DNA of 64,000 nt from Sabellastarte sp. h YS-2021 (lineage: Eukaryota > Annelida > Polychaeta > Sabellida > Sabellidae): assembly GCA_964017235.1 (NCBI GenBank), contig OZ024935.1:34761596-34825595 (forward strand), written 5' to 3'. Each line of letters begins with the position of its first letter. Position 1 is the first letter of the stretch. Shown in pieces: positions 1-64,000 of this stretch. The notes under the pieces were generated by a model. The model worked only from the letters and a program-made list of their open reading frames with translations. It did not search any database and was not told the origin of the DNA. The translations under genes and the position numbers were made by a program.

Positions 1-533
1 ACAATTCAGCTACACATGAGGGCTTATTTAATACTAACACATCATGTAATTTCACAGAACATTCAGCATTGAAGTGCCAGGTGAGTAATTCATGCAACAG
101 AAGTCGAAGGGTGTCGGGTCTGGCTGATTCTATTGATGTGTCCCGTGGTGTTAATAATATGTTTTGTGCCCTCATGCGTGAGCTTGATAATGGTAACATA
201 TATACGTGTCATACAGAATCTAATCAAGTGAGTATGATGGCAAACTGCATGAACCTCACGGTTCCACAATTTCAACTGGTGTAAATGTAGGTAGTTTGAG
301 TATTAGTAGTTTTAGTATCTTAAGTTCACAGCCAGGAGGGAGCCAGCAAACATCAGTGCATGATATAGCATTGTCAGTTTAGTGAACAAGATAAAGTGGC
401 AAGTCAACATAAGTTTAATAATATAAATAATATAAAAGTGGATGCACCAGCAATGCAAGTCAGAGCGTTAGGCTTTATGCCCTTACAAATGGCCCCCTTG
501 TAATATACCTTCTGGTGTGAATAATCTGCAATG

Positions 534-1925
534 TCTTGATGAAAAATCATGGTTACAAGAAATTCATGAGAAAGTTAAAAAACTGGGTGTACCCAATTAT
601 AAGGGAGCTGGAATACCTGTACCTTCCGGGTCGAATATACAAGCCTAGTGTCAGGTTTTAAATAATAATGATATTCCAAAATTATTTCAGTATCTACAAT
701 TTGGATTTCCACTTGGTGTGGATTATACCTTGTTTCAGTTTAAGTCATTTACAAAAAATCATTTATCAGCAATGAAAAATCCAGTGGGAGTTATGAAATA
801 TTTTAACAAAGAAGTTAGTAAAAACGCTATATATGGTCCATTTGATACCCAACCATTTAAAAACATGCATTTTTCACCTCTCATGGCACGACCAAAGCCT
901 GATGGGGACTCGGTATAACTGTAGATTTGTCATGGCCATTGGATTTGAGTGTAAACAGTTGTGTTCCTTCAAATGTCTATGATGACGTCCCTTTTATATT
1001 AAAATACCCGACTATTGACCAGGTAGTTGAGTGTATCAAAATGGTAGGGCCTTCTGCTCTGCTATACAGGGTCGACCATGAACATGCGTTTGCAACCTTA
1101 GTTCCGTTCAGTCTCAAATTTGGCGCCGCAGCATGCCAGATGTGTACGGATGCATTGAGGTTACATAACCAAAAATTATGGTTAATTAACTATTTGGATG
1201 ATTATGTAGGGTTTGGCCCCCATATGGCAAATAACCATTTTCTTTTGCTTATAAATTTATTGAAATTCGTAGGTTTGCCAATTAATAGCAAAAAGGTCGA
1301 GGAACATTCAAAGGTTATGACAAGCTTGGGTATCGAAATAAATGCAGAATCTGGTATTGTAAGAAGTTCTGATGAAAAAATTAAAAATATAGCCCAATTA
1401 TGTCGAAAATTAATTAAAAATTAATTGGAAAACTTATTTACATACATAGATGTTTGCACCCTTCTAGGCTTTTTATTAATAGAATACTTCCAGTTCCACG
1501 CAATACTCCACGCAATATGGTGTTAAAAATTACCTGATATGTTCTTTAGAGATATTGCACGGTTAAACAATTTTTTGGAAATATTCAATGGTCAAGTTAA
1601 ATTTTATGAACAAGTTCAAAACCATACGCAAGTGTGGGTTGCTGCTTCACTTTTACAAGTTGTTGCTAAGTATGATAACTGTGTTTATTCGTGTGATATT
1701 CCACAGGAAATAAAAGATGTAGCTTTTATTGTCCATTTTGAGGCAGCTAATATTTTTGCAGCCATTCGAATTTGGTTTAAAGAATCCCAAGATGCTACAA
1801 CTATTGTGCTATATTGTGTTGCTTTCAACATAAAGTTAGTTGCAGAACACATAAAAGGAATTCATAATACATTTGCTGATATTCTGTCCAGGTGGAACTA
1901 TTTCCAGGCAAAAAAAATTACATGA
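534..1925 (+). pseudogene. RT-RNase H of DIRS-like element 1 (broken)
   Basis: In order: VPNYKGAGIPVPSGSNIQA, then GPFDTQPFKNMHFSPLMARP (the RT entry segment shared with elements 2 and 3), TVDLSWPLDLSVNS after a frameshift near 910, the polymerase active site YLDD at 1191-1202, and LPINSKKVEEHSKVMTSLGI. RNase H-like sequence follows at 1539-1925, ending IKGIHNTFADILSRW (family HIPG...ADALSR). A deletion removes part of the palm before YLDD, and stops occur near 648, 915 and 1422. It cannot encode an active enzyme. Confidence 0.8.
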
Positions 1926-2091
1926 TGTACAATTATTAAAATTATGTCATTGGGAATCTGTAACCTCTAATTTATTGATACCAGACTTTTCAATTTAATT
2001 GGTAGTTGACTAACATAGTTAAAGAATATTTGCAGTGTTGAGAAGATGTGCTGCTGCTGGCTTGTTTGTTGTTTCAGAGTCACCATTGTTT

Positions 2092-2860
2092 GGAACCCTA
2101 GCATCTCAGGTCACCAAGAGAGTAGCTGCAGGATTATGACCACCTACCCTTGCCAGTTATACTGCTACGTTCAAGTTGTCCCTGGCCTTTGTCGTCTACT
2201 GGGGACTTTCCAGTCCTCACCATATGGGCACAATTGTATTATATTTAGAGTATTTAGCACAGAATAACTTAGCTTGCTCTCTTTGCAATCATATTGTGTT
2301 GAAGCATTTCTTTGCTTTGTTTGATTGGCCAGTACAGGTCTTGGTATCCCGAAAAGTGCAACTAATGAGGTATAGGTATCCGGAAAAGTGCAACTAATGA
2401 TAAAGATTAAAGTTAAAAGTGTTTTTACTGTTAAATTGCTTTAAAAACTCATCAGGGAAACAGACAAGTATTATAATGGCTGTGTATTCAAAGCACTGTT
2501 TTTGGTCGCATTTTATGGGTTCTTCAGGCTTGTCTCGTTGCTACCTCATACTTCTGCCATTTTTGATAGAACTCGGTTTCCAGTTGTGGGGGATATCATT
2601 TGGGGTAGTCCTGGGACTCAGGTAGTTGTAACATGTGCTAAAAATATGCATACTTCCGGCAAATACCAAGTAGTTTAGGATATGGAGCTTTGTCCGGTTG
2701 TACAGGATATGGAACTTTGTCCGGTTGTAGCTTTAAAAACTGTGTTGAAATACGTTGGAAAATCATCCATCAGAAGAAGTGGTGCATCCTTTGCGTTTGA
2801 TAACAATGTTGAATTGCCATATAACAGCATGGCAATTGAAGCAGTGAGGTAATCTGGACA
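2092..2860 (+). pseudogene. Tyrosine recombinase of DIRS-like element 1 (internally deleted)
   Basis: The N-terminal part reads TLASYTATFKLSLAFVVYWG (family: PSTR.TYR..L..FL.F), with a stop just before it. The C-terminal scraps LCPVVALK and SIRRSGASFAFDNNVEL (2690-2835) correspond to CPVRALK and FRRSGATYAFNANVDL of element 3. The middle third with the first catalytic Arg is gone. Two short tandem duplications (2344-2398, ~26-bp unit; 2677-2731, ~27-bp unit) lie inside the remnant. Confidence 0.7.
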
Positions 2861-2905
2861 TACTAACAGAACACACCTACGGCAGCAGGCACTATCCCTA
2901 TGACC

Positions 2906-3940
2906 TTTCAACAGTTACTACATTAATGTTTGGGGTTTGGCAGAGTGAATACTTCTTATACTTCTTATCGACTTTATTACATCTTAATATGACCTTTGGA
3001 GGTCATATATATCAAACAGTAAAGTCAAATTCACTTTTGCAAATTTAATTTTACTGAAGTCCATTTTCATTCAGAATTAAGTATTTGACCTTGAGGTCAT
3101 TGTTTGCTGATATACATTTCACATGAAGAAGTTAGGTAATTTGAAAGGAATCAGCCTGGTATCTTAAGTCATTTGATAACTGTAGTAATTGCAGAAGTTT
3201 CCTTTGTAAAATATGTAAATATGACTAATAGTAGCATAGTAATATGAAGGTTTGCAAGTAATAAGGCTGAGATGACCTTTGACCTCTGTGAACAGTTCTA
3301 CTAAGTGTGTTATACTGTCATTGGTTCTGAATATTAATTCAGAAGGTTTTTCAAAACTTTATAAAACAAGTTAGAAATACTTTGAAATTAATTGAGCCTT
3401 TGTATGGTTATTTGTAAAAGTAACATAAACTAGCAGATGTTAATAATTTCATGTCTTAACATGGGTGTTTTAACAAATATGTTTTTAACATGAATGTGTT
3501 TAACCATGTAGTCAATAAACTCCAAAGATATGTTTGTGACTAAAATATTGTAATAATTTGGACTTTCTCCCCTTTTGCTGAAGGCCGAAATATCATATTT
3601 TTACAATGTTATAAAGGCAAACTGTTGTGGTTTATGTTAGCCAAGATATCGGGACAAGTCTTTATGAAAATAAGAGGAAAGGACATTGTCGAAATATAAA
3701 GTTTAATTCAGATATTTTCCTTTTCTCACATTTTTGGACTTATTTTAATGGAATTAAACAAGCACAAGGAACATGGATGGTACAGATTGTATACATATGT
3801 GGATACAGTAGCTTTTAAAATATATTTGAAAGATGAACATTACCTCCATCTTACCCTCTCAGATTAAATGTACAAACATTGGTAAAAGTATTTTAAAATA
3901 TTAAACAAGGATACATCATTACTGGTGTCACATATCTCAC
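2906..3940. other. Non-coding stretch with short ggtca/tgacc motifs
   Basis: AT-rich sequence between the recombinase remnant and the last C3-like exon. Several tgacctt(t)gaggtca-type motifs lie at 2990-3300, a feature also seen in the B repeats of element 3. No exon of the C3-like gene could be recognised here. Confidence 0.4.
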
Positions 3941-4009
3941 CTGAAAGACATTTTTGTTGTCACTTCCTCCTCCTGGCGAACATGCAGTATCCAGACTTTG
4001 AGCCAACAC
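3941..4009 (-). CDS. C3-like exon o: MG6 with conserved CxPGGG
   Basis: A 23-codon exon (TATTATAATAG acceptor, CAG/GTGAGA donor, phase 0/0). It encodes VLA, then QSLDTACSPGGGSDNKNVFQ. Vertebrate C3 has DIGCTPGSGKDYAGVF here, and that Cys links the beta and alpha chains. The exon is 9.3 kb downstream of exon n, with DIRS-like element 2 in the intron between. No later exon was found between 3940 and 1. Confidence 0.85.
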
Positions 4010-7000
4010 CTATTATAATATACCTGGTATAAAGGAAGGTAAATGGATGTTTCAGTAGACATAAGCATTTACAAGAACTGTTTGTCTTTTCATACCAAAT
4101 GTATTTATTAAAGGATAAATGTCAAATGTCAAAGAAGTGACGTGCGACTATGAGGGGAAGTAGTTTTTTTTTTTTAATTATCAACAGTTTTACGGAATGG
4201 TTTCCATAAACTGCATGCATTGGTTTCTCAATATCACTGTTTTTATTACGAAATATTGTATTTTGTTTTTATATTCTCCTTTTCATAATAATTATCTCAT
4301 CATTGTCACGGTCACACGCAGGCATAGTAGCAATTACCAGTTGCCTTTAAGTAGCAACAGGAAAAGACAAAAATATTAACTTAACAATTTTATTTAACAA
4401 TGAAACATAACGATTACAGTCAACTGGCATTCTCTCAATAGTACATACAATGATACAATAATGAAACCAATCTGACCTGGCCACTGTAACTGACAGTTAA
4501 GTTTATCCGCTGTATCCAGTAATCTGTCCTGTGATCTGTCCTGTGATCCATCCAATGTCCACTAATACACAGATATCTGTATCCTGTGGTCTGTTCAATG
4601 TCCGATAACAGAAAATGTCCTTATCCTGTGATCCTTTCAATATCCAATCACACAAAATTTCGGTATTGAAATATTCAGAAAGTTTGTGCAACTGTACTGT
4701 CCACTTCAAGATATGGACAATGTCCAAAATTCAGTAAATCCACTCTCTGGTAGAACCACACACTGCATACAGAGGTAAAAAAATATCCAAAGTACAGCAA
4801 ATCTATCCAGACACTGTGGCAGTTCACTCCAGCAAAAGTTCAAAACATATTAGTTTTAAATTAACACAAATAGCCTTCCTTATAGCCAGCGGATACTGTA
4901 TCATGTGTGGCCAGATATATATACAGTTACAGGAACAGCCAGAAGCTTATAGAAGCTTATAGAAAATAATTAATGTCACCAGATTAAGTGAGGAAGTTCT
5001 AGAAACCAGATTTAATGGGTTTCCCCAAATCTATTAATATAATCACTGAGGTTATTTGAAGGATTTCTCCAGTCAAAAAAATGTATAAGTGCATAAGCAT
5101 TACAGTAAAAATTGGAAATAATTATGGTTATAAAAGAGATTCAAGCTGCTTATAAAAACTAAACCTAATCCACCATTTTAAACCATATTTTCAGATTCTG
5201 GTATTTTTTTATTACTACTTGTTTCATGAAGTTAGAAATAAATATATTGAAATATACTAGAAACAAAGTAGAAACAGTAACAAAACTGAGAGCTATGATA
5301 ACACATCATGTACTGTACAGTTTCCTGAAGGTGGTAAAAGGTCAAAGATGAGTGAAGGTTAAAAGAAGGAAGGTAAGTTTGAGGCTTTTCTTTACATGTT
5401 AGTTGTAGAATAGTAAAAGTTTTAAAAATTTTTGTACAAAGTTGAAAATTTTTAAGACACCATACTAATACAATAAAGACAACTCGCGTCATATGTAGGC
5501 ATACAAACACATACAAAACATAATGTATAAGACAACTCGTGTCAATAAAATGCTATATACTGTTACAATAAAACAACTCATGTAAAATACAGTCATATAT
5601 ATAATATAGTCACTGTCGAGATGGGGGAACTAGGGAAATGCCTAGCCCTGCCTAGTGAGGAGTCAAGTGAAGGGTCGATAGGGGGCCACCAGGGAATTGC
5701 CTGGTCCTGCCTTGGACTACAATATATGAAATTTTTGTTAAATGTCATAATCGAGAGGGGGACACCCAGGGTCAGCCTGGGGCCACCTGAAAATTCTTTG
5801 AACACTTGCTTTCCTGCTGACAACTAGCTTCAATATGGTTACGTTTGTCAACAAAGTGATTTCTTTGAACCCCTAACAATGTGTGATTGGATGGCTACAG
5901 AACAAAATAATTAAATAAAAGGACCTAAAAGTTTAAGATGTGAAACTGAAGTAGCAGGCCCCTACCAGGCCGTGCTACCCACAGTTTCCTGAAGGTGGTA
6001 AAAGGTCAAAAGGTCAAAGATGAGTGAAGGTCAAAAGAAGAAGGTAAGTGTGAGGCTTATATTTACATGTTAGTTGTAGAATAGTAAAAGTTTTAAAAAT
6101 TTTTGTACAAAGTTAAAAATTTTTAAGACACCAAGCCCAATCAGAGAGATGAGGGGATTATATCCGCAAAAGTTGAGGGTATAATGGAAGGAGCCAAGGA
6201 GGCGTTCTGGAGATAGGTCCAGACTGCAGCACTTCGCCACAACCCATGAGCCATAATGTGCTGGAGCTGAATGTTATTGTCATAAGCCAGGGTAGCTCCA
6301 GAATGCCTGAAGGTATGGAACCCATGACCTACCAACGTAATCCCGAGGTGTGTGAGGACCTTCCTTAAGCCATCTCTGATGGTAGTGTCAATTACAGGGT
6401 AAAAAGGTGGAGAGTTGTATGCAAAGAGGGGAGCTGAGGGAGAGATATCCCTAGATCTTAAGAGTTTCTTAATGGCTCTAACTGGACATAGAGTGGAATT
6501 TTTAAGAGCTGGAATCTGGACAAAGTGGTGAGCTGAACTATCTTGTAGGGTTTTTGTCCATTTTAGCAATATGTGAGCTCCTGGTGGGAGGAAAAGAATG
6601 TCCTGTCTTAAAATATGCTTATTTCTATCAAACTTAAATCTAGAGTGAGGGGCAATGTTGGACATTCGAAGGAAAGCAAAGAATGCCAACAGAAAAGCTG
6701 CTCTAAATAGTGGAGGGCCATGAAGAATCTCACACGCCTTAGATATGGCTGAGAGGGTGGTGAGATCAAAAATACCCCTAGGGGTAGGGGAAAATTTTGA
6801 CTTGATTGAAATGCTCTTAATATAAGAAGCTACCAAATGGTGATCAAAAGGGGCTCAGTTCCAGCCAAACTTTTTCCAAGCTGTTTTCAAAGAGGACATA
6901 TAGTTCAGCATAACTTTATAAGAAATGGAATTAATATGCAAGAATTTCATAAAAGCCAAAAGTGAATGAACTGATGGAGGAACCGGAAGTGACATGAATA

Positions 7001-10000
7001 TGGTGAATGAGAGATAAGTCCTGATGTGAGTGTTGTGAGCACCTCTGGTAGAAGGTCTGTAAGCATACTTGGCTCTGGTCAAAGCTGCTTCAACCAATTG
7101 TGATGAAGGCAAACATGGATCTGAAATTACAAATGAGTTTCGAGATTAAAGTAGCTTACAGGTACTTTCTCCCAACAATAGTAAGTACTTAACATGGTCA
7201 AAATGTCCCTATGCACGGTTCTGTCAGAGTAGAGCCTTGATAAAGCATCAGCTATGATATTAAACCTGCCTGGAATGTGTGAAATGTCAAGGTCAATATC
7301 ATGAGAAGCCGTAAGTAACCAAATATTTCTTATGCAAAGGGCTAGGAAGGGGTCTTTGGTTTTCCCGGTCTTAACCACCTGAACCACTCCCAAATTGTCA
7401 CAATGAACCTTTAAGTGTTTGTGCTGCCAAGAACTTCCCCAAACTCGCAAAGCAATTACTAAATTCAGCATTTCAAAGTGTACGATGGATAGTTTAAGGT
7501 CACCAAAGTTGTGAATGTGAGTGGCATAGACCTTATTCTGCCATACTGCTCCCATGCCAGTAAGGCATGCATCCAAAAATAATGATTGGGAATCCTCAAT
7601 TTCAGTTTTCTTAATGTATGAAACACCATTGTAGGTAGGTAAAAAGGTGGGAAACCAATGGATGTCCTTGTGAAATTCGTCACTCAGTTTGATCTTTTTC
7701 TGGTGAGAATTTTTCCTGAACAGGTCTAAAATTCTGTTAATAAAGGTCCTAGAAGGTTTAACACATTTTTGAATATAAACCAATTTTCCAAGCAACGACT
7801 GGTATGCCTGTTTAGAAAGACTATTCTTGTTACTAACCGCTACACATTCTGCATAACTTGCCTCAAGTTTGTCTTGAGCAATACTCATAGTATTAGTATC
7901 AATATTGATGTCAATACCAAGACACGTTAACTGCTTGGTAGGGGGGGTGAGTTTGCTTGCATTGATAGGGAGACCCAATTCATCCAAAAGATCACATAAC
8001 AGAGTGAATTCTGTTGAAGCCTTATGTTTGGAAGATACGACGATGTATTCGTCAATATAGCAATGAAGTTTCACACCTTTCTTTGCCATAATGAAAGCAA
8101 TTGCGTCTGACAAAATCTGGAAGGCTCCGGATCCGTGCATCCAGCCGAACACGACGGCAAGATCGACGTAAAATGCATCAGCCCACTTAATGCCGAACTT
8201 AAGTGCATTGGCAGGATCCACTCTGAGGTTGCGAAATGCATGGGCTACATCTACTTTAAAAAGAACGACGTCATCCTCCGCTTCGCATATGTCCTGAGCA
8301 ATACTGTCGATAGTGGGAAATTTTAATATAAACAGGGTCTGGTCGAATTCGTTCTTGTCCATGTGGTCATTAACAGACTGGCCCGCAGGGTGTGATAGAT
8401 TCAATATAACTCACCTTTTGTCTCCGTCCTTTGGCCGTGTCAATAAAGGTGAACAATGAAACTGATTGTGATTAATGTCTCGAATAGGGCCCAATAAAGC
8501 TCATAATTTCTTTTCTTTGTTAATATATTCCTGAACCTGAGAAGGAAATTGACATGCAGAATAATGGTTCGAGACTTCTTTGTTACATAATTCGTGGTTG
8601 TTAATTAACGACAAAGGATAACCAAATTTGATATACTGGATAACCCTCTTATCCGAATAATCCAGGAGATGTTTTTCCCAGGCTTCAACATTGAGCCCCG
8701 ACTTTATGGGAATTCTGGCTGCTCTATAGTTGGGGACCCCAGTATCAAGGATACAGTCAGCTACTTTGAGGAGTGTGTCAATGGAGGATATCTCTACAGG
8801 TTCCCTATCTGGGCCTATAAACAAGAAGTCAGTAGCAGCCTGAGTGAGGTAACCAAATTTTTTATCTGGATAGTTAAAATCAGTAACCAGATGCTTAGCT
8901 TTTTCATTATTCGTCTCTCTTTCGTCACATGCCTGAGCAATGTTGCTGCTACCGTTATCAACGATTGAAAGAATATCCCCCTGGGAGCTTTCCTCATGAA
9001 TAAGTTCCTGGGTAGGTTGATTAATCTCTCTACCGAGATCAATGTCAGCTGCTAACATTAACTTATCTATAATGTCAGTGATATGTTCTTCATAGGAACA
9101 TTTATAATGATCAAAGGTTTGTATATCTTTGCAGTAATTGTCATATGCCAGTGTGGGATTACTAGAAATGTGGTCACTGCTGCCACCAGTTCGAACCCGA
9201 ACTTTTGAAATTGAAATGTTAAAGGTATGATTAACCGTCAGCATGCCCACCCAGGGGCCAGTGTGTTGTACTAACCGGTGAATGTATCCATATTCATCCA
9301 CAATACAGACATAAAAACCTGACATTTTTGGTTCTCACATGCTTTGTATATAAGCAATTTTAAACCATTGATTATCCATCAATGCTTCTTGATCAAAAAT
9401 ATACAAATATTGACCATGGATATTTTTCATGCCCGGGTCAGTGTCACTGTTGTTAGCATTCACCATAGTATCCACATACGTTTGGTTATCTATTGTGACT
9501 AATGTGATACTTCATGTCTATCATTATACACATAAACTGGTTTCATATCATTTCTGTAAGGGCTAAGATACCCCATCTGATCTACAGATTTACTAAACTC
9601 AATGAGATTATTCAACTGTCCATTACATACCAGGAATTGGGGATCATATTCGAACCCAAGACCAGTGCCTCTGTGGAAATCATCATTACAGTCCAAAGTA
9701 CCTCTTACTTGGCCACCATCAGCCGACAACTGGACCTCCTGGTGGGGGTAATGTTCGTACCCACTAAGGTCGTAGTTACCATATTCTATGCCATAACGCT
9801 TATAGGTATTCTCCTTACCATCACTGGCACAAGAATGCTGCTTACCATAATTAACAGAAATATTATTACTGTATTATTCTAACGTTACAGAATTGCTGTA
9901 CTTTCCAGCCAGTTCATTCATATTAATGTCGTTTATACTGTCATTTGTGCAAAGTTTATCACTAATGTCGTTGTTATAATTTAATACACAATTTTTTTAT

Positions 10001-13000
10001 TTTTACAGAATTGTCAAGATCAAGCCCTTGTCCTTCGATGTGGGAGTGGTCCAGGGGTCGACCAAGTACCTATTTCCTTCCAGAAAGCTTTGCATCCTGA
10101 GTGTTACTGGCATTGCGATGGAAACACCTAATCTCTGGGTGCCCTAAGGAATGTCCTTGCTTGTAACAAAAATTGCAAAAATGTTTGTAAGTCCCATAAT
10201 GTCCTTCACTGGAACATGATCCCTCATTAAAATATCTGCAGATCCTAATTTTTGGGGCCAAGGAGTTAACAGATTGGGTATTGTGCATGACGAGCTGGGA
10301 GTTGCTGATCCTATTCAATGACCACTGCATACTATCTGCCCAACTAAGTCTGCCCTCCTCAATATCAGTCATGGAAACCGCCCATGCTGACTTCACGACT
10401 GGCCACGGTAGAGAGACGGCATCACGCATAGCTGCCGCCATCTGGATCAGCATGTTCTTGGATTAGCTATGATCTTCCACTAAAAGGATATTCGCAATCT
10501 GGCCTGAAGCCCATTGGGCCAGAGTAAGGTCATCGTAAGATGGTTTTTTAAGATGCGATGCTGATACTAATCCCTCATTAGGCCATCTAAAGCTGGGACC
10601 TACGGTTGTGGTTTCAGTAGTATTATACCGCCCAGACTTCTTCCTGTTGATATTCAGCTTACCTTGGAGGGCTTCTTTGTCTGCCTTGTAGTCGTAAGAC
10701 GCTAACAGTTGAGATACGGCTGTGGAGATACTAGGTATTGATCTGAGGACCTCTGCTTTAGGCACTACCACATTCCTACCATCTGAAGCTCCAATGAATT
10801 GAGCTGGTACCGTGCCTAAACCGTGAGCTTCTGCCCCACCCAAATTCGGCCTGTGAAGTGATGACTGCCTGTTGACTGTGATCTGGTGGTCAACCACACC
10901 CTTCTGATGGTTCGCTGAAGAAGGTGTGGGTCAGGTGATAGTGGTAGAACTGACACTACCAGTCCTTTCGACTCTGTCTATTCGCTTTGACAGTTCCCGA
11001 TTAGCCGCATCAAGCTTATTCAACATTTCAATTATTGTCTGCCCTGTAGATGCCGACATGAAGTTCTGGCTTGTAGAAGGAACAGTGCTTACAGGAATCT
11101 GTTCCTGAACCTGGAGGTAGGACCCATCATTAACAGATACAGAAGACTTATTCTTACTAGGCTTCTTTGGTGAAGTTCTAGCCTTATCTGAAGCTCGTGT
11201 CTTCCTTTTCTGTTGAGAGACAGGTGACTTCTTGTGTGTAGATGGCATTATAAAAACACTAAAACTTGACAAAATAAAATGATGATAAAAGTAAAGTTTA
11301 TTTTTTTGAAAATTCTTTGAACACTTGCTTTCCCACTGACAACTAACTTCAATATGGCTACGTTTGTCAACAAAGCAATTTCTTTGAACCCCTAACAATG
11401 TGTGATTGGATGGCTACAGAACAAAATAATTAAATAAAAGGACCTAAAAGTTTAAGGTGTGAAACTGAAGTAGCAGGCCCCTACCAGGCCGTGCTACCCA
11501 CAGCTGCAGTGTGTGTGCAGAGATGGGTTCATGCCATGACATAGCAACCAAATCTGGGGTCAAATAGTCAATTTCGGTGGGTTTTGTGTTTTGGCTTATA
11601 TCATTTGTGTATCTATCAATGGATTAATAGTTGAAATTTGTATTTTTTGTTGCATTTACCCTTCAAAGAAGTAGTCCTTAGTACCCAGGAGGGTCCAATA
11701 TTTGCCTGAAATCGCTCTATTCCTTACAGTTTTTGAGATAAACAACGTTTTCTATTTCCAACAGATGGCGACGGAAATTGGAAAAATTTTCAATTTTTCA
11801 AAGGCTATAAGGGAGTGGCCCTTAGTACCCAGTACTGTCCAAAATTGCATGAAATCACTAGAAATCTCAAACAGTCATCAACAAGTAGGTGAACAAAATA
11901 TTCACAAAAAGTGTAAATTCTATGGAATTGAAGTAACAAGTGATTTAGTCATTGGCAAAATGTCAAAGTAGCTATTACTGAGCTAGCTATGGAGCTACAG
12001 CTCTAAAAATTTACCATGACACAGATCATCAAAAAGTAGGTAAACAATATATTTCACAAAAAAACCCCGTTAATTCAATAGTATTAAAGTTACAAGTGAT
12101 TTACTCAGAGGCAAAATGTCAAAGTACATATTACAGAATTAACTATGGAACTACCGCTCCGTAAATTGGAAACAAAGTGGGTGAACATAAATCACCATTG
12201 GCACCAAAATCATAATTAAGTAATTTAATACTATACTCTGGACTGAGCATTCCAGTAGCCATACACACATTTCACCACAGAGGAGATAAAAAACAATCAT
12301 ATACTTTGCTTTGTACAGTTCGGAAGTGTTCAAAATCTTGTTAAGACACACAATCCACCTTTAATTTTATAGAATTTCAGCTTTCTGGGTATTTTTTATA
12401 TGTCTGTGTGAGGTCTGGATCCATATTCATAAGCATTCTTATTCTTAAACTGAGAATTTTCTTAAAATGCAGGCGTTTCGTGGGAAAAATTCTCTGAATA
12501 AGAAAATTCTTAAGAATAGGACTGGGTAGTGCAATTCTTTACAAATAAAACCTTTATCCTGCTCAACAAGTAAAGTACTAATGCTATCATTTTTTCTGCT
12601 TAGCAATTGCATCCAATTTGTTAATAACACTTAAAATTCCAATCCTAAGTCTAATAGTTATTTTACAGTGCTTAATCTCTACCTATTGACAGACTCTAAG
12701 ACACATAATGCCAGAAATCAGAGACAGTAATCGTTAGACATTGCAATGGGTTGGCACAATGGAGAAAAACTGAAACAGGACCAAAAGGAATGAATATAAA
12801 AACGCTTATTCCTTGAATTTTTTCTTATTCTAATATTTTTTCTTGGAAATGGTTGATTGTGAATATGGGCTCAGGTCTGTGGAAGCAATGGGGCTGCCTC
12901 ATTTTGTCAGCCATCGGGCAATAACAAGTGGCATGTAATCCTGTCCCTCACTGATTTATACCTATAAAAGTGCTTGTTTATTTCATTTTATTGTGTCCTG

Positions 13001-16000
13001 GAGGTATATTACACAAAACCATAATCATTTGAAAGATTCTAGACAAAGCTGGTTTGCCATTTAGTTTATTTTCAAACATTTTACTGGCTTATTTTCATAA
13101 AAATGAATTCTAAGGTGTCAATTACAAGTCCCAATTATATCCTTAGTCATAAATCATTGACACAAAAATGTTATCAATCACAGGCCCACTGTAGTTAAAG
13201 TTCAAATTGACAGTTTAGCAGGAAAGATGGAAATAGATCTTTTATTTTTGTGAAATTTTAACTCTTACCTTTTGGGTTGGGAGTGACTTGTGCTTGTTAA
13301 TCTGATAGACCCCTCTGTCTACTGCCAAAAGGGCCATCATAGAATGCGGACTGCCTTCAAACTTCAGGTTGATTTGCTGTGATGGCCTATACTGTCTTCT
13401 ATCAGTGTACAGCACAGCATTCTATTGATGAAATATAATTCTATTTTGGTATATTTGCTCTTCTCTGAATTATCCCATATTTTGCGCAGAATTTAGCTTT
13501 ATTTGTAACATAAATCTTTCATCAAGGGCAGTTGCAAGTTACAGGTCAAGTTAAAGTTTTGTGTCAGACGGATGGATGAATGAAGATTAATGTCCCCATC
13601 TTGGTTGCTTTAATATATATTATCTTTCTTGATTCAATTCCTTAAGTCTTTTATCAAATTTCAAAGGTTTTCCTTAATCTGATGTTTTTTTTTGGGCTTT
13701 TCAACTTTAAGCCTTATGTCTACACAGTCCTTAAACCTTAGAGGTGTAAGGGCCTAATGAATCATATGGCAGTAGTGAGGTTTGAGCCAGTGAGCTGAAA
13801 ACCACGTGCCAGTTCTAGATGACTCTGACAAAAGTTTACAACAAAACACATGTGAACAATTAGTTAATGTGACTAATATGAAACTGGCTAGCTATTTCAT
13901 ATTTCAGTCCCATGAAAAGGATTGTACAATTTACAGAAATCTCCTTGTTTGGAACTCGGGGATACCTTAAAAGTATTATATTATTGCCAATAATGAAGTT
14001 TGTGGCAATTGATTGAGTGAATTATGTATAAATTGGGCTACTTAGATAATGTGTATATTAAATATATCACTTTGCATTAATATGAAGCCATCATATTGGT
14101 CAGAATGCATTGTGACTTCAGAAGTGAAAAGTAGATTCATAGTGACAGAAAACACCTTTTTTTTGGGGGGGGGTGTTTACTGATAGATTCAAATGGCTAC
14201 TTACACATTCTCTAGACCGCTTTGTCACTTCAAACCACAGTGCATCAGCTACTATTTCATATCTCCCCTTGGTATCTACCTGTGTAAAATAAACTATATC
14301 ATAATTAAGACAACCCTTGGAAGTATACAGTGGAGCTACTAAAATGAAATTATTCAAAGTCAAAGCCCCTAACCTCACCAAAGGTCAGCAATAAGGACCT
14401 TAGGGAAATAAAATAACAATATATTATTTTCAAGAAAGATAGCAATTGATCAGCACTCTGTAGTTGTTATCATCACTATCTCAGAAAAGGTTGTCAATAA
14501 CTAGGCGGCCAAAATTCTACTCTTAATTGGAGCATGATCCAACAGGAGAAGTAAAATATATAGTTAACGTTTACCCAAATGAAAAATTAATGAAACCATA
14601 ATCGAAAAAAATGATTTCCAGATTGCTGAGCTTTCAGTAGAAGACAGATTCTGAACAGAAGACTCAAGACACCAAAAACCTCCAAAGCAACCAGAATAGC
14701 CTGACCAGTAACAGCAAGCAAAGTGATGAGATATAAGTCTCCTCAGAGGCCATATACCACAGCGTGACTGCAAACGTCCATTGATCTACTGAACCATGAG
14801 AACTTCCTCCGTAATGGAGGTCCTACCGTCAACTTTCATTAATCAAAGAGTTTTCTGGTGATACTGAAGACGTTCCTGTATGGCAATTCATTCCATCTCA
14901 GTAATTCTGACTTGAGTTTATTACAGTGGCTATGTTTCTTTCTCAGAGAGGAGCTGATAAAGAGCCTGGGTCTTACTTTCATTGGTCAATGTTTCCCCAG
15001 ATGGATCTGTCTGAGCCTATAAATCCATGCACAAAGTTTCTTGACAACCTCAATCTGCTTTTATTAAACACACTTATGAGCCTTTAGGCGCCTTAGTATC
15101 TTTCAAATTTACCTGGGCACTATCCATGATCTTTAAATACTGTGTGAATGCAGTCCATTGACCTCCAAATATAAACCTTCAATAAAGTAGGGCATATCTC
15201 CATATCATGCAATTTTATAAGGACTGGGAGGTCTAATGCTGTCTTATAATCAATTACGAAGATGAATAGAAGTATTATACCTGGACAAAGTAAACTAGTA
15301 ATCTGGCTTCTGGAAACATGTCATCATGCATTCGAGTAGAGAGATGCACCACCAGTGATCTGGGCTGAGAATCTATAATTCTCACACCCTGTTTTATTAT
15401 CATACCTCTTCCTAACACCTGCAAGAAGGATAATATACAGCTGAAATCAGTTTAATTCCCAGACATATACCCTATTTATACCCCACTAAAATAACAGAGT
15501 AAAATTTAATGAAACATACCCTCTTAGGAGCTGTTATTTTTCGTCTAGTAAGGGATTTAACTATATTAAAAATTTAATTTTAATTTTTTTGCATTGTATG
15601 ATCATATTTATCTAAAGGTAGTTAAGTTCAAGCAAAACTAATTTAAGTACATTAGTTTTCATTAGAACTGAGTTAATTAATTTTACACGGGATCAGGGTT
15701 ATAAGGGACAAAGACTACTACTAATATACACGAATTCAAAAAAGGTAAGCAAAAGAAGTGATCAATATAGCGCAAACGTTTTGTACCAGAATTTTATATT
15801 TTGTCTCAGATGCAAGGCAATTGTATTAAATAAGTGTGAATTTCACCGTGAAATAAATAAACTAAAAATGATCACTTACCATAAAATATAACTTTGACGG
15901 TGCAGGTAGACCTTCCCCAACTGTGATGTGAATATAGGCCGTTAACAAGTCCTGAAAATATCATCATAAGTCAACTTAAGTAAACAAATTGTTTAATTTG

Positions 16001-19000
16001 CATTTGCATGTTTATGTATGGTGTGACTCACAGACAAAAATAAGGAAATGTAGAGAATTGTGATTAGCTGATTCTGGACAATTTGAAATAAACATCACCT
16101 TGTTCTGTATTTTTATTTACCACTGTATTACTGATATGTATTACATTACTTCAGCAAAGGAATACAGTAAATACTTTCCCATTTGGAGGTATACAAATTT
16201 AAAGTGACACATAATATTACAATTTCAAATACATTGTCAACATATGACCGTTAATATACTTATAATTTCCTCATTAGCAAAATGTGAAAGTAGCTATTAC
16301 TCAGCTAGCTATGGAGCTACAACCTTGAAAATATGCCAGGACACTGAACATGAAAAAGTAGGTGAACAACATATTTAATCAAAACACTATAACTGTTACA
16401 CAGCTAACAGTTACAAAGAAAAATACCATCCATCTAGGTTACTGAATGTTGAATATACAAAATAGCTATAACTCACTTACCTTTGAGGTAGACCTCTAAA
16501 ACAGGTACCATATTTTAGGTACAGAGAAATTAGCTGAACAATGTATTTTGCCAAGATGCTGTAAATGCTGTCGTACTGAAGTAATATGTCATCTACTCAA
16601 AGTAGCTACTTACCCCATAACACACTTAACTATTGACTTAAATTTACAAAAGAAACACTAACATGGTGGACATAAGAAACTAAGTCAATATAATTTACCC
16701 CAGCCCAAAAAACTCCAAATTTAATAGTGTTGAAATTTGGGGGTGGGGTACAAAAGTGCCACTCATTTCATTGCTCTAGTTCCTTGTGAAAATACTTCTT
16801 GTTTGCCCTCATTTGTTTTTATTGGGTGACCTTTGACATTTCTTTAAAAATTCTCCCGCTTAAACCCATAACCCTTCACTCCTTAGAGGGAAGTCAAACA
16901 GAGAGGACGCCATTTTAATCATATGTAGCAGTAAAAAAAATTTTTGTTTTGCTCTTGTGTTTGTATGTTTTTTTTTATTAAGTTCTTTTATGCTTTCCTG
17001 CTTTCTTCTTTTTAGTAATATTAGTGTTGGCATCCTGCTGTGTTTACAGGACCGTATGCTATTGTTAATGTGTTAAATACTATGCGTTAATACAATTGTT
17101 TATACGTTAAATGCTAGAGTAATGTGGATTCTTTAACATTTTAATATTAATTCTATTTCTCAGCTGTCGATACTGTGTTACTTTGTGCTGCATACATTCA
17201 GGTTTTGTGGTGTGGCATTCTGTGCGTACATATTAACATATTATACGTTTGTTTAAAGCAATTTACAGTAACGCTTAGTATTCATGCTTTATTTCACTGT
17301 TTAATAATAGTGGTTTTCTAGTGAATCTCGTTAAAATTTAAGCATATGGTTTGTACATTGTTTTAATTTACCATGCCGAAAGTATTTCACTGCTCTAAGT
17401 GTGGGGGCCAACATAAGCGGCCTGTGGGTATCAAATGCGAAGTAATGGGGGGAAAGTACTTCAAGTACTTTGGCCAGTACTTCTGATCAAAACATGGATG
17501 AAAATACAAGTTCTCAAATACTAAATGCCCTTAATGCTGTGAGTTATAGGTTGGCTGCAATCGAGCAGAGGATTAACAGAACCGAGGAACAGCTGCAGGG
17601 ACAAGTACAGTCTGATAACCAAACAGGCAGCTCCCTGGAGACAAGCACCACACCTTCTCAGGAGGCGGATGAGGACAGTGACGTTGGAGACGATGACGTC
17701 ATTCCCACCGTCAAATATTTAAAAACATCTAAGCACATACAGGAGGCAGTTGACCTCAGATTACAAGAATTGGCCAAGATCAATGAACAAGGCAAGTTCA
17801 GATCACAAAGGGGTAACAATGATCAAGTTATTGTTAAACAACAAACTCCCTGGCCCCAAAATCATGTATTGGCTGGTACGTCTAAGGCAAGAATCACGTA
17901 TGATAGTCTTTCAATTTTCCAATGGATGCGAGGTTTCTTGTCCATCATTAGAGAGGAAAAAAGTACAAAAGTCAAAAATGTATGCTTGATTATATGTCTG
18001 ACCTTATGGAAGATGCTCACGATTTTGGTTGGGCATCAGCAAAAGGGGCTTATGCCCTAATCCTCTGTAGATTGGAGGAAGGCAAGGTAGATTGGCTCAG
18101 TGCTGATAACTGGACCGTCTTAGAAGGGCACACGCTCAGAAAGTACTCACCAATAACACAACTAATGCTCACAGCTCAAAAAGTAAAAATGAGACCCAAG
18201 GTATTCTATGTAAGTACTTCCAGTCTAGTAAATGTAGCCACAAATCTGATCATACGACAAATGGTCAACTTTACAAACATCAATGTTCTCATTGCCATAC
18301 TTTGGGCAAAAAATTTTCACATGCACTTAAAGATTGTCGAAACAAGCGTCAACAAGACGCAAAAAATGAATAAGGCACTGCAGTTATGCAGTGCCTAAGA
18401 AATCTAACAGTAATGACAAAGTTACAGCTATATCTGCACCAGTAAGTCCTAGGTTCAAATCTAGAACAATTTACAATTCAAGTAAAGAAATTGGTGAAAG
18501 CAGCAATTGGAAAGCTGATTGTTACAAATACAAAAATCTTACGTATGCTGAAGTACTTAGCTTAGGTAAGCATAATGACAGTGTATCTGCGGATCATAGT
18601 AGTCACTTCCTTAGTAGAAAACATGGCAAAAACCACTTACTTAGCCCACCTGATAAGGCTATGAGTACTCACAAAGTACCTAGAGACAAAAAGAATTGTG
18701 TTAAACATCGATCTAACATGGCTCGTCCCAAGGTAAGTGTAAACCCTAGATTATAATAGGGAGGAAGTATTAAGAAGCCAAGAAACTAATCATTCATCAG
18801 CTATAGATTACCCTGATGACATTAAGGCCTACTTGGATCAAGAAATGCAACATGATGCGATTTTAGGTGCTTTTGATACTACGCCTATCAAAGAAATGCA
18901 TATTTCTCCCATGATGACTAGGGAAAAACCAAATGCGCCACACCATAGGGTCATTATAGACCTTAGCTTTCCCCAGGGTCAGTCTGTTAATACCTATATT

Positions 19001-21651
19001 AATATACTCTATTAATACCATATACCTACAGATCAGTACTTAGGCACCCCTTTTGTCCTTAAGTTACCTACAGTGGATACAATTACTGATCAGATCAAGG
19101 TCTTAGGCAAAGGCTGTAAGCTTTATAAAGTTGACATAAGCCGGGCTTTTCGTCATGTTAAGCTAGATCCTTTGGAATATGATCTTTTAGGTTTGCGTCA
19201 CGACCGTTATTACGTAGATACCTGCCTGCCATTCAGGTATCAGAATGGGAGTGCGTTATTTCAACGTTTAAGCGATGCAGTGCATCACATTATGCATCAA
19301 CGTCAGTATGACGTCATAAATTACATAGATGATATCCTTGGAGTGGACCTCCCTAGTAGGATTGACGCCTCGTTTGACGCCTTACGTCAACTGTTACGTG
19401 AGTTAGGTTTCCAGATTTCAAAGAAAAAATTGGAACCTCCAAGTACTTGTCTCAATTGCTTAGGAATCCTTATAAACACTGAAACCTTTACAATGTCTAT
19501 ACCACCTGTAAAGCTTAAAGAAATATCGGATATTTGCCAAGAGTGGAGCTGCAAATCTTTCTGTACTAAGCGTCAGCTTCAGTCGTTATTAGGTAGCTTG
19601 CTTTACATTAGCAAATGCGTAAAGGCTTCCAGATTTTTCTTGAATAGGTTGTTAGACGTCCTTAGGTCTATGGAAAATAAACACACAGTCCCACAGAGTA
19701 TGGAAGCTAAAAGAGACATTAACTGGTTCTTAAAATTTATTCCATTGTACAATGGTGTTACCTTTTTTGATCAAAAGCCCATTGACCACTCTATTGAGTT
19801 GGATGCCAGTCTCCAGGGTATGGGGGCCAGATGGGGTTCCCAAGTTTATGCTTTGAGAATACCACTGGGATATATGAACTTGCAAATAGTCCATCTTGAA
19901 ATGCTTAACATCTTGGCTGCTCTTAGAATATGGCAGAATTCATGGTAGCTATAGCTTGTAATTAACCTGGCTGTGGTCTAGGTCCTAGATTCAGGAAAAA
20001 CCACAGATCTAACACTAGCTGCTATTGCACGTAACATACAATTGCAAATTGCTACTATGAATGTTAATTTTAAAGTTACTCATATCCCAGGTAAAATTAA
20101 CGTTATTGCAGATCTCCTCTCAAGATGGGCTAGTAGTTTCAACCCCCAGGCAACCTTACATCGCTTTTGCCCTCACACGTGGGCTCAAATTAATGACACA
20201 CATATAGACATAGATTGGTCCATATAATGTAACTGTTTTCTGTAGGCTTTCATCCAACCATAGCCAAATTCCTGCATCTTGGCCTTCAGAAGACTCATTT
20301 GGCCTTCAGACCTGCAACTGACAGGAACTACACTAGCATGTTCAGGTTATTTTTAGCCTTCACAGTCTTCATGAAGATAAGTATTTTCAAACTCTCTCCC
20401 ATGCTCATAATAGCATATCTACAGTTCTTGGAAACTAATAACACATCGGCCATGGCCAATCACATATCTGCCATAAAAGCAAAGCTATCCTTATTTGGCA
20501 TTTCCGTTCATATCTTTGATGATAAAAGAATAAAATATTTTCAGAAAGCCATGTTGATGCACAGACCTTTCAAGGTTCAGATTAAGAAAATTATTGACAT
20601 TGATACCCTACAGTTGATTGTTAGGACCTGTGATTCCATGTACATGGGTCAGGTATTTAAGGCAGTGTACACACTAGCATATATTTCTTTCCTCAGATTA
20701 TCCAATCTAGTCCCCCATAAATCTGCTGATTTTTCATCACTTTATCATCTCACAAGAGCTGATATCATTTTTGCTCACCCTGGCATTCAAGTTATTATAA
20801 AATGGTCGAAAACCATGCAAACAAGAAATATTGTTAAAATTCTAAAAATCCCTCACTTGGGTGCCAACCCCATTTGTCCTGTCAGAGCACTTAAAAATTT
20901 GCTGGCCATTACCCCTGGTTCCAATAACCATCCACTTTTTCAATATAAGACATCTAAGGGTTGGAGGCCATTAACAGATTCCCAAGTCAGGCATCATTTT
21001 CACCTCATCCTTAAGAGGCTTAACCTCTCAGATGCCAAACTCACCTTCCACGCCTTCCGCCGTTCAGGTGCCACCTACGCCTTTAATGCGAATGTGGATT
21101 TGCAACATATCCAGAGTCATGGCACCTGGACGTCGGAATGCGTTTGGAAATATATAAACCCTTGACCATGATGCCTCTGCCCAGGTTGCTTCCACTTTCA
21201 AGAAACACCTCTACATCCCTACTACTTACTAATTGGGGTTTGGGGACTTTTTTCCTACTCACATGTTTTCCTTTAAATGGTTTCTTGTAGTGGTTCAACC
21301 CTAAATTATAAAATTTCCAGGTTGTAAATACCTTATATTAACTTTAAAACAATAACTTCGTTCAACTATCACATTAGGGCCACCTTAAATTCAGGCAAAC
21401 CCTCATTGTGACCTTATGCTCACAGGTTTAATCTGATGTTAATCATTGGGGTGACCTTAGCTTCACCCTCTTTCCATTTAACATTACTTTCACTTGCTTT
21501 AAGGGTGACCCTAGGGTCACCACTTTGCGAATACTAAACTTGGGTTCCTCACTTAAGGTGGCCTTATCTATATGTAAATAAATTTTAAAAAGTTCAAGTA
21601 AAAATTCAAATGTGTTCTCAATTGTAAATAAACAATAGTTTATATACATAC

Positions 21652-21694
<43 letters not shown>

Positions 21695-24600
21695 AATTGT
21701 AAATAAAAAGTATTTTATCCCACCCCTGTTGTTTAATATTGTTCAGAACCAAAGGCAATGTGGGGGTGGGGTACAAAAGTGCCACACATTTCATTGCTCT
21801 AGTTCCTTGTGAAAAACACTTCTTGTTTGCCCTCATTTGTTTTTATTGGGTGACCTTTGACATTTCATTAAAAATTCTCCCGCTTAAACCCATAACCCTT
21901 CACTCTTTAGAGGGAAGTCAAACAGAGAGGACACCATTTTAATCATATCATGTAGCAGTAAAAAAAATTTTGTCCCTCTACCCACCCTAACAACCATAAC
22001 ATGTTACTAATTCTTGTTTTAATTTCCAGGTGTCTGACAGTGACTGCTCGCTTATGGTCACCATCAAGTAACTGCTCCACTCCTGGGTCCTTGTGTGCTT
22101 GGGTTTAAAAAAATACATATAGTTCCTGGACACCAGTGAGTGGAGTCTTAGATGGGCTTCTAGGGCCATAGAGTAGCGCTGTGGGCCAGGTCACCAGGAA
22201 ATAACTTAATAACGGCCACCATATGGCATGCATACAACAAGCATCTCACACATCGTCTCCAACATCACTGCTTACACATTGGATCCTCTGCTCACTAGGC
22301 CTGGGCAAAATGTATTCGTATTCATAAGTATTCGAATACATTTTTTAAAGTATTCATGTTAGTATTTGAATACTTTTGTGAAAAATGCAAAGTATTCGTA
22401 TTCGTATTCAAATACATTTCAAAAGTATTCGTATTCATGAATACTTTTATGAATACATTTAATATTTTTCACTTTTTGTTGATTTTTTCACCCTGTACTG
22501 CCAAGTTTTAGATATAAATATGAAATTTGGCTGTCTATCATTATATGCCTAAGAAAACTAACAAGACATATTTAATAAATACTTTTAGTCAGTAAATATT
22601 ATATAACATAATAATGACAGTGTCATGTTAGAACAAAATAGTGAGGATTATAGCTTTTTCTCTTACATCTCATAAATGCAATCAGTCTGTGTTTAACTTT
22701 TATATTGATAAATGACATCATGTGTGTTTTAATCCACATTGGTTTTCATAATGTAGTGTTATGTTATTATAAAATTCATGAAATTATAAACACCAAGCTA
22801 CCTAACTTAAAATGACAACTGTGTTTGCCTTTGCTACAATAGGGGATTAACTTGTATGTGTTTCAATACCAGTGTCATTGGTCATATATGGGTAATTCTT
22901 AGGCAAACTTATGTGACACCTATTGTGACAGTCTTGTAGCAGTAATCCCATCATAAAGATTTCCAAAACAATGGCTATCTCAGTTAAATACAAGATGTTT
23001 AGGGCACTATGATGTCCTTTTCAAAAAAAAAAAAATGGAAAAAAAACCTCTTTTGAGTAGCTCATGTTTATTAGACTGAATATTCAGATCTTGGAGCAAA
23101 AATTAATTCTTGTCAAATATGATGTGAATCTGAACCATCATTTACTGAATTGTGCTTTCATGTTTGTATATTTTATTCAGAAAGGTAAAATTATTAAAAT
23201 TTATTAAAAATGATTGTGTGAATTGGGGTTTAGTTAAAATGTATTCATAAATGTATTCGTAAATGTATTCGAATACTTTTCAAAAAGTATTCGTATTCGT
23301 ATTCGAATACTTTTGAAACTGATGTATTCGTATTCATATTCGTACTCATGGAAATGAAAAGTATTCGTATTCGAATACTTTTGAAAGTATTCGTCCCAGG
23401 CCTGCTGCTCGCTGGGTTCACTCCAGCCTTAGCCTAGGCAGTGCCTTAGGCCCCTCGGTTCTGCTTCCTCTGCTGCTCAACTGCAAGTCCTCGACCAAGG
23501 TCCAGGCGGCCACCTGAGTCATCAACTTCCTGCACAGCCTAAATTGTTCTTTAGGGGGACGTTGCTTGTGACAACAAAATTGTATTTTGATCTAAGTGCA
23601 TAAAGTATTCTGAGATGGTAAATCCTTGTGCTGATTGTTGGGTCATATAGGTACAAGTCAGTAATTTCTTTTATGTTTATAAGTCATGAAAAGTTGTGCT
23701 ATGCTTTAGAAAAGTTAGGAGTTTTATTTGTGAATGTGGTGCTAATGTTATAATAACTTGACTTCCCTCTTTTAGAGTCATTCAACGTCTGTTCTTGGTT
23801 GTAGAATCATTCACTTGACATGTGTCAAGGTCATTTACGAAAATACCAAGTGAATGGTCGACACTTTGGTGTTTGTACTCAGCCTGTAACAGGAAGTTGT
23901 TGTATTACTGTACATAATCACATTTCAACGGTGGTATATGACCACTGCTACATTGTAATGAAATGGTTACTTAATGTTTTAATTCATTGATTATGCCTCC
24001 ACCTAGATAAATGGCTTGTGTGATATGCTGTTGAGGTCGTATGAAGGTCAACCACATGTATGGTGGTAATGTTGTTTTGTATCTTCTATGTGTATCATAG
24101 GTTACCTAAAGTATTTTAGCAATTTTATTTATACATGGATATTGGCTAATGTACTTGTGTAATAATTTGAATGCCAACCTCACCGATAGTGAGAGTGCTA
24201 GTATGGCTTATTTAAAGTATTTTAGTAAAATTTTATATGTGAATATTGGGTAACTATTAACTTTCCATTTATGCAGTAATGTATCATTGTTTTAAGTAAC
24301 CGCTTACCATTAGGGTAAGATGGAAGTAAAGTTTATTCTAGTAAAACATGTAATATTTTATTTGTGTTTAGTTTTCTAGTCAACCAAGGTAATGGGTAAC
24401 ATCTGTACTCAGATAAATGTTTAACATAATTCTTATTTTAAATCAAAATATTCTAGGTCAACAAAGTAATCTACTTCATTAGCCATGTCATATTAGTGCA
24501 TAGCCAGGTGCTTAGATGTAGGCACCAAACGCGGTGTATTAAGCAATATTTTGAAATATTTAGTCTTTTACCATTATCACCCTTGTAACTAATAAAATTG

Positions 24601-27600
24601 TAATCTATAACAAATATTTCCTCCCATTTCTACTTGGGCTGGATGTAAAGTACTCATGTAATGTAGTCTAATCAAAAGGTTCCATTTAGGGTACAAAATG
24701 TACTCTTATGTTATATTTAAACTCTATTTTCACACTGTCTTCTATCAAGTGCTTAGTTAATTTTATATACTCCATGAACTTTCTTATCAATTGGGTATTG
24801 TAACAGCAAATTTATTTATATAGAATTATTTTACTACAGAGTACCTTGACTGTAATGTTATAGCAGTTGTCAAGGCACTTGTGCCTTAACTTTTGTTAAT
24901 TTGTCAAGATTATTCCTATCTACTTTTAATTGCAAGTAATGATAATTGTGAAAGGTCGTACTGGTTCAAAAGTAAACTTGCTTTGCTTTAGGTTCACTTT
25001 AAGTACAATCATCACTTAGTCTCCCTTATGGGACTTTTTCCTACTCACATGTTTTCCTTAAAATGGTTTCTTGTCGTGGTTCAACCCTAAATTATAAAAT
25101 TTCCAGGTTGTAAATACCCTATATTATATTAACTTTAAAACAATAACTTCATTCAACTACCTCATTAGGGCCACCTTAAATTCAGGCAAACCCTCATTGT
25201 GACCTTATGCTCACAGGTTTAATCTGATGTTAATCATTGGGATGACCTTAGCTTCACCCTCTTTCCATTTAACATTACTTTCACTTGCTTTAAGGGTGAC
25301 CCTAGGGTCACCACTTTGCGAATACTAAACTTGGGTTCCTCACTTAAGGAGGCCTTATCTATATGTAAATAAATTTTAAAAAGTTCAAGTAAAAATTCAA
25401 ATGTGTTCTCAATTGTAAATAAACAATAGTTTATATACATACATATATATATATATACAATAATTGTAAATAAAAAGTATTTTATCCCACCCCTGTTGTT
25501 TAATTTTGTCCAGAACCAAAGGCAATGACAAGTAATTTACTCATTAGAAAAATGTTGAAGTAGCTATTACTGAGTTAGTTATGGAGCTACAGCTCTAAAA
25601 ATGAGCCATTACATAGACATAAAATTTGCCACTGAGGGCTACACCTACATCCCCATGTTTGGGTTAACTAAAAATGTTTTATCATTATCAAATCTGTGAT
25701 TATGGAGCGGTATGGTGGTTGAATTTAAGGTCACCGAGATCTAAATAAGATTCTGATGATCAGGCTCATTTAATAGAATACTACAATCTTGCTTTAATTT
25801 AGCAACCAGAATGTGTAATTAATACCTGCTTTTAGTAAGGTCTTAATATCAACAAACTTATATTTTAATAATATTCATAAGCTAATTAATCTAGTATATA
25901 GCCACATAAAACATTTCATATCTCAATGAGGTCAATAAAACTCTCACCTGTTGACCAAAAGTAAAATACATCACCAAGTATTAATATCAAGAGTGTTAAA
26001 TAACAAAAAAAGTAAACTTGCGAAACCTAAAGTTGTAAAATGTAAAGTGTTGCAAACCCTAAGCATAGCCGACCTGTAGAGTAAAAAATGTGGTGGTCAA
26101 AATGTGGGGTACACAAACTGTAAAGGATGATTCTGAACCACTATTTCACTAGTCTTAAAGGTGTGAATTGCAGCAATTTTATTGTTCATAAAAGATATTG
26201 AAAGAACATTAAATATATGAATGATGAGTTACATGTAAACATTTGACAGAATTACACTCTGAAAGGCCTCCCATCAATGTTTTCTTAGCTCCATGTAGTA
26301 AACCTTACATTTTCACTGTTCAATTTTTGCTGGTAGTCATGCATGTATAGTATCCAAAAGCTATGGTGCTCCTTGCTCTTATGGTCATCTCAAATTAATT
26401 TCTAAATTAACCTGTGCAATAGTGAGTTCCTCCCTCCTGTTCAGATAATTGGGTTTAAGGGCTCGGTTGTAAGGGGGTAAGGCAAGGGGCTCTACATCTT
26501 TTGTTATTTGTGGTTATTTTAATTGTAACGGTGTGTGTATTATTATATCAGGCTTGCATACACATTATCTGTGATCAATTTTTGTTCTTTTAGTTGTAAT
26601 TGGTATTACATTTCCTCATGTAAGTAATGATCAGTGTTAAACTATGGCATGATAGTGAATGGACTCAAGAACACTTTAAATCATCATGCTTGCATTATAT
26701 GACTTGATGTTGTATTAAAGTTGTCATCGGTTGAATACATGAGTAGTATTAGTTGTATTTACTCATTATTTTATAATCATTTTATTATATGTATTTTATA
26801 AAGCATACATATGTTGTGTATAATAAACTAAATTTCTGGTCTGTCCTTCTATGGTCTTGGGGGTACTGATCCCCTTTTATAATTAAGTATTTTTTTGCAG
26901 TCAGACTGTGTCTTTCAGTCACAATTAGTTCCAGCAATCAATTTAATATTTGCATATCATGGAAACTTGGGAAAAATATAAAATATAAACTATACAAATA
27001 TCTCAGAATACACATATATGGATAATCACGAACAGTCACTGCAGTTAAATACTTGCATATGTTAGCAACACATACATGCTGCTTTGAATGAATCATTTTT
27101 CCAGTGAAGAGCAATCATATGTCGCCCTGTTTTTGAAAGGTGTGCTTAGTCCCTCACCCCTCTAACAAAATGGGTTCATATTAAAAATGTCTTAGTTAAT
27201 GAGCTCAGATACTCTTTGTACACTAATGACCACCTATGCTACCCCTATATGTAACTTCAAGCTTCACCCACATGCCTGTTGAATGATTTCATTGGGAATT
27301 CATAAATGGGTCAGTGAACTTCCCTGGGTAGGCATAGTGACCTTAAAACCTCTTGTAGACATTATTCAAGAAGCGGTGTTTTACCCTGGTTTTGAAATTT
27401 ATTGAACACACCATATATTTACATATTTGGAAGAGACAATATTATCCAGGTTGTTAAAGGCATTACTATCGAATAGGCATTGCATGCTATTTTACAAATT
27501 AATTAGCTATATGGCATCTTAGATTCGGAATTTTTTTTTTTTTTTTTGGGGGGGGGGGGGGGGGGGGCAGAACTGATTTTTAGGGAAAGCATTAGAAATC

Positions 27601-30600
27601 CTAATTTACAAGATCACAATAATATAGTGGGGAGACAACCAGGAAGTGATTTTTATATGGTTAAAAATGAAAATAGTACAACTTTTTGGTATAACACACA
27701 ATGACAAACACATATATATATGTACAAAATAGCAATTTTTCACCTAAAAAGGAAATTTCAAAATACTTTTTCTGTCGTCTAAGGTGTGCGTCTTCTAAAT
27801 GGGGTTACTTAACTTCTACAGTTATTTTTAGACGATTCTGAATGCTTATTAAAATCAACTATTCCATTTAAAGGGAAATGATTGTAGTTTAAGATACTTT
27901 TTAGAAAATCAGAAGAATAGTAGCCAATAAAGTTGAAAAAGTTTTGAGAAAAAGGTGCTGGAAATATTTTTGTAATAAGTAGCATACATCAAACATTATA
28001 GGTAATCATTAAAGTTCCAGCATGATTTCACCATTTTGAAAGCATCTTGTTGTAGATTCATTATTCCTTTTAATTTAAGGAAAGTAGTTGCGTATTTGCT
28101 AAGATATTAGATAAAATATTATGTAATCCAGGGGCAAGTATGTAGCTGTAAAGTGAAACTTAGCTTTCAATTATTTTTTCTTATTTGTCGATTGATTTTA
28201 ATGCAATAAAACTTGTAGGTAAATTCATCTTGTAAATCATTTGAATGACATGTGCATCTGTGTATCAGTATACGTCATCAGTTTTCTTAAAAACTGGATT
28301 AAAAAATTTAAAATATCGATTAGGATATAAAGTGAATTACTGTTACACTTTTTATTAAAACAGGTCTCCTGTTTTGGCAAATGGATTGTTTCAATCTTAT
28401 CCAGCCATATGTGTGTACTTGCAACTTGTGACTATGGATTAGCATAGTTTATGTGTTAAACACCAGGGGCTATTTTCACAAAATGACTTAGCTGAACTTG
28501 GACTTAAATTTATGATTTGTCTCTGAAACTCAGCTGAAATCTGTGGTCTTTAGGGGTTTACAAAGCTTCTAAGTTTAAGTTTTGACAGTCTCTCTGGGAG
28601 TGACCTTAACTTTTGTTAACAGATTTAAATATGATTCCCTTAAATTTTTCTCACTTCATTTTGCCTCACTTTGACATGAAGAACAAATATATAAGAAACC
28701 TTCATAAATTAGTTTTTGGACATGTTTATGTGGCTGCAAGGATTTCTTACTATTTAAGAACAACATTTTAGCAGAGATCAAATGAGTTAAACAAAGGATG
28801 TTGTCACTTGTCAAATATTTTGACTAGAAATAAAAGGTTACATGACATAGAAAATCACCGTATTTTAATAAGCTTGGTTTTAGCTGAGGCACACTTTGTA
28901 AAGTCCTTAGAATTAGCAAAGACAAAAGGCTCAAATTTAAGGCCCTGTGTAAAGACGACCCCAGGTTTTTCAGTGAACAGCCAGGGTCACATTGCGAGAG
29001 GCTATCAACTTTGCCATGAATGAGAGCAAATTTGAAATTCATTCGTATCATGTTCAGTGATAGGTATCATTAACAAATTGTTTCTCATTGCTCCTGAAAA
29101 CAAGCCATCCACTGGTCTTTAAGTTTTAATTATTGACTCATTCTATCACAAAATTGTCATAAATGAGCATTTTTAGAGAAGACACATTTGTTACAAAAAT
29201 TAACGGTATATGTAAAGATTCTATTCAACTTCAAATACAAGTCAGTATTGTGAAAAGAAGTGATGAATGAAGACAGTGGGGACTCAAACTATTAACTGCA
29301 TTGTTCATGCAAGATTGTGACAATAAGAACTTTGAATTTTTTTTCCAAGTACTTATCTGACTTAAAACGGAGGTTCTTAAATTTAACTTAAGAGGTGGAT
29401 TTGGCCCCAGGTAATATAGTAATTTGGGGCAATATAGTACAGTTGTTCACTAACAGTTTCTACTTATTAAGTGAAGAATCAATATTATATATCATGTGTA
29501 GAAGTTGGGCAATCTTTCTTTATTGGACTTTAAAATAATGATTAATATTTGGTAAATTGTTACATATGACACATATTGTTAACATTCATATTCAAGTATC
29601 TCTTATTGTTTATTAAAGTATCTTTTTTCAGACAATTTCATCATTGAACATGAGAATCGCCTTTCCCGTTGGTGACACATGAATAATTAACATACTAATA
29701 AAGAGGAGTTTTGGTGGAAACTCTGGTAGAAACACTAGGTTTTCATTGGACTTGGGAAGATGCAGTTATGTTGGAGTAGCACAAAAATACCGCTGATTAA
29801 ATAATGTATTTTGTGATGCAGAATTAGATAATTGCATTTTTTCCACTCCTTTAATTCCCTATTGTTTGTGTGTTGCACACAACAGCCAAAAATATCAAAC
29901 AAAGGATGAAACTATGACATGGATATAACCTATTTTGTTACACTTGTGTCGAATTTTACATACTCTGTTGAATTTTACGATTTTGACAAAACCTACCTTC
30001 GCCTCGGCCTGGTGAATGTGCAGAAAACTGTTTGTATTTGAATGGTACTTTGTGGCAGTCATAGTAGCTGACACTGTCTGTTCATCAATGTTAACACCGA
30101 ATCTACCTGTTGTCACCTTAGGACTTCTTTCCTGAACCTGCAATAACTTCAGATTTATAATCATATACAGTAGACGCTGTATAAATAGAACCACAACTAT
30201 AGATTTACTAGATTTACAATCACATAATTCTAACGAGAACTCTCCAGTGGTATGGTCTCCCGCCTGGGATTAAACACAAAATGAAATACAACTATAAAGC
30301 AATGAAAAATATGCCATGATACAGAATATCAACTAAATTTAGTTTTCTTTATTTTTCAGAAGCCATTGAAAAGTGGTCCTTAGAGCCCAGGGGTCCTTAG
30401 TAGTCAGTTCTGTCCAAACTTTGCACGAAACTGCTCTATATCTAACAATAGGTGAACATCTTATTTCACAAAAAAACCACTTAATTTAATTTTAGCTATG
30501 GCCCTACAGATTCGAAAATTTGCTTTGACACAGATCATCATCTGTTTATAACACACATAAAAAGCACAAGCTGATGATGTGTTGCTTGAGGTTGCAAACT

Positions 30601-33600
30601 TTGCCACTTCAGTATGTAAGTCTAGTAAGCATTTTGGCCTCAGCGATGCTTATGATGCTCCAAAAATTTGGAATGATTTGCCAGATGGTGTATGCTCGGC
30701 TATTTCTCTCCACTCATTTAAAAAGAAGCTCGAAATCTATCTCTTTGCAAAAGCATACCCACTATATTTCTGCTTTTACCAGTCTCTCTCTGTGGGGCTG
30801 ACCCCTGCTACGTCTCAGGATAATTATTATAGATTTCTGCTTTTTCTGTATGGTGAGTCTAGTGTCTGTCTTTAGATGCTGATTAAGTGCTATAAAAACG
30901 CTATAAGAATTAGAGTTAGAATCAAAAAGTACCTGAACAACATATTTCACAACTTAACTTTATCATTGACAAAATGTCAAAGTAGCTATTATTCAGTTAG
31001 CCAGTTAGTAGCTACAGCTCTAAAAATGTGCATCTACATTGAACATCAAAATGTACGAAAACAACATATTTAATCAAAATACTGTAACTATTGCACAGCT
31101 AACAGTTACTAAGAAAAAACATTCATTTATGTTACTAAACTTTAAACACATAAAATAGCTATAACTCATTTAGCTACTGAGGTAAACATCTAAAACAGGT
31201 GCCGTCTTTAAGGTATAGAGAAAGTAGCTGAACAACATATTTTTTTTCAATATGCTGCAAATACAGTCATTTTGAAGTTGTATGCAATTTACTTAAAGTA
31301 CTACTAGTGCCTTTGCTCACTTAGTTACTGACCTAGATTTGCAAAACAGCGACAAATAGAGATAAGAAACTGAACTAATATTTTATAAGCATAAGACCCG
31401 ACAGACCTCCACTTTAGAGGAAACTGCACGATACATGCTCACACAAGAGGCATTTAATAATCTCCCGCCCGGCAGGCCAGAGGGAGATAACAACTGGAAC
31501 CATGTTTGTTAACTTGGGGGCAGTAGAAATTCTGGTGAGTCAACTTGATGGAACAGCCTTCTGTTTTTTATTTCTTGAAGAGAAACATGTTATTAATATG
31601 ATGTTTAGTAGGTTTAACATATATAAGTTTAATATAATAGCATATTTTTTTTCTTTTTGAAAAGTATGCCTTCATGGTACAAAGCTAGCAATCGTTCTAC
31701 AATTCTGCATGAAATCTGTCATGGGAACAAATACTGTACCTTTAACTCTATCTCAACAGCATCATGTGGTATTTTGAAGATATAGTTGGCTTTTCCATGG
31801 TCATCGGTTGATATTCTGGTTGGATTTTTCAGCTGACCTTCTCTAATTAGTGGGAACAAGGTTTGACTGGAAAGATTCCTTGCTTTTCCCATCACATTCA
31901 AATTGGCCCCACTTTTTATGGCTCCATTTGCGTACAAGGTTTTGATCTGCAGTTGAAAATATAGATTTTATGTTCAGTTGAAGTCTTCAGTTTCCAAATC
32001 TGACAAGTAATCTTTTCTCTTTAGTACAAAAAAAATCGGGTCCAGGTTTTTCTCTAAATCTAAGGTAGGAAAATATGTTTTCTTTGTTTTGTTATTTGAT
32101 ATCTATACTAACTAGACTTATGCATTGGAGAACCGATGCAAATTTGTATCCACCGGAAAGACAATTCACCAAAATCAGTGAACCATCGTTTGACCTTGAA
32201 GGAGGGGCCAAAGGTCAAATCTGACACAAGAAGATTCCTAGCCCAAGATTTCGTATGAGTTGGTTTACCATCCCAAACTTCTAGGACCATTAATAAGCGA
32301 GTTATAAGCACTTTTAAGTTTGGCTATTCCCCTTTGGCCTTGAAGGAGGGGCCCAAGGTCAAATCCGACCACACCAAAATATTCCCAGCTCATGATTTCC
32401 TATAGGTTGGCTTACCATCCCAAACCTCTACGACCAATAATAAGCGAGTTATAAGCACTTTTAACTTTGCCTATCCTCATTTGACCTTGAAGGAGGGGCC
32501 CAATGTCAAATCCGACCACACCAGAAGATTCCCAGCCAATGATTTCCTATATGTTGGTTTACCATCCCAAACCTCTAGGACCAATAATAAGTGAGATATA
32601 AGCAATTTTAAGTTTGGCCATCCTCGTTTGACATTGAACGAGGGGTCAAAGGTAACATCCGAACACACAAAAAGATTCCCACCCCATGAGTTTCTATAGG
32701 TTGGTTTACCATCCCAAACCTCTAGGACCAATAATAAGCGAGATATAAGCAATTTTAAGTTGGCCATCCTCATTTGACATTGAACGAGGGGCCCAAGGTC
32801 AAATCTGAACACACAAAACGATTCCCACCCCATGAGTTTCTATAGGTTGGTTTACCATCCCAAACCTCTATGAACAATAATAAGCGAGTTATAAGCAGTT
32901 TTAAGTTTCGCTATCCTCATTTGACCTTGAAGGAGGGGTCCAAGGTCAAATCTGTCAACATCAGAAGATTTGCAGCACATGATTTCCTATAGGTTGGTTT
33001 CACATTGCAAACCTCTAGGACCAATAATAGGGGAGATATAGGCACTTTTAAAGTCCGCTATGTGGGTTACTTCGGTACTCGGTGGATGACCTTGAATTAA
33101 GAGCTTCAAGGTCAAATGTATGCAAGGTTGTACAGGACATGTATATCTGTTATACATATCACCTATAAAGAGATTCAACCTTCTACCTATGAGAAACAGC
33201 CAGTAGAAAAATGTAGATTATTTTCAAAGAAATGCCCCCGGCGGGCATCTTTTTTTTTCAGAATGAGGCTATTTTCGTTCCCAGAGACGCTTACCCCCCA
33301 ATGAAGATATCCTGCAAATTTGGTGAACCTAGCTGGTGTACTTTTTCTCTTGGAGCGTTAACTCCGAAAATCTCTCTACACTCAGCGGCGGTGTAGCGAA
33401 GGCTAAACCAAAGTATCCACTGGATGCTTTTGATGGATACAATTAATGCAAATGTCCATCCATCCTTCCATCCATCTGAAACCACTAGCCAATCAAATCC
33501 TAGCATTTCTGAGGTGCCTTTCAAAATGAGCTAATTTAAAACAGTGAAGTATGGCTTTAAGAAATAGCCATATGAAATTAATTTCCTAATAGTTTTTTTT

Positions 33601-36600
33601 CAAATATAATCCAAATTATTAATATTTGGAGGAGGTCATAAAAATTGGCATTTCAGTCAGTTATTATTTTGAAATACAGAACCATTTGTTACGTTGAGCC
33701 ATACAGTAATTTTATCTGAAACCTTAGCAGTAGTCAGTCACGGCCTTTTTAAAATATGAAAAACAACAAAAGAATTCAGGTTAGCATAATATTACCACGA
33801 TTAGTACATAACTAAATCATTTTTTTTAATACATTCAAATATTTAGCTAACAGAATGCTAATGCTGAGGGCCTCTTCCAAATGACCTTGGCAGTTAAACG
33901 GAACACAATACATTAACTATGACATCCTTGTGGGGGTGTTTCACTGGAGCCAACCCTATAACTGACTCTATGACTGGTTGGAAAAGTTGGGAGTCTGGAC
34001 CAAAATCCAGAAAAAAAGCGTGCAAAAATGTTGGGTCGGTTTCATCTCCCCAACAGGACATAGTACATCCTGGCTTGTCTGGATCAAGATCCCAACCTGA
34101 CTTGGGGTCGGGATGATTTTCTCCCTGACAAGACAGGAAACTACCAGGACAAGCTGTAAACTCCTAACAGACAAGCCGTATCAAGCCTCGACAGGCCGTA
34201 CTGACAAACCGACAGGACTGGAGCATTTTCCCAACCCACCCCGACTGGACTGATTAATTTCTAGAGTCGGCCTGGAAGCCACACTATATAAACCCCCTTT
34301 GGGCTGCTGTAAATCATCAACTGCAAAGATGCCAGCTACACATCAGAGACACTTTATACATAAGCTTAGGGTACTTTTTTTTATTGATTTTAATATTTTG
34401 GTTTTCATCATGATTTGCAGACAGAAAAGGACACATGTGAACGAAGGATCAGCACCTGCCATACAGCCAGCACCACAGTTACAGCCAGCCCCTAAGAGAA
34501 CATGAAAGCCACCAAACCCCTTGGTCATGCCCATGTCAATTTTTTGAGAAAGTTATCTCAATTTTTTGAGAAAGCTATCTCAATTTCTTGAAATATTTTG
34601 TCAATTTTTCGAGATATTATCTCAATTTCTTGAGGTAGTAAGTCAATTTTTCGAGATACTAAGTCAATTTCTTGAGATAGTTATCTCAATTTTTTGAGAT
34701 ATTAAGTCAATTTTTCGAGATACTAAGTCAATTTTTTTAGATAGTTATCTCAATTTCTTGAGATATTATGTCAATTTTTCGAGATATTATCTCAATTTCT
34801 TTAGATAGTAAGTCAATTTTTAGAGATACTAAGTCAATTTCTTGAGATAGTTATCTCAAGTTCTTGAGAATTTAAGTCATTTTTTGAGATACTACATCAA
34901 TTTCTTGAGATAGTTATCTCAATTTCTTCAGATATTAAGTCAATTTTTCGAGATATTATGTCAATTTCTTGAGATATTAAGTCAATTTTTTGAGATATTA
35001 TGTCAATTTCTTGAGATAGTTATCTCAATTTCTTGAGATGTTATGTCAATTTTTTGAGATATTATGTCAATTTTTCGAGATACTAAGTCAATTTCTTGAG
35101 ATAGTTATCTCAATTTCTTGTCAATTTCTTGAGATATTAAGTCAATTTCTTGAGACATTAAGTCAATTTTTCGAGATAGTTATCTCAATTTCTTGAGCTA
35201 CTATGTCAATTTTTTAAATATTATGTCATTTTTTTTTAAATCTTCGAGATACTAAGTCAATTTCTTGAGATAGTTATCTCAATTTCTTGAGATATTAAGT
35301 CAATTTTTGAGATATTAATTCAATGTTTTTAGATATTATGTCAATTTTTCGAGATTTCGAGATAGTTATCTCAATTTCTTGGGATATTATGTCAATTTGT
35401 TTTAGATATTAAGTCAATTTATCGAGATATTATGTCAATTTTTTGAAATACTGAGTCAATTGACATTGGAAATGTAATATAACTTCAAAGACCTATGACA
35501 ATGGTGATGATGTCACAATGCAGTGTTGCTTTATATTATACATTATTATCAACCATGATAGTTGTATGTTTAACTTGATTATGTCATTGAAATAATTGAG
35601 GCTTGTTTTAGTATTTTGAAATTAAACTTGTAAAAAACAAAATTAAATAGGTTTATTATTATTAAATCTAAGAAGGTAAACAAAGGAGAATAATATATAA
35701 AGGCTTTTAAAAAACAGACAATGCATTTTTATTTATACTTTGACATGAAAATTTGAGTTGAAAAGCACAGAAATTTAATTTTCAAAGGATAATCAAAACA
35801 CAAACAGGAAAAGGACCATTTTCCCTTTTGCCTTTGATATGTGAGAAAAATTATTAGAATGGCCCCTCATTATGTGTTTTGTTTGATTGCATGTCACACA
35901 TCTTTGAAGTACATGTATTATTACAAATGCCAGTTCTTACAAGCACATGGCTCCCACTCTTCCCCCCTCACTGTCCTGTAATTATCTCAAAAAATCGACT
36001 TAGTATCTCATAAACTTGAAATAATTATCTGACAAATTGAGATAATATCTCGAAAAATTGACATAATATCTCTAGAAATTGAGATAACTATCTCAAAAAA
36101 TGACATCATATCTTGAAAAACTGACTTAATATCTCAAAAAATTGAGATAACTATCTCAAAAAATTAACATAATATCTCGAAAAATTGACTTAATAATTGA
36201 GATACTATCTCACTAAATTGAAAATTTTTTTTTTTTACTTGGCCCTAATACTCTTACGTAGCATACGCCACTGCATTAAGAAGTCAGGCACTAATTTCAG
36301 GAAGACCTTAGAAGTTGGCAACTGGCAAAAATACTGAGACACCTAGCAATAGGAGAGACCTACACCTCTTTGCAGTATCACTGACTGGTTGGCCGAACCA
36401 CCATCTGTAAATTTGTCCCTGAAGTCTGCTGAGCTATCCTTGCTGAATTTCAGGACCAATATTTGCACTGCTCTCCCTAAAGAGTGGAGGAAAAGTTCAA
36501 AACCAGATAGAATGCCCCCCACCTCCCATGCTGTAGAGGCAATAGATGGGAAGCATATTGCCATGAAGAAGCCAAAGAAATCTGGGAGTGTCTACTACAA

Positions 36601-39600
36601 GTACTTCTTCTCCCTGGTGCTGCTAGCCCGACAGAAGCAATTTGAGGAAGAAGATTGAGATGGTATCTTGAGGCTTCTGCCACCTGAACCACTGGGAGAG
36701 AGAGGGCCACATTTGCACTATTGCGTGCTGGGTGACGACGCCTTTGCCTTGATGCCATGGCTTGAGAAACCCTACAGCAGAGAAGAACTCACAGGGGAAA
36801 AAATAATAGCAAACTACAGGATCTGTCAAGGCAGGAGGGTGGTGGAGAATGCATTTGGAATATTAGTGAGCAAATTCAGGGTACTACTGGGCACCATGGA
36901 CCAAAGGCTGAAGGTTGTCAGAAACATTGTTTTTACATGTATGGTGTTGCATAACAAGCTGAGGACACACCATGGTGGAGCAAATGACATGGTGGCACTA
37001 AAAATGAACAGGTGATGTATGTACCAGATGACAACTACAGGAATTCTTTGAGGGAAGCCATACATCAGCGTAACCTACTGAAAGACTACTTCAATCATGT
37101 GGGGGCATTGGTTGGGCAGGAGGACAGGATCTGAGATGTGTCAACCAAATATCCTGGGTGCAAAAGCTGGCATCTATCAGTCCTTTTCAGGGCTGCACAA
37201 TTATTCCAAGAAATTTTATTTTAGCTGGTTTGCTCAAATTTCTTACAAATTTATAAAAGAAAATCCGATCCATTTCCAACAAGTTTCAAAACTATTTCAA
37301 ACCAAATAACAAGTCCCCTAAGACTGTTGAAAAACTTCAACCAGATTTCTGTAAAAATGTCCCCCATTAAAAGTCAAAATTTATAAGCCTTTAAGGAAAA
37401 AACATTTTTTCAAATTTTTGTTTTCGCAAATTTGCATGATATTTCTAAGTTCCAAATTATTAAAATCTTTGAAGAATCTCAAAAGTTTCAGGTCAAAAGA
37501 CAAAAGGTCGGATACAAAGGTCAAAATACTTTCCCCAAATGTCAAAGCTTCTTGCAAGCTAAAGTGTTTTCAATTTTTGTGGCAATTTGTTATTTTTGGG
37601 CGGGACAAAGTTTTATTGGCTTTGCCCCATGTTTTTGGCCAATTTTTTTTCTAAGTTTTTAATCAAAAATTTTATTTTTTTTAAGTTCAAAATCGTTTAA
37701 GTCCAGGTTTGAAAAATTTGCAGTTTTTTTTAACTTCAGATTTTTATTCAGTCACACACTCACTCATTCTCTCATTTTGTTTTTTGGTTTATTCGTTTTT
37801 TTTGTGTGTATTATAGAAAAGTGTCTTACAAATATAGTTTCATACTGTGTATGAATGGCACTGTAAAGGGGAACTGATGGTGGGTTTGCTACCCTCGCCT
37901 GCCCAGTCCCTGATACACATTGCTACAAAAGGGTAAATAAATGTTTTTAAAAATTGTTTTTTTTTTTTGTTTTTGTTTTGTTTTTTTTTGGGGGGGGGGG
38001 GTGTTTGGGGGGAAATGGAGTACAGTGGTTCTGCTGCTGTTTGGTGTCGGCTGACTGCTGGGGAGGCTAAGGCTGAGGCTGGCTGGTTTTTGCTGATGTT
38101 TTTGCTGTGGGGTGGTGGTTGGAGGAAAGGCAGCATGTTGGTGTGGGTCGGGTGGTGAAAATGGCTGCCCTGTATCAATCTGTCCGTTGCTCATCACTGA
38201 CTGCAGATTCCCAAATTATCTAGACAGTCCTGATATGTTGTGTTGACTTTATTCACCTGTGACAAAGGCAACTGACGGTGGGTTGAAGTGCTTTGTTAGG
38301 GTCAGTGTGAAAGTAAGTGGTCTTGAAGGCCTGCGCTGTTGGTCAACAACTATGAAGGAAGTTAATGTATTCCTTTTCAGTTGGTGGTGGTTGCTGTGGC
38401 TGTTGAAATGTCTGTGGCACAAATGTTGAAGTTGTACAGGAGCTCCTAGAAAGTGTCTTTTGGTGTGGTTGCTGGGGTTGATGGCTCCTTTCGTCTGGCC
38501 TGCTCTGGTTGCCGCTTAGAAGTTTCACAGCCTTGTTTCTGAATGTTTGAAAGTCTTTATCCTCTAAGAAACACTGCCAGAGAGTCATGGAGGGTGAAAT
38601 ATCAAACATGTTTGACATTTTGCCGATCCACTGCAACAAGCTGGGGAAACTGCAAATGAGCCTAACCGACTCTGTTAACGTTGCTCCAGACCCCCCAAAA
38701 ATCCATAGTTACCAAAAAGACGGCCCCAGTGGAACACTCCCAATACTGTGGATAAAGCAGTCACTACAAAATTATAAAACTTTCAGTAGCTCCCTTATTT
38801 TGAGGCAGCAACAACAAGCGTGGAAATATAATGTATATTGGTCACTCAAATGGGGAAAAATTACAAAAATTAAATATGAAAACTCAGTATTTCAGTCAAT
38901 ATGCATGCATGATGAATTGGTCAGAAAGTAAGCATAACCCCAGTAAATGTGCAAGGTTAATCAACTAAAAAACTGAAAACCAATTTATGTCAAGAAATAC
39001 AGCTTTAAATTGTCAAGCATTCCACATTATTAAAAACACCACATGTCACTAAGTATGACTTATCTTTTGTCTTCGAGTCTTTCTTGAAAATGTTGGGGGC
39101 CACGGTGGCAGAGTGATAACACTCTCGCCTCCCACCCCTGAGACCGGGATTCGGTTCCCTGCACGGCCTCAAGTGGGAAAGCTGGTAATTGCTTGCCATT
39201 GGTCAGCAGTTTACAGTACAGAACCCTGACGAACTGTATGTACTGGTTTCCTCTGCCCTTGCAACTACCCGTCGTGATATGACCTGTACAGTGTTGAAAG
39301 TGACATAAAACCCCAAATAAATAAATAAATCTTGAAAATATTGATTTTACAGTATTTAATGCATTTGTCATTTTAGACACACTTTTCCCTTTCCAATTTA
39401 TGATCTTACAATTAGTTAATAACAGAAAATATATACACTTGTATATTAAAGGAATTTAATATACCTAGTCATCTCAGTTTTCTAAATGTTCGTTTTTAAT
39501 CATCTGAAAACTTTTCTTTTGGAATAACCTTTCTTAGTTTGCCAAACCTTAGCCACTGAATGTTCCTTGAATGTATATTCCACTAAAGAAACGATTTTGT

Positions 39601-42600
39601 ATTTTCAGAAATTTTGAATAATGTGATATTCACAAAAGTAAGTGGCGGTAAACGAACAATTCACATTAACTTTGTGTCAGTAAAAAAAACAGACAAAAAA
39701 CAGAAAACAGCTAAAAAATATTAAATAATATCCTAAACCTCACTATTTTAGGCTAAAGGTGTTCTCACACATCTCTCCATTTTTACAGAATCTTCACTGG
39801 CTGAATGAAATGCAAATACTCCCCACTTTTTATCCCTAATAAAATCAAGAAATCGTACGCAGGGAAAATTATTGATAAATATCCTCCACTAAAGAAAAAC
39901 GTTGGAAGGCAGAGTTTTACTCATGCAGCGTCCTCTGAAAGTAAGACTCCCCCAGACAATGAGTGACCAACAGCCTAAAGTTGGTTAGAAAACAACTCAA
40001 AGCAGACAGCTTTAGATTAGCATTGTCCCATCATAACCATCCCCTGGTCAATAGTCTCTTTTCTGGCGACCACTTTGGCCTAATTATTAACACTATTTTT
40101 TGACACTTGCACCCTAGGATGGTTACATCAATTTGGCGGTTTATAAATGTTTGAAGTATTGCCATTAACTCCACCAAAAAGGCATTATTATTATTATGAC
40201 TGTATTTTTTCTGTTAGCAGGATTACTCAAATACAAGTGGTTGGAACTTCTAGACGATTCAGAAGATAGGTCTCGGACCAACTTTGATCCAATTAAATTT
40301 GGAGAGTGATCTGGATCAACGTCTGGATAAAAAAATCCACATTTTCCAATTACATATCCATACAATATTTGAATGAAAATTGGCAACCCATTTTCTGTAC
40401 ACTCTGTGGACATATAGAGAAACTGAAACTTTTACATGTGAGTTTAGGGTCACCTTAAAATAGGGCATACCTTTAGAACCAGTTATATCTACAGGCAAAA
40501 TATGAATTGAATCTGCCAAGCAACATCCACATGCCCAACTTGAGTTTAATTTGTCAAGCCAGTTTTGAGATACTGCCCTGACACAAAGTGTTATGCTGAT
40601 GACATTGATAATGACGATGACAGAAGACAAATTGATCCCTAGATAGATGCTCGTTACACAATAAAACTAAAAGAATCTTTGTGGTCTATATTTTACAATT
40701 TTGTTAATTTAGAATAAAAATAGATAAAACCTTATACCATAGGACAAGGGTGGTGTATTTTGTCTTTTTCGAGTGAGACCATTTACAACTGAGGTTCCTG
40801 TTTCTTGTTGATTACGTTGGCAACTGAATGATGAACAAATTACTAACTCTGAGTGTGAATAAAGTACTTTTGTGTCTGGCTCAGATCAATGACATATTTC
40901 TTCGTTGAAATTGTGGTTTTTGTGCTAATCTCAGTATTCCTGATGCCAGATATGATGTCTGTTACTGTTGCTTCAATGTAAAGTCTCTGGCCCAACAAAT
41001 CTGTTAGAACAATACAAAGAAAAGTAAAAGACATTAAACAGTTCAAATTAAAACAAAAAAACATACACAAAGCATAGAATAAAATTGCAGTTGTCTAATA
41101 TATCATATTTATTTTACTATTTGTTAACTCCCTTGTTATCTAACGTTTTCATTTAGGTGAATATTTAAAAACTTTAACGAAGGCTACAACATACCATCAA
41201 AAGTATTTTCTCTTGAGAGGAAGCTCAAGTCAACAGGGATCTTTGTTCTAGGCGGGCTTCTGTGAGGTCTGTTACTGGCTGTCATATTTAGCTGTCAGAG
41301 CAACAGAATTTCAGCGAAATATGAATGTAATTCAACGACTGAAATTTGCTACGGCACAAACTGGATAGTTTTGGTTGTAATTATAGTTTTATCACCTAAA
41401 CAGCATCGGGAATTGCTTTAAGTGATGAATTATGTGAATTCAGGGACTAACAATAATGGTGTTTACAATATTTATGTCACTTTATGACTATATTTGTACC
41501 ATTTTTGATATTTTATCATTTTCTTCGATTTTTAACTGAACTAAAAGTGTCAAAATTTCTGCACACAACATTTAGAAAACAAGATCCCTGCAGTGTTATG
41601 ATCTCCCGCCGGGGATTAAACACTAAATGATATGAAGCTATAGCTCTGAAAATTTGAGATAAACAACATTTTCCATTTCCAACAATTTCCAAGATGGTGG
41701 CAGAATCTCAAAAATTCTCAATTTTTCAGAAGCCATAAGGGAGTGGTCCTTAGTACCCAGTTCCACCCAATATTTGCAAATTGCTCTATCTCTTACAGTC
41801 ATCAAAACTAGGTGAACAAAATATTTCACAAAATATTTTAAATTCAATAGTATTGAAGTTACAAGTGATTTACTCATTGGCAAAATGTGAAAGTAGCTAT
41901 TACTCTACTATGGAGATACAGCGTTGAAAATTTGCCATCACAAGGAACATCAAAACGTAGGTGAACAACATATTTCACAAGAATCTCTAAATTCAATAGT
42001 ACTGCAGTTACATATTATTTACCCATTGGCAAAATGTCAAAGAAGCTATTACTCAGTTAGCTATGGAACAGCAGCTCTGAAAATTGGCCATGACACAGAA
42101 CATCAGAAAGTTCATAAAAAATTTTAATTCAGTAGTATTAAAGTTATAAGTGAATTACTCATTGCAAAGATGTCGAAGTAGCCGTTACCCACCTATGGAA
42201 CTAAAGCTCCAACAAAATTCACCATGACACAGAACATCAAAAAGTAAGTAAACAACACACTTCACTAAAAACCTAATAATTCAATGGTACTGAAGTATTC
42301 AAATGGTTAAGTCATGGGCAAAATTTCAAAGTAAATATTTCTCAGATAACTGTGGAGCTACAGCTCTGATACCTGGCCATGACACAGAACATCAAAAAGT
42401 AGGTGAACAACATATTTCATTAAAATCCTCTTAATTCAATAGGATTGAAGTTACACGTAATTTATTCATTGGCAAAATGTCAAAGTAGCTATTACTCAGT
42501 TATGGAGCTACAGCTCTAAAATTAGACACGACACAGAGCATCAAAAAGTAAGTGAACAACATATTTCACTAAAAATATATCACTTTAAAAGTATTGAAGT

Positions 42601-45600
42601 TAGAAGAGATTTAGTTATGGGTAAAATGTCAAGTTAGCTGTTACTCAGGTATGAATCTACAGTTCCAGATATTTGCCATGACACAAAACATCGAAACCTA
42701 TGTGCACAATATATACTAAAAACCTCATAATTTAATAGTATTGATTTTACAAATGATGTACTCATTGGCAAAAATGTCAAAGTAACTATTACTCAGTAAG
42801 GTATGGACAACTGCTCTAAAGTATGCCATGACACAGATCATCAACAAGTTGCTGAACAACATATTTCACAAAAAATACTCTGATTTCAATAGTATTTAAG
42901 TTACAAGTCATTTACTCGTTGGCAAAAATGTTTAAGTTAGTTATGGAGAGCTACAGCTCTAAAAAGTTGCCATGACACAAAACATCAAAAAGTAGATGAA
43001 CAATATATTTCATAAAAATCTCCACATTCAATACAATTGAAGTTACAAGTGATTTACTCATGGACAAAAAGTCAAAGTAGCTATTATTCAGTTAGCTATG
43101 AAGCTAGAGCTCTAAAAATACACCAGGACACTAAACATTGAAATGTAGGTGAGCAACATATTTAACCAAAACACTGTCACTATTACACAGCTAACAGTTT
43201 CAAAGATAAAAGTCACCCATATATCTTACTCAACTTTTAATACATGAAATACCTGCAACTGACTTTGAGCTGTTGAAATACACCTTTAAAACAGCTACTA
43301 CCTTTAAGGTGCAGAGAAAGTAGCTGAACAACATATTTTGGCAAAATGCTGTAAACACAGTAATTTTGAAGTTATATGAAATTTACTTAAAGTAGCTACT
43401 AGCCCCAGTACTCCTTTAGCTATTGACCTACATCTGCAGAAGTAACAAAAAATGGAGAAACTGAACTAACATTATTTAAGCACAAGACCCCACAGCCCTC
43501 CACCATATAGAAAACTGCGGGATACACGCACGCACCACACTCTCCCATGCAACACACACTCACACACAAGAGGCATTTTATAGTCTCTCACCCGGCTACC
43601 AGCTGGAGATGAAAACATGACAAATCAACAAAATGTGTCTTACTTTATGTAATGTATGCTGAGAAGAGAAGGTGTATTAAATATCTCTTACTTTTTTAAT
43701 AGTTGTACAGTACTTGCAGAGAAGTAGAACATTACAGAACTGAGTATTTACAGTGTTTGTGGAGAAATACATAAGGGAACTGAATATGTCTTACTTCTGA
43801 CAAAGTATTTCTAGAGAAGTATGTGATAACATCCTCAGCATCCAGCAATCCTATTCTCACAACTGCTGTTCCGTTCACGGCCCTAAAATCTATGTTTCCT
43901 TTTGATGAATCAGCTGAATCAGAAGGTTGAGATTCGCCAAACAGGTACCTGCAAAGTAACATTTAATTTAGTCTAGTGATAATGATAATTTAAATTGTCA
44001 GCATAACTCTACAGTGACATAGAATGCATTTTATTTCAAAACCAGTTGGCATATTATTGTGGTTACACTCTTTCTGGTATGATCAGGGACTATTTGTTAA
44101 GGTAATACAATTTATTAATCAATGCAGAGATAAACGTCTTTAAGTTATTAAATTCTGTAACTACAGTCCCAGAGGTGAGTGCTTAATTTCCATGCTATCA
44201 GATTCCAAGAGACAATATCTAAAAACAAACGGAAACTGTTATTGGTCAGTTGTCATAAAAAGGTTCTAATGAGTGAATTCGTCAGTGTTTGGTACAGAAT
44301 GAACAAGATGGGAAGGGTATAACTGTTATTTTTTTAAAAAATCAGCCGTAGAAGCTAAATACTACATGGAGCAAGTCAATCCACACCATAGGCAAAACTA
44401 TAATTAAAATAAATCTTTGACTGGATTTTGCAAATGAATTTACATAGTTTGTTAATGAGAAATCATAGTAAGGCCTAATGAAATATGTGATTTACGTGCT
44501 GATTCTTGTGAATCAAGAGAATCACAAGATGTCTCCCAAGCTGATTGCAGGACCAGGAAGCCAAAACATCTGGATGATTATCATACGTAAGCTTATTTAA
44601 GTGAATGCTTAGATCATTCAGATAATAGGTAAGAGACTACTAATACCACCGATGGCTGGCTCTGTATAAATGCAATTTATTTGTTTCTTTTTACCGATAT
44701 CACAGAAAGACCAGTTCAGGAGAGGGAGGCAAAGGGGTGGTTCCTATTGTGGTTATGATTTGAGGAGCTCAACTTCTTAAGAAAGCCATGGGACTAGCCT
44801 TTGTTATGATTATCCCTGTGATTATCAGGAAATGAGACACGACAGTTTTCTATAAGTTTCACTTCTTGAAAGTTTGTCAAGGCAGTGCCATGAGCACCAG
44901 GACAGACCAACAGAAGGACATTCATGTCATGTAATTCAAGTTTTGGGAGTGGAACAAGACAAGGAGGAATCTGAATCAGTGGTTACTGCATGTATACAGA
45001 TCTACCTGATAGTGAGGTCTAACACAATCAGATATTTGCCACACAAATCAACAGAATAAAGTGGCACCAGTGAATCAGGATATACAGTTGAACAGGTGTA
45101 GCTGAGATATCAGGTCTCGAATGTGTCATGCTGCTCAAGAGATCCCTGCAGCTTCAGGTGCACCGCAATCTTCTCCCAGTACTGCCACTGGTTCCTCAGC
45201 TAATATAAGTGTTTATCCCAGACAACAAAGTGCCACGTTGAGGTTAGACATTGGTTGGGATAATAATGCAACAGCCAACACTAACCAGGAAACTGAAAAG
45301 AATGGTGTGAAAGAAAGGACGCCGGGACAACCACAAAAACAACAGACATCAAAAGAATGAATGGACTGTTGTGTCTCCTAGACAGTGAAGTACTTGTACT
45401 CCGAGGAATGGCTTCATGAGTTGGGGAAGAAGAACTGGATGCTATGAAAGAACAAGACAAAAGGGAGAGCCGCCATGCAGTCATTTAGAAAGAGAATATC
45501 AGTCTCTGGAGAGTCAGTCGGAGTATGAAAAGGATTCCCTGTTTCTGGTCTGCCTTGGAGACATAAAAAGTTGAGACATAGATAACCTGGAAGAGTATAT

Positions 45601-48600
45601 GTCAATCTGACAAGGAAGAGGGGGCTGTCAGACCATCTTGCCATCATCTTTTCCACCAATATACCTATCAAGGCACCCTCCAAATTCAAGCGGGACATTC
45701 TGAATTCTGATCTAATCAAACATCCTCACACAGTAGCCAGGTTATTCAGTCAACAGTATTTAATACCTTGTGCGACATTCTTGATAAGCACAATTTGATC
45801 AAAAGGAAAGAAGCACCATTGCACACTGATAAAGGCTTTGTGAATACAGACATCCTCTCAGCAAAGCATCTTAAAGCAGAGGTATGAGCAAGTATGACAC
45901 AGGGACAATTCCACAATCAATCAGACTAGATAATGAGCTGCTGTCATTGCTGAAAACAGTGGTAATCCCAAGGCTCAGTGGACCACTTTCCAAAGAATCC
46001 TACATAAATCCTCAACCATCAGTCACATCTTGATCACATCAGTCCCATTGATTTAGTTAATACTTTTGGACACTGTTTTTTCAGTGACAAAAATATGCAA
46101 GACAGTTGTACTTCAGTCATTGGTGCCAGTCTCTGCTACTAGACCAAGAAGAAACAACAGCGCCCTAGCTCTCCATTCCATACCACATCTTGTTTAAGTA
46201 TAATCTCATTACATTCCAGGCCATTAAATTCTTCCAACCTACATGCTTATCATCCTTGATCAAAACCAGCAGCCTCACTTGTGGAAATCAGCTATCTCTT
46301 TCCTCAGTTTGTCCCCCTAGAAAGGCCATTGGTAGGCCGGCTTTTGCAGTGGTTTCCCCCACTGAATGGAACAGACTTCCACAATTGCTTTTGATCACAG
46401 CACACAATAATAGGTTTCTGTAGCCAACTAAAAACCTACTTGTTTAGACTAGCATATCCTTTGCCATAGTTATCTTGCCCAGTGGGTGCTAATTTGGATC
46501 TCGACCTGATATGTCCCTGGACTTTCCCTTTTTTGAACTCCAGCACATTAGATGAAGTTGTATCAATTTTGCAGTATATAAATATTTCTATTCTATGTCA
46601 ATCTAAAGAAGTAATGAAGTCAAGAAAGCGAAGTTCTAGTTGCTACATGAACGGCTGTTGGATGCAAGTTGCTAAGTTTTGAAAACATGTGGTTGGCCGT
46701 CATCTGTCCAAAAGTTTCACCGTGTGGCATGATATGCCATTGGTTACAATGATGCAATCTTTCAAGGAACTTCTGAAATAAATAAAGTCTACCACCAAGT
46801 GCATTGATGAAGAGGCTTTGTTGGAAAAGGTCCTTGACAGAAGTGGTACTGGGAGAATAGTGACGTTGAAGTGCTGGACGAACATATTTTAAAGTGCAAT
46901 CATTTTTATCACAACTTTATAAGTGAGGTTGTTGAAAACACAACAACCATTATACCTCCAAGTTGTACCGCCGCATTGATACACTGCAGGTTAATTTTAA
47001 CATCATCAGGAAGATGTTCACTATGAGTCTGGATCCACTAAGAGTGTTCCACCAATAAGTCAGGATAGGAGCAACAATATCTGTAAAAAGGAGAGTGAAA
47101 GCTGAAGCTAAAGTTTAAGTAAAAGTGATTTGTTACCGAGAGAGACTTAGAGGTTAAAATTAAAGAAGCAAAGATGTCCAGCAAAGACGAAGAGCAAGCC
47201 AAGTGTCATTAAATAATGGACGCTGATACTGCACAAAAATCATAACGTCAAAGTGCAAGCTTTTAAAGTTAATGTTGGTATGGCTTATACTAAGAATAAT
47301 AGGATAATGGAAACTCTGTTCTGTATGTATTCTAGGGTAAAAAGTGTTAAGTTGCCGATTTACATTTGCACCTCAACAAGTTGCAGAAAGCAAACAGAAT
47401 GCAGGATCTGGACATATTCGTGAGAGATAGACAAATATCATCAGTGCCTGTAGTAATAACTACAAGCTGGAAGTATGGATTACCAACAGATCTAGCAAAA
47501 GATCTGTTTTCATCGGATAATATTTTATTTACCAAATGCTGGCACATACATCTACTCAAAAAGAAAAATAGAGAAGTGACGTCCAAAGTGAAGTATGATT
47601 ACTGGTGTCTTGGAAAATGGGGTTTGACTTGAGAAGAAACTTTGAGAAGAAACCAAATGACCAAACAAGTGTATTACGGAATCTTTTGCATGCATACAAA
47701 TCCTGCCATTAATTGTGGTGAAAAGTCTTTTAAGGCCACGACATCAAACTTGAAGTAATGAAAAACAAACTGCCTGCAAAAGAGAAGAAAAATGTAAGGT
47801 TCACCAACACTAGTTTAATGTTTCTTTAGATGAAATAAGCAAGTGGAATATTATATTTTCCCAACATAATATTTGGTTTCACTGGCTTTTTCTGTGGTGG
47901 TTATCAAGAGTTGGAACAAGTTCTGTAGGCTTTGTCACTGACCAGTACCATGTTGGAAACGGACTCTCTTTACCTGCAGGCACCTATACATAATATTTTC
48001 CCTTTGACACCCCTTACAGAATTGAAGAGATTGCCTGAGATGTAGCAATCTTGAAACAAGTGTCAACTGACGAAATGTTGAAAGTCATGTCATGGAATAC
48101 TGTGAAGTAATTTACTTTGCAGCTAGATACATAAATAATGAGAACAGCTAGGTACCCGAGAGAGTCTTGGGTACACATCCGCAGCCAAGTTTAACTAGAA
48201 TCCTGATAGGGGAGACAAAACAGAAGGGGAAGGAATGTAGTTTCAGGGTTTCACGATTCACCGAGTTTCACCAATCTGCAATGACCTCCACATGGCCACT
48301 GAGAAATGCATGGCCATTTTAAAAAGGGTTACAATTTTTATATCATTAAACAAGAATCGTAAATTATCCTACAGTTTGGGGTGACATCCACTACCCCAAC
48401 TGTTGAGGTGAACAGTGGACATTAAAGATACTGAATGTAAGTACAGACTTAGTACTAACTTAAATATGTACAAAGTAAAACATGTGGTGCTTGATAAATA
48501 CCTGCGTTAAAATTGACTAAACAACTTCTCCATGAAGAAGCTGAGATCCGTATATTTAAGTTTTGTGCTCACTCTTGTTTTAAGTACTAATTCAGTACTA

Positions 48601-51600
48601 CGGATCTAACCCCTGAACAACCATAATCAGTACATCGGAAATAGGTTGATGACTTACTCAGTGAAAAGGTGAGACCCTTGACGCTTTAAGTTATAAACGC
48701 AGTACTGTTTACATTCCCCTACCCCAAGGTTTAAGCAAAACTTTAAATTAATGCACGGTAATCAGTGCAAAAGCGGAAACCAAATTCCGAAGGCATAACT
48801 ATGCCAGATCAATTTGACTCACAGTTCAGATACAGGAATTTACTCCAATGGTCAAGAGAAGGTCAATGCAAGAAACCAAGCATAGATGTTTTCAAGCAAG
48901 AGCTAGGGGGCCACAGTGGCAGAGTGGTAACACTCTCGCCTCCCACCTCTGAGGCCGGGTTTCGATCCCCGTCAAGGCCTTATGTGGGAAAGCTGGTAGT
49001 TGCTTGCCGTTGGTCGGCAGTTTACAGTACAGAACCCTAGCGAACTCTATGTACTGGTTTCCTCTGCCCTTCCAACTACCCGTCGTGATATGACCTGTAC
49101 AGTGTTGAAAGTAACGTAAAGCCCCAAATAAATAAATAAATCAAGCAAGAGCTAGATATTAGCACTACGAATATAAAGTTCTCACTGGCCAATTGTGTAA
49201 GTTTCACAATAGGCCTGAGTTCAGATCTGCAGAGGTGAAAACAAAAGGTCAAAGCAAGGTGAAATCCCGCACACTATCACTACTACTGCCAGCAATAACC
49301 GCATCAATATCAAATTCAATATTACTCTCAGTATCAAAGTTTGAACCCTACTTTTGACACATAAATGTCAACCCCTAAAAATGCGAGAGGAAAGTTGTTA
49401 CAAAGGTGAGGTTGAAGAAACATAATTGATTCTGACTTACCCAGCTGTTATGTAAACATCAATCCCATTGAGGTAATCATCAGGAGTTATAACCTCAGGA
49501 CATTCTATGGCAACTGAAAATGTCGGAAGTGCTGAAAAAAAAAATAATTTAATATCATGAATGGAATACCAATATGCTTCTTTTAACCGAATCCCAGCAT
49601 TTCTAAGTACCTTTCTGAATATTGTATTTCATAATTTACAAACTGTTACCAAACAAAAAAGGAAATATGCCTCACTACCTGTTAACCAGAGTACTTTTCA
49701 AACAATTTTCAATTTTGAATAAACACTAGATGTAACGTGAGTATAATACATGAATAAGCGATAAAAGTGCTGATATGCTTCAATATCTTCATTACTATTT
49801 CTGCAAATGTTGTACAGTCCAGCACCAGCATGCTTGAGGAAGTAAGAACAAGATGACATACAACTGTCTATTATTATTATTTTGTTGTTGTTCTTGTTTG
49901 CTGAAGTTTGTACATCAAATTTGAAAATTTTAATTATTAAATGTAGTTTTTCATAAGCTACAAGCTCACCTCGGGAGGCCAATCCCGACTTGGCGAACCC
50001 TTGAACAAAGAGTTCATAATGACAGAGCCAGCAGACATAGTGAGTGAGCATGTGCAGTGCTTCGTTCTTCAAGTTTGCCCTACCTCTGAGCTGCAATTCA
50101 GTGGAGAGGCAGGGGGCGTTGGAGAGTCCCCGATAGTAAGCTTATAAAAAGCTTACATATATATTGTCAACAGAGCCTCCAAGTAACAAGCTAACAAGGT
50201 ACTGAAACTTCAAGTAATAATAGTAATAGCATATTGCCACACCTTATGCTATCTGGATATCTGTATGTTAGAAGAATCTCGAATTCACCTAGAAACTATT
50301 AACTTTAACCTGCAAAGTTACAATATCGCAATTTATGCTATCTGCAAGGCTAAGGTCATCAGAGTATAATAATGTAACTTGATCCCAAGAATTTTATAAT
50401 ACAACACTCTTACCAGATATCATATGTTGGTATGTCGTACCCGATGCTACTGGGTCCCTTCTGCTCTGGAAGACTTAGTTACAGAGGCTGAGCCTCCTTT
50501 TACTTTTTAATGGGAATGACTCCTCTGAGGGGAAGGTCTAGAACCTGTTGATAAACTACTACTAGATCCTTATACAAGTTATTGTCATTATCTGGCCCTT
50601 AGTTCTACTTAAATAGTACCTCAGAATATGTACTAGGTATAGTGATTTGTCTTATATGAATTGTCTACGAATTAATATGATTACAGCAGGAATAGTCGCT
50701 GGGAACACACTTTGTTTTCTTTCCCAGCCAACTGATTCTTAGCAGATGGAAACAAAGCTGATCCGGAAAACAAGGCCAACCCAAGCTTTCATACTGACTA
50801 AGATTTGACACTTTGTTTGCAACCCAGTTGGATTTCACTTCACTGTTTTCCAAGAAGGCTATTTTAAAGCCATCTATAAATTCAGTAGGTCTCTTTGTGA
50901 GCTCACTCAACACAACAGAAAAAATTCCACTTGGGATTATTTCTGACACTTTTAGGTCTGTCCAGAGTTCGCGATAATGCCGTATTTCTACATTTTTTCT
51001 AATGAACATGTGTTTCTAATGAAGATGTATATAAACACGCAATATATATAACACTGAAGGTAACCTTTATATTTCAAAATCAAATGGTTTTGAGCAATTT
51101 CCGAGCAAGTTCTTTATGTCCACAGTTGTGAGATTTCATGAGAGGCGAGAGCTAGACACGATGAGATCTTTCCAATATAACAAGTGCTGGTCTTCTCAAA
51201 ATGCTACACAATGAAAAATGCGTGATCTCTGAACAGCAACAATTGCAACAACAAGCCAGATTGGTGATTGTTGTGTGAGACACATTACACTAAATCGTAG
51301 AAATTCTTTATTTTTAACCCTAGAAAGCTCCCCAGAAAATATAAGCTGTGACAATCGAAAATATTTTCTGGGGATGTAACAAAGAATACAATATCTCTAG
51401 AACTACTGAATGATTTTTTGTTAAAAAAACAGAAACTACAAATATTTGTCTGTCAAACAGTATAAATACCATATTTATTAGTGATGTCAGTGAGTATCTA
51501 AATATCCCGGTACCTGGTCGTTGTATACCTGAATCCAAAATATCATACCCGAGTACTACCATTTCAGCATTAAATTGTTACTGTCAATATTGCCCACATG

Positions 51601-54600
51601 AATTGGCTGACCAAAAATACAGACATATCTCATCTTCATAAATTCACCTCAAAATGAAACTATCCAAACTTTTCAAATAAAATACACAAAAATATTGTCT
51701 TCTCACTTTATACGCCATTTACAGTTTTATATTTTGGTTGTTTATGCATGTCAAATGAAGGACCCCTTTGAAAATCATCAGTATATTAAAATAATTGTAA
51801 TTCCGACGGCATTAAAAGCTGGAAATGGGGTATACAGTGTCATGCACAGCTTAAATAAAAGTACAATGTTTTCAAACAGTATTTGATAAATTTGCATCAA
51901 CATAACTGACTTACCTAGCTGCAAAAATAAAGTTGCATTTCCGAAACTACATTCAAGCAATGGTTTAATGCTTTTATGAAAGGTCATGTGACTTCATTTT
52001 TATGGACAATGTAATCAACAACCGTGTTTTGAATGTACGGAGTATAGAAATGTTTAGAAATTTGTATTTAACACATTTTCCGTGTCCTAGTGTTTTGAAT
52101 TCATCAACGATGAGTGACAGAAAAGGTGACAGATAAGAAACAAAGCAAATGGTTGGATTCCATAATTTGTGTGAGTTTTGAGTTGAGATCCTTGTAGTTT
52201 CACCTGTTATCGCCCATTGGCATGAGTATCTGGGTACCCACCGGTTAAAATCAATACCCACCCAGTCCCATGAAAATTGGTATATTTAGAACACTAATAT
52301 TTATAGCTTAAAAGTAATCACACAAAGCAAATTTTCACTCAAATTCTACTATAATGAAGTTTGTTGACTGAGGTTCAGCTGCTTTATCCACAGATAGATA
52401 TTATATATCATTGGAAAGGAAATTGAACAGTGCTGGAGATCACTTTTTTGGACACTAGACTATCATTAAATCTGCCCTTCCATTGTGCATGTGTTTCTGA
52501 TTGTTTCCAAGCTCTGATGCCATGCCCTACTGACGGCCTTTCCGGGTCATGCCTGCAGATCGATAGACTTTTTGGTCTTGTTATTGCATAAAAGTCAGTA
52601 CAGAAATGGTAGATAAAGTTAAAGATTGAGGTTTCTGTATTCACTGGTGCCTCTGTATTATATGACAGCCTTTTGTACATTGTTTCTTCAAATGTAGACT
52701 TATTTTAAACAGACTTTTTAAAAATTGTCACTAATAAAAGTAAAACATTCCTCATTAAATCTACAGAAAAAATATTTCATTCACGAACATTAACAATATA
52801 ATACTATGTAATAAATGACTATATAAATAGGACATATACTATATGATAATACTCATACAATATTGTCATCTTCAAGTGTGATATATTTTTCTGCATATGT
52901 CATTCTGGAAGTTTTTTTTCTGTTATACTTCACTCTGGGCCCATATTTACTAATACTCATATTGTTAGAATAACAATTTTCTCAGACAAAATTATTCAGA
53001 GTAACAAAAAAAATTTGACAAAACAATTTTTAATGTCCATGAAATTATATCTGAAATATATTTTTGTATACATTATTCCTTAATGCTGATACTCATGCTA
53101 AAACACTAGTAATACCTGTTTTCAACACAATTACTCTATCCAAATGTCATTTTTACCTGTAGAAGTCCAAAAATTCTCTCAAAATTAAAAAAAAAATTTC
53201 CAAAGAATATTTTTTAGGAAAAACAATGTTTTGCCAGATAATTCGAAAAACAAGAATGCTGGTAAATATAGGCCTTGAGCTGATAAAACAAATCAATTCT
53301 TACTGTACTCATTCAATTCAAAGACTTCCTCTGACACTTGCTTCATCTGAAGAAAAAAAGGAAATTATAAGTATGTGGTGACAACAGGAATCTGATGCAT
53401 ATCTAGCATTGCAAATTTTTACGAATAAAATGCACCACAAAAAAAAAATTACTACAGCATGTGAAATTATTGTCATAGTCAATCCCTTTAAACTTTGAGA
53501 AAAATAAAGGATAGGATATAAATTAAGTATCCTAGATTCAATGATAAATTTGACAAGAGTTCCTATGGAAGTGAACTTTATGTATTCTTTGAGAATTTAA
53601 TTCATACTTCTTTACACCAATACGCATCAGTATCAGGTACTTAAAAGTAAGCAAAGCTGATTTAAGTACATTTACATTTAAAAGAAAGATCTTGAAAATC
53701 TGAATATTAAAAACGACAAATAACCAAGTCAGGAACTAAAGTAAGTAGTTATTGACAATGAGAAAGGTAAATCACTCTTTTGTGGCAATGAGATATTGCA
53801 TTTGATGATGCTGTTCCTTATTACACATCTGCATATCGGCTAACAGTTAGTACTTAAGGCCTTATGAATGGAAGCCCATTTGTAAACAAAACAAGCCATG
53901 CACTTGCTTGCATTGTTACGGTATTATTTCAACACACACACAAGCCAAGTACGAGCATCAAAAGCTCTATCTGTGTATTTGTCCATTTCCTTACTTATAA
54001 TCTCTACCTGTCTTAACTGCACCCACCAGCATCCCTTGCTTACATTAATCACCCAAGAGTATCCACAGGTAATTAAAATCTGACTTTTGTACAGCAACTA
54101 TCCTTTTCCTAGCAATTTGTAGTGTCAGGTCATGTTTCTTAGATTTGCGTGTTTCAACATTTATTGCTGAAACATTTTACTCATTCCTAGTGTGTTCATT
54201 TTATCTTTATGTTACATGAAGTTTAAGTTTTAAAAATAATTTCCACTGCAATTCCGAATAAATTGTTCTCAGGGAAAATGTGAGCAAGCCGAGCCATATA
54301 ATTTGAGACTAAGATGCCTTAAGTGGTCAAAGATATATTTTTGACCTTAAGGTGACATTAACCTCTTTACTACTGGGAGTTTAAAGTCACCTTAAAATAG
54401 GTTCCTTATCCCGACCCAAATACACGTGAGTGCCAAGTTTGAATAAAATCTGTGAAAGCAATTTTTATATTATCACACACACAAGTCAAAACATATGGTA
54501 GCAGCGCGACAGATGTGAAACCCATATATCCCTGACTTTTGTCTGGGGATATAATAATTAAACTTTTGTGAAGTGCCAAACCCATGATGAGGTTACATGA

Positions 54601-57600
54601 GGTACTAATATCCAAGAAGTTCAGACCTTAGCAACAACTTAAAGGTGGCTGTCAAAAATATTCTTTCAAAAGTAGTTGTGCACATATCTCACCTTGTGGC
54701 CATATTTCACCTTGACTTTCCATTTTCCAAGGACAGGAAAGTCACTGAATGGGTATCTGGCCGTCAGAATTCCATAGTCATCGTAGGTGCCACTGAATGT
54801 ACTCACATCTGATGGGTCATACGTTTCCAGTATCACACGCTGGGGATTCTGTAAAAGCACAAGTAACGTGAAATACACCCCAACTAAACTCCTTTATTAA
54901 CCTCACCCCAGTGGTATGGTGTCTGTCAGTGTGTCTATAGCTATGAAAATATGGCACAACACGGAACATCAACTAGACCAAGGATGCATCTGTGGTTAGA
55001 TACAATATGTATTTTTCTCTATTTTTCATATACCATTAAAGAAGTAGCGCTTAGTACCCAGAGGGTCCAAAATTTGCCCAAAATTGCTCTATCTGTTTAG
55101 TTTTCGAAATAAACAACATTTTCCATTTTTAAAAAAACTCTAAAGATGGCAGCCAAAATTTTTCAAGTTTGGTCTATCTCTTACAGTCATCAAACACTAG
55201 GTGAATAACATTTTCACAAAAAACTGTAAATTCAATAGTATTAAACTTGCAAGTGATTTAGTCATTGGCAAATGTCTAAGTACCTATTATTTAGTTAGCT
55301 ATGGAGCTAGAGCCCTAAAAATTTGCCATGACACAGATTATCATTGTCAAAATGTCAAAGTAGGTATTATTCAGCTACCTATGGAGCTACAGCCCTGAGA
55401 ATTAGCCATCATACAGAACATCAAAAACTAGGTGAACAACAGACTTTACTGAAAAGAAATCTCTTAATGCAAAAGTGTGGAATATACAAGTGATTTACTC
55501 ATTGTCAAAATGTCAAAGTAGCTATTTCTCAGTTAGCTATTAAGCTACGTCGCTGAAAATTTGCCATGACACAAAACATCCAAAAAGTAGGTGAACAACA
55601 AATTTCACAAAAAATCCTGTAAATTCAATAGTATTGAAGTTACAAGTGACTTATTCATTGGCAAAAATGTCAAAGAAGCTATTACTCAGTTAGCTATGGA
55701 GCTACAGCTGTGAACATTTGCCATCACAAAAAATCAATAAAGAGGTAAATAATGTGTGTCACAAAAAGACTCTAAATTCAATATTATTGAAGTTACAGCT
55801 GATTTACTCATTTACAAAATGTCAGAGTAGCTATTACTCAGTTAGCTATCAAGCTAGAGCTTCAAAAATATGCCAGGACACTCAACATCAAAAAGTATGT
55901 GAACAACATATTTAACCAAAACACTGTAACTAGTACACAGCTAACAGTTGCAAAGAAAAAAGCCATTCAGTTATGTTACTCAACATTAAATACATACAAT
56001 AGCTCTAACCCACATAGCTATTGAGGAAGACCTCTAAAGCAGGTACCATCTTTAAGGTACATAGAAAATAGCTTAACAATATATTTTGACAAAATGCTGT
56101 AAATACAGCCATTTTGGAGTTATATGCCATTTATTGAAAGTGGCTACTAGCATCAACACTCACTTAGCTGTGGACTACATCAGCAAAATCACAAAAAAAT
56201 TGAAGGACACAAGAAACTAAGCCAGAACAGGCAACCCCAGTCACAAAAGCTATTAAGTTAACAGCGTTGAAATTTCAAGTTATTAGCGCATTAGCAAAAT
56301 GTTAAAGTAGCTATTACTCTGTTAACTATGAAGCTACAGATCTGAAAATGTGCCATTACATAGAGAATCTATATGTGTCTAAATGGCATCTTTGGACAAA
56401 ACATTGTAGCTAACAGTTTCAAAGAAAAATGTCATTTACTCATTTTTGTCACTGTGAAAAGTAGAAAACAGCTATTACTTAGTTGTTGAAGTGGACTTCC
56501 AAAACACGTACCATCTTGTAGGTACAGAGAAAGTAGCTGATCATATAATTTTGTGAATGCTCTAAATGCAGCGGTATTGGAGTTATACACAATTTATTCA
56601 CAGTAGGTACTATCCCCACTATTCACTTAGCTACTGACATTTCCTGTACATTTCAAGCGTGAATTCTTGCTTTGCAGAATGAGGTCGAAATCCATAACAA
56701 GTAGGCTGGGGATATAATCATAGACTTATTCATAAAATTCGGAACTGATTTCTGTAATAGTGATGCTTTAATTAATGGGAGCCTATTTAAAAGAAAACAG
56801 TGGTAGCAGCAATTTCTTTTGTATAAACTATTATATGTGGGGTTATTTATTTGATATGCATACTAATTATTATGCACTTACCATGCAAACCAGGATGGAA
56901 ATTTCAGTATCATATTTAACAGAGGATTAGTTGATTTTTAACAATCTTTAGCATCTCAAGCTGGGGCTTTAATAATACTGAAAGTCAATGTCAGGCCTCA
57001 ACTGGTAGAGGACATGGATTTTCTGACAATAATGTTTAAAAATAATTGTAGAGAAACTGGTTAGTGGGCACTTCAATATAGAACAAAATGGCCCTCTTCA
57101 TTATTGTCCTCTCATATTTACCAGTTTGATGGGAAGCATATGAATGTGATAGATGCGTATATTACTTTCTTCTTCACATAAGTTTACTAGTTTTTCGCTG
57201 TGACAACACAATTTGATGTAGGTCATATATAGTTCTACATTGGTCCGACATAGAAAAAGTGTCATTACATACATTGTACTTTAAATGTAACAATGGTGTG
57301 AATGACCTTGTTGAAGCCAAAGGGGAGTGCACATCCGGCCTACATTGCACAATGTTGGCTTTTAAACCATCATAGAGGCTTTAAAACAGACCCTAATTTG
57401 TGGTTGTATGTGGTATTTCCGTGTCATTGGAGCTTCTTGAAATGGAGATTGTTTTTCATTTTCTTCTTTTCTAACTCTTTTGCAGAATACTAATCTAAAT
57501 TTTAGTGTAAATGTTAAATAAGATTAACTTTCTAAATGTGGCATTAATTACATCTTCTTTAAAACACTAAAGTGTGTCACTATGGTCACAAAATATTGTC

Positions 57601-60600
57601 CACTCTAACTGAAACTTTTCTCTTATCTTCGGGTTTGCTTTATTTTCATTTTCAAGGGTCATTTTGTGTTAAAATAGACAACAGAGAAGCATCTTTTAGC
57701 TACTGATAACTATATAACATGGAAACTCCACAGTAAATGTTCCGACAGAGGCATAATTATGTGTACTAATTTTCAGACCCCTGTTGTAAATTTTCACCGG
57801 GTATTCCCATGATGTTGTAGGAGGAGAGAAATTATTTTTTGGTTCTGCTGGGAGCCGATCCCACCAACTTTGGATTACACACAGGAAAAAAAGCTCTTTA
57901 ACCAGCAGTGCTAAAGGGAAATCCCTAGTAGCTCAGGTATTATAGAACTGATATACATGAGGGTATTACATAAAACCCCCTCAAAGAAAGACCGGTCCTC
58001 AGGTCTTGCATAACTACATTATTACACTTCAACTCACTTGGTTGTGAGAGGGAAGGATCTTATAAGTATCCACCATGTTGTGGGAGGAGAGGAGTTATTG
58101 ATTGGTTCTGCTGGGAGTCAATCCCACGGACTTTGAATTACACACAGAAGTAAATGCAAGTCTAGCTCTTTAACCAGCTGAGGTTAAGGGAAATCCCCAG
58201 AAGCCCAGGTATTAGTAGAACTGATATACATGAGGCTATTACAATGGTCATATGCTAAGCTCACAAATATACCCACTTACCAAACATGATTGAAATCCAT
58301 GGTTATTTTCTAATTTAAGTCACTACAGCAGTAAGCTTAAAGTCACTAAGTTTACATTTACTCTATTTGATTTGTTTATTTGGGGTTTAACGTCGCTTTC
58401 AACACTGTACAGGTCATATCACGACGGGTAGTTGGAAGGGCAGAGGAAACCAGTACATAGAGTTCGCTAGGGTTGTGTACTGTAAACTGCCGACCAACGG
58501 CAAGCAACTACCAGCTTTCCCACTTACGGCCATGACGGGGATCGATCCCCGGCCGCAGAGGTGGGAGGCGAGAGTGTTACCACTCTGCCACCGTGGCCCC
58601 CTTTACTCTATTTGAATATATTATAATGTGGACATCTGAATGAGGCCTAAGTGCATCCACATGTCAAATTTATATATGTATATATGGCGTCCATCAAGTG
58701 GTTTCGGAATACTAGACATTTCAGTACTAACTTTAAAAAACTTTAATTATTTTATGTTAAGTACACACAGGTAATCATAAAATGAACATCGTTCTGCAGT
58801 CAAGGTACACTCACATCCCATATATAAATGATATCCGTCAAAAACTTTTCATAATATCAATAACTTTATTGCAGTAAACAATTCATTGTAGATTTTGGAT
58901 GTATTTCTGGGCTTGTCAATACAGGCAAGAACACTGTCAGAGCCAAACCTCCGCCAAGGCACATTAAAAATAAGTAAATGGGAAATTCTGGATTAATTTT
59001 ATATCCAAGTGGTGATCCAGATCAGTCTTAAAATTATTAGTGCTGTAAGTTGGCGAAGTTCTGGACAGTACTACTAGTACAGAAAAACGATCTTGAAAAT
59101 AATATTCCCTTCGTGGAGGGAATAACACAAATTTATTTGGACCAGTTTAAATGTACTGAGAAAAATTAATCGATTACAAATGAACATTCACAAAGTTGCA
59201 CTAAATTTGATCTATGAAGATTAACTTTACAGTGGAGTTAGAAAAAAAGTGCTAGCATTCCCAGCTTGTGTGATACTATAACATGGGTCTATCAGAAAAA
59301 CCCTTTATATTTAATGTCATTATGTACCAGATAGTATTCTACGCATCAACATCTTTGTCAATCTAAACATGTTGTGAAATACATATTACAAAAACAAGAC
59401 AGAGATTCATTTACCAAATGTTGACGACAATATATGTCCAACATTCTTATGGTGTGTTTCTGATAGTTATTGTATTTCTAATCGAGAGAATGCTTTCACA
59501 TCTCTGTGCCTTTTCCATGTCTATTATATTGTATATTTAAGTGTCTCTCACATGACCTCTCCTGTGGTCTGTCTGGGGCAATGGTAAACGCACTTGACTA
59601 CCATTTTCTGATGGGGAAATCCTCTAGGTTGTTTTGAAATAATAACTACTAGAGTTGTAGCCTTCAAATCACTATAATTCAATAATCTTTGTGACTTTAA
59701 GGTTACCATCAGGTGGAAAAAAGTAAACCAAGAAAATCAAGTAAATCCATGCCCACACACTCACAGACTGCATTTTATTCTCCACCCAGTCAGCTGACAG
59801 ACGATAACAATGAAAACAGTTCTTTTAAGCAAATATATTTTTAAAAAATTAACATTTGCATGCAATTAGATAGTTAAAGTCAAAACTGGTTTGCAATATG
59901 AACCCTCACCAGAAAACACACCCTCGCAGAAAGCATGAGGAACAAGAGCACTTGGAGAACGCATACCTCCGCCAAGTTACACAATTCCTGGACTATCATC
60001 TAAATCCACCCTAAAATTATCTGGCTATAACTTCCTTTAAAAAGCCTGGATCCAGATATTCTAGACAGCGATCCAGATCACTCCCAAAATCTAATCACTT
60101 GTTCCTTGTCCCATTTAGGACATTTCCTGAAAATTTTATCAAAATTCATCCATAACTTTTTGAGTTATTTGTCTTTAAAAATTACATTTCATGGATTCAG
60201 ATAGTGATCCAGATCACTCCCAATATTTAATCATTTCTTTCTTTTACCTTTTCAAACATATCCTGAAAATTTCATCAAAATCCGTCCAAAAGTTTTTGAG
60301 TTATGCTGTTCACAAACGCACAAATTCTCAAACCCACAAACAAACCCAGGCGAAAACATAACCTTCTTGGCGGAGGTAATTATGTGAATGTACCACCCGA
60401 CCTATGAATCACAATTGTCACATAAATATTGTGGTGATCCGGGATTGCGGGGTAGCGATCAGCAGTTTAGCAGTCACTGAAGATAGGGGACCAGCCCATA
60501 AAATGAGAGAACAGGAATTATGCACTCTTTGGTTTGAATTCAAGAAGACAACAAGTGTTATACACAAATAGTCACATAATTCGATCGAAGGGACGTCTGG

Positions 60601-63600
60601 GCCATGTTTTCATAACATAGTCCAGGTATTTACAGAGCATCTACACAACTACTGTGTACATATGGTTGCAAGTCCTGTTATAAAGCAGGTTAAGTGGCAG
60701 TTTTACTTTAATATATAAGTATAGGTTAATGACCATATATTTAATTATATGAACATAATATTTAAAGAAACATAGTATTTTGGTTATATTTATTCTGGTA
60801 TATGTCTTTCACAAAGTTCAAAGCTTTACATCTCGTTGAACAGCCAGGGTCATATTGGGACAGGTCCACAGCATTTGTAAGTTGTGGGAGTCGAACCCAC
60901 ACAGAGGTGACAGCCTGTGATTAGATGTCAAACTTGCTAACCACCAGACAGCCGTGGACCCGTGGACCTCTCGTCTTTCACAACAGATTGGCTTTTTATA
61001 CTACGATTTCAAACTAAGGGATAGTATTACATTCAAACATAGACATGTGGTAGAAGTTTGATGATAATGTATAATGTACTCACAATAATTACCACTTCCA
61101 ATGGTATCTTTTCTGGCTTGAGGTCAAGGTTCATTGTGAAAACACGGAACATGACTGCAATTTAAAAAATACAATGGGCTATACCGCTCTATAATTGCAA
61201 TCTGAATATACTAGGGGTGGGTCAGTACCATATTTTTCATTTTGGTACCCTGCCAATACAAAACTGTTCCGATTCTGAGATTCCAAAAACATTTTAGTAC
61301 ATCCAAAATCGAATAGGTACACTTAGGAGGAGTGAAACTTATGAAAACAAAACATGGCAGTTCCATTCCTAGAAATCGCTACAAAACTACTTAAACTTTG
61401 TCCAAATGTGTGACAAATTGAATAATTTTTTCCAGATTTAGATTGTGTTTTGAGTATATTTTATGCTTTCCCACAGTTACATGAGCTGATGGCGGTTGTA
61501 AAGTGTCATCATAATATATTACTAAAATCATCTTGATACTGAAATGCTGGTGGTACCAACCCCATCCCTAGAAAACATCATTATGAAAATTTCAATTTCT
61601 AAGTTGTACATACCCATCTGGCTTCAGTGGCGAACCCTTATAAAAGCCAAATATTTAAACTTGCCTTAATGATACTGTTTCCTATGATTTGCCCGGTAAA
61701 TAAAAAAGTGATTTTACTCTAACAAGATCTATATGATTTTGTGACTCCAACCTGAGAACATATCAACAAAATATTACAATACATTCATACCCCAATGGAA
61801 CAGTTTCTCAATAAATTGGAAGATACTATATATAATACATTTTTGACAGTCTTTTAACTTCGTATTTATTCAAACACAATATACACACCAATCATTGGTA
61901 AGCCAGTAATTTCAAATAATAGAGTAAATTAAAATACAGAAGTCACCTGATATTTAGTTCTACTAAAATGGAAGTATATTTTGACAAAATATTATCAAAG
62001 ATGCCAATACCTAACAAGTGTCAACTTTCTACACTTTACAGTTTCCAATATATAGCCTGAGCAAGATTTTAGAGGTCACCCAGCAGGCAATAGGATATCA
62101 AAAAGAAATCAAAAAGACACTGGGCAAGACATCAGAAACTGATGCTTATTTGAAATTCGAAATGACATCATATGTTAAATGTCAAACAGATCTTTAGTAG
62201 CCTAGTCTATTTGACATCTCCAAAAGCCATAAAAATGACATCTAGTAGCCGATATAAATTTGATATCAGCATAAGACATCAATATGATCGCCCAATTTGG
62301 ACTGACTTCATGTCTATATGACATCAGAAACTGACATCAATTTGATATACTGATATAAAAATCTGATTGACATCATTTCACAAGTGCTGAAACTAATTTT
62401 CAGTAATAAAAATATTGGTTAATAACATTTTGTTTTCACAGTTAATATCACATTACATTGCTTTAACTACCATTTGTGTACACTTACCTGACACAGCCTT
62501 AAGTGATTTCCATGTACTATAAAGATTATTCCATGGGAGAAAATAATTAATGTTCAGTGGGAACCAGTTCAAAAATTTATACCATTTGTAAAGATACAAA
62601 TTATGGGTACAAAAGTTTGAATATTAGAAGCCCTTTTTCTGAACTTTTATCTTTATTTATTCAATCTTTGGCTTGGTTGCAAACACTAAAGTATACATTT
62701 GTTTACAAAACAACATATTTCTTGTAAATTTTTGCTGTCACGCAGCATTTTAGTTACAGTTTTAAACATAATTGTTTTGTCTGTACCAAAACTTAATTAT
62801 TTTTGTCAAAGCAACATCACAGAGACTAGAGGCCAAGTTAGTAGGTTCAGCATCTAATCAAAGGTTGTCACCTCTGCCTAGGTTTGACCCTACTCATGTG
62901 AAAAAGCTGAGGGCCTGTCCTAATATGACCCTGGCTGGTGTACAGGATGATATTACATTTGTAATATTCCTAAAAATGATATAATTTTATAGAATACTGA
63001 TGTTAATCCGATCTCAAATGATATGATGATACTCCACTTGAAATGTTTTAACAAAGTGACATCATATTAATATCATTAAGATGTCAGAAACAATGCCCGA
63101 GTAGAATATCAGGTCACATCATATTATTCGAACATCATATTTTCATCATTTGACATGACTACAAAAAGTCATGTTGGGATGGTGTCAATTTTATGTCATT
63201 GAATAGGATAATACAATCACATTAGGTCTGGTTATCATTTTGTCATCTAGTTGATATTGTAGGTATGTTATTGACATAAAGTCATGTCATGTCACATAAA
63301 CTGGACATCAGATTTGTGTCAGATGACGTGACCACCTTAAATCATGTCCGAGTGATAGTTACTTGATGTCATATACTAACATGACCAAAACATGATGTCA
63401 AGAATTGGACCTGTGCCTGCTTTGCAAGGTCTCTACGACAAGGTCAAACAATGACATTGCAAACCTACACCCCCAACCAATGCCCAACCAAGCATGAAGT
63501 CCCACACCTCACGGTTTCTGACATACAACCCGGAAAAACTTTTTATTGTTACCCATAGGCATTGCCCACCAGCCCAGCCAGATGCCATGTGTGGGGTAAA

Positions 63601-63996
63601 ACTTCTATCTAAAGAGATTCCACAGAAGAACCAAACCCTCTTAAGTCGAATATTTGTTCACCAAGGATATTATACAATGGGAGTAATTTTATATGGAAAC
63701 AAGACCCTCTAATATATTCTAATTAAATACAAATTCTACTTAAAGGCTCTGTCTCTATTCCAATTCAAATCAAATAGTGATTCTCAGAATCTTACCTTCT
63801 TGACGGGGAGTGTAGACTGGCTTGTCGAGCTGTATCAAGACAAAGTGGCTCCTTTTACTGACTAGAATTTTTGTTGACTCGTGAAATGCGAGGTGCTGCG
63901 CATTACACTCCACCACCAGGTTCACATACTGTATGTTCAAGATGGTGTCTTCTAAATCATCAGATTTCACCATCATGTCAACAGTTATAGGAGTTC
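3941..63996 (-). CDS. Complement C3-like thioester-family gene, N-terminal half (partial, 15 placed exons)
   Basis: The exons join in consistent phase into a protein resembling the beta-chain part of complement C3: MG2 start (QLDKPVYTP), MG2/MG3 junction (NEYTLPTFSV), MG3 end (DLLGQRLYIEATVTD), MG5 (YEIVADALWFEV), MG6 (ALLAVDRGVYQ), and a Cys-Pro-Gly-Gly-Gly segment. In vertebrate C3 the equivalent Cys-Thr-Pro-Gly segment carries the beta-alpha interchain cysteine. C3 is a secreted protein cleaved to opsonise microbes. The order, spacing and motifs fit C3 better than A2M or CD109, but these families are related and no anaphylatoxin or thioester exon is in the window to settle it. Exons are 43-207 bp and introns reach 14 kb. 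The 5' end lies right of 64000 and the 3' end left of 1. One short MG4 exon is not securely located. Confidence 0.85.
4010..5320. other. Intronic sequence, no gene seen
   Basis: Left part of the 9.3-kb intron between C3-like exons n and o. At 4505-4650 there is a degenerate repeat of the type cctgtgatc...caatgtcc. The rest is AT-rich with no supported feature. Confidence 0.4.
5321..5462 (-). repeat. B2 repeat of element 2 (3' end)
   Basis: Outer copy of the B repeat. The flank just outside ends cag (5318-5320), the same three bases that end A1, so the insertion point is defined to within three bases and no longer duplication is visible. Confidence 0.82.
5463..5788 (-). other. Spacer between A2 and B2 of element 2
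   Basis: 326 bp present between A2 and B2. It holds three degenerate copies of an acaacac/acaactc(g/a)(c/t)gt(c) motif and a GC-richer part (5620-5790). No coding potential was recognised. Confidence 0.6.
5789..5984 (-). repeat. A2 repeat of element 2
   Basis: Second copy of the A repeat, directly abutting B1 at 5984/5985 with no base between them, as expected for a split direct repeat made through a circular intermediate. Confidence 0.85.
5985..6133 (-). repeat. B1 repeat of element 2
   Basis: About 149 bp beginning (plus strand) tttcctgaaggtgg and ending ttttaagacacca. It matches B2 at 5321-5462 apart from a 9-bp duplicated aaaggtc unit and a few substitutions. The recombinase frame ends just inside it, at 6141. 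Confidence 0.85.
6141..7130 (-). pseudogene. Tyrosine recombinase of DIRS-like element 2 (one stop)
   Basis: About 325 codons in one frame, broken only by TGA at 6857-6855. The N-terminal SAM-like part reads RAKYAYRPSTRGAHNTHIRT. The catalytic part has the first Arg in FFAFLRMSNIAPH, the CPVRAIKKLL segment, the HxxR box FHTFRHSGATLAY, the H/W box AHGLWRSAAVW, and the nucleophile Tyr in WTYLQN. The frame opens next to the RT stop (7127-7129) and overlaps it in another frame. An acceptor-like TTTGTAATTTCAG lies exactly there. Confidence 0.88.
7127..10010 (-). pseudogene. ORF2 of DIRS-like element 2: RT and RNase H (few stops)
   Basis: About 960 codons. The first ~500 (10010-8520) are Asn/Asp-rich and unassigned, leading into VPNYRAARIPIKSGLNVEAW. 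RT follows: ALLGPI, HCSPLLTRP, VILNLSHPAGQSVNDH, FKVDVAHAFRNL, HGSGAFQILSDAIAF, then YIDE at 8059-8048 where YxDD is expected. RNase H follows: SLFLDACLTGMGAVW, HCDNLGVVQVV, HIPGRFNIIADALSRL. In-frame stops: TAA 9876-9874, TGA 9337-9335, 8503-8501 and 8413-8411, plus a frameshift near 9515. The changed active-site Asp implies the copy was already inactive or nearly so. Confidence 0.85.
10070..11248 (-). pseudogene. Gag-like ORF1 of DIRS-like element 2 (two stops)
   Basis: One 392-codon frame from ATG 11248 (MPSTHKK), interrupted by TGA at 10933-10931 and TAA at 10465-10463. The N-terminus is Lys/Ser-rich. Residues ~80-105 (IIEMLNKLDAANRELSKRID) form a coiled coil. The centre carries LPWPVVKSAWAVSMTDIEEG, matching ALILCRLEEG of element 3. 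The C-terminus has a Cys/His module, CRYFNEGSCSSEGH, then YKHFCNFCYKQGH and a final Cys, likely zinc-binding and nucleic-acid-binding. Confidence 0.8.
11308..11503 (-). repeat. A1 repeat of element 2 (5' end)
   Basis: Near-identical to 5789-5984. The copies differ at about seven positions in 196, all transitions by eye. On the plus strand it runs from gaaaattctttgaacac to gtgctacccacag. Confidence 0.85.
11504..12185 (+). repeat. Truncated copy of the pearl-like tandem-core element
   Basis: From about 11600 it carries the same preamble as the other copies (agtccttagtacccag, gagataaacaac, atggcg.cggaa) and then two core units containing gtaggtgaacaa...cacaaaa, gtgatttactca and aaaatgtcaaagta. 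Both typical ends are missing. Confidence 0.65.
12418..12872. mobile_element. Small element with imperfect terminal inverted repeats (gatccatattca)
   Basis: A 455-bp segment whose ends are inverted copies (gatccatattca at the left, tgaatatgggctc at the right), flanked on both sides by aggtctg (12411-12417, 12873-12879). No coding capacity. Similar termini occur at 28465-29410 and 52932-53276. Confidence 0.55.
13269..13421 (-). CDS. C3-like exon n: MG6 first part
   Basis: A 51-codon exon, phase 0/0, acceptor TTTCATCAATAG, donor AAG/GTAAGA. It contains RRQYRPSQQINLKFEGSP and MMALLAVDRGVYQINKHK. Both match C3 MG6 (PGQQ..LKIEG and V.LVAVDKGV..LNKKNKL). This exon gives the strongest single support for a C3-type rather than A2M-type protein. 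Confidence 0.92.
14157..14173 (+). repeat. T-run followed by G-run
   Basis: Eight T followed by nine G. The same T-then-G layout recurs, longer, at 27531-27567 and 37958-38001. Confidence 0.8.
14205..14279 (-). CDS. C3-like exon m: MG5 end
   Basis: A 25-codon exon (TTTTACACAG acceptor, TGT/GTAAGT donor, phase 0/0). It encodes VDTKGRYEIVADALWFEV and then TKRSREC. The motif E(I/V)VADS(V/L)W(V/F)(D/E)V followed by a conserved Cys marks the MG5/MG6 boundary throughout the C3/A2M/CD109 superfamily. Confidence 0.92.
14280..15280. other. Short intron, no additional feature
   Basis: Intron between C3-like exons l and m. Unique AT-rich sequence with no repeat or exon recognised. The introns at 13422-14204 and 15419-15879 are equally plain. 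Confidence 0.4.
15281..15418 (-). CDS. C3-like exon l: MG5
   Basis: A 46-codon exon (TTCTTGCAG acceptor, CAG/GTATAA donor, phase 0/0). It begins VLGRGMIIKQG (family: VLSRG.I...G). It ends MFPEARLLVYFVQ, the conserved P..RL..YY strand of MG5. It joins exon k directly. Confidence 0.9.
15880..15951 (-). CDS. C3-like exon k: MG5
   Basis: A 24-codon exon (ATATTTTCAG acceptor, ATG/GTAAGT donor, phase 0/0). It encodes DLLTAYIHITVGEGLPAPSK and then LYFM, matching the strand before Y.YLIM.KG in C3 MG5. It is separated from exon j by a 14-kb intron that holds the DIRS-like element 3. Confidence 0.85.
16268..16737 (+). repeat. Pearl-like element, left part, interrupted by element 3
   Basis: Carries one core unit (gctatggagctaca...gtaggtgaacaacat) and the post-core block (cacagctaacagttac, aggtaccat...ggtacagagaaa, caagatgctgtaaatg). 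It stops at gtgttgaaatt, where element 3 begins. The sequence resumes at 25528. Confidence 0.75.
16738..16945 (+). repeat. A1 repeat of element 3 (5' end)
   Basis: About 208 bp from tgggggtggggtacaaaag to gtagcagtaaaaaaaattt. It matches A2 (21761-21972) with only a handful of substitutions and small indels. Confidence 0.9.
17373..18373 (+). pseudogene. Gag-like ORF1 of DIRS-like element 3 (frameshifted)
   Basis: Starts MPKVFHCSKCGGQHKRPVGI, with a Cys-x2-Cys...His...Cys knuckle in the first 25 residues. A +1 shift near 17470 leads to a coiled coil (LNAVSYRLAAIEQRINRTEE) and an acidic stretch. Another shift near 17960 leads to GWASAKGAYALILCRLEEGK. A third, near 18200, leads to the C-terminal Cys/His module: CKYFQSSKCSHKSDH, YKHQCSHCHTLGKKFSH and a final Cys (18209-18340), ending with TAA at 18371. 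The C-terminal module is homologous to that of element 2. Confidence 0.78.
18374..20227 (+). pseudogene. RT-RNase H of DIRS-like element 3 (frameshifted)
   Basis: A Ser/Lys-rich linker (to ~18756) precedes the RT. The RT has AILGAFDTTPIKEMHISPMM, RVIIDLSFPQGQSVNTYIN, a frameshift near 19010, FVLKLPTVDTI, YKVDISRAFRHVKLDP, GSALFQRLSDAV, and the intact active site YIDD at 19322-19333. A thumb-like region with LQSLLGSLLYISKCVKASR follows. RNase H has IELDASLQGMGARWG and HIPGKINVIADLLSRW, with a stop and shift near 19948. The palm catalytic residues are intact, unlike element 2. Ends at TAA 20225-20227. Confidence 0.87.
20252..21165 (+). CDS. Tyrosine recombinase of DIRS-like element 3 (open frame)
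   Basis: An open frame of about 300 residues. Just downstream of an acceptor-like TTTTCTGTAG it reads FHPTIAKFLHLGLQKTHLAF, then RPATDRNYTSMFRLFLAF (the core-binding part). The catalytic part has the first Arg in YISFLRLSNLVPH, CPVRALKNLL, the HxxR box FHAFRRSGATYAF, the H/W box SHGTWTS, and Tyr in WKYINP. All expected catalytic residues (R, H, R, W/H, Y) are present. The first ATG is internal, so translation start or splicing is unresolved. The protein would integrate the circular cDNA. Confidence 0.85.
21243..21760 (+). repeat. B1 repeat of element 3
   Basis: 518 bp, matching B2 at 25030-25527 almost base for base. The main difference is a longer (TA)n tract here (21658-21689). It contains the perfect 18-bp palindrome ggtgaccctagggtcacc at 21504-21521. 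Confidence 0.9.
21761..21972 (+). repeat. A2 repeat of element 3
   Basis: Second A copy, starting at the base after B1 ends (ggcaatg/tgggggtgggg). Confidence 0.9.
21973..25029 (+). other. Spacer between A2 and B2 of element 3
   Basis: 3.06 kb, of which 1.1 kb is a nested hAT-like element (22296-23404). The remaining ~1.95 kb has no recognisable long reading frame. An acceptor-like tttccaggtgtctg lies near 22022. Element 2 has a 326-bp spacer at the same position. Confidence 0.6.
22296..23404. mobile_element. Non-autonomous hAT-like element, 1.1 kb
   Basis: Termini taggcctggg... and ...cccaggcctg are inverted repeats of the hAT type. The flanks are an 8-bp duplication with one mismatch (ctgctcac 22288-22295, ctgctcgc 23405-23412), the hAT target-site length. 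Both subterminal ends are crowded with gtattcgtattc/gaatac motifs, plausible transposase-binding sites. There is no transposase frame inside. Confidence 0.85.
25030..25527 (+). repeat. B2 repeat of element 3 (3' end)
   Basis: 498-bp outer B copy. It ends at ggcaatg, followed immediately by the resumed pearl-like sequence acaagtaatttac. The palindrome ggtgaccctagggtcacc is at 25295-25312. Confidence 0.9.
25528..25615 (+). repeat. Pearl-like element, right part, interrupted by element 3
   Basis: Continues the core unit broken at 16737: gtaatttactcattag...aaaatgttgaagtagctattactgagttagttatggagctac. It fades out near 25615. Confidence 0.75.
25616..28464. other. Intronic sequence with no gene
   Basis: Part of the 14-kb intron between exons j and k. 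AT-rich, with no reading frame or repeat family assigned except the homopolymer tract at 27531-27567. Confidence 0.4.
27531..27567 (+). repeat. T17-G20 homopolymer tract
   Basis: Seventeen T directly followed by about twenty G. Likely polymorphic and error-prone in assembly. The G-run could form a quadruplex. Confidence 0.85.
28465..29410. mobile_element. Element with ggggc terminal inverted repeats
   Basis: The left end ggggctattttcacaaa and right end gaggtggatttggcccc are imperfect inverted copies. Subterminal sequences (ttaagtttaag / cttaaatttaacttaag) are also complementary. It resembles the small elements at 12418 and 52932. The tail of a SINE-like motif (acagccagggtcaca) lies inside at 28978. 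Confidence 0.45.
29997..30137 (-). CDS. C3-like exon j: MG4 end, MG5 start
   Basis: A 47-codon exon, phase 0/0 (TTATTGCAG acceptor, AAG/GTAGGT donor). It ends ATKYHSNTNSFLHIHQAEAK, which corresponds to the family's A.PY....NYLHLSV at the MG4/MG5 boundary. Joining to exon i gives EIELK-VQE with no gap. Confidence 0.88.
30236..31490 (+). mobile_element. Pearl-like / Helentron-derived element with tandem core, copy 1
   Basis: Left end ccagtggtatggtctcccgcc, preamble (agtggtccttag, aatttgcacgaaa), a truncated core, the post-core block (cacagctaacagttac; ggtgccgtctttaaggta), and a right end with an atctccc...gggagat hairpin at 31460-31489. It occupies most of the 1.6-kb intron between C3-like exons i and j. 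An inserted LINE 3' end (30570-30920) replaces part of the core. Confidence 0.7.
30570..30920 (+). pseudogene. LINE (L2/CR1-like) 3' end fragment
   Basis: Translates as the C-terminus of a LINE polyprotein: FGLSDAYDAPKIWNDLPDGV, then SAISLHSFKKKLEIYLFAKA (family: ...APKLWNSLP..IR...S...FK..LKTYLF). It ends gtgctataaaaacgctataag, like L2-type tails. Only about 100 codons remain. Confidence 0.75.
31740..31946 (-). CDS. C3-like exon i: MG4
   Basis: A 69-codon exon, phase 0/0, between CAACTGCAG and AAG/GTACAG. It contains IKTLYANGAIKSGANLNV (the family's V.V..PDG.PA..VPV strand pair). Later comes TRISTDDHGKANYIFKIP, which matches the conserved T..DG.A.......P turn of MG4. It lies just upstream, in the gene's direction, of a pearl-like element that fills the next intron. 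Confidence 0.88.
32190..33110. repeat. Tandem repeat, ~147-bp period, about 6 copies
   Basis: Unit starts (tgaccttgaaggagggg or a variant) fall at 32191, 32335, 32482, 32629, 32775 and 32922, with a degenerate one at 33087. Each unit also contains aggttggtttaccatccc and aataataagcgagttataag. The period is 144-147 bp, close to nucleosome core length. Short frames across it are by-products. Confidence 0.9.
33111..34544. other. Non-coding intron stretch
   Basis: No exon or transposon protein recognised. At 34010-34230 the sequence is rich in gacagg/cctgac repeats. Confidence 0.35.
34545..35463 (+). repeat. Short-unit tandem array, left arm of a foldback structure
   Basis: About 45 degenerate ~19-20-bp units of the type gtcaatttcttgagatatta. 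Many adjacent units form the palindrome ttgagatagttatctcaa. It is matched by an inverted array at 35975-36225. Confidence 0.9.
35464..35974. other. Loop region between inverted arrays
   Basis: About 510 bp of AT-rich unique sequence between the two inverted tandem arrays. No coding potential. Confidence 0.6.
35975..36225 (-). repeat. Short-unit tandem array, right arm (inverted)
   Basis: Same unit as 34545-35463 in reverse complement (aaaattgacttaatatctc). About a quarter of the left arm's length. A PIF/Harbinger transposase remnant begins within 100 bp. Confidence 0.9.
36310..37130 (+). pseudogene. PIF/Harbinger (HARBI1-like) transposase remnant
   Basis: Reads LAIGETYTSLQYHWLVGRTT, ICKFVPEVC then a stop, EFQDQYLHCSP, a frameshift near 36470, VEAIDGKHIAMKKPKKSGSV (first catalytic Asp), then an in-frame TGA at 36656-36658. 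LGDDAFAL (second Asp) and GRRVVENAFGIL (Glu) follow, then VLHNKLR. About 50 residues between the first and second Asp are missing. All three DDE residues are visible, but the gene is broken. Confidence 0.9.
37131..39081. other. Possible remainder of the Harbinger element; mostly unassigned
   Basis: On the minus strand at 38343-38639 a 98-codon frame (LLQWIGKMSNMFDISPSM..., Gln/Pro-rich C-terminus) might be the Myb/SANT-type companion protein of PIF/Harbinger elements. I see no clear helix-turn-helix signature, so this is weak. T/G-runs lie at 37958-38001. Confidence 0.3.
39095..39329 (+). mobile_element. tRNA-derived SINE, family 1, copy 1
   Basis: 235 bp with a tRNA-like head (A box tggcagagtgata, B box near gggattcggttccc), a conserved body (gggaaagctggtaattgc ... 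cgtcgtgatatgacctgt) and an (aaat)n tail. Flanked by near-identical 13-bp target duplications, tcttgaaaat(g/a)tt, at 39082-39094 and 39330-39342. Confidence 0.9.
40250..40345 (-). repeat. Interspersed repeat fragment (gatccagatcac type)
   Basis: Resembles the repeated gatccagatcactc...aatttaatc blocks inside the element at 59965-60377. Explains an otherwise tempting minus-strand reading frame. Confidence 0.5.
40354..40394 (-). CDS. Doubtful candidate for the missing short MG4 exon
   Basis: A 41-bp stretch with a TACAG acceptor and a weak GTAATT donor would read NGLPIFIQILYGY in the phase needed between a 40848 end of exon h and exon i. The family has KYFKPG(M/L)PF here, so the GLP is suggestive. 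However, the donor is weak, the join adds extra residues, and the sequence just downstream (40250-40345) resembles an interspersed repeat. It may be coincidence. Confidence 0.25.
40868..41000 (-). CDS. C3-like exon h: MG3 end
   Basis: Encodes DLLGQRLYIEATVTD followed by a Ser/Thr-rich strand and KKYVIDLSQTQK, closely parallel to C3 (DLVGKSLYVSATV then TPKYFKPG). The acceptor TTCTAACAG is clear. The donor is not: GTACTT at 40867 gives the end listed here (phase 2). A second possible donor, GTTAGT, would extend the exon to 40848 (phase 1) and keep the family's KYF. Confidence 0.82.
41195..41291 (-). CDS. C3-like exon g: MG3
   Basis: A 97-bp exon recognised because exon f (phase 0) and exon h (phase 1) need a linker of this type between them. 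Acceptor TTGCTCTGACAG, donor GATG/GTATGT. It encodes a Pro/Arg-rich segment ending KIPVDLSFLSRENTFD, equivalent to the part of C3 just before DLVGKSLYVSATV. Splice phases match on both sides. Confidence 0.78.
41590..43610 (+). mobile_element. Pearl-like / Helentron-derived element with long tandem core, copy 2
   Basis: Left end cagtgttatgatctcccgcc, a preamble (agataaacaacattttcc, gtggtccttagtacccag), then about eight core units of ~150 bp (aaaatgtcaaagtagctatt ... gtaggtgaacaacatattt) from ~41840 to 43090. The post-core block and a right end with tctctcacccgg...ctggagat follow. It makes up about 80% of the intron between C3-like exons f and g. Family knowledge: bivalve pearl elements and Helentron-derived elements have conserved ends around a ~150-bp tandem core. 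Confidence 0.75.
43795..43948 (-). CDS. C3-like exon f: MG3
   Basis: A 154-bp exon between TTTGCAG and GTAAG. It continues the MG3 strand as GYLFGESQP (family: ARFLYGKKVEG). A Ser/Asp-rich loop follows, then NGTAVVRIGLLDAEDVITY. Phase 2 in, phase 0 out. Its downstream intron is largely one pearl-like element. Confidence 0.85.
43949..45590. other. Intronic sequence, 5' part possibly ancient LINE
   Basis: No exon recognised. From about 44870 the plus strand has coding-like composition that may be the decayed 5' part of the LINE that becomes recognisable at 45600, but no motif proves this. Confidence 0.3.
45600..46600 (+). pseudogene. Decayed L2/CR1-like LINE
   Basis: GLSDHLAIIFSTNIPI carries the SDH motif that closes an APE-type endonuclease. 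FQRILHKSSTISH follows (family: linker ahead of the RT). The whole RT core is then missing, and at 46260-46460 the polyprotein C-terminus appears: LTCGNQLSLSSVC, RPAFAVVSPTEWNRLPQLL. The tail at 46560-46595 (tgcagtatataaatatttc) resembles L2-type ends. Many stops. Confidence 0.65.
46601..48891. other. Unassigned intronic stretch
   Basis: Several short frames on both strands (e.g. 47366-47632 +), none matching a family I recognise or carrying a splice-consistent exon. May be old transposon sequence. Confidence 0.3.
48906..49140 (+). mobile_element. tRNA-derived SINE, family 1, copy 2
   Basis: Same 235-bp element as at 39095, here with a better B box (gggtttcgatcccc). Flanked by a perfect 14-bp target duplication tcaagcaagagcta (48892-48905, 49141-49154), which fixes both ends exactly. 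Confidence 0.95.
49441..49531 (-). CDS. C3-like exon e: MG3 start
   Basis: A 91-bp exon after a long polypyrimidine tract ending CAG. It encodes TLPTFSVAIECPEVITPDDY and then NGIDVYITA, as in the first strands of MG3. Donor GG/GTAAGT, phase 2. The Cys after AIE is a noticeable extra cysteine compared with vertebrate C3 at this position. Confidence 0.87.
49532..53303. other. Large intron, mostly unassigned
   Basis: Between C3-like exons d and e. The minus-strand frames at 49698-50096 and 50665-51009 have no recognisable domain and no splice-consistent exon. The only structure seen is the small inverted-repeat element at 52932-53276. Confidence 0.4.
52932..53276. mobile_element. Small element with gggcccatatttac terminal inverted repeats
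   Basis: Left end gggcccatatttactaatac, right end ggtaaatataggcctt. They are inverted copies with mismatches. Termini are like those at 12418-12872. No coding capacity. It ends just left of C3-like exon d. Confidence 0.5.
53304..53346 (-). CDS. C3-like exon d: MG2/MG3 junction
   Basis: A 43-bp exon with a TTTCTTCAG acceptor and a GTAAG donor. It encodes MKQVSEEVFELNEY and then one base of the next codon. Joined to exon e it makes the conserved family motif FELNEYTLPTFSV (F.V.EYVLPSFEV in C3). It is too short to find by open-reading-frame length and was recognised by phase and motif. Confidence 0.85.
54693..54848 (-). CDS. C3-like exon c: MG2 body
   Basis: A 52-codon exon, phase 0 at both ends. 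It begins NPQRVILETYD (family: DP.G....). It ends FPVLGKWKVKVKYGHK, matching the glycine-tryptophan strand of MG2 (family: GxWKI.A.Y). The acceptor is a pyrimidine-rich TTTTACAG and the donor AAG/GTGAG. A pearl-like repeat begins only about 60 bp upstream in the gene's direction. Confidence 0.88.
54908..56642 (+). mobile_element. Pearl-like / Helentron-derived element with tandem core, copy 3
   Basis: Left end cagtggtatggtgtctgtc, preamble (agtagcgcttagtacccag), about five ~150-bp core units (55200-55900), the post-core block (cacagctaacagttgc; gcaggtaccatctttaagg), then at 56263-56330 a further core fragment in the same relative position where element 3 inserted in another copy. The hairpin end is missing. 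Confidence 0.75.
56643..57808. other. Intronic sequence, nothing recognised
   Basis: Part of the 6.2-kb intron between C3-like exons b and c. AT-rich. No exon or repeat assigned. Confidence 0.4.
57809..57972 (-). mobile_element. tRNA-derived SINE, family 2, copy 1
   Basis: On the minus strand it has a tRNA-like A box (gctggttaaagagc) and B box (gggatcggctccc). Homologous to 58071-58242, in the same orientation. Confidence 0.6.
58071..58242 (-). mobile_element. tRNA-derived SINE, family 2, copy 2
   Basis: About 80% like the copy 100 bp to its left by eye. A box cagctggttaaagagc, B box gggattgactccc. The pair could be two insertions or a local duplication. Confidence 0.6.
58371..58601 (-). 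mobile_element. tRNA-derived SINE, family 1, copy 3
   Basis: Reverse-complement copy of the element at 39095 and 48906. Flanked by a perfect 14-bp target duplication tttactctatttga (58357-58370, 58602-58615). Confidence 0.95.
58616..59964. other. Intronic sequence
   Basis: No exon. At 58900-59040 there is a cctccgccaagg...gatccagatcag segment related to the inverted-repeat element at 59965-60377. Confidence 0.35.
59965..60377. mobile_element. Inverted-repeat element (acctccgccaag ends)
   Basis: 413 bp bounded by acctccgccaag and its complement cttggcggaggt, with TA at both borders, as in Tc1/mariner-type insertions. The interior holds two tandem-like blocks (gatccagatcactccc ... tcatcaaaatc(c/-)gtccaaaag). 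No coding capacity. The superfamily is an inference from the TA alone. Confidence 0.55.
60845..60968 (-). mobile_element. tRNA-derived SINE, family 3
   Basis: The minus strand reads ggtccacggctgtctggtgg, ttagcaagtttgac, then a good B box gtgggttcgactcccac, followed by a body ending ccaatatgaccctggctgtt. Pieces of that body recur at 28978 and 62915. The tRNA-like head suggests polymerase III origin. Not a plausible functional tRNA. Confidence 0.6.
61084..61154 (-). CDS. C3-like exon b: MG2
   Basis: A 71-bp exon between a TTTAAATTGCAG acceptor and a GTGAGT donor. It completes the phase-1 codon of exon a and adds MFRVFTMNLDLKPEKIPLEV, matching the second MG2 strand of C3 (RIFTVNHKLLP-type). It ends in phase 0, which fits the next exon. 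Confidence 0.85.
61155..62084. other. Intronic sequence, nothing recognised
   Basis: Start of the 2.6-kb intron between C3-like exons a and b. AT-rich. Confidence 0.4.
62085..63410. repeat. Region dense in tgacatca / gatatca motifs
   Basis: Blocks at 62085-62400 and 62990-63410 are crowded with tgacatca, gatatca and tgatgtca variants, in both orientations, around a less repetitive centre. This looks like the two arms of a decayed inverted-repeat element, but I could not define its ends. Confidence 0.45.
63796..63996 (-). CDS. C3-like exon a: MG1 end and MG2 start
   Basis: Encodes about 67 residues including HFVLIQLDKPVYTPRQE, the hallmark start of MG2 in the C3/A2M superfamily (vertebrate C3 has a matching IQTDK.IYTPG). 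The preceding residues look like the last strands of MG1. The donor GTAAG follows immediately and leaves phase 1. The upstream boundary is inferred from an AG at 63997-63998 right at the window edge, just after an in-frame stop, so it is less certain than the donor. Confidence 0.85.
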
Positions 63997-64000
63997 CTTA

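What the first reader, a model, noticed from the sequence alone, without database searches (positions are those of the whole stretch)
16738..25527. DIRS-like element with exact borders, caught inside an older tandem-core repeat
The flanks at 16737 and 25528 join to restore the pearl-like repeat, and an unfilled paralogous site is present in the same window (56260-56300). This gives a clean empty/filled comparison: split direct repeats A1...B1A2...B2, no target duplication, B1/A2 junction seamless. It directly supports integration of a circular intermediate by the tyrosine recombinase.
Basis: partly seen in the sequence, partly recalled or inferred. Interest (0 to 1): 0.75.

Follow-up and report, generated by a model that had tools for sequence, protein, structure and literature searches.

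The report
Jumping gene with exact insertion borders
This is a decayed copy of a known type of retrotransposon that inserted cleanly into an older repeat, and comparing it with dozens of sister copies in the same genome puts a limit on how such elements can insert themselves.

Summary
An 8,790-bp retrotransposon copy lies at 16738-25527, with split direct repeats A1-X-B1A2-Y-B2, a reverse transcriptase fragment and a tyrosine recombinase. Sister copies share its ends, TGGGGG...GGCAATG. The joined flanks align across the junction with 34 repeat units, 33 without a gap beside it: no target duplication, no loss.

By structure it is an MT-less, Ngaro-like element of the DIRS order; tree placement was not possible. 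The copy is broken, and its Y region holds a later 1.1-kb insert. It is a new member of a known kind.

'Directly supports a circular intermediate' goes too far: a clean insertion shows the product, not the intermediate. Sister copies say more. The three bases left of the element resemble the end of B (T in the middle in 34 of 47; ATG in 10 of 47, about 2% expected), as expected of recombination over a short shared core. A closed circle would hold two identical BA junctions, so permuted copies (A-Y-BA-X-B) should be common. I found 22 complete canonical copies, 18 A-X-B, 3 A-Y-B and no permuted copy. Either only the newly made junction is used, or the substrate is not such a circle.

The parts
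16738..16955 (+). A1, left terminal half-repeat; starts TGGGGGTGGGG
   Evidence: start shared with outer A ends of other copies
17373..18756 (+). gag-like region, broken over several frames; begins MPKVFHCSKC (read)
   Evidence: counterpart frames in the relative L185; no Pfam match above cut-off
19073..19948 (+). reverse transcriptase fragment of pol
   Evidence: Pfam PF00078 E 3.2e-10; counterpart lies in one 723-residue frame in L185
20299..21165 (+). tyrosine recombinase (YR)
   Evidence: Pfam PF00589 E 2.7e-7; 137 matches listed in the genome, a lower bound
21243..21760 (+). B1, internal half-repeat
21761..21979 (+). A2, internal half-repeat, directly joined to B1
21980..25029 (+). Y, stretch between A2 and B2 with no ORF of 100 aa or more, lengthened by a nested insert
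22300..23404 (.). younger 1.1-kb insert in Y with inverted ends CCTGGG...CCCAGG, flanked by a 12-bp imperfect repeat (22288-22299 / 23405-23416); absent from the related copy on C1
25030..25527 (+). B2, right terminal half-repeat; ends GGCAATG
16588..16737 (+). left flank: older dispersed tandem-core repeat, ends TTGAAATT
25528..25677 (+). right flank: continuation of the same repeat, starts ACAAGTAATTTACTC
41829..41942 (+). closer unfilled paralogue, reads GAAGTT|ACAAGTGATTTACTCATTGG

Best explanation
A decayed copy of a tyrosine-recombinase retrotransposon with split direct repeats (A1-X-B1A2-Y-B2). Proposed cycle: the RNA is copied into DNA, and the internal B1A2 junction serves as the template that restores and joins the outer ends as a B2A1 junction. 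The element's recombinase exchanges that junction (GGCAATG|TGGGGG) with a genomic site that resembles the last bases of B (NTN, best ATG). The target keeps its own three bases on the left and the element's ATG ends the right, so nothing is duplicated or lost. Shown here: domains, repeats, exact ends, clean insertion, the target resemblance, and that complete copies were found in one phase only. Inferred: the RNA step, the templating role of B1A2, the recombinase as the catalyst, and that only the newly made junction is used. A-X-B and A-Y-B copies are most simply later deletions between B1 and B2 or between A1 and A2.
For: RT and YR domains. Shared ends. 34 alignments to the unfilled site, 33 ungapped beside the junction. 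Left-flank bias: T at -2 in 34 of 47 (p 3.7e-8), ATG in 10 of 47 against 2.0% background (p 3.3e-8). The bias was first noticed; without the 7 flanks already seen there it is T in 27 of 40 (p 8e-6) and ATG in 9 of 40 (p 1e-7), and among the 37 non-ATG flanks T is at -2 in 24 (p 7e-5). 22 complete copies in the order X then Y (17 with YR between A and B, 3 by length alone, 1 with the YR match in two pieces, 1 re-read by sequence), no permuted one. The 18 to 3 excess of A-X-B over A-Y-B (one-sided p 7e-4) fits longer, closer B repeats (about 500 bp, 2.4 kb apart) recombining more than A repeats (about 220 bp, 5.6 kb apart). One XXY and one XYY tandem are the expected unequal-exchange partners.
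Against: No RNA, cDNA or circle was observed. The left-flank bias is partial (37 of 47 are not ATG; 13 of 47 lack T at -2). A-X-B copies are not clearly older than complete ones (median terminal branch 0.39% against 0.32%, p 0.26, 14 of 18 and 14 of 22 copies), so the deletion account is not proven. The searches favour young copies with standard ends: A starts within 3 mismatches of one 30-mer, B ends exactly as one 17-base pattern that fixes GGCAATG, so copies with diverged or altered ends, permuted or not, would be missed.
Confidence: 0.8

Rival explanations
1. A closed double-stranded circle carrying both B1A2 and B2A1 integrates through either junction, which are identical over the whole of A and B.
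For: The accepted model for DIRS1-like elements uses a circular intermediate (PMC3266345, passages), and DIRS-1 circles are reported as verified in Dictyostelium (PMC5633606, passages). Clean junctions here.
Against: It predicts equal numbers of canonical and permuted copies. For 0 of 22 the chance is 2.4e-7 and the upper 95% bound of the permuted share is 13%.
Confidence: 0.08
2. A-X-B and A-Y-B copies are separate insertions made from short RNAs or from small circles, not later deletions.
For: A-X-B copies are scattered through the tree among complete copies, are not measurably older (p 0.26), and some are very young (0.08% terminal branch). A and B each occur twice, so start and stop signals within them could give A-X-B and A-Y-B RNAs (inference).
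Against: Resolution of a circle would yield X and Y circles equally, but 18 against 3 were found. A-X-B RNA lacks the internal BA template.
Confidence: 0.33
3. The filled site is an assembly artefact or an ectopic recombination product rather than an insertion.
For: The region is rich in repeats.
Against: Same ends in many loci with other flanks; among the 47 left and 62 right flanks fetched, no two share the same 50 bases next to the element.
Confidence: 0.02

Closest known systems
Ngaro-like retrotransposons
   Different: A2 and B2 are separated by more than 1.5 kb of non-coding Y, whereas Cafeteria Ngaro is written A1-[ORFs]-B1A2B2 (PMC8547959, passages); no SGNH-hydrolase ORF as described for amphibian Ngaro (PMC9210276, passages)
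PAT elements (Pat1, echinoderm form)
   Same: Split direct repeats A1-B1-A2-B2 (PMC4157794, passages)
   Different: PAT belongs to the group that encodes a methyltransferase domain; none was found here in pol or YR
DIRS1-like elements
   Same: YR integration without target duplication; short junction core matching the target, element ends commonly NTT (PMC3266345, passages)
   Different: DIRS1-like elements have inverted terminal repeats, internal complementary regions and a methyltransferase; here the repeats are direct and the target core only resembles the junction
Solo AB repeats of Cafeteria Ngaro
   Same: Shortened forms attributed to recombination between repeats (PMC8547959, passage)
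   Different: Here the shortened forms keep X or Y (A-X-B, A-Y-B)

Membership tests
DIRS order (YR retrotransposons) | reverse transcriptase and tyrosine recombinase in one element | tested here: met
   PF00078 and PF00589 in the window copy; same in the relative L185/L203, where PF00589 scores 26.9 bits, just under its 27.1 cut-off
DIRS order (YR retrotransposons) | insertion without target duplication | tested here: met
   34 alignments over the junction, 33 ungapped beside it
Ngaro | split direct repeats, internal pair downstream of YR | tested here: met
Ngaro | no methyltransferase domain | tested here: met
   no such Pfam match in the relative's 723-residue pol frame or YR or in the window's five frames tested; PF05869 has no match in the genome, but that family may not detect a DIRS-type domain
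Ngaro | grouping with Ngaro in RT or YR trees | not testable with these tools
Ngaro | SGNH hydrolase ORF (described for amphibian members) | tested here: not met
   longest stop-to-stop frame in a complete Y unit of one young copy is 85 residues
PAT | methyltransferase domain | tested here: not met
   with the same caveat on detection
DIRS1-like | inverted terminal repeats with internal complementary regions | tested here: not met
   the terminal repeats are direct; of 33 inverted pairs (25 shown) none joins the two ends: those shown lie in TA runs, in the nested insert or in scattered AT-rich stretches

The most novel reading that the evidence does not exclude
Split-direct-repeat YR elements do not integrate from a finished circle with two equivalent BA junctions. 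The recombinase acts only on the junction being made, while the identical internal junction is still a template and not double-stranded DNA. Integration would then be coupled to reverse transcription, which keeps the element in phase. In addition, two of four 5'-truncated copies begin at the same G-rich look-alike of the left end (about TTGGGG.TTGGGG), as if the recombinase can use a false end.
Probability: 0.35. Interest if true: 0.65.

Novelty: new member of a known kind. Interest (0 to 1): 0.45.

Why it matters
Circles have been reported for DIRS-1, an inverted-repeat element (PMC5633606, passages); the passages that I saw give no experiment on how split-direct-repeat YR elements integrate. 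A genome with many young copies lets the models be tested by counting. The one-phase rule (22 to 0) is a simple, repeatable constraint that any integration model must meet. The target resemblance extends the 3-bp junction idea of DIRS1-like elements to direct-repeat elements in a looser form.

Tried and rejected
Rfam scan of the window: nothing. PDB sequence search with the relative's YR: nothing. Homologue search with the relative's RT-RH: 756 matches, 120 listed, none named, so no group assignment. Dam family in the genome: no match. Age test of A-X-B against complete copies: inconclusive. The first version (0.51% against 0.32%, p 0.16) wrongly kept four flanking bases on each A-X-B sequence; repeated without them it gives 0.39% against 0.32%, p 0.26 (a first attempt, stopped on a check that also showed B1 to end at 21760, not 21762 as I had used). 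I raised the separate-insertion rival from 0.30 to 0.33 for this. Reading of 'BAB' clusters as permuted forms: rejected. One of 5 has X upstream (L182); the other 4 are cut near the X/B boundary and show neither X nor Y in the stretch fetched upstream. C14:87406049, first thought to be A-Y-B alone, is one of these. One A-YR-B row (C18:83158125) was moved to complete after reading L219. In one complex cluster (C11:27137824-27151023) YR follows Y after 409 bp without a BA junction; I do not count it as permuted. Of the 65 clusters, 43 enter the 22/18/3 counts; the other 22 are 2 tandems, 2 A-X-BA (Y follows by sequence), 5 BAB, 7 lone B, 2 YR-B, 1 YR-BAB, 1 YR-B-B, 1 complex, and the window copy itself (YR only, because its ends differ from the patterns). 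One search was given all 83 A and 100 B places but 48 of the 137 YR rows. Two of the 18 A-X-B copies are internally shortened (C18:48616299, C18:79615397). Literature: searches listed no paper that I could see treating permuted YR-retrotransposon insertions; only listings and passages were seen, the four papers were not opened, and the 2005 and 2015 Poulter reviews were seen only as citations.

Full report
What is there. The window is G000:C11:34761596-34825595 of a 1.79-Gb genome. At 16738-25527 lies an element with the order A1-X-B1A2-Y-B2. X holds a broken gag-like region, a reverse transcriptase fragment (PF00078, 3.2e-10) and a tyrosine recombinase (PF00589, 2.7e-7). In a younger relative pol is one 723-residue open frame with RT and an RNase H match below the curated cut-off, with no methyltransferase match, and in the one complete Y unit read no stop-to-stop frame exceeds 85 residues. 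The window copy is broken: its RT is reduced to a 291-residue frame and gag is split.

Borders and target. The 21 outer A ends read start at the homologous TGGGGG position (a few with substitutions), and 19 of 20 outer B ends end AATG. The joined flanks align over the junction with 16 units in the window and 18 in seven other loci; 33 of 34 show no gap at or beside it. The target is a dispersed tandem-core repeat: TRF finds periods of 149 bp at 42124-43171, 289 bp at 41817-42400 and 156 bp at 11871-12167. Of the 40 scored matches to 16600-16800 (of 258 candidates), one is the window itself, 4 match A only, and 35 are copies of the left flank, of which 30 end between 16732 and 16739.

Sister copies. 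Pattern searches gave 83 A starts and 100 B ends. Together with 48 of the 137 YR matches they form 65 clusters. After one re-reading there are 22 complete copies A-X-BA-Y-B, 18 A-X-B and 3 A-Y-B (Y confirmed by sequence in all three, but in one only over 315 of 601 bases at 73%), one XXY and one XYY tandem, one complex cluster, and partial ones. In most complete copies Y was recognised by length (2.2-2.5 kb, 3.1 kb in one) and by the lack of a YR match, not by sequence. No cluster has A-Y-BA-X-B. In two young copies checked A1 and A2 are identical over 205 bases; in the window copy 196 match and 5 differ, so this copy is older.

Target preference. In 47 left flanks the base at -2 is T in 34, and the last three bases are ATG in 10 against 2.0% expected. 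I first saw the bias in the flanks; 7 of the 47 were among those, and the other 40 still show T in 27 and ATG in 9. Thirteen further, older flanks have T in 12, but they are part of the set in which the bias was noticed. Because the element's B end is AATG, the target resembles the last bases of the junction GGCAATG|TGGGGG. The window copy shows which side keeps what: its left three bases are ATT, and most unfilled paralogues read ATT or GTT there, while the right end is the element's ATG. This is the looser, direct-repeat counterpart of the 3-bp junction described for DIRS1-like elements (PMC3266345, passages). The right flank shows only weak biases, and the invariance of GGCAATG is by construction of the search pattern.

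What this says about the mechanism. A clean insertion is the product expected of recombinase-mediated integration, but it does not show the intermediate. If the substrate were a finished circle, its two BA junctions would be identical over about 220 bp of A and 500 bp of B, and insertion through the internal one would give permuted copies. For 0 of 22 the chance under equal use is 2.4e-7 and the 95% upper bound is 13%. So the recombinase must use the newly formed B2A1 junction nearly always, or the substrate must be another form. I favour coupling to reverse transcription, with B1A2 still engaged as template; this is inference. The count covers copies with standard ends only.

Shortened copies. 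A-X-B outnumbers A-Y-B 18 to 3 (one-sided chance under equal production 7e-4). This fits deletion between the longer and closer B repeats. Ages do not decide it: in a tree of 14 A-X-B and 14 complete copies the two kinds are intermingled, with median terminal branches of 0.39% and 0.32% (p 0.26) (which corrects). Two of four 5'-truncated copies start at a G-rich look-alike of the left end at the X/B boundary (L179, L181), which may be a false end used by the recombinase; two cases do not prove it.

Verdict. The claim of direct support for a circular intermediate should be softened, and the one-phase rule is the more informative result.

Noticed in passing
22300-23404: A 1.1-kb insert with inverted ends CCTGGG...CCCAGG and many TATTCG/CGAATA motifs sits in Y, flanked by a 12-bp imperfect repeat; the related copy on C1 has a single copy of that repeat and no insert. 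Its DNA-transposon nature is a guess from the ends.
   Followed up: partly
L179, L181 (C4:13438016 and C20:27741344, minus strand): Two 5'-truncated copies from different subfamilies begin at the same G-rich sequence (about TTGGGG.TTGGGG) at the X/B1 boundary, resembling the true left end TGGGGGTGGGG.
   Followed up: partly
G000:C11:27137824-27151023: Complex cluster of repeated X and Y modules; the last B is followed directly by sequence that reads like the YR gene (by eye), suggesting a nested insertion into another copy followed by tandem duplication.
   Followed up: no
window 34533-36195: Two arrays of a 21-bp unit (TGTCAATTTCTTGAGATATTA-like) whose consensus units are reverse complements, about 0.5 kb apart; possibly a large imperfect palindrome.
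   Followed up: no
window 32189-33051: Array of about six 147-bp units, 86% matches.
   Followed up: no
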